Below are positions 1 to 50,265 of a stretch of 50,265 nt of DNA, piece by piece. Source of the DNA: a virus; the IMG/VR virus record IMGVR_UViG_3300031673_000073, positions 1 through 50,265 of that record; one strand, given 5' to 3'. How positions within the stretch are numbered: the first letter of the stretch is position 1; each line of letters begins with the position of its first letter. The notes below the pieces were generated by a model. That model saw only the letters and a program-made list of their open reading frames with translations, made no database searches and had not been told where the DNA came from. A program made the position numbers and the translations under genes.

Positions 1-254
1 CTGGTGTCTGGTCTGTCATTATGATTCTCCTTTGAGTTCGTGCTTTAGACATTCTCCACCACTTTGTTGACAAATGTTTTCATCAAAGTGAGTACAGGTA
101 AAACAAGTCATGCCCTCTGCCTTCCCTGACACCTCCGTGGTGTCTATGCGGTCTATGATTGCCCTTACCTTTTCGGGCTTCCACGTGAAGATAGTTCCCT
201 CTTCAGTCATAGTGTGCATTAGATTATATAACTCGCTTATTGCCTCTTCCTTGC
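1..254. repeat. Terminal direct repeat (copy 1)
   Basis: Bases 1-254 are repeated at 50012-50265 with one difference: T at 127 against C at 50138. The change is synonymous in the gene that crosses it. This is what an assembler leaves when it runs past its start on a circular or circularly permuted genome. The unit length would be about 50,011 bp. The mismatch points to population variation or an assembly error rather than a fixed physical end repeat, but a true short terminal repeat cannot be excluded from sequence alone. Confidence 0.93.
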
Positions 255-273
255 TCAACGTCTTGTCCGTCAT
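19..273 (-). CDS. Small accessory protein of the MTDKTLSKE family, 84 aa
   Basis: Function unknown. The N-terminus MTDKTLSKEEA is shared with the products at 46411-46680 and 47833-48105, and the IIDRI segment recurs in other members. The C-terminal half carries CFTC and a later Cys, a possible metal site. The start follows GTAAGCCATGACGGAC, almost overlapping the stop of the upstream gene at 277. The last codons encode LKGES and contain AAAGGAGAATCATAATG, the ribosome binding site and start of the next short ORF. This is the same gene as the partial copy at 50030-50265. Confidence 0.8.
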   Translation of the reverse strand: MTDKTLSKEEAISELYNLMHTMTEEGTIFTWKPEKVRAIIDRIDTTEVSGKAEGMTCFTCTHFDENICQQSGGECLKHELKGES

Positions 274-276
274 GGC

Positions 277-756
277 TTACACCTCGTATTTACAATCTTT
301 GCAATCTTTCACTACACATACCGATTTACCACTTCCCCATTCCTTCCATACTTTTTTGCATTCCTCGTGATCATACCCAGCTTCACATTCGCCAATATCA
401 AAACCATCACCGCAAGGCATGAGATCGTCCAGGGTACACCCACATTCATAACCCGCCAATCCTGTGTATCCGTGAGCTTTCAGCCAGTCAGAAACTATTT
501 CTTTTACAGTCATGTATTCTCCTTTCCTTTGAGTAGTGGCTTGCTCGTGGTTTTTCTTCCGATCCATTTGCTCTCTCCGTTTATCCAACCATGCCTCTTG
601 TTCATCCTCGGGTATCTCACTACAATCCTTGCTTCCGCAATTATTACAAATAGCAAATTCTCCATCAAATATATTATCACCGGCTTCTTGTACTAACTCG
701 ACACCACTTTCATCTCCATACCATCCACAATCAGGGCATTCATACATCTCGCTCAC
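277..756 (-). CDS. Two-part zinc-ribbon / DUF-like protein, 159 aa, probable cassette fusion
   Basis: Start is GTG at 756, overlapping the TGA of the upstream KGAK gene. Residues 1-80 hold CPDC and CNNC pairs typical of a zinc ribbon. Residues 82-159 (MTVKEIVSDWLKAHG onward, with ECGCTLDDLMPC and more Cys) look like an independent small phage family that normally begins at this Met. An internal AAAGGAGAATACATG gives a good Shine-Dalgarno for a start at 513, yielding 78 aa. The junction reads KGEYM instead of KGES-stop-ATG, so a 2-bp loss from the usual junction would explain the in-frame fusion. Either a fused product, two products, or both may be made. Metal binding is inferred from Cys spacing. 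Confidence 0.75.
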   Translation of the reverse strand: MSEMYECPDCGWYGDESGVELVQEAGDNIFDGEFAICNNCGSKDCSEIPEDEQEAWLDKRREQMDRKKNHEQATTQRKGEYMTVKEIVSDWLKAHGYTGLAGYECGCTLDDLMPCGDGFDIGECEAGYDHEECKKVWKEWGSGKSVCVVKDCKDCKYEV

Positions 757-1031
757 TTTGCCCCCTTGATTAGTGCGTCTAGTTCTTCGTAAGTTGGTAT
801 GTCTCGTAATGTTTCCTCTTGGTCTTCGGGTGATAATCCGTCATTACATTCAGTCAGCTTCCTTGTCTCCTTCACCGCCTCGACTATCTTGGTGATAAAA
901 AGAGTAGCTTGTTCTACAGAATTGTTCCACAAGTTCCATTGAGCTGTCGTTTTTTTCCACGCATCACGCTTGATAATTAACTTACTCCTAAACTCCAACT
1001 GCTCTTTCAACGCTTCCAGTAGTGGCTTCAT
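753..1031 (-). CDS. Hypothetical helical protein, 92 aa
   Basis: Not recognised. Largely helical and charged, without Cys clusters or membrane segments. It starts in the ATGA overlap with the preceding KGAK gene. Its own C-terminus is again IKGAK, encoded by AAGGGGGCAAAGTGA, which supplies the ribosome binding site and GTG start for the next gene. The overlapping junctions make translational coupling likely. Belongs to a run of four accessory genes with the same tail. Confidence 0.75.
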   Translation of the reverse strand: MKPLLEALKEQLEFRSKLIIKRDAWKKTTAQWNLWNNSVEQATLFITKIVEAVKETRKLTECNDGLSPEDQEETLRDIPTYEELDALIKGAK

Positions 1032-1321
1032 TTCGCCCCCTTGATTGCGTCTCTCGCTTTAAACATTGCGGCTTGTACGAAGTCAACTTTTCTATGATCC
1101 GGTAATCCTTGCCACATCATTTCACACGCCTTTAAATCCGACATATCTCTTGGAAGTATTTGGTGTTGTAATTTTGTGCGCCCGTAAGCTATCATCACTA
1201 TACTATTACTTGACAACCCACAGTCTCTGTCTTCTCTAAAGGAACAGCATCCAGCTTTGTTAGCGCGTTCTAAAAGAAACGTTATGTCCAGTTTCATTTC
1301 AGCTGCGTTCGGCTCTCTCAT
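1028..1321 (-). CDS. Hypothetical protein, 97 aa
   Basis: Not recognised. It has CCSF and C near residues 25-34 and a helical C-terminus. It is bounded on both sides by the KGAK junction (AAGGGGGCGAAATGA), in which the stop TGA overlaps the next ATG and the GGGGGC stretch acts as ribosome binding site. Same operon and orientation as its neighbours; the function cannot be inferred. Confidence 0.75.
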   Translation of the reverse strand: MREPNAAEMKLDITFLLERANKAGCCSFREDRDCGLSSNSIVMIAYGRTKLQHQILPRDMSDLKACEMMWQGLPDHRKVDFVQAAMFKARDAIKGAK

Positions 1322-1641
1322 TTCGCCCCCTTTCCTATTACCGCGATTTCCATATCAAACGCTTGGTGACATTCCGTGCATTTCAATGTCGCCATATATC
1401 TCCCAGTTGGGTCTAAATAATGTTTTGTTGCTGGTCTGCGTCCTATGTGTCCGCATATATGACAATGGCTGATGTCACAAGGCGGTGGTTCTTTTCCGAT
1501 ATTGGGAGTCTGTATTTGCATTTCTATTATTACACCTTCCGCATACTCCGTGGCAGATTGTCTATTACGCTCGGGATAGTCAAGAGGTAATATAATATCA
1601 GTTATCTTTTTAGCCGCTTCCTTTATTGTTTTCCTGTTCAT
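1318..1641 (-). CDS. Zinc-ribbon protein, 107 aa
   Basis: The C-terminal half has CHIC near residues 60-63 and CTEC near residues 88-91, followed by an alternating hydrophobic stretch. This is a classic four-Cys zinc ribbon. The N-terminal half is helical. Such small ribbons in phage early regions are often nucleic-acid or protein adaptors; the target here is unknown. The gene begins and ends with KGAK-type junctions (AAAGGGGGCGAAATGA), so it is probably translated by coupling with both neighbours. Confidence 0.75.
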   Translation of the reverse strand: MNRKTIKEAAKKITDIILPLDYPERNRQSATEYAEGVIIEMQIQTPNIGKEPPPCDISHCHICGHIGRRPATKHYLDPTGRYMATLKCTECHQAFDMEIAVIGKGAK

Positions 1642-1952
1642 TTCGCCCCCTTGATTATCTGCTTCAACTGATAGATATCTTCCCCGGTCTCGTTTGCCAG
1701 AGATACCAATATAGCCGTGACCGCTAGATCCCCATGCGACTTCGCCGCTTGAGATAATGCCAACCGTACATCCTGCCGCTTCTTCAAAACAGACACAAAG
1801 TTTTTAACCTGCTGTACGTTTACAAGTCCGAACTTTTCCTTTTCCATGTTATCCATCCTTTCACTTTTACCTAGTTCTATCTGTGCTTGAAGTTTAAGCT
1901 TCATAAGAATGCTCTTCCCATTTGCCAATCCCCCAAGAGTAAGTTCCGACAT
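1638..1952 (-). CDS. Hypothetical helical protein, 104 aa
   Basis: Not recognised. Residues 45-100 form a helical domain (VQQVKNFVSVLKKRQ, then SQAAKSHGDLAVTAI). The start at 1952 has AAGGAAG four bases upstream and overlaps the stop of the HAD gene (TAATG). A shorter start at Met17 or Met33 is possible. It is the first of the run of genes ending IIKGAK whose final codons form the next ribosome binding site. Confidence 0.7.
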   Translation of the reverse strand: MSELTLGGLANGKSILMKLKLQAQIELGKSERMDNMEKEKFGLVNVQQVKNFVSVLKKRQDVRLALSQAAKSHGDLAVTAILVSLANETGEDIYQLKQIIKGAK

Positions 1953-2365
1953 TAATCTTCCTTCCTTTTTTCAAGCGCTTCCGCAGCCGTTAATAATGCT
2001 ATTTGTATTATGGCCTCGCCATATGCTTTGGACGGGCTTTCTTTCATCGGGCAACATACTACGGCACGATCATCTACATATGCACACGCCATAGGCTTCC
2101 CGGGTTTAATGTGAAGATCATCATATGTCATCTTGTTTCCGTCAAGCCACGCCCGTATTATGCGCTCTGATATCCTGTGTTTTCCGTTCAAATCATTTAT
2201 CCGCGCGGTATGGATTATAATGTGATATCCCTCGCGTTTCAATTCCCTTAAGAATCCCCGGGATCCATTAATGGGTTGACCAATATGATCCACACCTCTC
2301 CATCCCGTATATGTTGCTAACACTCCATCAAGATCTATGGCTACCGTTTTCCCGTACTTACTCAT
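1952..2365 (-). CDS. HAD-superfamily phosphatase-like protein, 137 aa
   Basis: The N-terminus has the HAD motif I DLDGVLATY (nucleophile Asp within the first 15 residues). HTAR near residue 52 fits motif II. YVDDRAV near residue 96 fits the acidic motif IV. The length matches compact phage HAD hydrolases without a cap domain. Related phage proteins are thought to act on nucleotides or nucleic-acid 5' or 3' phosphates, but nothing here fixes the substrate. Stop and start overlap the next gene (TAATG). The start at 2365 overlaps the upstream membrane-protein gene by 8 bp. Confidence 0.82.
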   Translation of the reverse strand: MSKYGKTVAIDLDGVLATYTGWRGVDHIGQPINGSRGFLRELKREGYHIIIHTARINDLNGKHRISERIIRAWLDGNKMTYDDLHIKPGKPMACAYVDDRAVVCCPMKESPSKAYGEAIIQIALLTAAEALEKRKED

Positions 2366-2807
2366 TTATCTCCTTGGCTTTATATCGTTCGTAATCTATT
2401 TTATAAAAATAACCCATTAACTTCTTAGAGATCCATATTACGGGTATTACTATTTTTAGCGCAGTACACATATTCCACATTACTCGATCAACACTATTAG
2501 TTTCCTGATCTTCATCTCGAATAAAATTATCATTAACATACACACTAAGTATCCATATCATAATTGTAGATAAAGTTCTATGTACCTCTCCCTCATGTAC
2601 CCGGCGTTCAAGATCTGCCATACGCTTATCAGGATCTTTAAGAGTATAAGAAGGGCCAGTTGTCACACATCCGATGAACATTGTTACCGCGATAATTATA
2701 ACAACCAGCCTCTTCTTATTAATTATTAGCGATAGCCTCCGGGCTTCAGGTACATCCTGAGGTTGAGATCCCACATGTCTTATTATCACGGCGAGGCTAT
2801 CGCTCAT
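2358..2807 (-). CDS. Lipoprotein-like membrane protein, up to 149 aa
   Basis: After about 30 residues there is KKRLVVIIIAVTMFIGC, a Lys/Arg start, hydrophobic core and a Cys that fits a lipobox. Two more hydrophobic segments follow (around residues 80-90 and 113-128). This resembles a lipoprotein with a C-terminal membrane anchor, as in unimolecular spanins, but length and sequence do not prove it. The first 25 codons lie inside a large inverted repeat (2729-2803). A GGAGG stands 9-12 bases before AUA/AUU codons just ahead of the signal-like segment, so the real start may be a non-AUG codon there rather than ATG 2807. Confidence 0.6.
   Translation of the reverse strand: MSDSLAVIIRHVGSQPQDVPEARRLSLIINKKRLVVIIIAVTMFIGCVTTGPSYTLKDPDKRMADLERRVHEGEVHRTLSTIMIWILSVYVNDNFIRDEDQETNSVDRVMWNMCTALKIVIPVIWISKKLMGYFYKIDYERYKAKEINE
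2729..2803. repeat. 11-bp perfect inverted repeat with nested hairpin
   Basis: GCGATAGCCTC at 2729-2739 is the exact reverse complement of GAGGCTATCGC at 2793-2803. The 53-bp interior contains TCAGG-ATGTA-CCTGA, a second small hairpin. The element covers the 5' end of the 2358-2807 ORF and the ATGAGCGATAG overlap with the gene before it. It could be a translational control structure or a tiny mobile repeat. There is no T-tract, so it is not a simple terminator. Confidence 0.65.
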
Positions 2808-3000
2808 TTATTATCTCTACCTTTATAATTTTATATCCCCTTAATGCCTTGTCGCCTTTGATCCACTTCAGCGCTTCCATCCTGGCCCTGCTCTCGTTGA
2901 TTTCCTCTATATCCGCATCCTTTTCATCATATCCCTTGGGGTATTCCCCGGTAAATGGATTCTTTTCTCCCTTGGATATTATTATCCTGAACTTAGGCAT
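2797..3000 (-). CDS. Hypothetical small protein, 67 aa
   Basis: Not recognised. Charged alpha/beta protein with a central acidic stretch and the ending IKVEIINER. The start at 3000 is preceded by GGAGGATCGGG, a good ribosome binding site, and overlaps the stop of the 36-aa gene before it. The stop overlaps the next start (ATGAGCGATAG), indicating coupling. Confidence 0.7.
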   Translation of the reverse strand: MPKFRIIISKGEKNPFTGEYPKGYDEKDADIEEINESRARMEALKWIKGDKALRGYKIIKVEIINER

Positions 3001-3103
3001 CCCGATCCTCCGATATCTTTTTAAAATACATATCCATCTTTTCCCGCATTACCATTCTAAAGAACCATCTAGTATCATTTCCGTTCCATGTGATCGCACT
3101 CAT
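2993..3103 (-). CDS. Small ORF, 36 aa
   Basis: ATG at 3103 preceded by AAGGATAAACG, a fair ribosome binding site. The product begins MSAITWNGND and ends EDRDA, basic and aromatic. It fills the gap between two coupled genes and overlaps the next one by 8 bp; its last codons supply GGAGG for that gene. Small size makes coding less certain, but spacing and overlap fit this operon. Confidence 0.55.
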   Translation of the reverse strand: MSAITWNGNDTRWFFRMVMREKMDMYFKKISEDRDA

Positions 3104-3121
3104 CGTTTATCCTTCAGTTTA

Positions 3122-3493
3122 TTATTCCGACATTATCACCAGGACATCATCGAATACCCCGGTGCCTATTAGCGAGTGATCCTTGGATACTGCCTGACGA
3201 GTATCACGTACTATCCCATCCCTTTTTATGACGATCTGCTGGATGTTTCCGCGCAACTCCACCTCCCAACTAAATGGCGTTATCCTCTTTTGATGTGGCA
3301 TCTTCTTGTCAACACCCTTCACGATATCTGATGCTTCCTTGATAGATGCCTGCGCTATTTCTTCTGATAAATCAGCGGCACCAGATACACCCATATACAT
3401 ACAAAACATCACGATAACCACCGTAGCCAACACCACCAATATTGGAAGCACCCTGATCTCTACGTCAACGTTAATCGTTTTCTTGATTTTCAT
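3122..3493 (-). CDS. Single-pass membrane protein, 123 aa
   Basis: I take ATG 3493 (MKIKKTINVDVEIR) as start because GGGGAAGGA lies directly upstream. The longer ORF start at 3580 has none. Residues 15-38 (LPILVVLATVVIVMFC) form one transmembrane helix. The remaining 85 residues would be outside the cytoplasm, with a helical region then a beta-rich end. Function unknown. It sits with two other small membrane proteins (2358-2807 and 3502-3630), possibly a membrane-acting accessory cassette. Confidence 0.7.
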   Translation of the reverse strand: MKIKKTINVDVEIRVLPILVVLATVVIVMFCMYMGVSGAADLSEEIAQASIKEASDIVKGVDKKMPHQKRITPFSWEVELRGNIQQIVIKRDGIVRDTRQAVSKDHSLIGTGVFDDVLVIMSE

Positions 3494-3501
3494 TCCTTCC
3501 C

Positions 3502-3630
3502 CTATCCGTATATTATATAAATTAATAATCTCGCTAATACCGCTGTAACGATTAGCATAACCAGAACAGCCGCAACCCACATCAGACCGAGTATGATCTT
3601 TTGCATTTTATTATATACCGGGCTGTTCAT
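3502..3630 (-). CDS. Small transmembrane peptide, 42 aa
   Basis: Start taken at ATG 3630 (MNSPVYNKMQ) with GGAGG six bases upstream; ATG 3606 is the alternative. Residues 12-40 (LGLMWVAAVLVMLIVTAVLA) are one long hydrophobic helix, leaving almost no soluble part. It overlaps the stop of the preceding gene by 20 bp. Size and topology would suit a holin-like or inhibitor peptide, but no family is recognised. Confidence 0.6.
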   Translation of the reverse strand: MNSPVYNKMQKIILGLMWVAAVLVMLIVTAVLARLLIYIIYG

Positions 3631-3862
3631 CCTTGTCCTCCATGCGCCGTTGTACCTCGATCCTATCAGCAAGGCTTTCCGAATCATTTGCAGCTGCTTC
3701 AAGAGAGGCCACTAGATTATCTGCCTCAAGCTTCGCCTTTAGATCATTCCTGGACGTAAATCCGTCGGCTATTCCCTGGGCGATGTTCATATCAGATCTT
3801 ATTCTTATCGCCATTTCCCTTAACTTATTCGTCTCTTCCGGCATTTGCATTTCCTCGGCCAT
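3611..3862 (-). CDS. Hypothetical helical protein, 83 aa
   Basis: Start at ATG 3862 (MAEEMQMPEE) with GAGGAG seven bases upstream, preferred over the unsupported 3892 start. The product is almost entirely helical and acidic (NDLKAKLEADNLVASLEAAA), consistent with a coiled coil. Overlaps its neighbours on both sides. Not recognised. Confidence 0.7.
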   Translation of the reverse strand: MAEEMQMPEETNKLREMAIRIRSDMNIAQGIADGFTSRNDLKAKLEADNLVASLEAAANDSESLADRIEVQRRMEDKDEQPGI

Positions 3863-4070
3863 TTTTGTTCTCCTCAGGTTTAGGATTATCATCTATAGTT
3901 TCCACGGCTTTTAGAGCATCGGCAACTGTATCAATCTTTATATTAAATAATTGTGTGATAGCTCTATGCTTCCTAGTATCCATCTCACGATCGATACTCT
4001 TCGTTTTAGCAGTACGAAGATCCCTCATCCATTTCTCGAAATCATCTATAATGTCCTGCTTCGTCGCCAT
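3825..4070 (-). CDS. Hypothetical protein, 81 aa
   Basis: Not recognised. N-terminal helical domain (MATKQDIIDDFEKWMRDL) and a polar, Asn/Gly-rich tail. It overlaps the next gene by 38 bp, and its tail codons contain the GAGGAG ribosome binding site of that gene. Confidence 0.7.
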   Translation of the reverse strand: MATKQDIIDDFEKWMRDLRTAKTKSIDREMDTRKHRAITQLFNIKIDTVADALKAVETIDDNPKPEENKNGRGNANAGRDE

Positions 4071-4075
4071 AATAA

Positions 4076-4291
4076 CTAATTACCTTTCCTCTTTGCCTCG
4101 GCCGCACGCGCACGCATCTCGTCCATTGCTTCCCTTAACCTTTTACTTGCTGCTAACTGTGCCATCTGTACCGCCTTTAGCTTTAATAGCGTAGCCCCGA
4201 ATAGGCCAGTAGCCTCTTCTAAAGCTACCGCTGCCTTACCGATCTCTTCGGCCGCCGCTGGTATCTTTTTTACTAATTCTAGATCGTCCAT
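4076..4291 (-). CDS. Hypothetical helical protein, 71 aa
   Basis: An all-alpha product rich in Ala, Glu and Lys (KIPAAAEEIGKAAVALEEA). It starts at ATG 4291 after AGGAGGGAAC. No family recognised; probably a small coiled-coil protein in the same operon as the following genes. Confidence 0.7.
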   Translation of the reverse strand: MDDLELVKKIPAAAEEIGKAAVALEEATGLFGATLLKLKAVQMAQLAASKRLREAMDEMRARAAEAKRKGN

Positions 4292-4332
4292 GTTCCCTCC
4301 TGTTTTATAGTTTTATCATTTTCGAGTTACCG

Positions 4333-4434
4333 CTATTCACTTTGATACCTTCCTATCGGATTTTGCGTATCTGAATTGTCATCCCCCGGATTTTGCGCGC
4401 ATATATAAAGCGAACAATTAGTTTTACTTATCAT
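4333..4434 (-). CDS. Small ORF, 33 aa
   Basis: ATG 4434 with AGGATTTTT before it, just after the radical SAM gene stop at 4442. It begins MISKTNCSLYICAQNPGDD and has two Cys. It contains an internal repeat: CGCAAAATCCG (AQNP) recurs with about 20 bp between copies. It fills an otherwise empty 150-bp gap. Coding status is plausible but unproven. Confidence 0.4.
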   Translation of the reverse strand: MISKTNCSLYICAQNPGDDNSDTQNPIGRYQSE

Positions 4435-4441
4435 AAAAATC

Positions 4442-5074
4442 CTATTTATTTGTCGCCCATGCTAGTTCTTTTGGGCCTATCATTCTTATATTATCTTTCC
4501 AAAATACCGGGATGACCCGATCCTGATAATGATCTGTTATTTGTATGGCCCATTCGTTACACCAACCAGCTTTATATCTAGTGGCCCTGCCTATGATCAC
4601 CTGCTTGGCATCCCATAGATATTCTACTTCGGGCACTCCAAATAACGGTTCATATGAATACCAGTGATTACCTTCTGATAATATCTCGCGCCTGTATGCA
4701 TCTGATGGCCCGGTGATGCTTGCTCCAAGCCACCAGTTACCGCGCACCCATGTTTCGTCGTACTGCGGATTCTTGGTCAGCCACAAATATGTATGCCACG
4801 GGGCGCGCATTGCCGCCAGTTTAACTTGCTCTATCCATATACCTTTCATACCAGGAGAAAATATATCCCCCATGTCACAAACGAATATAACCATCGGTTT
4901 CTTTTCCTTGTATGGCTCATCCAGTTTATCAGGATGAAACTGAGGATCGAAACTACCACCATATAATCCATACCGCTTCGCTATCTTTCGAGCGTAGCAG
5001 AAGTCACAATTATGCCGGCAACCTGTCACCGGATTCCACGTCCTGTCGCAGTATTCTATTTTCGTCTCATTCAT
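4442..5074 (-). CDS. DUF5131 / phage Gp37-type radical SAM-like protein, 210 aa
   Basis: The N-terminus has WNPVTGCRHNCDFCYA, a CxxxCxxC cluster of the radical SAM kind in the form typical of the DUF5131/Gp37-Gp68 phage family. MVIFVCDMGDIFSP and later YSYEPLFG also match that family's layout. A [4Fe-4S] cluster and SAM cleavage are expected from the motif. The substrate is unknown for the family. It overlaps the stop of the DNA methyltransferase gene by one base (5074), so the two are translationally linked, which suggests a shared nucleic-acid modification role. It lacks the partner named three-Cys-motif protein. Confidence 0.85.
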   Translation of the reverse strand: MNETKIEYCDRTWNPVTGCRHNCDFCYARKIAKRYGLYGGSFDPQFHPDKLDEPYKEKKPMVIFVCDMGDIFSPGMKGIWIEQVKLAAMRAPWHTYLWLTKNPQYDETWVRGNWWLGASITGPSDAYRREILSEGNHWYSYEPLFGVPEVEYLWDAKQVIIGRATRYKAGWCNEWAIQITDHYQDRVIPVFWKDNIRMIGPKELAWATNK

Positions 5075-5982
5075 TATTTATCATCCTTGCGTAGTATTAT
5101 AATGTACTCATGAACCCTGACTGATTTTCTGTTCGCCTCAAATGCTCCGGCCCGCTGCGCAGCCTGTCCAGATGCGCCCCAAAATATGAGTTCATCGTGT
5201 AACTTAAACCCGGCCGCTTCGCCCAGCTTGATAATATCACCACTGAAATGTATTAATGCTCCGCGTTTATCCCTGAAGTTTCCAACGACCCATACCGCCA
5301 GGGCCCAGGGGCGTAATGTCTTATAAGTGTTTTCCATTACTGGTCTCATCATAGCGAGGAATTCCTCATATGTTTTGGCAGCTGATAAATCGTCTGGTAG
5401 ATCTGAATATATTTCCAAGTTGTAATACGGTGGACATGTATAGCAGAAATCAAAATGATTCTCATATTCAGGGAAAGGAGGGAAGTATCTGGCATCCCCT
5501 TCCTGGAGTTCGAATCTTCGGTCAAGTTCAATCATCCTGTTCTTGATCCGATCACATTCCTCGCCCCTTATTTCCACGCCAAAATATTTATGTCCCATTG
5601 CCGTTGCAACAAATCCGCGCGTTCCGCCGCCACCGAAAGGATCATATATCTTCGCTTCGGGCGGGCAATATGCTGATAAAATCATCTGCGCTAAATGTGG
5701 ATTAAAAATAGACATCGAGTTATCGGCCCCCCCCATGTTTTCCTTATAAGAAGCGCCGGCGGTTCTAAAGTTTCCGCTTTTACTATCCATGGCTCGTGTC
5801 TGTCCCGAATCACCAATGATAGCTTTTAACTCCTTCGTTTTCGTCCAATCAGGTTGCCATACACTGACGGGGATAAAACCGATCCGATCTTTCATTGATA
5901 ACGCTTCAATTTTGTTCCCGAACAAATCGTATTGAGGTTCAGGTTTATGCGCCAGATTCTGCTTCATCATGTCGCTGCTCAT
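5074..5982 (-). CDS. DNA methyltransferase, N6-adenine / N4-cytosine type, 302 aa
   Basis: Motif I is DPFGGGGTRGFVA near residue 118, the SAM-binding loop. Motif IV is TCPPYYNLE near residue 185, a variant of the usual (D/N/S)PPY catalytic motif with Cys in the first position. The order I then IV, with FxGxG-like and GVEI elements, fits the ParB-associated beta/gamma-type phage methylases. The product is an aminomethylated adenine or cytosine in DNA; the target site is unknown. The start has AAAGGAGCGAAAC upstream and overlaps the preceding Cys-cluster gene by 38 bp. No cognate restriction nuclease is adjacent. Confidence 0.88.
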   Translation of the reverse strand: MSSDMMKQNLAHKPEPQYDLFGNKIEALSMKDRIGFIPVSVWQPDWTKTKELKAIIGDSGQTRAMDSKSGNFRTAGASYKENMGGADNSMSIFNPHLAQMILSAYCPPEAKIYDPFGGGGTRGFVATAMGHKYFGVEIRGEECDRIKNRMIELDRRFELQEGDARYFPPFPEYENHFDFCYTCPPYYNLEIYSDLPDDLSAAKTYEEFLAMMRPVMENTYKTLRPWALAVWVVGNFRDKRGALIHFSGDIIKLGEAAGFKLHDELIFWGASGQAAQRAGAFEANRKSVRVHEYIIILRKDDK

Positions 5983-6520
5983 GTTTCGCTCCTTTGCTGG
6001 TTCTTTGTTTATGAACCATTTTCATATAATTATTATGATGTATAGTTATATAAAAATCCTTCGATGGATTGTTTATCATCCTGGCACAAATACTAACAGC
6101 ATTTTTCTTACCCACTACGACTTCTAGCGCTCGGCGATGCGATATATACGCCGGCCTTGATCCTTTATATTTGAAACATGGGAAATGAATATATCGGTGT
6201 CTAATGACTAACGTGTCGTTATCGTTGATAACAAAAGGCGATGCTTTGCACCCCCATGGTTCTTGATGATCGGCGTGTATGATACAGAGATTTTCCTGAT
6301 TTTTAAACGGACAGCGTCCTTGAGTTTTAATGATACCATGTTTAACTATAATATCGTGTTTCCTAATACGATGTTCTTCGTCTGGTAATATGCTTACTAC
6401 AGCAGGCCCATCCGAATTCTCACAACAACGTCCATGACACACATTTTTAATAAACCTTGGATCACATTCCTTAAAAGATGCCTTCATCCACTTAACTGAT
6501 ACCTTGATCTTTTTGCTCAT
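5945..6520 (-). CDS. YkgJ-type cysteine-cluster protein, 191 aa
   Basis: It carries CHGRCC near residue 28, then C..F near residue 70, CIIH near residue 79, GCKASP near residue 90 and CFKY near residue 116. This is the spaced Cys pattern of the Zn/Fe-chelating cysteine cluster (YkgJ-like) family. The segment RHRYIHFPCFKYKG is also characteristic. Function in phages is unknown; iron-sulfur or zinc binding is inferred. It lies in overlapping order with a DNA methyltransferase and a radical SAM protein. A second, distant member of the family is at 45177-45668. Confidence 0.72.
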   Translation of the reverse strand: MSKKIKVSVKWMKASFKECDPRFIKNVCHGRCCENSDGPAVVSILPDEEHRIRKHDIIVKHGIIKTQGRCPFKNQENLCIIHADHQEPWGCKASPFVINDNDTLVIRHRYIHFPCFKYKGSRPAYISHRRALEVVVGKKNAVSICARMINNPSKDFYITIHHNNYMKMVHKQRTSKGAKHEQRHDEAESGA

Positions 6521-6779
6521 TTTTCCTCGGTTTTTCGTTTTTGCGTTTTGCTTTCATCTTTGCCCGCTTAACCTTCAATTCATCTATCTCAGTCAACCAT
6601 ATCCGTAGTGATTCTATTTTGATTCTAAAATAGCTCCCTGATCCATCATATTTATTAAAGTGCTTTGTACCCTTCCAATGATCTGCGAATACCAAATCGT
6701 CGCCTTGTCGTTCTGCGCTTTTTGTACTATGGTAATGGTTATTATGCTCATCGCTTTCTTCCGTATGTTTTAATTTCAT
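6492..6779 (-). CDS. Hypothetical basic protein, 95 aa
   Basis: The N-terminal part is His-rich (DEHNNHYHSTKSAERQGDD). It continues with a possible beta-hairpin and ends in a very Lys/Arg-rich tail (KRAKMKAKRKNEKPRKNEQ) that could bind nucleic acid. There is no ribosome binding site immediately before ATG 6779; the upstream 60 bases fold into the structured leader at 6790-6853. Overlaps the next gene by 29 bp. Not recognised. Confidence 0.65.
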   Translation of the reverse strand: MKLKHTEESDEHNNHYHSTKSAERQGDDLVFADHWKGTKHFNKYDGSGSYFRIKIESLRIWLTEIDELKVKRAKMKAKRKNEKPRKNEQKDQGIS

Positions 6780-6789
6780 AATATTTAGC

Positions 6790-6853
6790 GGCCGTGGGTT
6801 CGATTAGCAACTCCGGGGGCACTATACAGAGAAGCTAACCAGCCCCCACGACC
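6790..6853 (-). ncRNA. Structured leader RNA with pseudoknot potential
   Basis: Read on the minus strand, GTCGTGGG (6852-6845) pairs with CCCACGGC (6798-6791), an 8-bp closing stem. Inside it GGTTAGC (6840-6834) pairs with GCTAATC (6808-6802). GGGGGC (6847-6842) is complementary to GCCCCC (6820-6815), which would make an H-type pseudoknot. The element lies between the stop of the RHH gene and the SD-less start of the gene at 6779, ahead of a methyltransferase / radical SAM cluster. There is no T-tract. It may be a cis-regulator; I cannot assign it to a known riboswitch class. Confidence 0.45.
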
Positions 6854-6857
6854 TATA

Positions 6858-7055
6858 TTAATTATCACCTGAATTTCGTTTATCTTCCTCGATTCCTTTT
6901 TCAATTATATCACGCGCTTCATCGGAAAGTGTCCTTCCAACCTTCCGTCCGGCCATCCCTTCAAGATAAGTTTTCCATTCCTTCGGAACCCATACATTGA
7001 TATTATCCATCGGTTGCTTTCCGTACTTTGATTTAGATCCACCTTTTGCGACCAT
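6858..7055 (-). CDS. Ribbon-helix-helix-like regulator, 65 aa
   Basis: Residues 19-60 read INVWVPKEWKTYLEGMAG then a helix ending IIEKGIEED. This is the beta-strand / helix / helix pattern of Arc-MetJ type repressors, with a basic N-terminal arm (MVAKGGSKSKYGKQ). The start is supported by AAGGAGATAGC. A dense 9-bp repeat array lies 60-140 bp upstream of its start, as expected for an autoregulated RHH protein with tandem operators. The DNA-binding role is inferred from this pattern and context. Confidence 0.65.
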   Translation of the reverse strand: MVAKGGSKSKYGKQPMDNINVWVPKEWKTYLEGMAGRKVGRTLSDEARDIIEKGIEEDKRNSGDN

Positions 7056-7118
7056 GCTATCTCCTTTGTTTAATGCTTCCTGATGGAAGCTGACTAATTA
7101 ACCGATTGTCTCGAATAT

Positions 7119-7195
7119 ATTAGAATGTTTAGAATATTTAGAAAGTCCATTCTGAACATTCTGAGCATTCTGAGCATTCTGAACATTCTGAACAT
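7119..7195. repeat. 9-bp tandem operator-like array
   Basis: Five tandem copies of CATTCTGAR run from 7148 to 7192. Three copies of TTTAGAATR-like units in the opposite sense precede them at 7119-7145, in the same 9-bp period around a centre near 7147. A short GCTTCC-ATCA-GGAAGC hairpin lies further downstream at 7077-7092. The array covers the region where the promoter of the RHH gene (start 7055) should be, with a possible -10 TATATT at about 7114-7119. Likely operator sites; the protein that binds is inferred. Confidence 0.7.
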
Positions 7196-7256
7196 ATCAA
7201 ATCGTATATTTATATTTTTGTTGATAATTTTAAACTCCTTATCTATTTCGCTTTGA

Positions 7257-7424
7257 TTAAACGCCGATAGCGTTCAATGCTTCGGCTACACATTGAAATG
7301 GTTCCCATGTACCGTCTGCGTAATCAACCCTAAAGAACAACCCTCCCAAAATAGTATCCGTGATCACAATACCGGCATTCGACTTCGCTACCGTTTCGCC
7401 TTCTTTCCATGTTGTCTTTTTCAT
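7257..7424 (-). CDS. Small hypothetical protein, 55 aa
   Basis: Start chosen at the second ATG (7424, MKKTTWKEGETV) because AGGAGG ends five bases upstream. The longer frame to 7496 only reads back through the previous gene. The product is a small beta-rich protein ending CVAEALNAIGV. It is the last of three small genes that each follow an AAAGGAGGGGATGA leader, probably transcribed from the promoter at 7858-7918. Bases 7200-7256, after its stop, hold no gene. Confidence 0.65.
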   Translation of the reverse strand: MKKTTWKEGETVAKSNAGIVITDTILGGLFFRVDYADGTWEPFQCVAEALNAIGV

Positions 7425-7438
7425 CATCCCCTCCTTTG

Positions 7439-7609
7439 TTAAAGGTTGTTCAGTTGCTCTACTCTCCATGAGTGCCACATCTCCAAATCGCACCACAAGT
7501 CCTCACATAAATCAATGGCAGACACATCCGCCATTACTCCGCGATTGACGGCATTAGATATTTCTTTAAGTTTTTTTAAGATACCACTTTTTAATTCTGC
7601 GTTCTCCAT
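7439..7609 (-). CDS. Small hypothetical protein, 56 aa
   Basis: ATG 7609 preceded by TAGGAGGGGATGAC. The product begins MENAELKSGILKKLKEISNA, is helical and acidic, and ends VEQLNNL. Its stop directly precedes the AAAGGAGGGGATGATG leader of the next gene. Not recognised. It sits between two similarly sized genes with the same ribosome binding site, which supports it as real. Confidence 0.65.
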   Translation of the reverse strand: MENAELKSGILKKLKEISNAVNRGVMADVSAIDLCEDLWCDLEMWHSWRVEQLNNL

Positions 7610-7628
7610 GTCATCCCCTCCTAGTTAG

Positions 7629-7823
7629 TTACTCAATTAGTCCTAGTGCCTGAGCATTTCCAGTTGGTATCGTATATTCTTTCCCGCTCTCGTCTTTAAC
7701 AACCGTATCTGAAAAAGTTCCGAATACCATTGCTACTTCATTTACCTTACCAACAACCGTGTACTTTCCTGGATCTAAACCTAAAACCTTATCAATTACT
7801 TCAAATTCAGCTACCATTGTCAT
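7629..7823 (-). CDS. Small beta-rich hypothetical protein, 62-64 aa
   Basis: Starts at ATG 7823 (MTMVAEFEV) or ATG 7817 (MVAEFEVIDKV); the latter has AGGAGG eight bases upstream. Upstream extension is ruled out because the promoter at 7858-7886 occupies it. The sequence is strand-rich (KYTVVGKVNEVAMVF, KEYTIPTGNAQAL), like a small barrel or OB-type fold, though no family is recognised. First gene of the transcript from the 7858-7918 promoter. Confidence 0.7.
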   Translation of the reverse strand: MTMVAEFEVIDKVLGLDPGKYTVVGKVNEVAMVFGTFSDTVVKDESGKEYTIPTGNAQALGLIE

Positions 7824-7857
7824 CCCCTCCTTTGTTTGGTGTTCCCTTGTTGTATGA

Positions 7858-7918
7858 AATATACCATAAACTAGGAGGCGTGTCAAGTCTTTTTTTACTT
7901 TTTTTTACTTTTTTTTAA
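7858..7918 (-). promoter_or_regulatory. Sigma70-type promoter with A-tract UP element
   Basis: On the minus strand: TTGACA (7886-7881), 17-bp spacer, TATATT (7863-7858), giving a predicted start of transcription near 7851. Immediately upstream of the -35 is GAC preceded by phased A-tracts separated by GT (about 7887-7918), a strong UP-element look-alike. The 34 bp comprising the -35 and A-tracts are identical to the promoter at 15505-15563. Expected to be a strong early promoter. Confidence 0.88.
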
Positions 7919-7921
7919 GTG

Positions 7922-8227
7922 CTAAATAGGGCAATCATCACCGGCTGATCCACCGGGTACAATATCCTCTATAGAGCTTTGATCGACCGGTTGCGGTTTA
8001 CCAGACCAACTTTTCCAAAACGGAAGATAAATCTTACCCTTTAACCGCGACCATCTGCCGCAACTGTCTTTACCATTACCTGCATTGCACTTCCACTGTT
8101 CATAAACCTTGTCGGTCGGCACTTCGCCTTCCTTGGCCTTCGGAGCATACTCCGAATATTGCGTCGCCTTACCGCACACTGGACATACATCTAGCTCCTG
8201 TTCCGTCTTTGCTTGTAAATCACTCAT
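7922..8227 (-). CDS. Zinc-finger-like protein, 101 aa
   Basis: CPVC near residue 15 and a second pair formed by C near residue 47 and C near residue 56 suggest one zinc site. The middle has aromatic residues (YLPFWKSWSGKP) and the tail is acidic, ending DDCPI. An acidic C-terminal tip beside recombination genes recalls single-strand-binding partner proteins, but this is speculative. It follows the 8230-8991 coiled-coil gene with 2 bp between them and the UP element of the promoter just after its stop. Confidence 0.65.
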   Translation of the reverse strand: MSDLQAKTEQELDVCPVCGKATQYSEYAPKAKEGEVPTDKVYEQWKCNAGNGKDSCGRWSRLKGKIYLPFWKSWSGKPQPVDQSSIEDIVPGGSAGDDCPI

Positions 8228-8229
8228 GG

Positions 8230-8991
8230 TTATACTCCGTATGATGACCTATTTACCTGATACGCTTCTATCCCTGGTACGGATAACGTATCCTTCTCTA
8301 TCTTCGCCAACGAGTTTAATGCTGATTGGTTGATAGTAACTAGATTAACGGAAGCCTTTCCTCCCGCTATGGCCTTGACCAGATCCATCATATTAGTTAC
8401 ACGTCCCTTCCAAGGACGATTGACTACCGTGCCAGATGTAGCTACCGGAGCCGCAACTTCCTCTATCGGATCTGTGACAACTGGTTCTTCTACCTCCGCT
8501 TTTAAATCATCAACTTCTTCCTGAGCATCAAGGGCGGCCTGCTCCGTTTGATCCGTGACATCCTGATCCCTGTCTTGCGTGGCTTCATCGGCTTCTTGCC
8601 TTAGCCTTTCCGCTTCTTCTTCAGCTTCGATTATCTTCCGTTCCTGTTCTTCCTTTAACCGCTTTGCCTCATTAGCTTTTCGGAGTTGATCCTCAAACCA
8701 TTTAGATCTCGCCCCCTCGACATTGGCAAACGCTAGCATAAGCGGGGCGAGGCATTCTTTTTCCTTTGTAGTTATTGCTTTGTGTGCCTCGTTTGCCTTT
8801 TTCTTTAGGGGGCCAAATAGATTCTCGATGTCTTTGATACGCCTCTTTATATCCTCCGAGAACTTAGCGGCCGCATCATAGCTCGCCTGATCGATCACCT
8901 TAACATCTACCACTTGTTGAGCCACTAGCTCCCTGGTTTTTTTCAGTTCGTCTTCTTGTTCTAAACTGATTACTGCGTTTTCTTCGTTCAT
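8230..8991 (-). CDS. Coiled-coil protein with C-terminal phage domain, 253 aa (paralog of 9271-10506)
   Basis: N-terminal helical domain (residues 1-90), a long charged coiled coil (about 95-165), an acidic/Pro linker, then a C-terminal domain near residues 195-250. That domain reads RPWKGRVTNMMDLVKAIAGG, then LNSLAKIEKDTLSVPGIEAYQ. The same C-terminal pattern occurs in the 411-aa product next door. Such proteins are common beside phage recombination modules; the role is unknown. Strong Glu/Lys bias in the middle. Confidence 0.72.
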   Translation of the reverse strand: MNEENAVISLEQEDELKKTRELVAQQVVDVKVIDQASYDAAAKFSEDIKRRIKDIENLFGPLKKKANEAHKAITTKEKECLAPLMLAFANVEGARSKWFEDQLRKANEAKRLKEEQERKIIEAEEEAERLRQEADEATQDRDQDVTDQTEQAALDAQEEVDDLKAEVEEPVVTDPIEEVAAPVATSGTVVNRPWKGRVTNMMDLVKAIAGGKASVNLVTINQSALNSLAKIEKDTLSVPGIEAYQVNRSSYGV

Positions 8992-8999
8992 GCTACTCC

Positions 9000-9239
9000 T
9001 TATACCAGATTTAATATCTTTTCTTTCGCCTCATTTGTTATCAAGTTATCCAGGTGATCACCCGTCAAATCCTCTACCAACTGCGCGGTATTATCATTGG
9101 TATCGAATCGTTCAAGCTTACTAAGTATCACCGCCTTCTTCGACTTTTCGATGGCTGCCATTATCTTCGTATCCAGCCAGTCATAAATCTTCTCGCCTAA
9201 CTCGTCGGCTCTTTCGACAATTTTGTTTGTTACGATCAT
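9000..9239 (-). CDS. Hypothetical helical protein, 79 aa
   Basis: Not recognised. Starts MIVTNKIVERADELGEKIYD; all helical and acidic. Lies between two paralogous coiled-coil genes with small gaps on each side, so it is part of the same operon. Confidence 0.7.
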   Translation of the reverse strand: MIVTNKIVERADELGEKIYDWLDTKIMAAIEKSKKAVILSKLERFDTNDNTAQLVEDLTGDHLDNLITNEAKEKILNLV

Positions 9240-9270
9240 AATTCTCCTTTGCGTTTTGGTTAATATGTTA

Positions 9271-10506
9271 TTACTTCTTGCTGCCAGTGATGCTTACCGG
9301 ATCCGTCGACTTGCGCGCGGCCCCGCCCATTATCTCCCTCGGCTCGGATACAACACCGGGAACGGCCAACTCTCTTTTGTGTTCCCCCGCCATTTCGTTC
9401 AATACCTGCATATTAGGAAGTAGAACAGAGATGTCCACACGCCCCGCCGCAACTGCTTTTACCAGTTCCGTGAAGTTGATAACCCTTGCTTCCCATTTTT
9501 GGTGAGCAGTAACGCCGTCATGCAGAGGGTTCGGTCTACGTTCCTTTACCTTTTCGGGGATTATCTCTTCCAACGAAAGCGCTTCACGGTCTTCGTTAGT
9601 GTTTTTAACATCCCGTTCTAACCCAACGGCCTCTTCCTTCTTCTCGTCGACCTTATCCTGCAATCTGTCTGCCCTCTCTTTTTCCTTGGCAGCTTGAAGA
9701 TTAGCGGCCGCGATCTCCTTCTTCGCCTCCTCGGCTTTGATAACAGCCTTACGCTTCTCCTCTGCCATCCTTTTCTTTGCCTCCTCGGCAGCGTGATCCG
9801 CTCGTATCTTAGCCTCCTTGGCTTCGCGCTGTGCTGCCTCAGATTTTTCTTTTTCCTGCTCCTTGGATTTTTCCGCCCTAACTTTCGCTGCTTCCGCCTC
9901 CTCCTTTGCTTCCCGGATCTTTCGCTTTTCTTCCTCTGCCTTCTCTAACGCTATTCGCTTCGCCTCTTCGGCTTGACGTTTTACTACTTCAATTCGTTCC
10001 TGCGCGATCCGCTTTGCTTCTTCGGCTTTACGCTTTGCCTCCTCGGCAATCAGGCGCCTCTTCTCTTCTGCCTCACGGGCCCGCTCGGCAGCCTTGCGCT
10101 TTCGCTCAGATTCTCTGCGTAGCTCTTCAAGTTCAGCTTCGCGTTTTTCCTGAGCCTCGCGTTCCTTCTTCGCGCGTTCTTGACGTTCTTGTTCTTCAAC
10201 AATCAACCGGCGCTTGGCTGTGTATTTGGCTAGTGCCGCTTTTATCTGCTCCTCGGCTTCCCGGGGGCCGGCAATGATTTCGTTCAAGATAGCTCTAGTC
10301 CCATTCATCGCTTCGCGTTGCTTAGTGATGATGGGATTAAACCTATCCGTATACTTTTTAATATGAGTCTTTACATCCTTGAGGAGTTCGGCATATTCCT
10401 CATAATCTTTTTGGTTGTTTACAACCATTTTCGCCGCCTTGCTCACCAATACACTTGCTTCCCGAACAACTTTTTTTCGTTCAGTCAATTCCATCACGTG
10501 ATTCAT
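9271..10506 (-). CDS. Long coiled-coil protein, 411 aa (paralog of 8230-8991)
   Basis: ATG 10506 (MNHVMELTERKK) has AAGGAGG six bases upstream, so the ten codons before it are excluded. Residues about 105-310 are an almost uninterrupted Ala/Glu/Lys/Arg coiled coil. The C-terminal domain (KWEARVINFTELVKAVAAGR, later LNEMAGEHKRELAVPG) repeats the domain at the end of the 8230-8991 product. The low-complexity middle is likely to expand and shrink by repeat slippage. Function unknown; probably oligomeric. Confidence 0.75.
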   Translation of the reverse strand: MNHVMELTERKKVVREASVLVSKAAKMVVNNQKDYEEYAELLKDVKTHIKKYTDRFNPIITKQREAMNGTRAILNEIIAGPREAEEQIKAALAKYTAKRRLIVEEQERQERAKKEREAQEKREAELEELRRESERKRKAAERAREAEEKRRLIAEEAKRKAEEAKRIAQERIEVVKRQAEEAKRIALEKAEEEKRKIREAKEEAEAAKVRAEKSKEQEKEKSEAAQREAKEAKIRADHAAEEAKKRMAEEKRKAVIKAEEAKKEIAAANLQAAKEKERADRLQDKVDEKKEEAVGLERDVKNTNEDREALSLEEIIPEKVKERRPNPLHDGVTAHQKWEARVINFTELVKAVAAGRVDISVLLPNMQVLNEMAGEHKRELAVPGVVSEPREIMGGAARKSTDPVSITGSKK

Positions 10507-10522
10507 CGTTTCCTCCTTTTGA

Positions 10523-10975
10523 TTAACACCCAAACGGGTGCTTGAGATCCGTCAACGATCTCATTTCAATTATTAATTCTACCAACCTATCCTCCAAACT
10601 CACATCCCTTAAACGATCCCAACTTTCGTCTGTCCACCACGGTATTCCCTTTTGTAAATATTCCACGTCTTCGGTTGTAGCTTCTCTGAACATGACTTTA
10701 ACTGCAAATAGTCTAAGCATTATCTCGCCATCGCTCTCCGCCGGGCTGTGCTCCCTGTGCGCCCATCCCATATGACAAGGGTTATGTGCTAATGGATAAT
10801 AATTCGGTCGTTCAAAAACTATCCCGCTACCATGTCTTATTTCATGGACAACGGCTTTACCACATCTACAAAACATCCACCTACCATGAATCATTATTGG
10901 TCTAGCGCACCTTGGATGTGAACGCTCGTATTCTTCGCGTTCTGGTTTTGCTTTTTCTCTATTAGATCTTGCCAT
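10523..10975 (-). CDS. HNH-like / Zn-binding nuclease candidate, 150 aa
   Basis: Start taken at ATG 10975 (MARSNREKAKPERE). Residues 22-75 include CAR...MFCRCGKAVVHEIRHG, then HNPCHMGWAHREH. This combines a three-Cys zinc knuckle with a His-Glu, Asn, Cys-His order reminiscent of HNH (beta-beta-alpha metal) nucleases such as phage NinG-type recombination proteins. The C-terminal half is helical. It overlaps the end of the resolvase-like gene. Assignment rests on motif spacing only. Confidence 0.5.
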   Translation of the reverse strand: MARSNREKAKPEREEYERSHPRCARPIMIHGRWMFCRCGKAVVHEIRHGSGIVFERPNYYPLAHNPCHMGWAHREHSPAESDGEIMLRLFAVKVMFREATTEDVEYLQKGIPWWTDESWDRLRDVSLEDRLVELIIEMRSLTDLKHPFGC

Positions 10976-11426
10976 ATGCCTCGCCTTTAATAGTATATTC
11001 TGCCTCATGATCAAACCAGTCCATGATAATTGCCGCATTATTTGTCTCACGTAGTTTCCAAAAACGTATTACATAAATGGCTATCAACCTATCATTTTTT
11101 TCATTATCACTAAGTATAAAACCTACACCTAACAGCGCGTTATATTTTTCCATTTCAACTCTCTGCAAATTACCAAAAGCTGTATCAGCTTTAAAAGTCA
11201 AACCCTTCCGCGTTCTGGCCTTCACTACTTTCATTTCCAAACAATCCGTTGTCCAGTATAAATCTATTGGATTACCTACGCGCACAGTGCTTCCATCGTT
11301 TGCTGTCCCTAATCCATCCCTGGGCTTTACAAATCTCCCGGGCATAGTACCTAGTTGTAAAGCTTCGATAGCCAAGGGATTATTTAGATCCCGCATTACT
11401 TTTCTATAAAGATCCCGCTCGTTCAT
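10962..11426 (-). CDS. PD-(D/E)XK nuclease candidate (Holliday junction resolvase-like), 154 aa
   Basis: NPIDLYWTTDCLEMKVVKA near residues 52-70 gives the D-x(n)-E-x-K signature of the PD-(D/E)XK fold; a Gln follows near residue 88 (GNLQRVEMEKY). The size and later beta-rich end fit RecU/VRR-type resolvases encoded near phage replication genes. A branch-cutting role is inferred from fold and neighbourhood. Overlaps neighbours by a few bases on both sides. Confidence 0.6.
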   Translation of the reverse strand: MNERDLYRKVMRDLNNPLAIEALQLGTMPGRFVKPRDGLGTANDGSTVRVGNPIDLYWTTDCLEMKVVKARTRKGLTFKADTAFGNLQRVEMEKYNALLGVGFILSDNEKNDRLIAIYVIRFWKLRETNNAAIIMDWFDHEAEYTIKGEAYGKI

Positions 11427-11710
11427 TGAATCTCCAATACCGTTTGCCCCGTGGCGGCTACAAGAGTATACCTATAATTTCTTTTTGTTATCTTAGTAGC
11501 AATACATAACCACTTTCCTCCCTGATCTACTAATCTCTCGCGATACTTAGCCATTGCCCTATGATATTCGGCCCATACGCGGGTAAATTGAAAGTCCGCC
11601 GTGCAGCATCCACCTGGACGAGAAACCATCCGTTCGATAATATCCGTTTGCGTCTCATCGTTCATGTCTTCAAACCTCTGTTCAGGCTGATCATCTGCTA
11701 ATGTAATCAT
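11423..11710 (-). CDS. Hypothetical protein, 95 aa
   Basis: Starts at ATG 11710 with AAGGAGAAAA before it. The middle has GGCCTADF and a helical region (RVWAEYHRAMAKYRERL); the end is beta-rich (YRYTLVAATGQTVLEIQ). No family recognised. The stop overlaps the ATG of the resolvase-like gene. Confidence 0.7.
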   Translation of the reverse strand: MITLADDQPEQRFEDMNDETQTDIIERMVSRPGGCCTADFQFTRVWAEYHRAMAKYRERLVDQGGKWLCIATKITKRNYRYTLVAATGQTVLEIQ

Positions 11711-11736
11711 TTTTCTCCTTTATTTTTTATCTATAA

Positions 11737-11925
11737 TCATTTTCTTAGTCCCACGTGATACGCCAGTGAATTATCCAATGTTATTTTCCCACCGTTATGT
11801 TCTTTACAGGCCGCAATAATCTTGTGTTCAATATAAAGATCCAATGCGTTCATAAAATCTCGCCCAACTCTCCGCCCGTGTTCCTTTGCCAAATCTTTAA
11901 TAGCCTTTTTGTTGATAAACGACAT
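11737..11925 (-). CDS. Small histone-fold-like protein, 62 aa
   Basis: Start at the second ATG (11925, MSFINKKAIKDL), placed after AGGAGGGATG. The sequence KAIKDLAKEHGRRVGRDFMN, then a long central helix (ALDLYIEHKIIAACKEHNGG), then KITLDNSLAYHVGL follows the short helix / loop / long helix / loop / short helix plan. It has RV-x(4)-ALD and a GGK-T-L turn as in archaeal histones and bacterial histone-fold singlets. If correct, a DNA-binding dimer. The match is by pattern, not by alignment. Confidence 0.5.
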   Translation of the reverse strand: MSFINKKAIKDLAKEHGRRVGRDFMNALDLYIEHKIIAACKEHNGGKITLDNSLAYHVGLRK

Positions 11926-12212
11926 CATCCCTCCTTTTTAAGTATATCTGATAGCTTTATCCTCTTCCCGGATTGTAATGCCGCAAATGTTGCTCTGGCT
12001 ATCTTCTGTTCTCTTTCCGTCATAGTTTCCAATTTCTTAGCTTGCGCATTTAATTCTTCGACGCTCACATCAACCTTCCAGTTGCCACCACATTTCTTTC
12101 CGCTTATAATTTCCCCACATTTACTATCAACTATTTTCACAAAAGATTCCTTCGGATTTTCTTTTCTTCTTTTCCCGCATACACTACATATTAAATTTCT
12201 GTCAATTTCCAT
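11925..12212 (-). CDS. Zinc-finger protein, 95 aa
   Basis: ATG 12212 (MEIDRNLICSVCGKRRK) has AGAGGT upstream and is preferred to the TTG at 12224. CSVC near residue 9 and C near residue 30 with C near residue 40 could form one zinc site. The rest is helical, with KLETMTEREQKIARATFAAL. Its stop overlaps the ribosome binding site of the histone-like gene (AAGGAGGGATGATG). Confidence 0.65.
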   Translation of the reverse strand: MEIDRNLICSVCGKRRKENPKESFVKIVDSKCGEIISGKKCGGNWKVDVSVEELNAQAKKLETMTEREQKIARATFAALQSGKRIKLSDILKKEG

Positions 12213-12224
12213 GCTACCTCTCAA

Positions 12225-12330
12225 AAGACTTTAGACTTTAAGACTATAGACATAAGACTTGAGACTTGAGAAGAAGTTTAGGTACTACGTTTACTAATAT
12301 GTTTAGTAATACGTTTAGTATTGCCTTTAG
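12225..12330. repeat. Iteron-like direct repeats beside the initiator gene (candidate replication origin)
   Basis: On the minus strand 12270-12225 reads as about six near-copies of a 7-bp unit (CAAGTCT, CAAGTCT, TATGTCT, ATAGTCT, TAAAGTCT, AAAGTCT). Next to it, 12275-12330, within the last codons of the DnaD-like gene, is a set of about four 12-bp repeats (ACTAAACGTATT-like). Repeats of this kind next to an initiator gene are typical of phage origins. Origin function is inferred. Confidence 0.5.
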
Positions 12331-12691
12331 TAATTTTATCTCTAAGCCTCTTCTTCCGCGCGTTTGCTTTCACCCTTTCCAGGTGATCAAAATATTTTCT
12401 TTGTTCTTCCTCCCACTTAATAAGTAAAAAGCATCCATTTTTTCTGCCAAGTTCACGAGCTATCTCTAACTCCCCTATAAGTTCCCTGAACTTTCCTAAT
12501 GGTATCCTCATTAACAAGGCAACTGATTCTTCGTTATCACCTAATCCGTCAAACGTCAGCAACCCATCCTCTAAGTTCTTAATGGCCGCTTGCCTACGGA
12601 GACGGTAAAGTAATCCGGTTGCCTCTAATGAAATACTCATAGTTGGATCTTTCCTCGGATCATCGTCAACTGACCAGTAAAAGAATTTCAT
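12278..12691 (-). CDS. DnaD-like replication initiator N-domain protein, 137 aa
   Basis: ATG 12691 (MKFFYWSVDDDPRKDPTMS) is chosen; the longer frame runs back through the preceding gene. The product has the winged-helix layout of phage replisome organisers. It runs FYW, then EATGLLYRLRRQAAIKNLED, GLLTFDG, two helices, ENGCFLLIKWEEEQ-like wing, and a basic tail. The C-terminus (TKRITKHISKRST) is encoded by 12-bp direct repeats. It probably binds the origin and recruits the host helicase machinery; no helicase or primase is encoded nearby. Confidence 0.6.
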   Translation of the reverse strand: MKFFYWSVDDDPRKDPTMSISLEATGLLYRLRRQAAIKNLEDGLLTFDGLGDNEESVALLMRIPLGKFRELIGELEIARELGRKNGCFLLIKWEEEQRKYFDHLERVKANARKKRLRDKITKGNTKRITKHISKRST

Positions 12692-12698
12692 AAATGCC

Positions 12699-14036
12699 TT
12701 ATTTCTTACGACGTTTGCTTTTAACAACCAAACGCCCATCTGGGGTGTACTTAGGCTCGGCCGGCTCTTTTCGCTTGTTTTTGGGGCTACCTGACACTTT
12801 TTTCGCACCTTCTAACAGACCCTTGTCGCTGGTTTCTAACTTATCGCACTTGAGGACTGTCGATGGTGTCATTTCAACCAATAGCGCAGCCTCCGCCTTA
12901 AACTTTGCAGCGTTTTTATCATTGAGATTTTCTAGAGTTTTACGCCACATCATGTCATATGTGCTAGCAAGTAATTGAAGTTCGGGTACTAAGTCCTGTG
13001 AATATTTTTGAAACAGTTTTATAAACTTCGGAGTATCACTAAAATCTCTCCCTGATCCTTCTTTGTAATGCCATACCTTTTTACCCTCGGCGTCTTTGAC
13101 TTGAACCGGGCCACGGCGTTCTACGACGTGTCCTATGAACGCTTTAATATCAGCTTGACGGATCTGTAGGAGTTTTATTGTTTTTGAAATCTTGTTGTAT
13201 TCATCATGGGCGCTTTGAGGATTTTTTATGTTCTCATTATTGATCACAAACCTACGCTTATACTCCTTACAACTTCCGTGGCGCGGGCAATTATGGCAAT
13301 ACTGATTTACTCTCTCTGGGAACAAACCCGCACGGATCCCGGCAACTACGCTATCAATATAATCCTTGATATACATAACGTCGTCGACGTTTATATCGAC
13401 ACTCTTGAACTTTCCTGTTCTAAAATAATATTCAGATAATCGTATTCGTTTAATCGGCTTTCCTGTTCCCCGAAGCATTTCAAGTTCACCCCATCCATAT
13501 GTATTTAACTGTGGTGATTCCCTCAGTTCATCTTTGGTTTTGATCCATCTGGAGTTCTTGAGGTCGATTATCCAAATACCATCATCCCCCAGCGTTAGAG
13601 CAATATCTGGGATCATTTTCAAATATAGATCTTTGTCATATTGAATCAACGCATCACTTTCAACTGATATTATAGATTGAGCATGTTGGGATATATTCCA
13701 TGCGTATGTTTTTAAAGAAGATATCCCGGCTTGAATATCATGAGGCTTTACACGCGCGGGCCCGTGCTCCTCTATAACACGCTTACCATTAAGTGCGTTT
13801 AAATACGCAGTACGACAATCGATCTCTATCTCAAGATCTTGATCACGCATCAGCTTTATACCTATTTCCTCGGCGGCTATATGAAGAACCGTTCCTAATA
13901 ATGCGTCATATCCTTTTTCGTCCTTCAGATTTTTGTAATATAGCCACCAATATAATTTAGGACACGTAGTATAGATATCGCATTGTGAAGCACTAACCCA
14001 TTTTTTAGGCATTTCCAATATAGATTTATTTACCAT
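12699..14036 (-). CDS. RecB/Cas4-like PD-(D/E)XK exonuclease with Fe-S cysteines, 445 aa
   Basis: CDIYTTCPKLYWWLYYKNL at residues 18-37 and GTVLHIAAEEI near residue 50 match the PDDEXK_1 entry motif. PDIALTLGDDGIWIIDLKNS near residues 142-160 is the catalytic D-x(n)-D-x-K. SPQLNTYGWGELEML is the QhxxY motif. YCHNCPRHGSCKEYKRR near residue 250 provides the Cys cluster seen in Cas4/AddB nucleases, probably [4Fe-4S]. The C-terminal 180 residues are helical with a basic end. With the adjacent annealing protein it forms an exonuclease/annealase recombination pair. Confidence 0.82.
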   Translation of the reverse strand: MVNKSILEMPKKWVSASQCDIYTTCPKLYWWLYYKNLKDEKGYDALLGTVLHIAAEEIGIKLMRDQDLEIEIDCRTAYLNALNGKRVIEEHGPARVKPHDIQAGISSLKTYAWNISQHAQSIISVESDALIQYDKDLYLKMIPDIALTLGDDGIWIIDLKNSRWIKTKDELRESPQLNTYGWGELEMLRGTGKPIKRIRLSEYYFRTGKFKSVDINVDDVMYIKDYIDSVVAGIRAGLFPERVNQYCHNCPRHGSCKEYKRRFVINNENIKNPQSAHDEYNKISKTIKLLQIRQADIKAFIGHVVERRGPVQVKDAEGKKVWHYKEGSGRDFSDTPKFIKLFQKYSQDLVPELQLLASTYDMMWRKTLENLNDKNAAKFKAEAALLVEMTPSTVLKCDKLETSDKGLLEGAKKVSGSPKNKRKEPAEPKYTPDGRLVVKSKRRKK

Positions 14037-15015
14037 CTTGGCTCCCTGGTTTATAATCCTTAGATGTTTTCAACATCGCCGCTAGCTTATCTGCCGGGAT
14101 ATCGAGCCACGATTCGAACCCGTGATTTTCGGCAATGGATTTTCGTACAGCACCAAGAGCGTGTCCTTTATCTTTGAGGATCCGGACTATATCACTTACT
14201 ATTTCAAGCCTTTTAATTAAATTACCTAAATCATCATCCGGTATATTAGTTGCCGATTCTTTCTTAAAATTGAGTTTTAGCCAACTTTTCACAAACTCCT
14301 TCGACTCTCCGGCTTCGGTACATAGCGAATAAAACCTTCTAACCCCGTGGGTTTTTGCATTCGGGTCTTCTTTTTTCTGTTTGTTCTCGTTTCCTTGATC
14401 GTCCTTGTCTTCAATGTCCTGTGTGAACCATTGCGATGAACGAGTTGCCATAATTATTGCCCCGACATATGCCCGCTTCTGTCCCATTTTCAAAACTGTG
14501 TTCGAAGGTTTACCTATAAAGTTGGATTCCAAACTATTGGCCGCTCCCTCACATTGAGCGATGCTTTCAGCACCGGGGGGATCACTTAGCCTAAATATTT
14601 CACATCTGTATGTATATGCAAACAATCCTTTCGCAAAATCCTCGGTATGCCGCACGCATACCATCTTTGTTCTATACTGATAAAACTCACCAAGCTTTTC
14701 AGCACCCGGCTTGAATAATGACCGCTTATCGCTAACCTTACTCCCGTCCTTCCTATAGATAAATCCATAATCCTTATCCGGGCCTTCCACTAAATAGTCC
14801 TTTGTGAACTTTTTTAATATAGCAAGGTTTTGTTTGAATTCAACGAGACTCAAACCGCCCTTGACAGCATGTCTTCTTTCAATGGCGGGTAATTGCTTTT
14901 TCTTAACAACGATAGCTAGAGCGGTAGATTTCTTTTTGACCTTTTTATTCACATCCTTTTTTCGTATCACTTTATTTTTTCGCTTCATAAGTTTCTTCTT
15001 AGTAGCCTTGCTCAT
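14026..15015 (-). CDS. Putative single-strand annealing / recombination protein, 329 aa
   Basis: The first 45 residues are extremely Lys-rich. The core has SLFKPGAEKLGEFYQYRTKM, a central beta-rich part, and NTVLKMGQKRAYVGAIIMAT followed by SSQWFTQDIED. This layout (KPGAEKL, NTVLKM-KRA, FTQD-ED) recurs in phage proteins found beside RecB-like nucleases and is thought to be a Rad52/Erf-like annealase. The last 110 residues are a helical accessory part. The stop overlaps the nuclease start (ATG 14036), supporting a functional pair. The annealase role is inferred. Confidence 0.6.
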   Translation of the reverse strand: MSKATKKKLMKRKNKVIRKKDVNKKVKKKSTALAIVVKKKQLPAIERRHAVKGGLSLVEFKQNLAILKKFTKDYLVEGPDKDYGFIYRKDGSKVSDKRSLFKPGAEKLGEFYQYRTKMVCVRHTEDFAKGLFAYTYRCEIFRLSDPPGAESIAQCEGAANSLESNFIGKPSNTVLKMGQKRAYVGAIIMATRSSQWFTQDIEDKDDQGNENKQKKEDPNAKTHGVRRFYSLCTEAGESKEFVKSWLKLNFKKESATNIPDDDLGNLIKRLEIVSDIVRILKDKGHALGAVRKSIAENHGFESWLDIPADKLAAMLKTSKDYKPGSQDGK

Positions 15016-15282
15016 TTATTCCTCCCCGGTTAGTTCTAAATATTCTTTTTTTATCCTACTTTCAACTTCAGCTTTGAACTTCTGATCCGTACATTTAACA
15101 GTATCAACCCAGCGCTTGCTCGGCAGCTGACGCTGGGGCCACGCTATAAATCTCCCTCCGTTTTCCTGAACAACTATATGAAACCCCCAGACCATTATAA
15201 TATCATCAAATGTTACTAGGGCAGTGGCTTTGAGATTCGAGGATCCATCAAGTAAGTTAATAGCAATATTAGTTATGCGCAT
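15016..15282 (-). CDS. spoVG: SpoVG-like protein, 88 aa
   Basis: Starts at ATG 15282 (MRITNIAINLLDG) after GGAGGAATA. Upstream codons belong to the tRNA-like element, so the longer frame is rejected. The plan MRITNIAINL, then LKATALVTFDDIIMVWGFHI, FIAWPQR and a final helix (AEVESRIKKEYLEL) matches SpoVG, a small nucleic-acid-binding regulator. It is first in the early operon, 15 bp after the tRNA-like CCA end. A second SpoVG-like gene is at 40832-41131. Confidence 0.85.
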   Translation of the reverse strand: MRITNIAINLLDGSSNLKATALVTFDDIIMVWGFHIVVQENGGRFIAWPQRQLPSKRWVDTVKCTDQKFKAEVESRIKKEYLELTGEE

Positions 15283-15297
15283 TATTCCTCCTTGGGA

Positions 15298-15389
15298 TGG
15301 CGGGGAGGGCGAGGATTCGAACCTCGCATCCATGCAGTTTCCCATTAGGTAATCTCGCTAGAACTCTAACCATTGAGTGTTACCTCCCC
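15298..15389 (-). tRNA. tRNA-like gene with encoded CCA, anticodon arm unresolved (92 nt)
   Basis: Minus strand: acceptor GGGGAGG (15389-15383) pairs with CCTCCCC (15308-15302), followed by G and CCA (15301-15298). The T arm is GCGAGG-TTCGAAT-CCTCGC (6-bp stem, perfect T loop). The D-arm region has TCAATGGTTAGAGT with GG and a 4-bp ACTC/GAGT stem. Between D and T arms are 35 nt. I tested every 5-bp stem with a 7-nt loop there and none pairs. Total length fits a class II tRNA or a tRNA mimic. Amino-acid identity cannot be given. Confidence 0.55.
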
Positions 15390-15390
15390 G

Positions 15391-15463
15391 TGAAATAAAA
15401 GACGGCGCACGGTGCAGACAAGGGTTAGTTGACGCGGAGGACTCCGCAAGCACCGTGGCCGTC
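15391..15463 (-). terminator. Long terminator-like hairpin / possible small RNA
   Basis: On the minus strand GACGGCCACGGTGC (15463-15450) pairs with GCACCGTGCGCCGTC (15415-15401): 14 bp with one bulged base. The loop holds a second hairpin, GCGGA-GTCC-TCCGC. TTTTATTT follows directly, as in intrinsic terminators. It lies only about 35 nt after the predicted start of the promoter at 15505-15563. It could end late transcripts, attenuate the early operon, or make a stable RNA of about 100 nt. Confidence 0.7.
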
Positions 15464-15504
15464 AATAATAAGTTTTTATAATTGATTACCCTCGTCATGC
15501 CGAC

Positions 15505-15563
15505 AATATACAACGTCAAGAATACAATGTCAAGTCTTTTTTTACTTTTTTTTACTTTTTTAT
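15505..15563 (-). promoter_or_regulatory. Sigma70-type promoter with A-tract UP element (early operon)
   Basis: On the minus strand TTGACA (15533-15528), 17-bp spacer, TATATT (15510-15505); predicted transcript start near 15498. The -35 is preceded by the same phased A-tract sequence as at 7881-7914, identical over 34 bp. It overlaps the 3' end of the amidohydrolase gene. It should transcribe the terminator-like hairpin, the tRNA-like element and the SpoVG / recombination operon. Confidence 0.88.
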
Positions 15564-16622
15564 TCCAAAGAATCTCCTGGGATTTAGGCAGGCTATCATG
15601 GCGAACATCTCTTCCCCGATAAACGAGATAAGCTTTAAGCAAAACTCCCGTTCGGATATTTTCTGAGTTGCCATGTAGAAATCTGTTCCGAATAGAACAT
15701 TATTTCTTATCGTTTTGTCTTTAAGCATATTCAAGAGCACGGGATGGAATCTATCGTTAGCCATAGTAAAAGAAGTATCCGTATAGATATTATTAGGATA
15801 CAATCTGATGAGTTTTTTTATATCATTGAACCAAGTATCTTTATTTGGTCCAAATGATGTATTTAAATATTTATCGACCTCACTCCCGCCCCCCATATGA
15901 GCTAGGCATATTTTGAGTTTCGGGAAACGATTTACAACTCCGATATATTGAGATGGTTCCCCAAAATAATTCCATAGGTTTTTATATCTTTTTCTCGATT
16001 GGTCTACCTGATTAAGAAGTTTTTTAATATTACCTCTCGCGTGTACCGCTCCATCAATACCGCAATGGGATATAATGGGAAGATTGTTTTCCTCAGCGAA
16101 CTTATAAATAGGATCCAACCTTCTATCCCCGGGATAATATCCTAACGCGGGATATAATTTAATACCGGCGAACCCGGCGCCGGCCGCCCACTTAACTATA
16201 TTTAATATATTATCCCTTCTCGGATCTACGCAAACCATCGGCATAATCTTATTACCATATATCTCTTTAAGGTGCGCTAGTTCCGCAAGCTGTCCTTCAA
16301 GATATTTCTGCTTAACTTTACCAGCGCCCATATACGCCATGTCCATAGAGCATGTACCAAAATTAAAATTATCGGGATAGTATCCAATCATCTCATCGAA
16401 TATTGCTTTCTGGTTCGGGTAATTTCCTGTATTAAGAAATGTCATAAACCTATCAAATATATCATTATTGCTCCACCAAGTAACTTTATGAAGTACTCGG
16501 GCGAGACCTCTCGAAAACTTGGGCTTACTAAGCCATTTAGTTATAAACGGAATAAATCCATCTGGAACGGATTCACTAGTTTCGATATGAGTGTGACAAT
16601 TAATATATTCATCTTTGTTCAT
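15552..16622 (-). CDS. TIM-barrel amidohydrolase (amidohydrolase 2-like), 356 aa
   Basis: NCHTHIE at residues 8-14 is the HxH metal pair. AGIKLYPALGYYP near residue 154 has the bridging or general Lys. ISHCGIDG near residue 184 and LAHMGGGSE near residue 243 give two His. VLFGTDFYMA near residue 315 gives the catalytic Asp. All metal ligands of the superfamily are in order, so the enzyme looks active; substrates include carboxylates and amides. Phage copies are unusual. It sits after the lysis genes at the end of the late region; its 3' end runs into the early promoter. Confidence 0.85.
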   Translation of the reverse strand: MNKDEYINCHTHIETSESVPDGFIPFITKWLSKPKFSRGLARVLHKVTWWSNNDIFDRFMTFLNTGNYPNQKAIFDEMIGYYPDNFNFGTCSMDMAYMGAGKVKQKYLEGQLAELAHLKEIYGNKIMPMVCVDPRRDNILNIVKWAAGAGFAGIKLYPALGYYPGDRRLDPIYKFAEENNLPIISHCGIDGAVHARGNIKKLLNQVDQSRKRYKNLWNYFGEPSQYIGVVNRFPKLKICLAHMGGGSEVDKYLNTSFGPNKDTWFNDIKKLIRLYPNNIYTDTSFTMANDRFHPVLLNMLKDKTIRNNVLFGTDFYMATQKISEREFCLKLISFIGEEMFAMIACLNPRRFFGIKK

Positions 16623-16631
16623 TTTGGCTCC

Positions 16632-16877
16632 CTATTTTTTTAGCGATTTTATAACATCCATTATTTTACTTGGCCCCTTAGCGTGTTCTTTCATATTACC
16701 ACCAACAAAGATACCAAATAAAGTTACTATTACCCATCCGATCGTCGTAGTAACTTCAACCGTTAAAGATAATATCAATACCACAATAAGAGTAGCCAAG
16801 AAGGCCTTCAGTTTTCTACTACCTTTTACTGATCTCTTTGTGATCACTTTATTTATATTAATATCTTTTTCTACCAT
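16632..16877 (-). CDS. Two-helix membrane protein, holin candidate, 81 aa
   Basis: A basic N-terminus (residues 1-22) is followed by two hydrophobic helices (AFLATLIVVLILSLTVEV, then IGWVIVTLFGIFVGGNM) and a basic tail (KIMDVIKSLKK). Size, topology and its place near an endolysin gene fit a class II-like holin. No sequence family recognised. Overlaps the stop of the upstream gene. Confidence 0.6.
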   Translation of the reverse strand: MVEKDININKVITKRSVKGSRKLKAFLATLIVVLILSLTVEVTTTIGWVIVTLFGIFVGGNMKEHAKGPSKIMDVIKSLKK

Positions 16878-17488
16878 GTTTTCCCAAACCTTTCCTCTGT
16901 TTTTTTATCTACCATTCTCTCGAGATCACCAACCGAATATGTATCATATATCCCGGCAATGCCCCCATGATTCCCAGACCAATAATATTCACGCCAGTTA
17001 TTTTTTCCGCTCTTTATCGGACTCCACTTATAACAAAGGAACGCTATAAACGGATACTTCATACTATACCATTTCTCCTGCGTCCCCTTATCCATAGCGA
17101 AACGTTTCTGGTTAAGGGCTATAAGATATGCGGCCCAATAAGCTTGACTAAAATATGGGTGACGTTTTTCTATCGCCGCATTCCTTCCCTGTATACCCAT
17201 CTCCATATTCCGACGTCCCATCTCGAGCAAACGAATTACGAGCCAGAGTTTATAATCAACGATATACTCATCACATGCCATGCGGCCAGCTTCTCTAAAT
17301 GTTGTAGGAATTATCGATGGAGTAGATATAGGCCCCGGGGGATCTAGAACAACATTTATTATCTTTGGCTCGGCAATAACTTTAGTTCCGAACCAGATAC
17401 CGGCCATAACGGCTAAAGCCGCTACGGCCGGTAAAGCATATGTTGTTCTCAATAATATTACAACTTTTGCGATTGTAGCTATTTTCAT
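16871..17488 (-). CDS. Membrane-anchored hypothetical protein, 205 aa
   Basis: An N-terminal hydrophobic segment (ALPAVAALAVMAGIWFG, residues 18-36) is followed by a Pro-rich linker and an aromatic helical domain rich in Trp and Tyr (e.g. WAAYLIALNQKRF, NNWREYYWSGNHGG). It may be exported or anchored with a domain outside the membrane. It sits between the TPR lipoprotein and holin candidate, so a lysis or envelope role is possible. Not recognised. Confidence 0.65.
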   Translation of the reverse strand: MKIATIAKVVILLRTTYALPAVAALAVMAGIWFGTKVIAEPKIINVVLDPPGPISTPSIIPTTFREAGRMACDEYIVDYKLWLVIRLLEMGRRNMEMGIQGRNAAIEKRHPYFSQAYWAAYLIALNQKRFAMDKGTQEKWYSMKYPFIAFLCYKWSPIKSGKNNWREYYWSGNHGGIAGIYDTYSVGDLERMVDKKTEERFGKTW

Positions 17489-17934
17489 TTATTATCAAGT
17501 TTTCTCGCTACACTAAGATTTAATCTCGCCTTTTCTATTCGCGCCTTAGCGTCACCATCGGAAGCATTACTGTTAATCTCGATACTCTTCTCGAACATAC
17601 TAATAGCCAGACCGAATTCTCCAAGAGATATAAATACAACTCCGAGATTATTATAAGACCAATATTGGAGCGGATCGTTCTCTATCGCGCTCTCATAAAG
17701 TTTTCTGGCTAAATTAATATTACCAGATTTATACTCCTGATAACCCTGCGCGTTTAGAGCGTTCGCTTTTCCTACGCTTGTAGTGGCGAGCTTAACAGCC
17801 GATGAATAATTTTTTGATGCAAAGGCTATCTCGAACTCCTTGCTCTCCTTCTGGTATTCTCCGGCTATACCATAAGGCCCTTGGCATCCCGACACTACCG
17901 CTACAACAAGCATCGCCATAAATAACTTTCGCAT
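17485..17934 (-). CDS. TPR lipoprotein, 149 aa
   Basis: MRKLFMAMLVVAVVSGC is a lipoprotein signal peptide with lipobox VSGC (Cys17). Residues 35-140 contain two or three TPR units, such as AQGYQEYKSGNINLARKLYE and YNNLGVVFISLGEFGLAISM. It should be anchored in the envelope and bind a protein partner. Lipid anchoring fits an outer or inner membrane of a diderm host. Overlaps the start of the next gene (ATG at 17488). Role in lysis or superinfection exclusion is guesswork. Confidence 0.8.
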   Translation of the reverse strand: MRKLFMAMLVVAVVSGCQGPYGIAGEYQKESKEFEIAFASKNYSSAVKLATTSVGKANALNAQGYQEYKSGNINLARKLYESAIENDPLQYWSYNNLGVVFISLGEFGLAISMFEKSIEINSNASDGDAKARIEKARLNLSVARKLDNK

Positions 17935-17957
17935 CTTTCCTCCTTGTTAAAATTATC

Positions 17958-18536
17958 CTACGCTCCCGACTTTAACTTTATAAAAAGATTTGATATATTC
18001 TTGCGAAGATTGATTAAATTTTCAGGATACTCCGGATCAGTTGCCCATTTATATTTCCCTGATACTAATTTTTTGTAGAACTCATCGGGGTTTCCGCGTT
18101 CTACCCAGGCTAACGGGTATACTCTTTTTATTAATCCAATCCAATATTTTAAAGCTTCCGATTCTAAATACCAATCACAGAACTCGTCTAATAGATGAGC
18201 ACCTATTATCTTGGATCCTTTTTTCGTTTTACTTCTTTTAATCTCGAAAACTTTATCCGAATTTTTATTATAAAAAGTGATAAAGCTATCTAAATTTTCT
18301 TCAAGGAACCATTCCCAAGTGGGAACTTCTACCTTCTTGCCATCCCATTCAATTTTATTTGGAGTTTTTATTCCCCAAAAGTTATTCCAACCAATAATAC
18401 GTTTAAATCCTCCTGTCTCATGATAAGCCTGAACCATTACAGAATCAGGATGTACTCCAAGTGGAACTGCTATTAACTCAACCTGAGTTAATAATTGTTC
18501 ACCCTTCGTATTAAGCTTCCTATCGGTAACTGGCAT
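17958..18536 (-). CDS. Endolysin, glucosaminidase/muramidase-like, 192 aa
   Basis: Starts at ATG 18536 (MPVTDRKLNTKGEQLL), with GGAGG about ten bases upstream. VMVQAYHETGGFKR has the catalytic Glu in the arrangement of FlgJ / glucosaminidase lysozyme-fold enzymes, followed by NNFWGIKTP. The C-terminal half has aromatic residues and a long helix region. There is no signal peptide, so release would need the holin. Substrate bond in peptidoglycan not certain. Confidence 0.78.
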   Translation of the reverse strand: MPVTDRKLNTKGEQLLTQVELIAVPLGVHPDSVMVQAYHETGGFKRIIGWNNFWGIKTPNKIEWDGKKVEVPTWEWFLEENLDSFITFYNKNSDKVFEIKRSKTKKGSKIIGAHLLDEFCDWYLESEALKYWIGLIKRVYPLAWVERGNPDEFYKKLVSGKYKWATDPEYPENLINLRKNISNLFIKLKSGA

Positions 18537-18537
18537 A

Positions 18538-18915
18538 TTATTTTCGCCTCCCATTAAAATGCTTGCGCATTATCTTCGTCTGTTCCTTTGTTTCATCTAA
18601 CTGCTGTTGCTGAATACTACCATTCTTTATTGATTGTTCTGTAAGCTTACCAAGTGCATCCTCTAATCGTCCGTGATCACCTCGTAATACGGTTGCTTCC
18701 GTTCGTATCGCTTCGGTATTTGATCTAGCAACTTTAGCATCATCAATTAATGTAGATGGTATAAATTGTGTGGTAGATGGTTGCATTATACCTATACCTT
18801 CCGGGAGAACGGTTCCGTTACGTTTGGCCTTTAACCAATCGTATACAATCTTAAAGTTTAATCCTACTAACGATAACGCTATTGCGCTCTCTAGTACCGT
18901 TCTTATACCTTCCAT
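18538..18915 (-). CDS. Membrane-anchored coiled-coil protein, 125 aa
   Basis: A hydrophobic helix at residues 8-25 (LESAIALSLVGLNFKIVYDW), a Pro/Thr linker, then a long coiled coil (residues 60-125) ending KHFNGRRK. Such an anchor plus coiled coil resembles small lysis-cassette proteins (i-spanin-like or holin-associated). It directly precedes the endolysin, overlapping the latter's upstream codons. Not firmly assigned. Confidence 0.65.
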   Translation of the reverse strand: MEGIRTVLESAIALSLVGLNFKIVYDWLKAKRNGTVLPEGIGIMQPSTTQFIPSTLIDDAKVARSNTEAIRTEATVLRGDHGRLEDALGKLTEQSIKNGSIQQQQLDETKEQTKIMRKHFNGRRK

Positions 18916-18941
18916 GAATATTTTCTCCGTATTTAATATTA

Positions 18942-19208
18942 TTATATTTCAATTACATTTACTCCGCTATCTTTTAATATTTTAATGTGTTTTTTTATAC
19001 GTTCATCCACCTCTTTATCACTTTCGATTCTAAATGATGCATCACATACATTTCTGGTATTAATAAAACGTCCATTGCCGGCATCAAATAATATATTCCC
19101 AGTCATAGATTTATTATATTCATTTATTGCTGCCCCGATTGTTTTATATATACTAGCATCATATATTTTAACTTCTCGACTATTATATGTAATTATTATC
19201 GTTATCAT
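18942..19208 (-). CDS. Hypothetical protein, 88 aa
   Basis: Alpha/beta product with beta-strand start (MITIIITYNSREVKIYD) and a helical end (VDERIKKHIKILKDSG). No family recognised. Lies between tail-fibre and lysis genes. Confidence 0.65.
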   Translation of the reverse strand: MITIIITYNSREVKIYDASIYKTIGAAINEYNKSMTGNILFDAGNGRFINTRNVCDASFRIESDKEVDERIKKHIKILKDSGVNVIEI

Positions 19209-19219
19209 AATTTCTCCTT

Positions 19220-19582
19220 TTATGTTATTTTTATTCCTGATACGTGAATAAAGAAACTAATACTATCTGCCCCGGCTCCGGCGGATCTCATATTAATAGT
19301 AAACCCATCACCTAAATGATATATTTTATTAGTAAGTTCTGGAACATATACAATTTGGCTATCGAGATTAGCGAACGTAACTGGATTAGCTACTGCTTTA
19401 ACTGCATTACCTAATCCGATTTCTAATTGCATCCAAGCGGGAGCACCCACTACTGTTATTGGATAAAAAAATATATGTTTGAATATAAAACCATGTGTAT
19501 CATTATACAATTGATAAAACCAACTATTACCAGTATTAAGTGCCGTAGCCGTTTCTATTAATCTTACCGCTTCGTATTTCAT
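19220..19582 (-). CDS. Hypothetical virion-associated protein, 120 aa
   Basis: Beta-rich, no Cys, with aromatic and Gly segments (FFYPITVVGAPAWMQLEIGL, then MRSAGAGADSISFFIHVSG). Composition resembles small receptor-binding or baseplate accessory proteins. It directly follows the tail protein at 19598-20830. Not recognised by family. Confidence 0.6.
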   Translation of the reverse strand: MKYEAVRLIETATALNTGNSWFYQLYNDTHGFIFKHIFFYPITVVGAPAWMQLEIGLGNAVKAVANPVTFANLDSQIVYVPELTNKIYHLGDGFTINMRSAGAGADSISFFIHVSGIKIT

Positions 19583-19597
19583 TATTCCTCCTTTTAA

Positions 19598-20830
19598 TTA
19601 AAGATTAATCCACGCAAACAAATCCGGAACCGCATTTACACCTTCTGCTGTACCATCATCATCTATGGTTATTAATGTTGGATATTGAAACCCTCTCACT
19701 TCCAATCCTCTTACTAATTGTATTCCGTCTATAAATGCTACAATTGATGATGTTTTTACGGTACGAGTATCTGGAAATATCCTTAGTTCTAAAGCCGTTA
19801 CATCATTATCAACATAAGCTTGTAGGACTAGACGTATCCAATCCTTTTCGTTTGCAATGGCTTCCACGAAAGTTGATACCGCCGGAGCCGCTCCGGTCTG
19901 TATTAATTCCATAGCTGCTGTTATATTACCTGCGGCTGATAAGCGTATAAATGCAGTTATTGTTATCTGTTTATTATGATATGTAGTCGGATTATCTATA
20001 ACCTGGCTCACATAATGGAGATTACTACTCCCGTCATTTGTTATCTCCAAAGACGCATTTCCATATTTTACAGGTGTAGTTACGGTAGTTATTGTCGCAT
20101 TAGTACCAGACCAATCAGAAGTATCGTTTAAAAAAGCTGGATTCTTAATAGTATTAATTTGTGTCGCTTCTGGTCTTTCGCCTCTCTCTAAATATAAAAA
20201 TCTATCGTTTTTTAAAATTATAAAGCTATCTGTTCCATTACTGAAATCTCTGATTGGATTAGGAACATTCGGGTTCCCGCCACTTGGTTCTAGCCAAAGC
20301 TTAGCTATTTCCAAAGTGTTTGATGGTATTTCTTCAGGTATAGGATTTACCGCCGGGAGACCAGTAGTTACGGCTACACTTCCATCGGCAGATATGTGAA
20401 CTACATCTATACGTGGATTAGTAATTCCCAGCGCAAAATCGGATGGATCTACTACCTGGGCCCCCGTCTCTCTGAATAGTGATCCATTAACAAATCCCTG
20501 TCCAGTTCCAACTTCTACTTTATCATCAGGAGTACCGCTCGCAATAGTTTTACATTCATTTGAAACTCCTGCGAATATTCCATAATAAACATCCTTCTGG
20601 CTATCTACTATTCTGGTTTTAAGATCTGTAGCCTCTTCCCGGGCAGCTATAACTTCCGCGCTAGAAGAAGCTGGGGGGGATCCACCTGATTCAAGCGCCT
20701 CTATAGAAGCGGCATGATCGGCCGTAGCTTGAGTAACTTTTTCAAAATTATCCCTAAGTGGATAACTATCTATATCATCCTGAAATATTATCTCATTAAG
20801 TTGATTAGAACCCTCTAATCTCGTCGCCAT
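19598..20830 (-). CDS. Tail-tip / fibre protein with carbohydrate-binding-like domain, 410 aa
   Basis: An N-terminal helical part (residues 1-75) precedes a structural domain with repeated beta-strands. Residues about 235-375 read NPAFLNDTSDWSGTNATITT, GNASLEITNDGSSN, then AFIDGIQLVRG. This is the jelly-roll layout of CBM4/9-like domains common in phage tail proteins. Probably binds host surface glycans. It lies just downstream of the baseplate-hub-like gene, as expected for a receptor-binding or adaptor protein. Confidence 0.7.
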   Translation of the reverse strand: MATRLEGSNQLNEIIFQDDIDSYPLRDNFEKVTQATADHAASIEALESGGSPPASSSAEVIAAREEATDLKTRIVDSQKDVYYGIFAGVSNECKTIASGTPDDKVEVGTGQGFVNGSLFRETGAQVVDPSDFALGITNPRIDVVHISADGSVAVTTGLPAVNPIPEEIPSNTLEIAKLWLEPSGGNPNVPNPIRDFSNGTDSFIILKNDRFLYLERGERPEATQINTIKNPAFLNDTSDWSGTNATITTVTTPVKYGNASLEITNDGSSNLHYVSQVIDNPTTYHNKQITITAFIRLSAAGNITAAMELIQTGAAPAVSTFVEAIANEKDWIRLVLQAYVDNDVTALELRIFPDTRTVKTSSIVAFIDGIQLVRGLEVRGFQYPTLITIDDDGTAEGVNAVPDLFAWINL

Positions 20831-20839
20831 ATTCCCTCC

Positions 20840-22339
20840 CTATAGCTTTGTTATAACAGCTCCACGAAAATTAGTATTACCCTGACTAGGATCTCCCACA
20901 TCTGCGGTTTCATCATATATTCTTCCAATGTCATATGTAAATCCAATATCATATTTTTGGTCAATCTCAATTAGACCAGCATATTCTGTAACAACTCTTG
21001 ATCTTAATGTCGCTTGTTCAGATAAATATGAATGATTTAATCTCGCCATATGATACAACCTTTTATCATTAGAATATTTTTCCACGACTCTTACAAGATC
21101 GTTAATCTCACCTAGGAGCCATCCTGTACCTATATTAAACTCCGCTCTAACTCTTTCAGAAAATAGATTTAATCCAATAGTATCTGCCAGTGATTTAGCT
21201 TCATTCGAATTTTGAATAAATCTATTAATAATATCCCGAGATTTTCCTCTAGCCAATCTTATATTTTCTCCAGATGCCGCTTCGCCTGCCACCCCCGCGA
21301 ACTTATCTCCGAATACGCTCGCCGACCAATTTCCGGTCGCAGCCGGAAATCTTCTATCAAAAGTTACCGAAGTAATCGTGCGCGCAGTCTCGATTATTTC
21401 TAAAGTATCAGCGACTCCAGAGACCCAATTGACTCTCACGGCTGGCCCATCTGTATAATTATGAACATATGGTAAAACCGTCTCGTTTCCAGATGGAGTT
21501 CCTTGCGGCTTTCCGGCAGTTACGGCGGGATTCGCGGCATTAAATATAGTTATTCTCCGTAGAAGTTTAAGTGTATCATCTGTTCTTCGATATGGAGCGG
21601 ATATATGATTTATCCAATGAAATACAAAATCTGCATCGAGCACATCTATCTTAGCAATCTCCATAGTAATTACATCAGATCTATTAACTAATCTATAATT
21701 ATCTTCAAGTTGTAAATATTCTATTACTTCACTAAGAAGTTCGGAAGCAGATTCATTATCTATTACAGGTGTATTTGTAAGCGTTGTAGTAGTTACCGGA
21801 ATATTATATTCCGATGGCTTTACACCTATACGTTCAAGGATTTTTATAATATATTGATCGGCAGATATAGAAACTTCTGTCGCAAGCGATATAGAATTGT
21901 CAGCTATTATACCGAATAGATCTCGTGCTGTAATATTTACGATCGCTCCGGGGCTTACATCAAATGAAGGATCATCTGCTATAAATGTTCCCTGGGGAAA
22001 AAACTCATCAACGCCATCTACTTTGTGTCCTAGTTCGGCTATAAATCTTCTACCCCTCTTAACTACACCATCATATATTCCGCCAAAACCAGTCGTAAAC
22101 TGTTTTGATTCATTACTAAGTTCAATAGTTAATATTCCAGCTGGAGGAATTAGAAGAAATATACCTTCGCGTTCATCATCTCGGTCATATGTTATGCTAA
22201 AAGATAAAACTTGTTCGTTTATCGTCTGTTCAACATCATTATCATCAATATATTTTAATCTAGCTACGGGGTGACTAACTGGCCCTCGTAGTATATTAAA
22301 ATATTTTTCTAATACCGCTGTTGAACTTGCATCTTTCAT
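20840..22339 (-). CDS. Baseplate / tail-tip hub-like protein, 499 aa
   Basis: Beta-rich protein following the tape measure and a short distal tail gene. Residues 90-170 (FTTGFGGIYDGVVKRGRRFI, later GAIVNITARDLFGIIAD) and the DQYIIKILERIGVKPSEYNI helix resemble hub or minor tail domains that join tube to fibre. No enzymatic motif seen. The assignment comes from gene order and fold-like pattern. Confidence 0.65.
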   Translation of the reverse strand: MKDASSTAVLEKYFNILRGPVSHPVARLKYIDDNDVEQTINEQVLSFSITYDRDDEREGIFLLIPPAGILTIELSNESKQFTTGFGGIYDGVVKRGRRFIAELGHKVDGVDEFFPQGTFIADDPSFDVSPGAIVNITARDLFGIIADNSISLATEVSISADQYIIKILERIGVKPSEYNIPVTTTTLTNTPVIDNESASELLSEVIEYLQLEDNYRLVNRSDVITMEIAKIDVLDADFVFHWINHISAPYRRTDDTLKLLRRITIFNAANPAVTAGKPQGTPSGNETVLPYVHNYTDGPAVRVNWVSGVADTLEIIETARTITSVTFDRRFPAATGNWSASVFGDKFAGVAGEAASGENIRLARGKSRDIINRFIQNSNEAKSLADTIGLNLFSERVRAEFNIGTGWLLGEINDLVRVVEKYSNDKRLYHMARLNHSYLSEQATLRSRVVTEYAGLIEIDQKYDIGFTYDIGRIYDETADVGDPSQGNTNFRGAVITKL

Positions 22340-22342
22340 TAT

Positions 22343-22780
22343 CTAAACCTCTTGTAACGTTATTGAACACCTGTATATTTGTTTGCTATCATGTTGACCA
22401 GTTCTCGACCATCTTAATCCTGCTATATAACAGGTGACTGCTCCGCCACTATAAGCATCTAAATTAGCACGTCCTATTATCTCAATAGAATGAACATATG
22501 TAACAGTTACCGTTCTATCTCCAGAACCGGCTCTTATAGCATATAATCTTTCTGGTACATTATTAGTAGGTTCAAACCAAGTAATAGTAAATCTATATTT
22601 ATCATCCTCGGCCTGTTTCTTTTTCTTATCTCCTAAAGTAGTAAACTCTCTAATATTTTCTACGGCTTCATCTAATCCTGGTGCCGTTGCATAATCAAAA
22701 GTAAACTCAACCGTATCAGACCCACCTATAATACGTGGATTATATGTTCTAGTTTTTACTATAGCCTCCTGGGATTCCAC
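22343..22780 (-). CDS. Distal tail-type protein, 145 aa
   Basis: Beta-strand-rich (TYNPRIIGGSDTVEFTFDYA, FTITWFEPTNNVPE, SIEIIGRANLDAYSGGAVTC) with no catalytic motif. Its place directly after the tape measure and before the hub-like gene is that of distal tail proteins. Start ATG 22780 overlaps the tape-measure stop. Confidence 0.65.
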   Translation of the reverse strand: MESQEAIVKTRTYNPRIIGGSDTVEFTFDYATAPGLDEAVENIREFTTLGDKKKKQAEDDKYRFTITWFEPTNNVPERLYAIRAGSGDRTVTVTYVHSIEIIGRANLDAYSGGAVTCYIAGLRWSRTGQHDSKQIYRCSITLQEV

Positions 22781-25224
22781 TATATACCTCCCGCTGATCG
22801 ACGCTTAGCTTCCTGTATAACTCTAAATATTTCCTGTTTATCTTCTCCGTTTAATCTTCCAGTAAGTGATTGGATGGTAATATTAATAGTATCTCCTACG
22901 CCGCCTACACCTCCACCAATGCTTGCAGAAGTATTAATGGCATTAACCGCAGGTGCTCCACCTATAGATGATACAGCCGCTCGGCTAAGAACGGCCTCGC
23001 CCCGCTGAACTCCTATAAGCATATCTTCACCACGTGGTAATAATCCGTTCTGTGCTCCAATAATTCCACCATCTTTGAATCCTAATATAAACTTACCAGC
23101 AGCTTTACCTTCCAATGAGCCAGGTAATTTTATACCCAAAAATCTTAATGCTGACATTATTGCGAGAAATACAACGGCTCTTGCTATCATACCTGTTATA
23201 GCTGATATAAATGCCGATTTCATATCATTAAAGAAACTCTTCATAGCTTCGGTAGAAGTTTTAGCCCCCGTGGCCATATCATTAAAAGCTTTTCCGAGTG
23301 CATTACTAACGGTACTCGTTACAGTCATAACTATATTCTGCCAACGCTGCCAACGCGCTGCATCTTCATCGTTAAACTTAGTCCCTTCATTTGCTAAAAA
23401 TAAATAAAACTCTTCCCAGGTAATCTTATTAGTTAATACTAGATCTCGCATGGCCTCTTTTCTTAATTGAAATAGTTCGAACTCTTTTTCGGAAAATCCT
23501 CGTGCGGCTTCTATTAATGCTTCATCGGAGAGAGCCTTTTCAACAAAGATCGTTTCATCCTGTAATCGTTGAGCGGCTATCTTTGTTTCGGCTACTTCAT
23601 TTGCTAGCCTTTTCTCTTCCTCTGCGGAAGTCTTTATCTGCGATCTTCGATCCTCTTCTTGTTTTATAAGTGTAGCCCCGACTCTCTTCATTTGTTCCGT
23701 TGCTTTAGTAACATCATTGATACTTTTTAATCTAAGTGGTAATCCGTTCTTCGCTAATATTTTATTGATATTTCTTAAAGTTTTTTCTTTATCTGTAAGA
23801 TTCTCTATTTCCTCAGCACTCTTCGTCCAGCTTTCCGCTAGTTTAAAATTAGTATTCGCCAAACTTGCTGCCGCATTCTTTGAATCTGCGAGTTTATCAA
23901 AATATGCTGTCGATCTTTCGACAACTATTGCGAGCGCTGCCGCTACTGCGATCCACGGTGACGCTAAATTGAGAGCTGCCATCGCTATTTTTACCGCCTT
24001 AATAACCGCAATGACTTTTGTTATAGCGGCCGCCGCTCCAAGTGTTGCCGTTAATAGCAGAAGTGTTTCACCAGTAAATCGAATTATTGTTGTTACCAAA
24101 ACATTGTTCGCCTTAAACCATTCAATAGCAGATTTGGTTATGTCGGTAAATGTTTTTGCTATCTCTCTCGCATATGGAAGAAGTTCCGTACCTACCTCTA
24201 TGGCGAACGCCTCGGCGGCTGATTTCAAGAGTTTTATTTGAGAGTTAAAAGTATCGAGTTGTTTGGCTGCTATACGAGTGGCACTATCAGTTCCAGTTAC
24301 CGAATCTCGTAATTTCTCCATATCGTCCACACCACGTCGGAGAATAAAAAATGCTCCCAAAGCTCTAGCCCCGAATATCGTTTGGGCTTCTGCACCAGAT
24401 AAGTTCGCGTCTCTAAGCGCCTTAGTTAAAGCTATTGGATCTTTCATGAGCTTACCTAGCCTTTCGGTGGTAAGCCCAACCCTATTTAGTATTACCGAAG
24501 CATCCCCTACTGGTTTCTGAAGACGTAAAAATATATTCCGCAGAGCCGTACCGGCTTCCTCCGCTTGGAGATTACTATTGACAAGAGTACCAAGCGCAGC
24601 AGTAGTATCTTCTATTGAAACTCCAAGAGCACCAGCCAGAGGAGCTACGGGACGTAAAGCATTTGTTAAACGTTCCATAGTTAAAGCCGAGTTTTCGTTT
24701 GCAGCAGAAAATACATTTGCAACACGACCGGCTTCTCCCATACCAAGACTAAATGCTCTAAGGTTTCCTATAACCGCTTCGGTAGTAGAAGCTATTTCGG
24801 ATTGAGTTGCCGCCGCAAGATCTAATGCTGGTTTAAGAACATCTCGGAAATCCTCGGCGGTTTTTATACCCTGTGATCCAAGCGCAAACATAGCGGCTCC
24901 AGCCTGGGATGCCGAGAAGATTGTCGCCTTACCCATCTCGACTGCAATATCTGATAATTCTTTTAAACTATCTCCAGTAGCCCCCGTAACCGCCCCGACG
25001 TTTGCCATAGTTTGTTCGAAAGCTCCAGCGACTTTAATAAGCCCAGCGAGCGCTAGACCAAAGGCGGCCGTAGCAACAGCGGCTCCTTTAAATCCGGCAC
25101 CTGCTAATGCTATACCTTTTTGTAATTGTCCAGCTTGAACTTGTGCTGCCTTTATAGCCGCAGAAAATTGCGTGGCATCTAACTTAAGACGAGCAAATAG
25201 ATTACCAACAAAACTCTCAGCCAT
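22780..25224 (-). CDS. Tail tape measure protein (TP901 type), 814 aa
   Basis: Residues 60-270 have the TP901 core pattern: AFEQTMANVGAVTGATGDSL, KATIFSASQAGAAMFALGSQ, TTEAVIGNLRAF, ERLTNALRPVAPLAGALGVS. Hydrophobic helices occur around residues 385-440 and 670-700. The last third is Gly-rich with GGGVGGVGDTINITIQ. The length predicts a tail near 0.12 micrometre by the usual 1.5 angstrom per residue rule. It overlaps the end of the chaperone T frame by 8 bp, the standard gene order. Confidence 0.92.
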   Translation of the reverse strand: MAESFVGNLFARLKLDATQFSAAIKAAQVQAGQLQKGIALAGAGFKGAAVATAAFGLALAGLIKVAGAFEQTMANVGAVTGATGDSLKELSDIAVEMGKATIFSASQAGAAMFALGSQGIKTAEDFRDVLKPALDLAAATQSEIASTTEAVIGNLRAFSLGMGEAGRVANVFSAANENSALTMERLTNALRPVAPLAGALGVSIEDTTAALGTLVNSNLQAEEAGTALRNIFLRLQKPVGDASVILNRVGLTTERLGKLMKDPIALTKALRDANLSGAEAQTIFGARALGAFFILRRGVDDMEKLRDSVTGTDSATRIAAKQLDTFNSQIKLLKSAAEAFAIEVGTELLPYAREIAKTFTDITKSAIEWFKANNVLVTTIIRFTGETLLLLTATLGAAAAITKVIAVIKAVKIAMAALNLASPWIAVAAALAIVVERSTAYFDKLADSKNAAASLANTNFKLAESWTKSAEEIENLTDKEKTLRNINKILAKNGLPLRLKSINDVTKATEQMKRVGATLIKQEEDRRSQIKTSAEEEKRLANEVAETKIAAQRLQDETIFVEKALSDEALIEAARGFSEKEFELFQLRKEAMRDLVLTNKITWEEFYLFLANEGTKFNDEDAARWQRWQNIVMTVTSTVSNALGKAFNDMATGAKTSTEAMKSFFNDMKSAFISAITGMIARAVVFLAIMSALRFLGIKLPGSLEGKAAGKFILGFKDGGIIGAQNGLLPRGEDMLIGVQRGEAVLSRAAVSSIGGAPAVNAINTSASIGGGVGGVGDTINITIQSLTGRLNGEDKQEIFRVIQEAKRRSAGGI

Positions 25225-25494
25225 TTTCGGAGATCTCCTTTATTCTTTGCTCTATACCTTGACGCATTTTTCTTCGGTTTCCACCTTTAAGATCCAAAAC
25301 TAAATTAGCAAGGTTGAGAAACTCCGCTTCCCTATTGAGTTTATCTTTTTCACGGAGCCTCTCAATCTCTTCTTGTATAAGTGGTATCTCCTCATCATAT
25401 AAATCCAAAACCTGTTGCTTAGAATATCCACAATAATAACCGAAATAAGCTATTAACTTTTGGAGCCACCTAGGCCGTTTACGCCTTTTTTTTT
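25217..25494 (-). CDS. Tail assembly chaperone T domain, made as a -1 frameshift extension (GT)
   Basis: This frame has no good start of its own. It is open from the A9 slippery site (25494-25486) to the stop at 25217, with no stop codon between. After the shift it reads RRKRPRWLQKLIAYFGYYCG, then SKQQVLDLYDEEIPLIQEEI and a helical end. That is the size and location of a T domain in siphophage G/GT chaperones. The TTG at 25408 is unlikely to be a real start. The fusion with 25453-25914 would be about 230 aa. Confidence 0.85.
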
Positions 25495-25914
25495 ATTAGC
25501 GGTTGCGGCGAACCCCTTCATGGTTTCAGTGAAGCCATTAGCTTCCCAGATATTCTTAAACACCGTAACGAGATCTTCTAATTCAAAATCCAATTCAAGT
25601 AATGCGATATCTATATCAGTACAATCCTTGACGATAGGGATATACTGATTTTCCACTACTCGAAATACTTCTGGTAATTTACCCAGCACTAAACCTATCA
25701 GTTTATCATCGCTTGTAATCTCGGAGAACGTTAATTTTTCGTCTCCAATTACTGCCTTTATTATTTCACCAAAAAACTCACCGAGCATTATTCTTTGACC
25801 AAGTTTTACTCGGAAGGCATTATAATTCCTTCCCCGGATAGTGAACTTTACACTAGTCCGGGGAAGGGACGCATCTACACTGACATCTCTTTTATCGTTC
25901 GGTTTCTCGCTCAT
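25453..25914 (-). CDS. Tail assembly chaperone G, 153 aa
   Basis: Lies between the tail tube gene and tape measure, the standard place of gpG. The product is an alpha/beta protein with an acidic helical second half (YIPIVKDCTDIDIALLELDF), ending TANKKKGVNGLGGSKS. The codons AAT AAA AAA AAA GGC near its end are the slippery site for the GT fusion. The first quarter of the gene contains a 16-bp hairpin (25828-25867). Confidence 0.85.
   Translation of the reverse strand: MSEKPNDKRDVSVDASLPRTSVKFTIRGRNYNAFRVKLGQRIMLGEFFGEIIKAVIGDEKLTFSEITSDDKLIGLVLGKLPEVFRVVENQYIPIVKDCTDIDIALLELDFELEDLVTVFKNIWEANGFTETMKGFAATANKKKGVNGLGGSKS
25486..25494 (-). other. Programmed -1 ribosomal frameshift site (A9)
   Basis: Nine consecutive A in the sense strand, in codons AAA AAA AAA G of the G frame. 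Slipping back one base moves ribosomes into the T frame (next codon AGG), which stays open for 90 codons. Position, direction and gene order match the G/GT programmed frameshift of long-tailed phages. Confidence 0.87.
25828..25867. other. 16-bp hairpin inside the chaperone G gene
   Basis: CCTTCCCCGGA-TAGTG (25828-25843) pairs with CACTA-g-TCCGGGGAAGG (25851-25867), with one bulged G and a 7-base loop AACTTTA. It lies 47-87 bp after the G start codon. In mRNA it would be very stable. Possible role in setting translation level or mRNA cleavage; could be chance codon use. Confidence 0.6.
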
Positions 25915-25932
25915 TCGTTTCTCCTATTATTT

Positions 25933-26799
25933 TTATGCGGTTGTAAAATCAGATGAGAAAATCGCCGTCTGGACGTTTCCGTTCGTATCAACTAGCCCGG
26001 TTACGACTACCCGATGTTTCGTAGCGGCCGAGAGATCGCTAGTCGGATTTAGCGTGATTTTCTTAGACGCGGAAGCCCAGCTTAAAGCCGCTGGGATTAT
26101 CGCGTCATTAGAATCGTCAATCAGCATCACCGCATTCGCAACCATCGAACTTTCGCGCAAATCATCGGCGACGAGTATTATCTCAACATTCACACCAACT
26201 GCCTGAGCGGCCGCACCATCTACTGGTGTAATACTTGCGACGCTCGGGGGAGTTACATCAGCCAATGCTGTTGGATCACCAATAGAAAATAGGTGATTCC
26301 CCTCGGACTTAGCTTCATCAATAAGACAGCGCCACACTACGCTATAACTGCGAACGCCATTGTGAATAAAAGCGAACGCAACTGCGTCATTAACGTAGGC
26401 TTTGTGGAAAGTCACATCCTCGGTAACATCCGCAACGGCATTAACTATAGGATGAAGCGTAAGAACACCAGCATCGCTCCGCGCGCGGTATCCAGCGGAT
26501 CTTCCGATCGAGACATACTCTTTCGCTCCGTCCACAACTTTAATTGCACCACCTAAAACTAACTGAAGATTAGTAAGCGTAAACTCAGATAGGATTGTGG
26601 TACAAGTTACGATTTGAGATTCAAGAATAGCATCTATAGGAGTCGAACCAAACTGGTCGACTACTATATCCGCCCACGTCGGCTCTTCACTCACCTCCTG
26701 TCCATCCTGGGTAAATCCAAGCGTTACACCTTTAAAGACGAGCGAACATGGGCCCGCCTTTAGATTAGCTACTGTTCCGCCTTGCGTTGCCTGAACCAT
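25933..26799 (-). CDS. Major tail tube protein with C-terminal Ig-like domain, 288 aa
   Basis: Residues 1-185 form the tube-type domain (VANLKAGPCSLVFKGVTLGF, then strand-rich core). Residues 188-288 start TPPSVASITPVDGAAAQAVG and end VVTGLVDTNGNVQTAIFSSD, an SbsA/BIG-type Ig-like fold that would decorate the tail surface. Position just before the G/GT chaperones matches the tail tube gene. Surface Ig domains are thought to bind glycans weakly. Confidence 0.85.
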   Translation of the reverse strand: MVQATQGGTVANLKAGPCSLVFKGVTLGFTQDGQEVSEEPTWADIVVDQFGSTPIDAILESQIVTCTTILSEFTLTNLQLVLGGAIKVVDGAKEYVSIGRSAGYRARSDAGVLTLHPIVNAVADVTEDVTFHKAYVNDAVAFAFIHNGVRSYSVVWRCLIDEAKSEGNHLFSIGDPTALADVTPPSVASITPVDGAAAQAVGVNVEIILVADDLRESSMVANAVMLIDDSNDAIIPAALSWASASKKITLNPTSDLSAATKHRVVVTGLVDTNGNVQTAIFSSDFTTA

Positions 26800-27014
26800 T
26801 AGTCGTTCCTCCTTTCAATAACTGGTTTATCATTAATAGTTATTCTACTTAGCCTTGAGAACTCCTCTTGGCTTACTACCCCCTCGGTTGCGTTTTCAAG
26901 ATAGGGGATCCATACATCGACTATCTTACGAACTTTAATCCCCTCTAGTGGTTTCGCTACTTCGGATATCGGAGCGCGCTTATCCACCTTACGCTTTGCT
27001 TTTTTACCTCCCAT
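26799..27014 (-). CDS. Hypothetical small basic protein, 71 aa
   Basis: Lys/Arg-rich start (MGGKKAKRKVDKRAP) and a helical acidic second half. It lies between the tail terminator-like gene and the tail tube gene; its stop overlaps the tube start (ATG 26799). Not recognised. Confidence 0.65.
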   Translation of the reverse strand: MGGKKAKRKVDKRAPISEVAKPLEGIKVRKIVDVWIPYLENATEGVVSQEEFSRLSRITINDKPVIERRND

Positions 27015-27025
27015 ATTAACCTCCT

Positions 27026-27430
27026 TTATATAATTGCTCCTCTAACAAAAGCCATGAAGTTCATACCCCACTGGACTCTATTTTTCTCATCAACACCTAA
27101 TAAATATGGTGCCGATGATATATCTACGATATTAAATACAAGTATCGTCGCGAGTTGTATTCCGTTTTGCGCGTGTAACAGAGTTCGTATATCCCCAACC
27201 TTGCCTTCCGATTCGGATGTGTCTTCCGATGAAGCAATTACCTGAAAGGCTTTATTAGTAGTTGGTATCTCCCGTTCTCCCGCTGTAGGCGTCGGGGTTA
27301 ATACGATTACTTTATTCATATTACCGGGGCGCCTCGCTACAAATATTCCCCATCCAGTATCAGTATCTAGACCAACTGTCCCTATTCCACCAGTAGCAAG
27401 ATGATCTGCTAGTTCGATTAAAAAGCTCAT
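27026..27430 (-). CDS. Tail terminator-like protein, 134 aa
   Basis: N-terminal helix (FLIELADHLATGG), then strands typical of small tail-completion proteins (WGIFVARRPGNMNKVIVLTP, KAFQVIASSED). Third in order after the connector and gp10-like gene, upstream of the tail tube. Function assigned by gene order and fold impression. Confidence 0.6.
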   Translation of the reverse strand: MSFLIELADHLATGGIGTVGLDTDTGWGIFVARRPGNMNKVIVLTPTPTAGEREIPTTNKAFQVIASSEDTSESEGKVGDIRTLLHAQNGIQLATILVFNIVDISSAPYLLGVDEKNRVQWGMNFMAFVRGAII

Positions 27431-27813
27431 AATATTTCCTTAATTCTCTTACCAATTCTATTCAAGAGTTCCGGGGCCTGTTCGTTTATCGGGTCAGATA
27501 AAAACCCTGCTTTACCATGTTTATAATTAATAAATCTATTCTCGTGAACCCTAAGAGCATAATCTCTTGTATATCTTATACCAGAAACAAATGTATTTCC
27601 TTCTGCTCTCGCAGGTTCGAGTATTGCCGAAGCCCTAAGTGCTCCCGTCTTTACCGGAACCTGTTCTTGCGATTGTCGAAATACTTCCTCTGTATGATCC
27701 TGTAGTCCTTTAATTATTTGTATACGAGTAGCAGCCTCAAGGGTGCCGAGCCTTCTAAAGAAATCAGTGACATCTACGACTTCAAACCGCGCATTCATTA
27801 ATGGAATACTCAT
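27427..27813 (-). CDS. HK97 gp10-like head-tail joining protein, 128 aa
   Basis: Carries LEAATRIQIIKGLQDHTEEV, QVPVKTGALRASAILEPARA, then VSGIRYTRDYALRVHE, the hallmark HK97-gp10 pattern (VPVxTGxLRxS and YAxxVHE). The family sits at the head-tail interface or tail completion stage. Overlaps neighbours on both sides. Confidence 0.88.
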   Translation of the reverse strand: MSIPLMNARFEVVDVTDFFRRLGTLEAATRIQIIKGLQDHTEEVFRQSQEQVPVKTGALRASAILEPARAEGNTFVSGIRYTRDYALRVHENRFINYKHGKAGFLSDPINEQAPELLNRIGKRIKEIL

Positions 27814-28121
27814 TAAACTATTACCTCTTTATGATGTATAACCCCATTACCACCTGGCACACTTTCAACTCTTATTACATCTTCCTCCCTGCCATCCGGG
27901 AGAACTACTCGATCATTAGAAGTTATCACTACACTTGGCTGTAGAAATATTCTCGCTATAGTTTTAGTAATCTTTCCGGATACATCAAACATCTCCTCAT
28001 CAATATATTCTATCCTCGCTGAGTAATTTACCACAGATCCGAATCCCTTATCTCCATATGCGCTATTACTACTTCGCGTCTTAATACCTACCGTCTGATT
28101 TATAAGAGAATCAAATGACAT
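27813..28121 (-). CDS. Head closure / head-tail adaptor-like protein, 102 aa
   Basis: Short beta-rich protein with a strand order of phage head-closure proteins: YSARIEYIDEEMFDVSGKIT, IARIFLQPSVVITSNDRVVL and PDGREEDVIRVESVPG. Located between the connector and gp10-like genes, where HK97 gp7/SPP1 gp16-type proteins lie. Stop and start overlap neighbours. Confidence 0.75.
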   Translation of the reverse strand: MSFDSLINQTVGIKTRSSNSAYGDKGFGSVVNYSARIEYIDEEMFDVSGKITKTIARIFLQPSVVITSNDRVVLPDGREEDVIRVESVPGGNGVIHHKEVIV

Positions 28122-28732
28122 TATGTACCTCGCATAGATGATTCTATATCTCGACGTTTATAATCTTCAATCATAGTCCAAATATTTTTTGGAATATATG
28201 TACTCTCCTTAACTGCGTTGGGATCTTTTCTGTATTGATAATTACCAATCTTCTCAGAAATAATCTCCGATGATACGACCGTTGGATTATTAACGATATA
28301 TCCAACCATTAATATTGCCGCAAAGTTTACTTCGGCCGGTATCGTTGTATACCCTGCCGTATATATTATCTCATAATTTCTGTCTCCCCGAGTAAAAAGT
28401 GGTAAAGATCGATATATCCTCGGAGTATCATCTGTAACACTTTTAATTTTTATAATACCTTCAATCAAATACGTGGCTATGGATTCAAGATCTACCGATA
28501 TATCATCCTCCTTGATGCTGGTAATAGAGATAATCGGATAATTATAAAGTCGGATACTCCTCGAATCAGTTCCGTCCCGAACTTCGGTATAAACCGTTTC
28601 GCGAAGATCGCGATCAAGCGCTCTATTAAATATAGCTGTAACCCTCGGGATATCAGCAGTTATAGCGACATCTTTGCTCGCATCAAACCCGAAGTGAGCC
28701 TTGACTTCTGCTATCGCACAATAGTCGGACAT
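28121..28732 (-). CDS. Head-tail connector (gp6-like), 203 aa
   Basis: Starts MSDYCAIAEVKAHFG with an Asp-rich helical start (ADIPRVTAIFNRALDRDLRE), strands (SRSIRLYNYPIISITSIKED), and YEIIYTAGYTTIPAEVNFAA. The 'YTAGY...P' segment is typical of gp6-like connectors and their relatives. Role: ring joining portal to tail. Confidence 0.8.
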   Translation of the reverse strand: MSDYCAIAEVKAHFGFDASKDVAITADIPRVTAIFNRALDRDLRETVYTEVRDGTDSRSIRLYNYPIISITSIKEDDISVDLESIATYLIEGIIKIKSVTDDTPRIYRSLPLFTRGDRNYEIIYTAGYTTIPAEVNFAAILMVGYIVNNPTVVSSEIISEKIGNYQYRKDPNAVKESTYIPKNIWTMIEDYKRRDIESSMRGT

Positions 28733-29241
28733 TACACTCCCTTCTTACCTTTCTTATTCCCTGGCTTTTTATCACCAGTATCATTATCTTTTGGATCTTT
28801 TGGGATTTCCTTTTTTCCCGTTCCGGATAATTCACCCTTAATTAATTTCCATCCTCTCCGAATTAGATCTCGAACATTGGATTCTTTTCTTACATAAGCA
28901 ATACGTTTTACTACCGGCGCAACTTCAGTATAAAAATATTCAGTCCAGTTAGTACCAGGTTCCTTTTCTGGAGCCTCGATCTGATATGGATATTCTAAAT
29001 AGTCCATATTTTTCTCGGGAATTTTCTTCTTCTTCGGCTCTACTTTTTTTAATGATTCTGGATTGGTAGATTTATCCACTGGTTTAATACCAGGATCATT
29101 AGTTGATGTTTCATTCGGAACACGATTAACATTCTTTTTATCTCCCGTACTTTTCACAGCACTATCTTCAGTTTTCTCTTTCGGAATGGGTTTGCTAGTG
29201 TTTTCTGTGTTCTCGATTTTAGTCGTTTTGTCTACCATCAT
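28732..29241 (-). CDS. Disordered Lys-rich protein, 169 aa
   Basis: Residues 1-80 and 140-169 are low-complexity, rich in Lys, Thr, Asn, Pro and Glu. A short ordered-looking part lies at 90-135 (TNWTEYFYTEVAPVVKRIAY, SNVRDLIRRGWKLIKGEL). It could be a minor virion or scaffold-like protein. No signal peptide, in contrast to the next five upstream genes. Confidence 0.65.
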   Translation of the reverse strand: MMVDKTTKIENTENTSKPIPKEKTEDSAVKSTGDKKNVNRVPNETSTNDPGIKPVDKSTNPESLKKVEPKKKKIPEKNMDYLEYPYQIEAPEKEPGTNWTEYFYTEVAPVVKRIAYVRKESNVRDLIRRGWKLIKGELSGTGKKEIPKDPKDNDTGDKKPGNKKGKKGV

Positions 29242-29252
29242 ATCCTCCTCTT

Positions 29253-29699
29253 TTATTTACCTTCGGTTGTAATAAATACCGCCGCGCGGTCTTTTATCGT
29301 AGTTAAATCCGGAAATTCAATCTCTTCTATTAATTCTCTATCTGGTGTAATAAGCATCAATGTATCATCGGCATTAATTCTTTTGACGATCTCAGCGACG
29401 TTCTCTATTGGTACTACCATTATTATTAAACACGAAGTAGCCGGAGATCCGTCTTTGTCTGAATCATATGTGACGGTATCGCTACGTCGCAACATTCTAA
29501 TTTGATAAGATATCTTTGGTATCAGTCTTCCAGGTTTGATATCCACAGGAGCGCGGATTATGATTATAACATCATCCGCTTGCACAACTGATTTAGTGAG
29601 ATCTACCATTTCAGTATCATTTAACTTTACCACCGTTCCAGCTGTTACTGAATATGATATAGCGGTAAACAATAATATCAGCAATAGTAATTTACGCAT
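29253..29699 (-). CDS. Secreted small protein with signal peptide, 148 aa
   Basis: MRKLLLLILLFTAISYSVTAG is a textbook Sec signal peptide, with cleavage predicted after TAG. The mature part is a strand-and-helix domain (KSVVQADDVIIIIRAPVDIK, then IIMVVPIENVAEIVKRINAD) without known motifs. Lies after the beta-helix gene in the block of exported proteins. Confidence 0.75.
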   Translation of the reverse strand: MRKLLLLILLFTAISYSVTAGTVVKLNDTEMVDLTKSVVQADDVIIIIRAPVDIKPGRLIPKISYQIRMLRRSDTVTYDSDKDGSPATSCLIIMVVPIENVAEIVKRINADDTLMLITPDRELIEEIEFPDLTTIKDRAAVFITTEGK

Positions 29700-29711
29700 G
29701 TTCCCTCCACG

Positions 29712-30734
29712 TTAAAAACCAATTCCCATCATCATCAACGATCCGCGTGGCAACGATATTATCGACGGATATTCATAAGCGCCCATATCAAAATTACTGT
29801 TTTGTGGTCTCGTAGTTCCTTCGATGTCCGGTGTTATTCCGGTGGTATCACCAGCATCTATGTTCGCTTGGTCGCCGGCCATTTGCCATCCAGTAGGTAT
29901 TGCCGTGGATATTCCGGTGAATGTGATCGATGTAGCAAACAAATTTCCCGTTCCCCATCCACCAGTGTCAGTCTGTTGTTCGAAACAATTATAAGTATAA
30001 TTAGCTTTTGTTGGAGTACCACCAATATCAGTAGTATTGTCTTGATATAAATTATGTTTTATAATATCAGCCGCCCCGCCCGTTCCGGTTCCGACACTGC
30101 AATTCCTTATCGTATTACAGTTTATATTGAGCGTTGAACCAGCTGCTCCTAAAAAAGATATCCCAGCATCAGATATGTCATGTATATAATTCGTGCGTAT
30201 CGAATATGTCGAACCTGCATTTGAATTCGTGATAACTATTCCCGACTTTCCAGTTCCCAAAATATTGCAATTCTTGAACGTGAAATTGATAGCGCCAGAA
30301 CCAAGAATATTCGTGGTGTTGTTATTAGCTTTAGTGCAATCCAATGTCACATTGTCGATTACAACGACAACATTATTCGTTCCGGCATATCCGATTGGAT
30401 GAGTTGCCGCGTTCGTGAATGTAAAATCTGTATTATCGCCTTGCCCGAGTATAGTGATCGGTCCAACGCCGGCATTACCAAAACCAACGGCTCTGACTAT
30501 TGGAGTATTCCCTAGTTTATTCCGTAGAGTTCTCTCGCTACTAGGTAACCACGTTTCTGCATAAGTCCTGTCATCCTGGATTTCTAATATGTCGCCAGCC
30601 AATGAAACTGCTTCGGCAGGGGCAATAGCAGTATATCCACAACCACTTAGGCATATTGTTCTCAATGTAGGAGCACCGAACATTGATACACCGATCAACA
30701 TCGATAATAGGAACGCATAGATATTTTTAAACAT
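29712..30734 (-). CDS. Exported parallel beta-helix protein, 340 aa
   Basis: The N-terminus MFKNIYAFLLSMLIGVSMFG is a signal peptide. Residues 90-250 contain repeated Asn/Thr/Ile-rich turns (INFTFKNCNILGTGKSGIVI, NTIRNCSVGTG) typical of right-handed beta-helices like pectate-lyase or choice-of-anchor proteins. The ending DMGAYEYPSIISLPRG is common in such secreted repeat proteins. It may bind or cleave polysaccharide; no catalytic residues are obvious. A signal peptide is unexpected for a virion protein. Confidence 0.78.
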   Translation of the reverse strand: MFKNIYAFLLSMLIGVSMFGAPTLRTICLSGCGYTAIAPAEAVSLAGDILEIQDDRTYAETWLPSSERTLRNKLGNTPIVRAVGFGNAGVGPITILGQGDNTDFTFTNAATHPIGYAGTNNVVVVIDNVTLDCTKANNNTTNILGSGAINFTFKNCNILGTGKSGIVITNSNAGSTYSIRTNYIHDISDAGISFLGAAGSTLNINCNTIRNCSVGTGTGGAADIIKHNLYQDNTTDIGGTPTKANYTYNCFEQQTDTGGWGTGNLFATSITFTGISTAIPTGWQMAGDQANIDAGDTTGITPDIEGTTRPQNSNFDMGAYEYPSIISLPRGSLMMMGIGF

Positions 30735-31621
30735 CAGTAGTCTCCTATCGTAGGATATGAAGTCCCGAGCGAACTCCTGAATCTAATGGAATCGATCCAG
30801 CAATTACATTCAAGCGTTCCATCTGATTTTGCTCCAACATAACTGACTTGATTTGTCGGTTGTGTCGTTGCCGCGCTTGTTAATCTTTCTGTACCATCGA
30901 CCAATAATTTAGTTCCATATCCAACACCGCCCATTTCAAGCTCGAGGTGATACCATGTGCTTTCATTTATTCCAGTCCACCAGCCAGGAGCGCCGTTATT
31001 AAATGACAGCTGGCTCCAAGCCGCAAGCAAATTATTGCTTCCGGATTCCCATATGCGTTTAAAGTTTCCGTTCCAAGCAATAGCTCCACGATTGAACCAC
31101 ACCTCAACAACGTATATTGTTTCTGTTATAGCAGATGATGAATAAATATAATCACCACCACCTTCTAATATAGGTCCAAAGGCATATGATCCTTCTTTGA
31201 CAGTAACCGCATCGAATGGCACAGTTCCGTTTTCAGTCCACGCATACACTCCTTTAAGATCTGAAAAATCATTTTCCGCCAACATCATTGCCAGCGTTCC
31301 TTGCCTGACTACCTTTGTAGGAGTATTAATATCATCAACTATGTAATCGTAAGTATCTGAATTGATAGAATTGGCAATCCAATCGGTGAGCGTAATTGAT
31401 ACCGCTATATCAAGAACGGCATTAGAACCTTCGCAAGTAACCGCTCCCGTTTCAGCGCTTGACCATGTAACCCCGGCATCCCTCGCGACCACCACTGTAG
31501 ATATACAATGATCGCACGTTCCTGCATCAATGATATAACAGAGATCTACTTCCGAAGTGGCAGCCATAGCCGCACCTGCGACCATGACCGCCATTAAAGA
31601 TGACCATATTTTTTTAATCAT
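30734..31621 (-). CDS. Exported LamG/concanavalin-like protein, 295 aa
   Basis: MIKKIWSSLMAVMVAGAAMA is a signal peptide with AMA cleavage site. After a strand-rich part with CDHC, residues 120-290 resemble a LamG-type sandwich: SDLKGVYAWTENGTVPFDAV, IAWNGNFKRIWESGSNNLLA, YHLELEMGGVGYGTKLLVDG, then CNCWIDSIRF. Such domains bind glycans or proteins at surfaces. Start overlaps the beta-helix gene stop region (30734). Confidence 0.75.
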   Translation of the reverse strand: MIKKIWSSLMAVMVAGAAMAATSEVDLCYIIDAGTCDHCISTVVVARDAGVTWSSAETGAVTCEGSNAVLDIAVSITLTDWIANSINSDTYDYIVDDINTPTKVVRQGTLAMMLAENDFSDLKGVYAWTENGTVPFDAVTVKEGSYAFGPILEGGGDYIYSSSAITETIYVVEVWFNRGAIAWNGNFKRIWESGSNNLLAAWSQLSFNNGAPGWWTGINESTWYHLELEMGGVGYGTKLLVDGTERLTSAATTQPTNQVSYVGAKSDGTLECNCWIDSIRFRSSLGTSYPTIGDY

Positions 31622-31629
31622 ATTTCTCC

Positions 31630-33432
31630 TCAGTCAACCAAGATATATGTGAAACTTCCATCACATGATACCGCTCCGCTCAACTCCATATTCAATAAAG
31701 TATTCGTTCCGGTTTCAAACCATCCTAGCGGATTGTAAGGTAGAACGAATCCCTCGTTTGCTATGAGTTCCATCTGACCTGTCAATGCAGTTCCCCCTGC
31801 TCCGCTCTCGAACCTAACAGTTACCGCGCCAGCAGCGACCATGAATAATGATAGCACTCTGATCTTTTTCCCGGCAACAGCAGTCTTTAATGTATTATCA
31901 CCCGCTCCTGCATAATCTATGATCGCTCTCGCTGAAGCAATAACAGTAGTTCCCTGCATCAATCCGTCCGTACTAACCAGCGCGGCAACGGCATCAGTTG
32001 TAGCGGCCAATGCCGGGCTTGATTCTACATCTACCTGTACTGCCCCGCCAGCATCCACTTTAACGGTTTGTATATTACCACCGGTAGTTCCGGAAATAAG
32101 AATCGGATCGCCAGCCGTTCCAATTGCCGCACCGTCCGCACCGGAACCCTGAACAATTGCGGCATCAGATCCCGTTGCATTATCTATTATAGTAGTAACC
32201 GGAGCTTGATCACTCGCTATCACTACTGGCAAAGATGCTGCCGATGCAGCTGCACCCTGGGAAGGTATCTTTGTGTCAAGCGATGTTGTGTCACCTGCTA
32301 TCACTCCCGTATCTGTATCTATTGTCGCAAGAGTTGCTTGAGTAGCAAGAGCGACACCACCATCCCCCGATACTTCGAGATCACCCGTTCCGGAAAGGCT
32401 TGACATATTAGTTCCATCAGTCAACCGGACAAGAATTCCATCATATACTGCGCCATTATCTATCATCATGCTTTCAGATCCATCGGTGAGACCAACGGAT
32501 TGTCCCGCTGCTATACTGACAGCTTCCGTGAATCCAATATCACCATCAATTGTTAAACTATTCCCTCCATCCTGAATATTAACAGCGGATCCCGCCCCGG
32601 CATTATTGATAGTTACATCTCCGATATCAGTTCCGCTAACAAGCTTCCCATCTATACTTGATAAACTTCCATTACCAGTCGTTTGATTAGCTGATGTAGC
32701 TGCACCAGTAGGTAGAGATACAGTTCCGGAAACATTCGTTATGTTCCATGTTCCACTTTGAGTTGCAGCGACCGATCCATCAACTGTAAGCGATCCTCCG
32801 TTATCGTCAACGCTGAGCAACCCTGTTGAATCAGTTGGCAACGTAACCAATATTGCAGATGCTTCCAATCCTCCGCCGACTGATATCTTTCCATCAATCG
32901 AAGTCGTATCTCCCGATATTACTCCAAGAGCTGTATTTGTAACTGTAACACCTGCATCGATCGCATCTAGGGAAGCGTTCCCAACTGTAACGCCAGCATC
33001 GATCGCATTCAATGATGTGTTAGACACTGTAACTCCTGCGTCAATAGCATCAAGAGAAGTATTTGCGATAACCTGATTAGCAGATGTTGCTGTTATAGTG
33101 TTGAGTTGAGCAGATATAACTCCTAACCATCCGTTGCCAGTATTCGATCTCCAATCAAGTTGAGCCAGAGTTTCTTGTTCTGCCGGATTGATAGTATTAC
33201 CTAGTGCATCAAGTATATATGATGCAGTTGGTAATGTATTACCTCCAGCCGAAATTATAAGATATCCTTCGTCGGTCATGCGCTGATTTCGCATTTCACC
33301 GCTGGCATTTATGCCTCCGTTACCAACATTGCGATTTGCGTCTCTCTTTAATATTTCCTCGGTCGCCTGTAAACCATTAGTCGTAAACAAGACCAGGCCG
33401 GCGACCAACACGCCTATAATTAATTTTCTCAT
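31630..33432 (-). CDS. Exported repeat-rich head-fibre-like protein, 600 aa
   Basis: MRKLIIGVLVAGLVLFTTNG forms a signal peptide. Residues 120-175 carry four copies of a 13-residue unit (N-x-S/A-L-x-AIDAGVTV). More Ser/Thr/Gly repeats follow, including ASLPVVIASDQAPVTTII, common in phage fibre proteins. The C-terminal 100 residues (KKIRVLSLFMVAAGAVTVRF, LIANEGFVLPYNPLGWF) form a small beta domain often seen at ends of phage decoration fibres. Both virion and surface roles are possible. Confidence 0.75.
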   Translation of the reverse strand: MRKLIIGVLVAGLVLFTTNGLQATEEILKRDANRNVGNGGINASGEMRNQRMTDEGYLIISAGGNTLPTASYILDALGNTINPAEQETLAQLDWRSNTGNGWLGVISAQLNTITATSANQVIANTSLDAIDAGVTVSNTSLNAIDAGVTVGNASLDAIDAGVTVTNTALGVISGDTTSIDGKISVGGGLEASAILVTLPTDSTGLLSVDDNGGSLTVDGSVAATQSGTWNITNVSGTVSLPTGAATSANQTTGNGSLSSIDGKLVSGTDIGDVTINNAGAGSAVNIQDGGNSLTIDGDIGFTEAVSIAAGQSVGLTDGSESMMIDNGAVYDGILVRLTDGTNMSSLSGTGDLEVSGDGGVALATQATLATIDTDTGVIAGDTTSLDTKIPSQGAAASAASLPVVIASDQAPVTTIIDNATGSDAAIVQGSGADGAAIGTAGDPILISGTTGGNIQTVKVDAGGAVQVDVESSPALAATTDAVAALVSTDGLMQGTTVIASARAIIDYAGAGDNTLKTAVAGKKIRVLSLFMVAAGAVTVRFESGAGGTALTGQMELIANEGFVLPYNPLGWFETGTNTLLNMELSGAVSCDGSFTYILVD

Positions 33433-33466
33433 TTTATACTTCCTCCTTAATGTTGGTTGCCGGCCT

Positions 33467-33489
33467 GGGGGACGGATTATCCGTCCCCC
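33467..33489. other. Intergenic GC hairpin upstream of 31630-33432
   Basis: GGGGGACGGA (33467-33476) pairs perfectly with TCCGTCCCCC (33480-33489) around a 3-base loop. No T-tract follows on the minus strand, so it is more likely an mRNA stability or processing structure than a terminator. It lies in the leader between two exported-protein genes. Confidence 0.65.
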
Positions 33490-33498
33490 TTAACCAGA

Positions 33499-34563
33499 TT
33501 AGTCCCTTATATCACATTCGATATCTGCCGTCTGAGTTGCACTTGATTTTAACCGGGCCCATCCATTAAAGCCACTATAGGCCGGAACTATAAAAATTTC
33601 GGGCGTTGTCGCCGTAGCCGAAGTTATCGTAACGGCTGAATCAATACTCCTTATTAGCGCGGGATTAAGCGCCTCTTTGGCCTGTGTGTAATGCGTTTCT
33701 ATTTCTGTAAGCGTAGGTGAATCACCTAAGACCATCTCGACACTATCGATCTTTCCGGCGAAAGTAGTCGTAGCTGATTTCGCAGCGCCCACGTTAAGCG
33801 ATACTGCATTACTAAGCGTTAGAGCGGCATTAGTTACCGTAGCTGTTGCGGCCAATACACCATCAACATTAATGGTAAGAGCCGTTCCCCTACGGACGAA
33901 CCATGCTAAATGCCATACGCTGTCATCGTACTCGGTGGTAGTCGTAGCCACATCGGTAGTCGCTCCGCTATCATCGCTGATACTAAATACCAGCGTACCC
34001 GTAGCACTTAGATAAGCTTCATACCCGGTCTCATTTCTGCTTGTACCATCTTTCTTATTAAAGAGATGGTCGATATCGGCACTCGTTGTATGATTAAACC
34101 ATACACCTAATGCAAAGTCTCCCGTCCCTACATCAAAATAAGCATTATCTGGTACAGTCAACCAGGTATTAGCTACGGCCGTCAGATCGAACCCGAGCCC
34201 ACCTACACCAGCGGTTGTCGACATAACGGTAGTGGTATTCGATGCGAAATCCGCACCGTTTCCGTGATTCCCTACAACCGTTGATACGGCCGCTTCCGAG
34301 CAATATAGATGAACACTATATGCCGAATCGGAAACCCCTGGTAATATTGGCATCGCCCCAGATCCGAGATTTGCACGAGTATATTCTACCGTAATGGCAG
34401 AACTCACCCTAGTAGGAACTCGAACCGAGAACGCATTACCAGATACGTATGCGGAACTCGATACCGTAGGATCCTTGCTAACATCGAACGTAACGATATC
34501 GGCAAGGACTATGCTTGGTAACGCAAATAGAAGCGCTACCAAAAAACAAGTCACTTTTCTCAT
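33499..34563 (-). CDS. Exported LamG-domain protein, 354 aa
   Basis: MRKVTCFLVALLFALPSIVL with cleavage near LAD is a signal peptide. Residues about 120-290 are a LamG/concanavalin fold: TWLTVPDNAYFDVGTGDFAL, GVWFNHTTSADIDHLFNKKD, YDDSVWHLAWFVRRG, AGKIDSVEMVLGD. Expected to bind glycans or proteins. It directly follows the major capsid gene; capsid-neighbour genes usually encode cement proteins, but those lack signal peptides. Confidence 0.8.
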   Translation of the reverse strand: MRKVTCFLVALLFALPSIVLADIVTFDVSKDPTVSSSAYVSGNAFSVRVPTRVSSAITVEYTRANLGSGAMPILPGVSDSAYSVHLYCSEAAVSTVVGNHGNGADFASNTTTVMSTTAGVGGLGFDLTAVANTWLTVPDNAYFDVGTGDFALGVWFNHTTSADIDHLFNKKDGTSRNETGYEAYLSATGTLVFSISDDSGATTDVATTTTEYDDSVWHLAWFVRRGTALTINVDGVLAATATVTNAALTLSNAVSLNVGAAKSATTTFAGKIDSVEMVLGDSPTLTEIETHYTQAKEALNPALIRSIDSAVTITSATATTPEIFIVPAYSGFNGWARLKSSATQTADIECDIRD

Positions 34564-34584
34564 CTTACTATCCTCCTTTTTTTA

Positions 34585-34614
34585 GGCGGGGGGAGGTTTA
34601 TCCTCCCCACCACC
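34585..34614. other. Intergenic GC hairpin downstream of major capsid gene
   Basis: GGGGAGG (34590-34596) pairs with CCTCCCC (34602-34608), flanked by further imperfect G/C pairing (GGCGG with CCACC). Without a T-tract on the coding side it probably sets a different mRNA level for the capsid gene than for the exported-protein genes after it. Confidence 0.6.
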
Positions 34615-34639
34615 GATTAACTATACCAGTTTCGTAAAA

Positions 34640-35563
34640 TTACGCCGCTGGGATTATCCTTTTGATCTGCGAAGTCTTTACAGGGTTCTTATAAACGAGG
34701 GTCAGATCCTCAAATATTTCGAACGCATCGAATTGCGATGAGGTTTTAGCGAGATTAACAAACGTCAACGGAGTCAATTCACCAATAAAAACCTCGGTAG
34801 TATCGAGAATATAAATCCTCGATTCGTTTCCGCCACCTTCTGTTATTGAAATAGAATTGGATGTATAGATCGGGATACCATCATAAGTTTTCAAGCGGAA
34901 ACCGCCATTAACTTCAATGATATCATTAAAGCGCTGTTTGCTCTGATTCAGGGCATTAAGTTCCCGAGCAGTACGTTTTGATGTAATGATCATATCAGCG
35001 TTGCCTTTCACAAGGTCAATCGCCTCATCCATCGCCGCGAGAGTAAGTTCGGTTCCTAACAGATCGAGTGTCTGTCCGGCCTGCGCATCAAGTAGGATTT
35101 TAAGACCATCGTATTCTTTCGGGGATCCGGTTGCATCGCCATTTATTAAAGCATCCTCCTCGAGATCCTTAATAACCTGCATACCGTTTTCGATTTCATC
35201 CATCAAAAGATCTCCGAAAGTTCGACCAACCGCCTGGGCCTTCCTCGTTACCTGGCCCTGAAAAGCAGGGGTCTTGTACGGGAAAGCAGTCCGAGTATAC
35301 GTTCCGTTAGAATTGTTAAGCGTTTCTGTATCATTAACAAACGCTCCTGCTCCACGATCCGTTCTGCGAGTAACGTTCCAGTTCTCGCCGCTCCCACCTT
35401 TACGCATTAGATTCTGACGTAGCGGGTTACGGACTTCGATAAGATCGGCTATGACGACATCGATCTCTTCTACGGTAAGAACACCACTAACCGCAGCCTG
35501 ATCAAGCGCTTTAGCGACCTCGTCCTGATTTATCCGTGTATTCCAAATATCGTTTCTCCACAT
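34640..35563 (-). CDS. Major capsid protein (HK97 fold), 307 aa
   Basis: Residues 20-60 are an N-arm (SGVLTVEEIDVVIADLIEVR), then NVTRRTDRGAG and TAFPYKTPAFQGQVTRKAQA, typical of HK97-type capsid loops. DLLMDEIENGMQVIKDLEED matches the spine helix, with the peripheral A-domain later (MIITSKRTARELNALNQSKQ). It directly follows the protease/scaffold gene. Length fits a capsid without a separate N-terminal scaffold domain. Confidence 0.88.
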   Translation of the reverse strand: MWRNDIWNTRINQDEVAKALDQAAVSGVLTVEEIDVVIADLIEVRNPLRQNLMRKGGSGENWNVTRRTDRGAGAFVNDTETLNNSNGTYTRTAFPYKTPAFQGQVTRKAQAVGRTFGDLLMDEIENGMQVIKDLEEDALINGDATGSPKEYDGLKILLDAQAGQTLDLLGTELTLAAMDEAIDLVKGNADMIITSKRTARELNALNQSKQRFNDIIEVNGGFRLKTYDGIPIYTSNSISITEGGGNESRIYILDTTEVFIGELTPLTFVNLAKTSSQFDAFEIFEDLTLVYKNPVKTSQIKRIIPAA

Positions 35564-35592
35564 TCTGAATCACCTCCGTTTCGTTAATAATA

Positions 35593-36093
35593 TTACCAAA
35601 GTTTCTCACCCTGACGTCCCATCGTCTTAGCGATAAGATATACCAATCTATTCCCGGCGGGTATATCAGCCGCTTTAAGAACAGGAGCCTCGGTTTCCAC
35701 CTGGCTCGTTTCACCTTTCGGTTTCGCGAGTGCCTTAGCAACCTCGGCCGCTACGCGCGCCTCAAACATCTCCGGAGTAATAGCCTGAACCGTAACCGAT
35801 TCATTCGTCTTTGCGGATTCCGTGATAGTCTTAACCGCATCAACGACCGCCGGCTTTTTACCAGATAGAATATCTATCTGTGCCGTAAGGGCCTTAAGCG
35901 TATCACCTATAACTGATAATGCTTTACCACTTTCGTCCGGTTTCACTTCCGCAGGAGTTACCGCAGGATCTTCGACCGGAGCTACTGTTGAATCTACTAC
36001 CGGAGGAGTTCCCTCTGTCTTTACCGGCGGAGTTTCAACTGGCTGTCCACCTTCAGGCGCTCCCTCTTCGTTCTTGTTCACTACTTTTGACAT
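35593..36093 (-). CDS. Scaffold protein from an internal in-frame start, 166 aa
   Basis: ATG 36093 (MSKVVNKNEEGAPEGGQ) lies in the protease gene right after GGAGGGAGGTAAGGAAAAA, an unusually strong Shine-Dalgarno for an internal codon. The predicted product is the disordered linker plus helical tail, the properties of a scaffold protein. The layout is like lambda C/Nu3. That it is used is an inference from the RBS. Confidence 0.68.
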   Translation of the reverse strand: MSKVVNKNEEGAPEGGQPVETPPVKTEGTPPVVDSTVAPVEDPAVTPAEVKPDESGKALSVIGDTLKALTAQIDILSGKKPAVVDAVKTITESAKTNESVTVQAITPEMFEARVAAEVAKALAKPKGETSQVETEAPVLKAADIPAGNRLVYLIAKTMGRQGEKLW

Positions 36094-36690
36094 TTTTTCC
36101 TTACCTCCCTCCATGATTGAATGATTTGCTATTGACTTACTGATCGCCGAGGCAAAGGACTTCTCTGCCTCAACTCTTTCGAAGCCCGTTACTCTCGCGG
36201 CGCGATTAGCGGCGATAGAAACGAGCGACACTTCCACGAGATCTATCTCATGGATTATAAATATCATTTCGTTTTTTGATTCATCCATCTTTCTCTCGAC
36301 CTTTAACGCTCTACCCCGGATCGAGAACTTAGATATAATACCTTCTTCGATCTTTCTCCGAATAGTGGGTTCAGTCTTAGATATACTAATTTTTACTTTA
36401 AGCCCCTTACCCTCGATGGCTTCCGCTTCTTCGATCTTCCCGATAGGCTTATCAGGATCATGGTTAAAAAGAGCGGTCGAGTTTTTCAATAAGCCTTTCG
36501 CCGCCTTCTTTAAAGCGTTAAATGTTATTACATCTCCCTGCTCGTCGAGATCCGATGTAGATGCAAACCCTTCTACAAAAAAATCATCTTCATCGATTTC
36601 CCCAAGCATCTGCTTTTTAATATCGAACTGAACATCTATCGGAAACACCCCCTCTAATACACCTATTTCTTCTACTACTGCCATCGACAT
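35593..36690 (-). CDS. Prohead protease (U35/HK97 type) with C-terminal scaffold part, 365 aa
   Basis: Residues 35-60 read DDFFVEGFASTSDLDEQGDV (family G-x-A-S-x(4)-D entry). LFNHDPDKPIGKI near residue 93 has the catalytic His. ISKFSIRGRALKV near residue 119 has the catalytic Ser. After about residue 195 comes a disordered Pro/Glu-rich linker and a helical tail, as in protease-scaffold fusions. An internal start at 36093 probably also makes the scaffold alone. Confidence 0.87.
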   Translation of the reverse strand: MSMAVVEEIGVLEGVFPIDVQFDIKKQMLGEIDEDDFFVEGFASTSDLDEQGDVITFNALKKAAKGLLKNSTALFNHDPDKPIGKIEEAEAIEGKGLKVKISISKTEPTIRRKIEEGIISKFSIRGRALKVERKMDESKNEMIFIIHEIDLVEVSLVSIAANRAARVTGFERVEAEKSFASAISKSIANHSIMEGGKEKMSKVVNKNEEGAPEGGQPVETPPVKTEGTPPVVDSTVAPVEDPAVTPAEVKPDESGKALSVIGDTLKALTAQIDILSGKKPAVVDAVKTITESAKTNESVTVQAITPEMFEARVAAEVAKALAKPKGETSQVETEAPVLKAADIPAGNRLVYLIAKTMGRQGEKLW

Positions 36691-36693
36691 TTC

Positions 36694-37347
36694 TTACCTC
36701 CCTTTTTTAGAAGCAGTACCAACTAACGCGGCGAACTGCTTTGATAATCCATTAAGATCATCGTCCGGCGGCCCGTGTTGTATTTCTCTCTCGGACATCT
36801 CGGAAATTAATTCAACGTGCCTTTCTATAATATCCTTAACCGATTTTTCGGACTTGCCAATGACGACTTTATCGCCAGATGATCTCCGCTCATAGAAAAC
36901 GTGTATTAATCTATGAGCTTGCATTAACGTCCTCTCATCATACGCACCCTCATCCTTAAATAACATTTCAAGTGTTTTATAATAATCATCACCCTTAAAT
37001 ACTATATCCGGGACTATTGTGCGAAGCGCTTTTTCCCTGAATACTCTTCTCGGGGGATCCCAACGTTCTATTAATTTAAACTCAAAACCCCATAGTGTCT
37101 CAGATTTTTCCCACCATCTACGACGTTCATTATCAGATATACGATGATTACTGTCATATTTGGAGAACACATCAACGCTCATTCTTTCTCGGGATATTAA
37201 TTTAATTATTCCTAATCCTATATCTCCCTGTAAAAGTGTAAGATTTTCGCCAAGCTCTTTACTGAGAGGAATATCTTTTATAATCAAAGTCTTTGATCCT
37301 TCGATTAATAGATCACCGTGAGGAAAAGCTAAAACTATGCCTTTCAT
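36694..37347 (-). CDS. ASCH/PUA-like domain protein, 217 aa
   Basis: GSKTLIIKDIPLSKELGENL, LQGDIGLGIIKLISRERMSV, then HRISDNERRRWWEKSETLWG and FKLIERWDPPRRV follow the beta-barrel ASCH pattern, a PUA-related RNA-binding fold. The second half is helical and charged. ASCH genes near portal and protease genes are seen in other phages; the role is unknown. Overlaps the portal gene by 4 bp. Confidence 0.68.
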   Translation of the reverse strand: MKGIVLAFPHGDLLIEGSKTLIIKDIPLSKELGENLTLLQGDIGLGIIKLISRERMSVDVFSKYDSNHRISDNERRRWWEKSETLWGFEFKLIERWDPPRRVFREKALRTIVPDIVFKGDDYYKTLEMLFKDEGAYDERTLMQAHRLIHVFYERRSSGDKVVIGKSEKSVKDIIERHVELISEMSEREIQHGPPDDDLNGLSKQFAALVGTASKKGR

Positions 37348-39548
37348 TCTCCTGCCTCCTCGAGCGCCTGTTGCGGTGTCTTTCCGCTGGCCTCGCTCTT
37401 AGATGATGGGACGATCGTGCATCGGCAATTAGGATGAACCGGAAGCAATCCTTCGGCATCCGCTATTTCATATGGCCCACTGGCAGCTAAAGATATACAC
37501 TGTTCTTCTGCTCCGGTTGTAAGTTGTATATCAAAAAGTAATATGCCTTGAGATTCAAAAGCTGATTTCCTCGCGGAGTTAAACGCCCTAAGTGTTTCAG
37601 TCCTGGCTACTAATGTCGCCCACGCCTCGGCAGATAATGTTCTGGTCGCAGCTGCTCCGTTGCGTATATAATTATATGTAATAGCTTTATCCCATACGCT
37701 TCCGATCCTTTCCGCTATCTTATCTATCCCCTCGCCTGCCTGAATACCATCGCGAATAGCAGAGCGTAGTTTTAGTTTAATATCTTCCTTAAACTTAACA
37801 GTTATGGCCGATGTTCTTATATCAATATTCTCAAAATCCCCCGGAGATGGGCCCCACGCTTTAGGATCTAATCCCGCCTCTATGAGCCCGTTCTTGCCAC
37901 CCCACTCGAAAGACTTTTTAGTTTGAGTTGATAATATATCTTCAAGCCTACCTTCATCAATTATCCTAGCTAGATCTTCTGCCGGGCTCTTTTTAATGTC
38001 TAATGATTTTGGGATATCGGCTCTCCGTATTTCACGGATAGCTAAAGTTTTCCATCTGATAAGTTCACCAAGTACCGCTTCCTTAGTTGCGATAAACCTC
38101 TCGTTATTTTCAAACCAGTTAGCATCCCTATAAGGTTTTGGTGATCCTTTTGATATTTTCATTTTAGTATCATCCACCTTTTCTAATTCGCGTAGACTAG
38201 GATCACGCTCTGGCCCTTCGCCTCGTCTTTCCCGCGCCTTCCCTCTATCTACTTGAACCGGCTTAGTATCGAACTTAATCTGAGGAACCGGGCCTTCAAT
38301 TCCGAGCTTTGCGCGCGCTTCTTCGACACTAATTACTCCTTTTTCAAGTAAAACACCTACAGCTTTCGCCATAATCTCAAATGTTTCGGTCTTGGTTTTA
38401 GCAATATCCGATTGTTCTTTCTCGGATTGAGTATCTATGGGATTCCAGAAAAACTCTACATCATAAATACTAAGCGCTCCTTCTATAAAGAACCTATTGA
38501 TCCTCGCTGATACTCGCGTCTGTTTTGGCTCAACGGTCTCTTTTTTATAAGTCTTATCCTGTTGTTCGCCACTACCTGCTCCAATATTTCCTGTTTCGAT
38601 GATAGATACTTTAGATGGCGGGACACCGTAAACGGCTAATATCTCATCTCGGTCGAAACTACGCAACTCGAGGAAGCCTGCCTCTTTCGGATTCGCCTGG
38701 TTACTTTGAAATTTCGTCTTCCCCTCGAGTATCATAAACTTATGGGAGTTTCCGGATCCCTTATGTTCCTGATCTATATACTCTCTATTACGGCGAACAA
38801 CATCACTTGGAGCGCCCTCCATGTCTATTATCCCGCCAGGTGATGCATCGTTTTTAAAGAATCCAAGATTATAATTTTGGGCGTGTATATCTGTAGCAAT
38901 AGGCATCTCGAGAGACTGCAAAGGAGATATTCCTTTCGTAGATGATCCCTTTGTCGATAACGGGAAATATATAACTTCCCACGGTTCGAATTCGATCTTT
39001 TTTCCGCCCTTGGTTTTTTGGACAAATTTCTCGATCTTGCCATTCTTGTCAGTTTTAGGTTCGGTCGTTACCGGATCAAGTGTATACATAGCGACCACCG
39101 GATCCGTTCTCTCTCCCGCGCCGCTCCTTACCAATTCCCAAAAGCCTCTGCCAAAGATCTCGTTATCCTCGAAGATATTAACAAATAGTTCGATGCCATC
39201 ATCCTGGTTATTTGGACGATGTAATATCGCTTTAACTATTTCGCAGTTCTGAATAGCGCCTTTTGATTTCTCGTATCCCTTTTTCGGGCGTACTCCCCAG
39301 CCTCGGCCCGTGGCGGTTCTGGTTATTGAATTAACGCAAGCGCGAACCCATGAAACCCTTAGATATATGTCCCAAAGAGTCGAGGGTGGTAATATATTAT
39401 TTGAGAACTGGATGCCCGCCCCCTCGATCTCACCTCTTGGCCCATTAGTATCTCTATTGCGCCCGCGCGCGGCATCACGGGCGGCAATAGAAATTGCCGC
39501 ATCCTGTTTTGGGGCGAACATATTAGATATTTTTTTAATTATGTTCAT
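37344..39548 (-). CDS. Portal protein fused to MuF-type head morphogenesis domain, 734 aa
   Basis: Residues 60-420 have portal features: STLWDIYLRVSWVRACVNSI, KAILHRPNNQDDGIELFVNI, PWEVIYFPLSTKGSSTKGIS, RNREYIDQEHKGSGNSHKFM, ILAVYGVPPSKVSIIETGN. Residues 590-720 are the MuF / SPP1 gp7 domain: AWATLVARTETLRAFNSARK, TTGAEEQCISLAASGPY, ending with LLPVHPNCRCTIVPSS. In many phages these are two genes; a fusion puts one MuF unit on every portal subunit. Confidence 0.88.
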   Translation of the reverse strand: MNIIKKISNMFAPKQDAAISIAARDAARGRNRDTNGPRGEIEGAGIQFSNNILPPSTLWDIYLRVSWVRACVNSITRTATGRGWGVRPKKGYEKSKGAIQNCEIVKAILHRPNNQDDGIELFVNIFEDNEIFGRGFWELVRSGAGERTDPVVAMYTLDPVTTEPKTDKNGKIEKFVQKTKGGKKIEFEPWEVIYFPLSTKGSSTKGISPLQSLEMPIATDIHAQNYNLGFFKNDASPGGIIDMEGAPSDVVRRNREYIDQEHKGSGNSHKFMILEGKTKFQSNQANPKEAGFLELRSFDRDEILAVYGVPPSKVSIIETGNIGAGSGEQQDKTYKKETVEPKQTRVSARINRFFIEGALSIYDVEFFWNPIDTQSEKEQSDIAKTKTETFEIMAKAVGVLLEKGVISVEEARAKLGIEGPVPQIKFDTKPVQVDRGKARERRGEGPERDPSLRELEKVDDTKMKISKGSPKPYRDANWFENNERFIATKEAVLGELIRWKTLAIREIRRADIPKSLDIKKSPAEDLARIIDEGRLEDILSTQTKKSFEWGGKNGLIEAGLDPKAWGPSPGDFENIDIRTSAITVKFKEDIKLKLRSAIRDGIQAGEGIDKIAERIGSVWDKAITYNYIRNGAAATRTLSAEAWATLVARTETLRAFNSARKSAFESQGILLFDIQLTTGAEEQCISLAASGPYEIADAEGLLPVHPNCRCTIVPSSKSEASGKTPQQALEEAGE

Positions 39549-39554
39549 AACTTC

Positions 39555-40850
39555 CTATCCAGCAAAGCTAACGGCTGGTTCAACGTATTCGCCTTCTTCG
39601 TCTCCGATGGCCGTTGCCATTACACAGTCATCGTGATATCCGCTCGGGGCCCCGTACTTCACATTCCCTCTGCTTGATGTCATATATTCATACAATTCCA
39701 GTTCGGCTACTAACTCCGGCCAGTCCGGATATAATATTTCTCCATTCTCGACCGCCATTGCCAGCTTTTCTATCATCCTATTCTTGTTTCCACCATCTCG
39801 ACCGCCTGCTACAAACACTCCTTCCACAAATACTCTCGGTAAATCCCGCCGCAAGTTATCTATCAGAGCATCACCTATCGAGTTCTGCTCCGCTTTTACC
39901 TTTGATGGTCTCCAGTTGGTTATCATATTCTTGAGACGATCGAGTTGAATATTGTAATCGACCTTGCTGATCCGGTCATAGGCAACTATCATCCTCGGAG
40001 TTTCTGTTACATCGATAACAACAAAGACCGAAAAGTCTCGGCGCTTCCCCCAATCAACGCTGATTATATAAGTCCGCCCAGGCATCGGATGTTTAAGCGG
40101 CAAGAAGTTTCGTATATTATCCCGGACGTTCCTAAAAACACCTCCTGCATCCGCTATAAACTCCGCCAGTATCTCCTGCCGATAAACCATCTCGTTCATT
40201 CCTGATGTAAGTTCCTCGATAGCTTGAGGTGATAGGGTAGTATTTGCGTGTGTCGGGAATCTCCATGATGCCCACGTCGGATATTGTGGATCTTGCCCTC
40301 GCGTCCAATGCCTGAAGAAAAAGTTCCTACCCTTCGGTGTCGTTAGCCCGACCAGTTTTCCTTCTTTATCTGCCAGCGCCGGCCAGATCGCAGATTCGAA
40401 CGCTGATTCTTTCCACATCGCCATCTCGTCGCAAACGACAAAGTCAAGTCCCTCGCTCCGGAGGTAATCTTCGTTATCCGCTGATCGGCATTCGAGTTCG
40501 CTCCCGTTTTTTAACTTAATATACATATCCGTCTTCGAAAAATCTTCGATGGCCCATTGCGGAACCAGAGGAACTATCTTTTTCCATCCTACCCGGGATA
40601 TTTTATATATCGGGGCGACCCACCAGTTAATACTTCCAGGTTTCATTACCGCCGCCTTATACATTTCCGGGGCCGCGCTCTCGCCCTTGCCTAACCTACG
40701 GCCTCCGCAAACCAGACGAAATCTTGCCTGGCTATCGTGGAAGCCCGGGCCGTCCTTCAAAAATGATCCCGACCGATTATCGTATCCCGATGATCGTGTC
40801 CACTCTAACGGCTTATAAGGTATTACTGTCTTTACTGCTTCGGCTTGCAC
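39555..40850 (-). CDS. Terminase large subunit, 431 aa
   Basis: Walker A near residue 47 reads CGGRRLGKGESA, one residue longer than the common GGRRSGKS/T. Walker B is DFVVCDEMAMW near residue 135. The coupling motif is GLTTPKGRNFFF. The nuclease domain has SVDWGKRRDFSVFVVID, AEQNSIGDALIDNL and YHDDCVMA with the third Asp. Start is GTG 40850, overlapping the SpoVG-like gene by 19 bp. It packages DNA with the small subunit at 43250-44125. Confidence 0.93.
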   Translation of the reverse strand: MQAEAVKTVIPYKPLEWTRSSGYDNRSGSFLKDGPGFHDSQARFRLVCGGRRLGKGESAAPEMYKAAVMKPGSINWWVAPIYKISRVGWKKIVPLVPQWAIEDFSKTDMYIKLKNGSELECRSADNEDYLRSEGLDFVVCDEMAMWKESAFESAIWPALADKEGKLVGLTTPKGRNFFFRHWTRGQDPQYPTWASWRFPTHANTTLSPQAIEELTSGMNEMVYRQEILAEFIADAGGVFRNVRDNIRNFLPLKHPMPGRTYIISVDWGKRRDFSVFVVIDVTETPRMIVAYDRISKVDYNIQLDRLKNMITNWRPSKVKAEQNSIGDALIDNLRRDLPRVFVEGVFVAGGRDGGNKNRMIEKLAMAVENGEILYPDWPELVAELELYEYMTSSRGNVKYGAPSGYHDDCVMATAIGDEEGEYVEPAVSFAG

Positions 40851-41131
40851 CGTTCTATTTCCCTCTTTTTTAACTCCGCTTCTACTAACTCAAGTATTTT
40901 TGTGTTCGTCTCCGATCCCATCGTCTTATCTGTTGTATCAAAAAGCGGGATCCGCTCGCCCTTATCTCCACGGCCGGAAGGTGGATATACTTTCAACCCC
41001 CATCCTGCTCCGTCTGGAAAAACTCCAAACCCCCGTACCGTCAAAATCCCGTCGATCTCTATCTCGGCGGTCGCTATCCGTCGTCCGGCATCGGGCGAGT
41101 CCAATTTGATACTTATTTTCGTTATCTTCAT
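40832..41131 (-). CDS. SpoVG-like protein, second copy, 99 aa
   Basis: MKITKISIKL, then RRIATAEIEIDGILTVRGFG, GLKVYPPSGRG and a C-terminal helix (NTKILELVEAELKKREIE) follow the SpoVG strand-helix plan. More divergent than the copy at 15016-15282. Located between terminase genes, so possibly a DNA-binding role at packaging or late expression. Assigned by pattern. Confidence 0.62.
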   Translation of the reverse strand: MKITKISIKLDSPDAGRRIATAEIEIDGILTVRGFGVFPDGAGWGLKVYPPSGRGDKGERIPLFDTTDKTMGSETNTKILELVEAELKKREIERCKPKQ

Positions 41132-41322
41132 TAACCGGCCCTCCTCGGGCTCGCTTCTTTAAGTTTCCTCGCAACACGTCTCGATACAACCCCCGCGACC
41201 TTCTCGATATCCCCTCCTGTTACCTGATGGACAATAGTTATTCCGTCAGGCCCAAGTACCGATAATACTCTCACCCCTGGGGTAATCCCTTCGCACGCCT
41301 TATTGTTAAGCCCCGTCTTCAT
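41131..41322 (-). CDS. Hypothetical protein, 63 aa
   Basis: The middle (RVLSVLGPDGITIVHQVTGG) is strand-rich, and the tail (VSRRVARKLKEASPRRAG) is basic. Not recognised. Start overlaps the small membrane protein's stop (ATGAGATGAAG). Confidence 0.65.
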   Translation of the reverse strand: MKTGLNNKACEGITPGVRVLSVLGPDGITIVHQVTGGDIEKVAGVVSRRVARKLKEASPRRAG

Positions 41323-41483
41323 CTCATCCCTCCTGTTATCGCAACTAAAAAAGCGCCCACGGCTACCACCGTAAACAGTACTCCGATGACCACGCCAGCG
41401 ATAACACCTCGGCGCTCACCGTCGCGCCCGGCACGCCCGCAGGCCTTCAGCATCTCCGGCCCGGTATATTTCTTGGCTACCAT
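41319..41483 (-). CDS. Small single-pass membrane protein, 54 aa
   Basis: ATG 41483 after GGAGGAAATCATA. Begins MVAKKYTGPEMLKACGRAGR, then one transmembrane helix (GVIAGVVIGVLFTVVAVGAF). Basic N-terminal part inside, short tail outside. Function unknown. Both ends overlap neighbouring genes by one to four bases, a strong coding sign. Confidence 0.65.
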   Translation of the reverse strand: MVAKKYTGPEMLKACGRAGRDGERRGVIAGVVIGVLFTVVAVGAFLVAITGGMR

Positions 41484-41758
41484 TATGATTTCCTCCCCGG
41501 CGCTATCTTATCGCTCCGCTTAAACTGCTCATCGGTGAGCTTGACCGCGCTGGCTACCGCGTTCCATCCTGACCCGCACTCTTCAGACCCGAGCATCGCT
41601 ACCCCCTCGCCCAACTCCACCGCTTGCCTCACGCCCGCCGCCAAAGTCATCCCCTTCGCCATACACGCCTTCATTATCTCATAACAATTCTGGCAGATCG
41701 CTCCCGCTTCACTTGCACCGCATAGCTTACAATCCGGCATCACAAAATCATCGCTCAT
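41483..41758 (-). CDS. Cys-rich zinc-finger-like protein, 91 aa
   Basis: CKLCGASEAGAICQNC at residues 10-25 is a treble-clef or zinc-ribbon half. The rest is helical with an Ala/Gly-rich middle. Role unknown. Overlaps the previous ORF (ATGA). Confidence 0.7.
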   Translation of the reverse strand: MSDDFVMPDCKLCGASEAGAICQNCYEIMKACMAKGMTLAAGVRQAVELGEGVAMLGSEECGSGWNAVASAVKLTDEQFKRSDKIAPGRKS

Positions 41759-42423
41759 ATTCCTCCCCCCGCGCTTTGCGCTTCCTCGTTTTCCACACCC
41801 ATCGTCGCCACCATCCCCCGAACACCATCAACCGTCACACCCCTCGCCCCCGTACCTTCCGCCCCACGCTCAACCCCCTCACGCCTCCCGCCTCCGTCAC
41901 CCATCTCAACTTCGCCCCCCGGCTCCCCTCCCCCTTCCGCAACGCCCGCAACCCCCCGCCCCACACACTCCTCCTCGGTACCACATGCCCCAAGTTTATT
42001 CCCTGCCAATTTATTTGAGGGAGGATAGTGGGGGGCCCCATGCGATATTTTTTCACGGTCGCCGATATTCTCAGCTTGCTTTGCCTCGGCCCGGTTGACT
42101 AATTTAATATTATCTACTCTAAACTCCTCTACCAGCTGATACTCCTTGCCATTACTGTCCTTGGTAATGGTTGATCTTAATATCTCGCCGTGCATCTCTA
42201 TTCCAATGTCCTCTGGGGTTATCCCTAATGGGAAGTAAACATTGGCTACAAGTTCTCCTCCCGTATACTTTAAACCCAGCACCATCCCATGACGCTCAGG
42301 TCGTTGTCCTATTGTGGATTCCCTGGCCGCGCCTGCTAGGGCCCCGGGTGAATAGATACGTCCTTCTTTATCTAGCTCACCCGCGCGCTTAAGTATTCGT
42401 TTTACTCCTTTAACCTTTGGCAT
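41755..42423 (-). CDS. Hypothetical protein with G-rich low-complexity tail, 222 aa
   Basis: Residues 1-125 are ordinary (KGVKRILKRAGELDKEGRIY, LGLKYTGGELVANVYFPLGI, later RSTITKDSNGKEYQLVEEF). Residues 150-222 become extremely Gly/Glu/Arg-rich (GGGEPGGEVEMGDGGGRREG). The DNA for that part (41760-41990) has long C runs on the plus strand and is markedly more GC-rich than the rest. The tail may be disordered, or the true stop may have been lost by a frameshift. Confidence 0.6.
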   Translation of the reverse strand: MPKVKGVKRILKRAGELDKEGRIYSPGALAGAARESTIGQRPERHGMVLGLKYTGGELVANVYFPLGITPEDIGIEMHGEILRSTITKDSNGKEYQLVEEFRVDNIKLVNRAEAKQAENIGDREKISHGAPHYPPSNKLAGNKLGACGTEEECVGRGVAGVAEGGGEPGGEVEMGDGGGRREGVERGAEGTGARGVTVDGVRGMVATMGVENEEAQSAGGGI

Positions 42424-42435
42424 CCCTGGCCTCCG

Positions 42436-42861
42436 CTATACTGGTTTCATCCCGTGATCCCTTACCCACTTCTCTGCTGTCTTTGGAGTCCATCCTTTAA
42501 CCCTGGCAAAGAGTATGCTCTGGTTCGCCGTTGTCGTTTTACCCTTGAGTCTTCCGATAACCGCCTTGATCCCTCTGCTCTTATCCAAGACGATTGTCCT
42601 AAAACTCCTTGGCTGGAATTCCCCGGGCTGCCGCACCCTTACCCTCACATAATCCGCTGTAACCTCTATTGCCTTGGCAACATATCCTTCCATCTCGGCT
42701 GCCGACTTCCATGTCCCATCATCCTTCCTCCAACCGAATGACTCGGCTACATCCCATGCCCCCTTCTCGGCCACGCACTCCGCCTGATCCTGTGTGCCTG
42801 CTATAAAGGATGCTTCAAGTAACCTGTTTAGTTCTATCGCTCCATCCTTTACACTTGGCAT
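42436..42861 (-). CDS. Hypothetical protein, 141 aa
   Basis: Starts MPSVKDGAIELNRLLEASFI; middle YVAKAIEVTADYVRVRVRQP is strand-rich, and the end (FARVKGWTPKTAEKWVRDHG) looks like a small helix-turn-helix or basic motif. Related in style to phage proteins near small terminases. Not assigned. Confidence 0.68.
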   Translation of the reverse strand: MPSVKDGAIELNRLLEASFIAGTQDQAECVAEKGAWDVAESFGWRKDDGTWKSAAEMEGYVAKAIEVTADYVRVRVRQPGEFQPRSFRTIVLDKSRGIKAVIGRLKGKTTTANQSILFARVKGWTPKTAEKWVRDHGMKPV

Positions 42862-42872
42862 AACGTCCTCCC

Positions 42873-43253
42873 TTAGTTGCTTAACTCGCCCCTGGTGTCT
42901 ATGTTACACGCTCGGCTAATGATATCGTTCATCCCTGGTATCAACTTTGCCAGCCCCTTGGCTCCATCCATCCCTCGTGTAAACGATATACCCTTCAATG
43001 CTCCGCGCGCTGTTTGTATCTGTGCTGTTATTATTATCTTATGCTCAACGTATGGCGTACACCGGCAGTTAATCTTTTCTGTCTTTGGAAACCCGGCAAG
43101 ATCACCTGGCCCTATCATCTCCCATCTTCTGTACTCCTCCAACTCCCTCCGCGCCCTGGCTATCTCTGATATCGACAAATCATCCTTGCTGATATCCCCT
43201 GCCTCCAGCGCAAGCCCTACCTCTACCCACTTTGTTTTATCGCTCGGCTTCAT
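42873..43253 (-). CDS. Hypothetical protein, 126 aa
   Basis: N-terminal helical, with TEKINCRCTPYVEHKIIITA near residues 58-77. The short INCRCTPY part resembles the end of MuF domains, but the gene lacks the rest of that domain. C-terminal half is alpha/beta, with another Cys. Overlaps the small terminase stop. Confidence 0.65.
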   Translation of the reverse strand: MKPSDKTKWVEVGLALEAGDISKDDLSISEIARARRELEEYRRWEMIGPGDLAGFPKTEKINCRCTPYVEHKIIITAQIQTARGALKGISFTRGMDGAKGLAKLIPGMNDIISRACNIDTRGELSN

Positions 43254-44125
43254 AACTCCCCCGGCTTTAACTCTACCGTCGTCGTCCTACCACCTGATAA
43301 TCTCCGCCCCCCGCGCGCGCGTATGCGTCCGCTACCCGCTTCTACCTTATCACCACCATCCGTGTCTTTAACATCCCCCCGAGCAATCGCTATTGGATCG
43401 CCTTTTCGCCCCTCGCCACTACCTAACACCCCCTGCGATTCTGCCGTATTATCAAGAAACGCCGGGCGCGTATATCTCGGGGTTCTACCTTCTGCTATCG
43501 CTTCCGCTATATCCCCAGGTAATGCGTCATCATCTAGCCCCGTGATCGCCGGCCTACTGCTATAACTATCCTCTGATAAATCTATACCCCTTATCGGTAT
43601 CGCTCCCCTTGGTTCTGAATCAGGCGTCGGCGCCTCCCATGCCATCAACATCATCTCCGTCCGCTGTGTCGCCTCGCCCCTTAACAACGCCAGCGCCTCC
43701 AGTATCACCGTCTTAGCCTTCAATAATCCCTCAAGGCTCTTCGGCTTCACTTGATGCTTGATTTTATCGATCAAATTAAGATCTTCTTCCAAACTTTGGA
43801 TCTTGCGAATTTTCCAGTCTGCCACGCCGGGTGCTAGCTTAGCCCCGACAAGGCTTGCGGTTTCGGATTCAAGATCAAGCCATCCGTCTTTGCTTCTCCA
43901 GTTTAGAATAGTGTTTCTTGATTTATTAAATTTTGCGGCGAGCTTTGTTGACGACGTACATAGTCCCGAAATAAAAAGAAGCGCTGCTTCAATGCGCATC
44001 TCCGAATTCTTCCCTACTATCCGTCTTCTCAGTAACGTTCTTTGTGCCTCTGAAGCACCAACTATTTCTTTAGCACTTGGCGGTTCAATTAACTTTCCGC
44101 TTGGCGTATACTGCTTTTTGTCCAT
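43250..44125 (-). CDS. Terminase small subunit-like protein, 291 aa
   Basis: Residues 20-90 hold a helix-turn-helix: AALLFISGLCTSSTKLAAKF, then NKSRNTILNWRSKDGWLDLE. The middle has a coiled coil (KIRKIQSLEEDLNLIDKIKH). The last 130 residues are disordered and Pro/Gly/Arg-rich. It would recognise the packaging site. Starts at ATG 44125 with GGAGGAACG. It is four genes upstream of the large subunit in the same direction, fitting a terminase module. Confidence 0.75.
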   Translation of the reverse strand: MDKKQYTPSGKLIEPPSAKEIVGASEAQRTLLRRRIVGKNSEMRIEAALLFISGLCTSSTKLAAKFNKSRNTILNWRSKDGWLDLESETASLVGAKLAPGVADWKIRKIQSLEEDLNLIDKIKHQVKPKSLEGLLKAKTVILEALALLRGEATQRTEMMLMAWEAPTPDSEPRGAIPIRGIDLSEDSYSSRPAITGLDDDALPGDIAEAIAEGRTPRYTRPAFLDNTAESQGVLGSGEGRKGDPIAIARGDVKDTDGGDKVEAGSGRIRARGGRRLSGGRTTTVELKPGEL

Positions 44126-44144
44126 CGTTCCTCCTGGTTGCTAT

Positions 44145-44173
44145 AATGTATAGTATCAATGGTCTGTTGTAAA
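44145..44173 (-). promoter_or_regulatory. Possible late promoter ahead of the terminase operon
   Basis: On the minus strand TTTACA (44173-44168), 17 bp, TACATT (44150-44145), with an alternative -10 TATACA two bases earlier. It stands 20 bp before the small terminase start and after a terminator (44235-44268), a sensible place for a new transcript. Match is moderate. Confidence 0.42.
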
Positions 44174-44234
44174 GCATTAATTTCGTTTTATTTTACTTAT
44201 TTTACATTGCCTATTTCTCCTTATTTTTGCATAT

Positions 44235-44268
44235 AAAAAGGCCCGTAGCTTTCACTACAGGCCCTTTG
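44235..44268 (-). terminator. Intrinsic terminator between accessory and packaging genes
   Basis: Minus strand AAAGGGCCTGTAG-TGAAAG-CTACGGGCCTTTTT: a 9-bp GC-rich stem with flanking A/T pairs, a 6-base loop and a T run. It ends the accessory-gene transcript before the terminase operon. A/T flanks could also make it work on the other strand. Confidence 0.85.
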
Positions 44269-44340
44269 TTCTTATCTGGTGTTATCTTACTGTGTCTTAT
44301 AGCTTTCTCTCTCTCGGATTCCTCTTCGCTTCCCTGCTAC

Positions 44341-44505
44341 CTAGCTTATAGCACGCTCTATCTTTTGTGCTAGCTCGTTCATGTTACCGGATAGCTTCAC
44401 GCCTTCCTGTACTACTCCTTCCGTATTCCCGGCTTTAATGTTTATCTGCATTGTCACCGTCCGCTCTTCCATCACCTTTAGTAACGCTATCATGTCCTCG
44501 TGCAT
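44341..44505 (-). CDS. Small hypothetical protein, 54 aa
   Basis: ATG 44505 after GGGAGTAGTTA. The product begins MHEDMIALLKVMEERTVTMQ and ends NELAQKIERAIS; helical with a short strand middle. The size, RBS and position before the terminator suggest a real gene. Not recognised. Confidence 0.6.
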   Translation of the reverse strand: MHEDMIALLKVMEERTVTMQINIKAGNTEGVVQEGVKLSGNMNELAQKIERAIS

Positions 44506-44522
44506 TAACTACTCCCTGATGT

Positions 44523-44612
44523 TTAACGCTTACCTAATAACCACCTGATGCATCCCGCCGCCCACTTACACGCTGTAACGATATGGTCTATCGTCTTGTC
44601 CCACTCCTGCAT
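44523..44612 (-). CDS. Small hydrophobic-helix ORF, 29 aa
   Basis: ATG 44612 after AGGATCTTCTA. Product begins MQEWDKTIDHIVTACKWAAG and ends CIRWLLGKR; an amphipathic or membrane-associated helix. Codons upstream of the ATG are open too but lack a start. Together with the 54-aa gene it fills the 520-bp gap between 44125 and 44672 apart from the terminator and promoter. Confidence 0.4.
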   Translation of the reverse strand: MQEWDKTIDHIVTACKWAAGCIRWLLGKR

Positions 44613-44671
44613 TAGAAGATCCTGTAGCTCGCGTACTGCTTCACGGATATATTACCTCTTTGGGTTCTAGA

Positions 44672-45187
44672 TCAATTGGCTCGTCGCTGGGCCCGTCCAC
44701 CGGATCCCCTCCCGCGCTTGTTCTTGCTTACGCTGACATAATTAGCTACAGCCCGCAATGCCTTCCACGCCTCCGCATCATCCTCCCTGATATGGTAGAC
44801 GTTGTCCCATATGGTTACGGCTCGTGTCTTCGTCTCTTCCCTTGGTTCCTCTGGCATGTTATCGCCTCCTTTTTCTTCCTCGGTTTTATCCTTAGTCATA
44901 TCTACTAGATCCCCGCTCGTAGGTATCTCGCCTATAGGGATATATTCGTTACTATATTCCTCGGCGCCTTGCATAAACGTATCACGGCATCTTCTTATCC
45001 GTAGAGTATTTATCGCCTCGCAGATCCGGCCGATACTCTCCTGGTATATATCCGCTATAGTATCCATCGAGTTCCCGTGCTTAAAGGGCCCCGTCTCGGC
45101 CTCGCGCATTTGCTCGGCGGTTCTTCTCGCGTCATCTCTACAACTAACTAATCCCGTTACTAATTCTCTTAATGGGCTATCGTTCAT
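44672..45187 (-). CDS. Hypothetical protein, 171 aa, with likely internal start
   Basis: Residues 1-90 are helical (GLVSCRDDARRTAEQMREAE, ADIYQESIGRICEAINTLRI). An internal AGGAGGCGATAAC stands just before ATG 44857 (MPEEPREETKTRAVT), giving a 61-aa product with strands, helix and basic tail (KNKRGRGSGGRAQRRAN). Either two products are made or two genes were fused. Not recognised. Confidence 0.65.
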   Translation of the reverse strand: MNDSPLRELVTGLVSCRDDARRTAEQMREAETGPFKHGNSMDTIADIYQESIGRICEAINTLRIRRCRDTFMQGAEEYSNEYIPIGEIPTSGDLVDMTKDKTEEEKGGDNMPEEPREETKTRAVTIWDNVYHIREDDAEAWKALRAVANYVSVSKNKRGRGSGGRAQRRAN

Positions 45188-45668
45188 TACTCATCCTCCT
45201 CGCTAGATCTATTGCTCGCTCAAGAGCGTCACCACATTTTAACCATTCTATAGCGGCGTTACGTTTACCGACCTTCTTAATCATTAAACAGTCCTCTATC
45301 TTATCTGCTGGAACCAACCATCTGCACTCTGCCGGTCTATCTTTAAGCTCTAGCTCGCAACCTTCATCGGTTAGGAAGGTACACTCGCCTCCCCATCCTG
45401 CGTAACGTAGTTTATCTATAAATCCCTTTATCGCTGGCCTTAAGAAGTATGCTATCTGTCCAGGTTCTAGCTTTCCATCTGTCGGATCGCCTTCCCACCA
45501 ATCTACAATCCACCTGCCAGTAATCAGTTTATTAGCTATAGTTCGTGGATGTGCTCCGTAGTCCTGGGGTAATGCTACTCCTGGATTACGCTTACAACAG
45601 ATACCGCCACACGCCGTACATAGTTCCCGATCTTCTACTCCAAGCTTCAAATCAATTTCGCTATTCAT
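45177..45668 (-). CDS. YkgJ-like cysteine-cluster protein, 163 aa
   Basis: CTACGGICCKRNPGV near residue 18, CTFLTDEGCELELKDRPAEC near residue 98, and CLMIKK then C near residue 147 form the spaced Cys pattern of the YkgJ Zn/Fe cluster family. It is better matched than the one at 5945-6520. Role in phages unknown; metal or Fe-S binding is inferred. Overlaps the next gene by 11 bp. Confidence 0.8.
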   Translation of the reverse strand: MNSEIDLKLGVEDRELCTACGGICCKRNPGVALPQDYGAHPRTIANKLITGRWIVDWWEGDPTDGKLEPGQIAYFLRPAIKGFIDKLRYAGWGGECTFLTDEGCELELKDRPAECRWLVPADKIEDCLMIKKVGKRNAAIEWLKCGDALERAIDLARRMSNER

Positions 45669-45688
45669 TACCCCTCCTTTGTCGTCCC

Positions 45689-46015
45689 TTACTTTTTTAT
45701 GGCTTCCTTAAATGCAGTTACGATTAACATATCTACCGCGCGTAATACCTCGGGCCCGTTGATACATAGTATATGAGCTAAAGTATCATCTTCATCTCCT
45801 TGGCCTCCTGATTTTTCACAGGTCATGCTCACTGCTCCCGTTGACAATATCTCTATTTCAAACTTCATGCCGGCATGTAAAAGCCCCCTTGCCATGTTTT
45901 CTACTTCGGCGGATCTGTCTATCACGATCTCCATCGTTTTTCCATCAGGTAATAGATATTGAGTGAATGGGATCGATCTTAATGTACTATCTTTGAATCC
46001 GTGTATTTCATCCAT
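45689..46015 (-). CDS. Hypothetical protein, 108 aa
   Basis: Begins MDEIHGFKDSTLRSIPFTQY. Alpha/beta with YLLPDGKTMEIVIDRSAEVE and a helical end. Not recognised. Starts after AAGGAAGGTAGTA, one base after the previous gene's stop region. Confidence 0.7.
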   Translation of the reverse strand: MDEIHGFKDSTLRSIPFTQYLLPDGKTMEIVIDRSAEVENMARGLLHAGMKFEIEILSTGAVSMTCEKSGGQGDEDDTLAHILCINGPEVLRAVDMLIVTAFKEAIKK

Positions 46016-46017
46016 TA

Positions 46018-46329
46018 CTACCTTCCTTCCTTGAGTGCTTTGAGGACATGATTGATACCTTCTTTAAATCGTCCATCTTTCCTCTTGACCTCAATTAATC
46101 CAGTTCCATCACAAAATATACACCCATCAGCTACACCATAACCACATTTATGCTTCACGGTTTTATAATCCCTTAAACGCTCCACCTTCTTGATTATCTC
46201 GGAGTTGTCGGGTTCTCCCGTGCGGGTGTTCCAAAACTTAATTGCGCCTTCGCCATCTTCCCCCCAATATTTCCAATCGGTATTCATGCCACATATTTTA
46301 CATGACACTTTGTTATTGCCGTCCATCAT
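46018..46329 (-). CDS. Lar-like restriction-alleviation-type protein, 103 aa from ATG (likely longer)
   Basis: The Lar signature is split: CKICG and AIKFWNTRTG lie inside the ATG-started frame. The other Cys pair, IEKLKPCNCGAS, is encoded upstream in the same frame at about 46340-46380, where no ATG/GTG/TTG exists. The frame is open back to the TGA of the preceding gene (46411-46413). True start may be AUA, or the two genes are one ORF broken by TGA. The middle contains PDNSEIIKKVERL, shared with the paralog family. The C-terminal half is another Cys-rich zinc ribbon (CIFCDGTG). Confidence 0.7.
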   Translation of the reverse strand: MMDGNNKVSCKICGMNTDWKYWGEDGEGAIKFWNTRTGEPDNSEIIKKVERLRDYKTVKHKCGYGVADGCIFCDGTGLIEVKRKDGRFKEGINHVLKALKEGR

Positions 46330-46410
46330 ATCTATGGTTAAATCATCTCTGCTAGCTCCACAATTACACGGCTTTAGCTTCTCTATCTGAGATCTTATGA
46401 AATTTCTCGA

Positions 46411-46680
46411 TCACTCTTTTTCTCCTTCGAGTATTTTCCGGATATCCTTCTCGAAATCTCTGTGTTCGGATTCCTTCAATCGTCCGATGAGTCTTACATC
46501 TGTTGCTATTCGCCCCATCACCTTCTTGATTATCTCGCCGTTATCGGGCTGTGTGCGGTCTATGATACCACCTAGCTTATCCCTCATCTCCTGCCACACC
46601 TCCCTTGCGTGTTCGTTCTCCGGCTCGCTTCCGTATATCAGGTCTAGTGCATCTTCCTTGCTCAATGTCTTGTCTGTCAT
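46411..46680 (-). CDS. MTDKTLSKE-family protein, 89 aa
   Basis: Starts MTDKTLSKEDALDLIYGSEP. It shares a 166-bp DNA repeat (46520-46685) with 47948-48110 at high identity, so it is a recent duplicate. Helical, without motifs. Its TGA is in frame with the Lar-like sequence downstream. Start lies in the KP-type junction AGGAGAGTAAGCCATGAC. Confidence 0.78.
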   Translation of the reverse strand: MTDKTLSKEDALDLIYGSEPENEHAREVWQEMRDKLGGIIDRTQPDNGEIIKKVMGRIATDVRLIGRLKESEHRDFEKDIRKILEGEKE

Positions 46681-46685
46681 GGCTT
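46520..46685. repeat. Dispersed repeat of the MTDK(T)LSKE genes, copy A
   Basis: About 165 bp are nearly identical to 47948-48110 (copy B), differing by roughly ten substitutions and a 3-bp loss in B (KTLS becomes KLS). Both cover the N-terminal half of the gene and its start junction. It shows that gene cassettes here duplicate and recombine. Confidence 0.85.
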
Positions 46686-46895
46686 ACTCTCCTTTTCCTT
46701 TTCAATAGTGTTTTTCAATGCTTCTTTAGCTGCCTTAAAATAATAGTCATAATGACTTTCCAAATCGTCCACGTGTCGTTGTTCGGAGAAGCTATATTTT
46801 TTTCCATTCACTCTAACCTCAAAAAACAATTCTTTCAAGCTATCCCCATAGAAAGATGGTCTAATTTCAAACAAAAAATATTCAATCTTCATCAC
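46677..46895 (-). CDS. Hypothetical protein, 72 aa
   Basis: Beta-strand-rich N-terminal half (MKIEYFLFEIRPSFYGDSLK) then helical, ending KEKESKP. Not recognised. The start follows the ideal Shine-Dalgarno AAGGAGGTG carried inside the 9-codon ORF at 46892-46921. Confidence 0.7.
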   Translation of the reverse strand: MMKIEYFLFEIRPSFYGDSLKELFFEVRVNGKKYSFSEQRHVDDLESHYDYYFKAAKEALKNTIEKEKESKP

Positions 46896-46921
46896 TCCAC
46901 CTCCTTTGTTTTAGCTGTCAT
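46892..46921 (-). CDS. Mini-ORF MTAKTKEVE, 9 aa
   Basis: ATG 46921 sits in the junction AAAGGAGAAGCCATGACAG. The ORF ends in TGATG overlapping the next gene's start and contains AAGGAGGTG. It probably serves to hand ribosomes to the 72-aa gene rather than to make a functional peptide. The MT-x-x-T start resembles the family MTDKT start, so it may be a relic. Confidence 0.45.
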   Translation of the reverse strand: MTAKTKEVE

Positions 46922-47310
46922 GGCTTCTCCTTTGGTGGTGTTATGCCCGAACTTTGATACATGACCGCTAACCGCCCAGACATCCAGCCTTCCCAACCGT
47001 ATTTCTTTGCCTTCTCTAAAAGCTCGAATGTATCTTTAATATCACGGTCGCAAGACTCAAAACCTCGCAACCAAACTTCTGCTTCTCTCTTTGCCTGTTC
47101 AATGGTTTCGGTATAACCCCAAGAAGGACACCCAACATGACCATCGTTATAACGTATCTGCCACATCCACTTAACTGCTTTTTTCTTCTCGTCCACTGTA
47201 TTAAATTGTTCTTCGAGTACGGCACATAAATTACGAACTGGCCCATACTCCCACGGATAAGCGTTTTTGTGCCTTGGCTTTTTCCATTTAAGCTTCTCTA
47301 TCTCTGGCAT
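46918..47310 (-). CDS. Hypothetical protein, 130 aa
   Basis: Begins MPEIEKLKWKKPRHKNAYPW, with Trp-rich middle WMWQIRYNDGHVGCPSWGYT and helical second half. It ends PPKEKP, whose codons supply the next ribosome binding site. Not recognised. Start after AAAGGAGAATCATA, the KGES junction. Confidence 0.72.
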   Translation of the reverse strand: MPEIEKLKWKKPRHKNAYPWEYGPVRNLCAVLEEQFNTVDEKKKAVKWMWQIRYNDGHVGCPSWGYTETIEQAKREAEVWLRGFESCDRDIKDTFELLEKAKKYGWEGWMSGRLAVMYQSSGITPPKEKP

Positions 47311-47615
47311 TATGATTCTCCTTTCTTGTTTCTCTTATCGCACTCTGCTTGTGCTTGTTTCTTGGTTGGGAACATATCATCCTTCGGCAATGAAGTCCCA
47401 TGACTTGCTCGATATTCTGTCCAATGTTGTGCGTTTGTATTTTTCTCTTTACGCCAATTAGCAGAAATCCCACATATTATAAAAGAATCGTCTATCTCCC
47501 ATACCAATTTATCTACTTTCAATTCGATACCACATGAATCACATTTTTTATATTTAACAGACTCACGTATCAACCATACCTTATCCCCTATATCAAACTT
47601 GGTCTTGATGTTCAT
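47310..47615 (-). CDS. Zinc-ribbon protein, 101 aa
   Basis: Starts MNIKTKFDIGDKVWLIRESV at ATG 47615. CDSC near residue 24 and C near residue 46 could bind zinc. The FDIGDKVW strand opening is that of small SH3-like barrels. Ends KKGES. Bounded at both ends by the 17-bp KGES junction. Confidence 0.72.
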   Translation of the reverse strand: MNIKTKFDIGDKVWLIRESVKYKKCDSCGIELKVDKLVWEIDDSFIICGISANWRKEKNTNAQHWTEYRASHGTSLPKDDMFPTKKQAQAECDKRNKKGES

Positions 47616-47833
47616 TATGATTCTCCTTTGGTTATCCAATTCCACGCTTTTATTGCTTGAGATTTACCTTTGTGGGTAATGTTGGGATATGCAAACCCTA
47701 TTCTTCCGCAGAGTTTACAATATGCCCACGACCATTTCTTCCCGTCATCTGTTGTAAATACATATTCATTGGTACTACATTTCGGGCAACAAAAAGGATT
47801 ATGTTTCGCAAAGCACGTTGGACACGTTTCCAT
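47615..47833 (-). CDS. Lar-like zinc-ribbon protein, 72 aa
   Basis: Starts METCPTCFAKHNPFCCPKCS. It has CPTC, CCPKC and CKLCG pairs and ends with SQAIKAWNWITKGES, the AI-x-x-WN feature of Lar-family restriction-alleviation proteins. Probably binds a host restriction enzyme or DNA, as known for Lar. Bounded by KGES junctions on both sides. Confidence 0.72.
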   Translation of the reverse strand: METCPTCFAKHNPFCCPKCSTNEYVFTTDDGKKWSWAYCKLCGRIGFAYPNITHKGKSQAIKAWNWITKGES

Positions 47834-48246
47834 TATGATTCTCCTTTGAGGATTGAGAGGATTTTGTTCGCCTTTGCGTCCATTAGTACAACGTACTTTG
47901 CGTCTGTGAACTTCATGTTTTTTATCAAGTCGCACAACTCCGACTCCACCTTCTTGATTATCTCGGAGTTGTCGGGCTGTATGTGGTCTATGATACCACC
48001 TAGCTTATTCCTCATCTCCTGCCATGCCTCCCTTGCGTGTTCGTTCTCTGGCTCGCTTCCGTATATCAGGTCTAGTGCATCTTCCTTGCTCAACTTGTCT
48101 GTCATGGCTTCTCCTGTGTTAGTGCGGTCTAGATTGCCTTTTGCTAGTTCTCTAAACTTTACTAACGCTTTCTCCATATCTTCAGGAGTTAGTTTTATGC
48201 CTAGCTCTTCGAGTTTCTTTCTTATCTCTTCTTGTTTGTCTGTCAT
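47833..48246 (-). CDS. Fused MTDK-family protein, 137 aa, with internal start
   Basis: Residues 1-46 (MTDKQEEIRKKLEELGIKLT...) are joined in frame at GEAMTD to MTDKLSKEDALDLIYGSEP. The latter starts at 48105 after GGAGAAGCC, the junction that normally sits between separate genes. The internal product would be 90 aa. The second part repeats 46411-46680 and ends with a strand-rich part and LKGES. Function unknown. Confidence 0.75.
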   Translation of the reverse strand: MTDKQEEIRKKLEELGIKLTPEDMEKALVKFRELAKGNLDRTNTGEAMTDKLSKEDALDLIYGSEPENEHAREAWQEMRNKLGGIIDHIQPDNSEIIKKVESELCDLIKNMKFTDAKYVVLMDAKANKILSILKGES

Positions 48247-48602
48247 GGCTTCTCCTTTGGATTTTCTTGTGCCACTCCCGTTACGCCAAGTGCCTCACCG
48301 AGTTTAGTTAAGGCAATACCCCATTCATCAGATGATGGTCTTCCTTTGTCGGTGACGTTAATATCTCGGTCGTGCAGATAATAAAGTTCCCGTGATGCTT
48401 TTTCTATCTCGCTGTTGTCGGGCTGTATGCGGTCTATGATACGCTGAAAATCCTTCACTACCATGCTTGATAAATCATCCTTTGGGTGTGTGACGAAGCA
48501 GGCGGGGTCTTGGTAATACGCCCGTATTTCGCTCGCTAACTGTTTTGCGCTCCTGTCGTTGTCGTACTTTGTTTGTTCTTCCTTCGTTAGCTTCTCCGGC
48601 AT
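48243..48602 (-). CDS. Paralog-family hypothetical protein, 119 aa
   Basis: Starts MPEKLTKEEQTKYDNDRSAK. The segment FQRIIDRIQPDNSEIEKASR is shared with other proteins of this region. The last part (GKPSSDEWGIALTKLGEALG) looks helical. Ends PKEKP, whose codons hold the next ribosome binding site. Begins right after the KGES junction (48600-48616). Confidence 0.75.
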   Translation of the reverse strand: MPEKLTKEEQTKYDNDRSAKQLASEIRAYYQDPACFVTHPKDDLSSMVVKDFQRIIDRIQPDNSEIEKASRELYYLHDRDINVTDKGRPSSDEWGIALTKLGEALGVTGVAQENPKEKP

Positions 48603-48853
48603 TATGATTCTCCTTTAGTTAGTTCTCGTATCATTAACAGTCTGATAATAGCGTGGTCGATGCTAGGTCGTCCGCTGTCTGGGTCTATATGTCCTCCTAT
48701 TGAGTTCCATCTATCGAAATGCCCGTGAAACTTTGTGTAATGAACACTCAAGTCTTTCTCCCGCCACCCATTGTCGCCGTGCTTGCCCTTACCTTCTTGT
48801 ATGAGTAGGTCGTCTAGTCCTTGAAGGTTAAAGAACTTTGTTAGTAGTTTCAT
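48602..48853 (-). CDS. Small protein resembling DUF5664 / dNTP pyrophosphohydrolase N-domain, 83 aa
   Basis: ATG 48853 (MKLLTKFFNLQGLDDLLIQE) after AGGAGG; overlaps the methyltransferase stop (ATGA). VHYTKFHGHFDRWNSIGGHI, then DPDSGRPSIDHAIIRLLMIR follows the H-x(n)-W-x-x-G-x-x-D-P-x-SG-x(4)-HA pattern of small phage proteins related to MazG-like helical enzymes. A full active site is not evident. Ends TKGES. Confidence 0.6.
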   Translation of the reverse strand: MKLLTKFFNLQGLDDLLIQEGKGKHGDNGWREKDLSVHYTKFHGHFDRWNSIGGHIDPDSGRPSIDHAIIRLLMIRELTKGES

Positions 48854-49992
48854 GTTAAACCTCCTAACCTTTTGAACGCTTCCCTCGCACACTGCGGAAC
48901 CACGCTGTTGCCAAGGCATTTAAGGCGGTCGTTTCTAAAGGGTAGCCCATTAACCACTCTACCCACGTTGGGTTCAGTTGGCCAGTAATCCCCTCCATCG
49001 CGTTCACCTTGTCCGGCAAGCTGTTGTTCTCGTTCCTCCCTGCCGCTTCTAGAGTTTCTTGATTTCTGCCGCCTTTGTAATCCCTTGCCGCCGGGGTTGG
49101 ATATGTCTGTTTGTGTATCACTTCTGGTAGCCCTTGTTGATTGCTGTTCGGTCCGCGGCGTTTGTAATCCTGTTTCGTTGGTGTCGGCCACATCTGTGTT
49201 TTCCCTTCCACCAATTCCGCCAGCCCCCTTCCGTATCCTACCGTTGTCCTTCCCGGCTCTTGGCTTCTTGGTGTTGGCCACATCTGCACCGCTTGACTTA
49301 GATTTACACTGTGCATTGACCCTTCTTTCTGCTGGCTCGACTTCAGTTTGTCTGTGAAGGTGTCTGCTGTTGTTGGTGTCGGCCATGTCTTTGGTGTTTT
49401 GACTTGCGCACTTAAACTCCCCGCACACTTGTCCGTCCTGTTGCCCATTCTTTTCACGAAGTTGTCCGTGTTTTCTCCTGTTTCCGTTGCTCTTGGAGTG
49501 AGCCAGCAACCACCACCTTTCTCGTCTGTGCGGCGCTCCCATGTCGAAAGCTGATAGCAAGCCCCATCTACAATCATACCGTAACTCGGCCAACACTCCG
49601 GTAACTTCAGCAAGTCCTCGAAAAGTGATAGCTGGCACATTTTCCAAGAAGATGAACTCTGGTCGTAGTTCGCTAGACAACCTAACGATTTCGCCAAATA
49701 GTCCACTTCGCTTTCCCGCCAAGCCCGCTCCACTTCCCGCAATACTAATGTCTTGACAGGGGAAGCCACCGCTGATGATGTCGATTTCTGGGAGGTCTTT
49801 TCCTTTGAGTGTGGTAACGTCATCCCAGATAGGGGCGTTGTCAATCTCACCTCTTGACATTCTTGAAAGTAAGACGGCTTGAGCGTATCGCTCGTTTTCA
49901 CAATAGGCGACTGTGCCGACCCATGGCGAAAGGGCTTCGCTGATTCCTCCAATTCCGCTAAATAAATCCAAACCATTTAACTTCTCCTTCAT
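48850..49992 (-). CDS. dcm: DNA cytosine-5 methyltransferase, 380 aa
   Basis: Motif I DLFSGIGGISEAL at residues 9-21. Motif IV GGFPCQDISIAG near residue 77 has the catalytic Cys. Motif VI FLENVPAI is near residue 114, and motif VIII RRERWWLLAHS near residue 157. Motifs IX/X GLPFRNDRLKCLGNSVVPQC are near the C-terminus. The region between VIII and IX (residues 165-330), where C5 enzymes recognise DNA, is a string of ADTN/ANTK units. It methylates cytosine C5 at an unknown site. No restriction nuclease is adjacent. It is overlapped by the +1 frame ORF at 48864-49976. Confidence 0.93.
   Translation of the reverse strand: MKEKLNGLDLFSGIGGISEALSPWVGTVAYCENERYAQAVLLSRMSRGEIDNAPIWDDVTTLKGKDLPEIDIISGGFPCQDISIAGSGAGLAGKRSGLFGEIVRLSSELRPEFIFLENVPAITFRGLAEVTGVLAELRYDCRWGLLSAFDMGAPHRRERWWLLAHSKSNGNRRKHGQLREKNGQQDGQVCGEFKCASQNTKDMADTNNSRHLHRQTEVEPAERRVNAQCKSKSSGADVANTKKPRAGKDNGRIRKGAGGIGGRENTDVADTNETGLQTPRTEQQSTRATRSDTQTDISNPGGKGLQRRQKSRNSRSGREEREQQLAGQGERDGGDYWPTEPNVGRVVNGLPFRNDRLKCLGNSVVPQCAREAFKRLGGLT
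48864..49976 (-). CDS. WPTP-repeat protein encoded in +1 frame inside the C5 methyltransferase gene, 370 aa
   Basis: ATG 49976 is preceded by AAGGAG-AAGTTAA, a consensus Shine-Dalgarno located in codons 2-4 of the methyltransferase. The frame is open for 1,113 bp, nearly the whole host gene. The product is not random. It has SSSSWKMCQLSLFEDLL, CYQLSTWERRT, then WLTPRA, WPTPTT, WPTPRS, WPTPTK and YPTPAA at intervals, and NPTWVEWLMGYP near the end. I recall this WPTP / NPxWVEWLMGxP layout in phage and metagenome proteins. Function unknown. Confidence 0.75.
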   Translation of the reverse strand: MVWIYLAELEESAKPFRHGSAQSPIVKTSDTLKPSYFQECQEVRLTTPLSGMTLPHSKEKTSQKSTSSAVASPVKTLVLREVERAWRESEVDYLAKSLGCLANYDQSSSSWKMCQLSLFEDLLKLPECWPSYGMIVDGACYQLSTWERRTDEKGGGCWLTPRATETGENTDNFVKRMGNRTDKCAGSLSAQVKTPKTWPTPTTADTFTDKLKSSQQKEGSMHSVNLSQAVQMWPTPRSQEPGRTTVGYGRGLAELVEGKTQMWPTPTKQDYKRRGPNSNQQGLPEVIHKQTYPTPAARDYKGGRNQETLEAAGRNENNSLPDKVNAMEGITGQLNPTWVEWLMGYPLETTALNALATAWFRSVRGKRSKG

Positions 49993-50030
49993 TTAATAAC
50001 CTGCCGTTCCTCTGGTGTCTGGTCTGTCAT
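49989..50030 (-). CDS. Mini-ORF MTDQTPEERQVIK, 13 aa
   Basis: ATG 50030 lies in the 17-bp KGES junction; TGA overlaps the methyltransferase ATG at 49992. It contains GGCAGG, a possible ribosome binding site for the methyltransferase. MTDQT matches the family start MTDKT, so it may be the remnant of a family gene displaced when the methyltransferase was inserted. Also encoded partly by bases 1-19. Confidence 0.45.
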   Translation of the reverse strand: MTDQTPEERQVIK

Positions 50031-50265
50031 TATGATTCTCCTTTGAGTTCGTGCTTTAGACATTCTCCACCACTTTGTTGACAAATGTTTTCATCAAAGT
50101 GAGTACAGGTAAAACAAGTCATGCCCTCTGCCTTCCCCGACACCTCCGTGGTGTCTATGCGGTCTATGATTGCCCTTACCTTTTCGGGCTTCCACGTGAA
50201 GATAGTTCCCTCTTCAGTCATAGTGTGCATTAGATTATATAACTCGCTTATTGCCTCTTCCTTGC
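50030..50265 (-). CDS. Partial second copy of the 19-273 gene (assembly overlap)
   Basis: The same gene as 19-273, cut by the window end so that the first seven codons are missing. One synonymous base differs (50138 C against 127 T). It should be counted once in the circular genome. Confidence 0.9.
   Translation of the reverse strand, partial: KEEAISELYNLMHTMTEEGTIFTWKPEKVRAIIDRIDTTEVSGKAEGMTCFTCTHFDENICQQSGGECLKHELKGES

Follow-up and report, generated by a model that had tools for sequence, protein, structure and literature searches.

Why would a tailed phage place a block of genes for apparently exported proteins inside its head operon? The virion proteins of tailed phages are generally regarded as cytoplasmic, and genes adjoining the capsid gene are classed as structural by annotation pipelines. 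Such a cassette is unexpected because virus particles of the tailed-phage type are built inside the cell. We addressed this question in IMG/VR record IMGVR_UViG_3300031673_000073 from an uncultured tailed phage, whose whole 50,265-nucleotide stretch, with 86 genes, is called the window here. A sequence-only reading had proposed that five consecutive genes between the major capsid gene and the connectors carry Sec signal peptides, and that their products may form a set of glycan-binding proteins exported to the periplasm or cell surface, for instance for superinfection exclusion or envelope remodelling.

A run of signal-bearing genes beside the major capsid gene

The five open reading frames, named here by their lower coordinates, occupy positions 29253-34563 on the minus strand, and each is preceded by a Shine-Dalgarno sequence. 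In the direction of transcription they immediately follow the major capsid protein (MCP) gene (34640..35563, minus strand; PF17236, E = 2e-9; phrog_212, E = 5e-18), and a profile match places an S78-type prohead protease gene at 35593-36690. On the other side, a single gene for a non-exported protein (28732..29241, minus strand; 51% identity over 51 aa to its counterpart in the near relative G001, described below) closes the cassette and separates it from the head-tail adaptor gene (28121..28732, minus strand; phrog_442, E = 5e-24). From the MCP gene through 33499, 31630, 30734 and 29712 to 29253, the gaps are 76, 66, 8, -1 and 12 bp. The cassette is on the same strand as the late genes, and its GC content (0.41-0.48) is continuous with that of its surroundings (0.37-0.47). 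Promoter-like and terminator-like sites at the cassette show no excess over the shuffled level. Morons and lysogenic conversion genes are recognized by a promoter and terminator of their own and by deviating composition, none of which the cassette displays.

Signal peptides were called with a rule-based procedure that requires a basic n-region, a 10-residue core free of charged residues whose KD averages at least 1.9, and A, G or S at position -1. When calibrated on 49 kb of E. coli K-12, the caller recovered all nine exported proteins or lipoproteins, plus one membrane protein. In phage lambda it called only Lom, Bor, Rz, Rz1 and RexB, with Lom the sole call among the late virion-region genes. 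Six of the 86 genes in the window are called, namely the five cassette genes and a lipobox protein (17485) in the lysis region outside the block, as is one of 87 spurious plus-strand reading frames. By label shuffling, five called genes in a row have a p of about 5e-6. The proposed run of five signal-bearing genes in the head operon is therefore borne out by the calibrated caller, with a weak cleavage site in 29712.

All five N-termini have the expected n- and h-regions, with core means of 2.3-3.2 and a net charge of +1 or +2. Textbook cleavage sites are found in 33499 (VLA^DI), 30734 (AMA^AT) and 29253 (VTA^GT), the site in 31630 is acceptable (likely LQA^TE), and 29712 combines a good core with a poor site. 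A lipobox ([LVI][ASTVI][GAS]C) directly after the h-region is absent from four of the five products, and 17485 carries the only proper one called in the window. We set aside a lipoprotein reading of 29712 because its LSGC at residues 29-32 lies too far beyond the core, past an Arg. In four of the five products the K+R fraction of the mature part is 0.03-0.05, versus a median of 0.124, and 30734 and 29712 together hold 13 Cys in 591 aa, whereas the remaining virion-region genes have 17 in 5170 aa (Fisher p = 3e-6). Both the low K+R content of the four and the cysteine richness of the two are typical of secreted proteins.

Domains of the cassette products

The first gene after the MCP gene, 33499 (33499..34563, minus strand; 354 aa), encodes a predicted signal peptide (MRKVTCFLVALLFALPSIVLA^D), an N-terminal domain, a LamG domain (PF13385, E = 4.3e-14; 53.3 bits against a cut-off of 27.6) and a C-terminal beta region; its structural model is of low confidence (pLDDT 33). 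Gene 31630 (31630..33432, minus strand; 600 aa) follows with a predicted signal peptide (MRKLIIGVLVAGLVLFTTNGLQA^TE), a conserved N-terminal segment, a repeat-rich, fibre-like body and a C-terminal beta domain that is 60% identical to a protein without a signal peptide from another phage (L172). The product of 30734 (30734..31621, minus strand; 295 aa) is cysteine-rich, with six Cys in the part that follows its predicted signal peptide (MIKKIWSSLMAVMVAGAAMA^AT). The sequence-only reading listed two LamG-like products; Pfam confirms the domain only for 33499, and a search with 30734 returns no LamG match.

Gene 29712 (29712..30734, minus strand; 340 aa, seven Cys) encodes a signal-peptide-like N-terminus and a beta-helix-like protein with a choice-of-anchor Q domain. 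The beta-helix assignment is sub-threshold in Pfam (Beta_helix, PF13229, E = 0.0022), but the NCBIfam choice-of-anchor Q model NF041518 scores 31.4 bits, above its cut-off of 25. Just an 18-residue tail, PSIISLPRGSLMMMGIGF, follows this domain, and no known sorting signal was recognized in it. The last gene, 29253 (29253..29699, minus strand; 148 aa), combines a predicted signal peptide (MRKLLLLILLFTAISYSVTA^GT) with a small protein that has no family match in Pfam, PHROG or NCBIfam; its description as an alpha/beta protein has as its basis a low-confidence AF2 model (pLDDT 50). None of the five products matches an Ail/Lom beta-barrel domain in Pfam or NCBIfam.

Conservation and recurrence of the cassette

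Only one near relative, G001, was found in IMG/VR (TerL 68% and MCP 65% identical), and the corresponding slot of its genome also holds signal-bearing genes. It keeps the LamG gene at full length and beside the MCP gene, with 57-58% identity and its signal peptide included. Only the signal peptide and N-terminus of 31630 are kept while its body is replaced, and 30734, 29712 and 29253 are replaced altogether. The strongest RNA hairpins of the late operon flank the LamG gene on both sides in both phages. One lies in the gap after the MCP gene (34580..34615, minus strand; -24.5 kcal/mol, z -3.6 and -2.9; -24.5 kcal/mol in the same gap of G001), and the other lies in the gap before 31630 (33460..33495, minus strand; -25.0 kcal/mol, z -3.8; -26.3 kcal/mol in G001). 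Searches of IMG/VR with the MCP, portal, LamG and 30734 proteins revealed no further relative that keeps the block.

Beyond this pair, homologues of the 31630 repeat module occur at 78 IMG/VR loci. As the sequence-only reading had suggested, signal peptides were sought in related phages, here with the rule-based caller; 12 of 74 module homologues, from ten phages, are positive. Runs of at least three export-tagged genes are present at five of these loci, where 0.2 would be expected, and cassette genes of two phages (L214 and L221) bear Tat-type signals. The other 62 homologues have no called signal, and the three such loci that were checked (L169, L172 and L176) place the gene in the head module. 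Similarly, a Chloroflexota provirus (L150) encodes a signal-less LamG protein between the MCP gene and the next, adaptor-like gene. Signal-bearing genes at three further loci (L052, L066 and L067) were not counted as parallels, since they come after the fibre genes, toward what gene order suggests is the lysis region.

The signal peptides are thus conserved in position in G001, recurrent in unrelated phages and elsewhere of the Tat type, which argues against an oddity of a single genome or hydrophobic N-termini that arose by chance. Cassettes of export-tagged phage genes are real and recurrent, and they apparently formed by the addition of signals to fibre or decoration proteins. The arrangement is not general, because no comparable block is found among 35 distant MCP relatives in Chloroflexota, and no run of three signal-bearing genes among 65 TerL-matched viral loci.

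The best cultured TerL matches are distant, with 33% identity to Tunturiibacter phage Tunturi_4 and 27-31% to Thermus phages, and no comparable block is annotated in Tunturi_4 or phiFa. MCP relatives were found in 36 of 350 Chloroflexota genomes but in none of 338 Verrucomicrobiota or 299 Pseudomonadota genomes, with one weak match among 201 genomes of a fourth phylum. This distribution hints at a Chloroflexota host, but the matches are distant, and the best single TerL match from that phylum is 36%. Many Chloroflexota are single-membraned, which makes the proposed periplasmic site of action tentative.

Possible roles of the exported proteins

Judging from their sequences, the cassette products are very probably exported, which upholds the central part of the original proposal on the strength of the signals, their same-slot conservation in G001 and their recurrence. 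The glycan-binding part is narrowed to the one Pfam-supported LamG domain, in 33499, so that just one of the five products is a candidate glycan binder. We hypothesize that this is a late-expressed export cassette within the head operon, whose five fibre-, lectin- or beta-helix-type proteins would be co-produced with the capsid and connector proteins. The host Sec machinery would move the signal-bearing products across the cytoplasmic membrane, with cleavage of the signal, and the cysteine-rich members could form disulphides after translocation. In part, the cassette may have arisen by adding signal peptides to proteins that other phages encode without them in the same slot, and in part from protein families that cells use on their surface.

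Outside the cytoplasm, the proteins might either coat released virions or act on the envelope. Tailed-phage capsids assemble in the cytoplasm, and thus an exported decoration could join them only after lysis, a route that we know of for no tailed phage. In the most likely scenario, the exported proteins would build up outside the cytoplasm and, during cell lysis, attach to virions as a layer of decoration or fibres folded in an oxidizing compartment, with the LamG protein as the abundant one. We give this explanation as a whole a probability of about 0.45, and attachment to virions, taken as a separate step, is a tentative proposal. The link to the virion comes from the signal-less homologues in the head modules of other phages, including the provirus LamG protein, and from the hairpins around the LamG gene; these observations point to virion decoration at least as much as to an envelope role.

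Alternatively, the exported proteins might act on or outside the host envelope rather than on the virion, by coating the cell surface or its glycans late in infection, preventing progeny or competing phages from re-adsorbing, or binding debris, as a multi-gene counterpart of exported phage proteins such as Lom and Cor. Such a role is rather unlikely. The signal peptides, the LamG domain of 33499 and the choice-of-anchor Q domain of 29712, a module of cell-surface proteins, all suit it, as does the turnover of genes in the slot between the window phage and G001. Moreover, lambda Lom, recovered by the same caller, is a signal-bearing product of a late tail operon. However, exclusion does not usually need as many as five large proteins translated as one block together with the capsid, neither a separate promoter nor a deviating composition sets the block apart, and homologues without signal peptides occupy the head slot of other phages.

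The differing content of the slot in G001, and the resemblance of 29712 to cellular surface proteins, might also indicate recent, moron-like cargo that was picked up from a host and has no coherent phage function. This origin is improbable given that the LamG gene is full-length at 57% identity, near the 65% of the MCP, that the signal-peptide features and flanking hairpins are kept, that GC content runs on into the neighbouring genes, and that similar cassettes occur in unrelated phages. Least probable is that the hydrophobic N-termini are assembly elements of ordinary cytoplasmic head fibres, used for instance for capsid docking or lumen targeting and cut by the prohead protease: the location between the MCP gene and the connectors, the S78-type protease and the head-module homologues would fit, but the n-, h- and c-regions match signal peptidase sites, the mature parts resemble secreted proteins, the Tat motifs of L214 and L221 are hard to read except as export, and 62 of 74 homologues manage without any called signal.

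Relation to known systems

The late export cassette that we favor shares features with several known systems. Lom and Bor of lambda, and the exported protein Cor of phi80, N15 and HK022, are likewise phage-encoded with Sec signals, and the lom gene is part of the late tail operon. These differ in being single genes for beta-barrel proteins or small lipoproteins that act in lysogens; they lie outside the head module and include no set of fibre, LamG and beta-helix proteins. Head fibres and proteins that decorate the capsid (lambda gpD, T4 Hoc, Ig/LamG-type) also have genes adjoining the MCP gene and contain beta-rich binding domains, and LamG and repeat-module proteins fill the head slot of other phages in the same manner. 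Gene 33499 resembles them in its late-operon position beside the MCP gene, but not in its called signal peptide: lambda gpD has none by our caller, and the other known decoration proteins, which assemble from the cytoplasm, are not known to carry one.

Filamentous phages do have virion proteins with cleaved Sec signals, pIII and pVIII, which are assembled at the membrane in non-lytic extrusion, whereas the phage of the window has a tail, a dsDNA genome and head genes of the HK97 type. The capsid-targeting sequences of T4 IPI-III and Alt are likewise N-terminal extensions on proteins made with the head, but these are amphipathic sequences that the prohead protease cuts, not ones of the basic-hydrophobic-AxA form. 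Among cellular proteins, the choice-of-anchor Q and beta-helix surface proteins come closest to 29712 in curated score and signal-like N-terminus; 29712 differs in its short tail without a recognizable sorting signal and in its place in a phage head operon.

Our literature search found no account of such phage export cassettes. For rumen phages, signal peptides are reported at 0 to 2 in each genome (PMC5723332), and a signal-bearing endolysin is reported for one phage (PMC8951688).

Implications for late phage genes

It is possible, though doubtful, that several unrelated lineages of uncultured tailed phages export some of their late 'structural' proteins by Sec or Tat, so that decoration or fibre proteins would mature outside the cytoplasm and be mounted on particles at lysis. 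To our knowledge, two-compartment virion assembly of this kind has not been described for tailed phages. Signal-bearing and signal-less versions of one protein family provide a ready natural comparison. If the export signals are functional, then either part of virion assembly takes place outside the cytoplasm, or the strongest late operon of the phage makes secreted proteins, which would give a dying cell a means of releasing binding proteins of phage origin around it. Either outcome would alter the interpretation of late phage genes in metagenomes.

A run of signal-bearing genes in the head operon

The two ends of the 50,265-bp window share an approximately 255-bp sequence with one mismatch when compared by eye, and thus the record represents a near-complete phage genome. 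All late genes lie on the minus strand, including those for the large terminase (TerL; 39555-40850), a portal with a MuF-like C-terminus (37344-39548), the prohead protease (35593-36690), and the major capsid protein (MCP; 34640-35563). The MCP gene is followed by five cassette genes (29253-34563), one small gene, the head-tail adaptor gene (28121-28732), and connector genes, with a tail tube-like protein (25933-26799) and the tape measure (22780-25224) encoded further along. In the lysis region, a glucosaminidase endolysin gene (17958-18554; PF01832, 31.9 bits against a cut-off of 30.2) adjoins one for a lipobox protein (17485-17934; phrog_7590) that is possibly an outer spanin. An amidohydrolase gene (15552-16622; PF04909, E 1e-21), unusual in a phage, adjoins this region. 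Many products of the small genes at 753-1952 and 46411-48919 end in KGAK or KGES, which probably results from the close spacing of the genes, as the final codons also supply the Shine-Dalgarno sequence and the start codon for the following gene (AAGGGGGCGAAATGA).

Signal peptides were called with a home-made, rule-based caller calibrated on E. coli K-12 and lambda. From 49 kb of E. coli K-12 it picked MalE, LamB, MalM, AphA, YjbE, YjbG, and YjbT, as well as the lipoproteins YjbF and YjbH and the membrane protein PdeC. Its lambda calls were Lom, Bor, Rz, Rz1, and RexB, and it left every other gene in the late block nu1-tfa untagged. The sequence-only reading had proposed five consecutive Sec-signal genes in the head operon, and the caller indeed tags all five; the only other call among the 86 window genes is the lysis-region lipoprotein 17485. 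Label shuffling gives p ~5e-6 for a run of five, and 1 of 87 spurious plus-strand ORFs is called. The mature parts also look like exported proteins in composition. Specifically, the Lys plus Arg fraction is 0.03-0.05 in four of the five, versus a median of 0.124 for other virion-region genes, and the products of 30734 and 29712 hold 13 Cys per 591 residues versus 17 per 5170 elsewhere in that region (Fisher p 3e-6).

Conservation in a near relative

Only one near relative was found in IMG/VR (G001, IMGVR_UViG_3300028840_001400; 49,997 bp), with 68% identity to the window in TerL, 65% in MCP, and syntenic late genes. Signal peptides are called in three of its four genes between the capsid gene and the 28732 homologue; the fourth has an ambiguous hydrophobic N-terminus. 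The LamG protein 33499 is 57-58% identical to its counterpart over its full length, and its signal keeps the MRK start, the hydrophobic core, and the cleavage-site Ala while core residues vary. For 31630, the signal and N-terminus are kept (43% over 61 residues) and the body differs, and the other cassette genes are unrelated by BLAST. In the G001 cassette, the place of the window's later genes is taken by a protein (L004:19038-20492) that has a signal and a long TPTATPT stalk rich in Thr and Pro.

The two most stable hairpins predicted for the late head region flank the LamG gene, one on each side, in the window as well as in G001. Those of the window lie on the minus strand at 34580-34615 (MCP side, -24.5 kcal/mol) and 33460-33495 (-25.0 kcal/mol), and those of G001 at 36016-36051 and 37146-37181 (-24.5 and -26.3 kcal/mol). 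Z-scores were computed for three of these four hairpins, whose sequences differ between the genomes. The only stronger hairpin in the window scan is in the lysis region (17400-17435). On the coding strand, none of the four scored as an intrinsic terminator, and we infer that they may be mRNA-stabilising elements around highly expressed cistrons.

Probable export cassettes in other phages

Searching IMG/VR with the repeat module of 31630 yielded 78 loci, 74 with a readable ORF, and 12 of these 74 homologues (from ten distinct phages) begin with a signal peptide. Several sit in export-tagged runs beside portal, terminase, adaptor, or capsid genes. Such runs follow the portal gene in L197 (six genes with a 60-aa limit, five with a 100-aa limit) and the MCP and head-tail adaptor genes in L214 (six genes), lie between the adaptor gene and an MCP gene of phrog_212, the MCP family of the window, in L221 and L222, and directly precede TerL and portal in L228; a further run occurs in L243. 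When only genes of 100 aa or more are counted, runs of at least three tagged genes occur at five loci (shuffled mean 0.2, maximum 3). L221 and L222 are near-identical, so these loci correspond to about five phages only when L222 is taken to represent the pair. Control loci fetched by TerL contain no run of three.

Tat-type starts (e.g. MKFSRRNFLLAGAATIAISQDAEA^W) occur in L214 (12424-13947 and 14861-18916) and L221 (12264-15044), where the mature parts begin W[WF][PR]HG. One such L214 protein carries Big_13 and LamG domains, and no catalogued phage record matches that of L221. The three cassette proteins searched against these records, from L221, L228, and L234, have either no match or only partial ones, and those matches are environmental.

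Among four phyla tested, the MCP family of the window is most frequent in Chloroflexota (36/350 genomes), which does not establish the host. Many small Chloroflexota genomes (~0.9-2.1 Mb; L145, L147, L150, L151, L155, L156, L160, L162, L165) carry conserved portal-scaffold-MCP-adaptor blocks with this family, which are perhaps domesticated or gene-transfer-agent-like elements. TerL-portal-MCP elements occur in several copies per MAG in Verrucomicrobia, Kiritimatiellae, and other PVC MAGs (L091-L101, L105, L109; same-MAG copies include L093/L094, L095/L097, and L091/L101/L109), some with a signal-bearing gene adjoining the capsid gene (L105:8405-8659, L095:12572-13783).

Signal-less homologues and possible sites of action

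No signal was called in 62 of the 74 homologues of the 31630 module. At the three loci examined for position, the signal-less homologue follows MCP and one further head gene (L169), lies upstream of decoration and MCP genes (L172), or falls between the head protease/MCP region and a tail completion gene (L176). Over the C-terminal domain, 31630 and the L172 protein share 60% identity. In the same set of loci, a domain of ~100 residues stands alone behind a signal peptide in L197 and L228, and in L176, L211, and L227 it makes up the C-terminal part of proteins that lack a signal. The Chloroflexota provirus L150 encodes a signal-less LamG protein (PF13385, 75.6 bits) between MCP and the next, adaptor-like gene.

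The sequences themselves show the coding regions, their place in the operon, the signals, and the conservation and recurrence of the cassette, and the site of action is inferred. N-termini of the Sec and Tat types direct translocation and cleavage, and the cassette products would be processed in this manner. We tentatively favor (probability roughly 0.4) that the exported proteins attach to virions during release, because the genes are expressed late together with the capsid, hairpins flank the LamG gene, 31630 has a constant N-terminus and variable body, and signal-less homologues occupy the head slot. Less likely, the proteins might act on the envelope, as favored by the choice-of-anchor domain and the Lom precedent. 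In a single-membraned host, 'periplasm' could not describe the site of action. The signal-less head-module homologues and the LamG protein of L150 indicate that the slot is used for probable genes of virion decoration or fibre proteins, to which a minority of phages add export signals.
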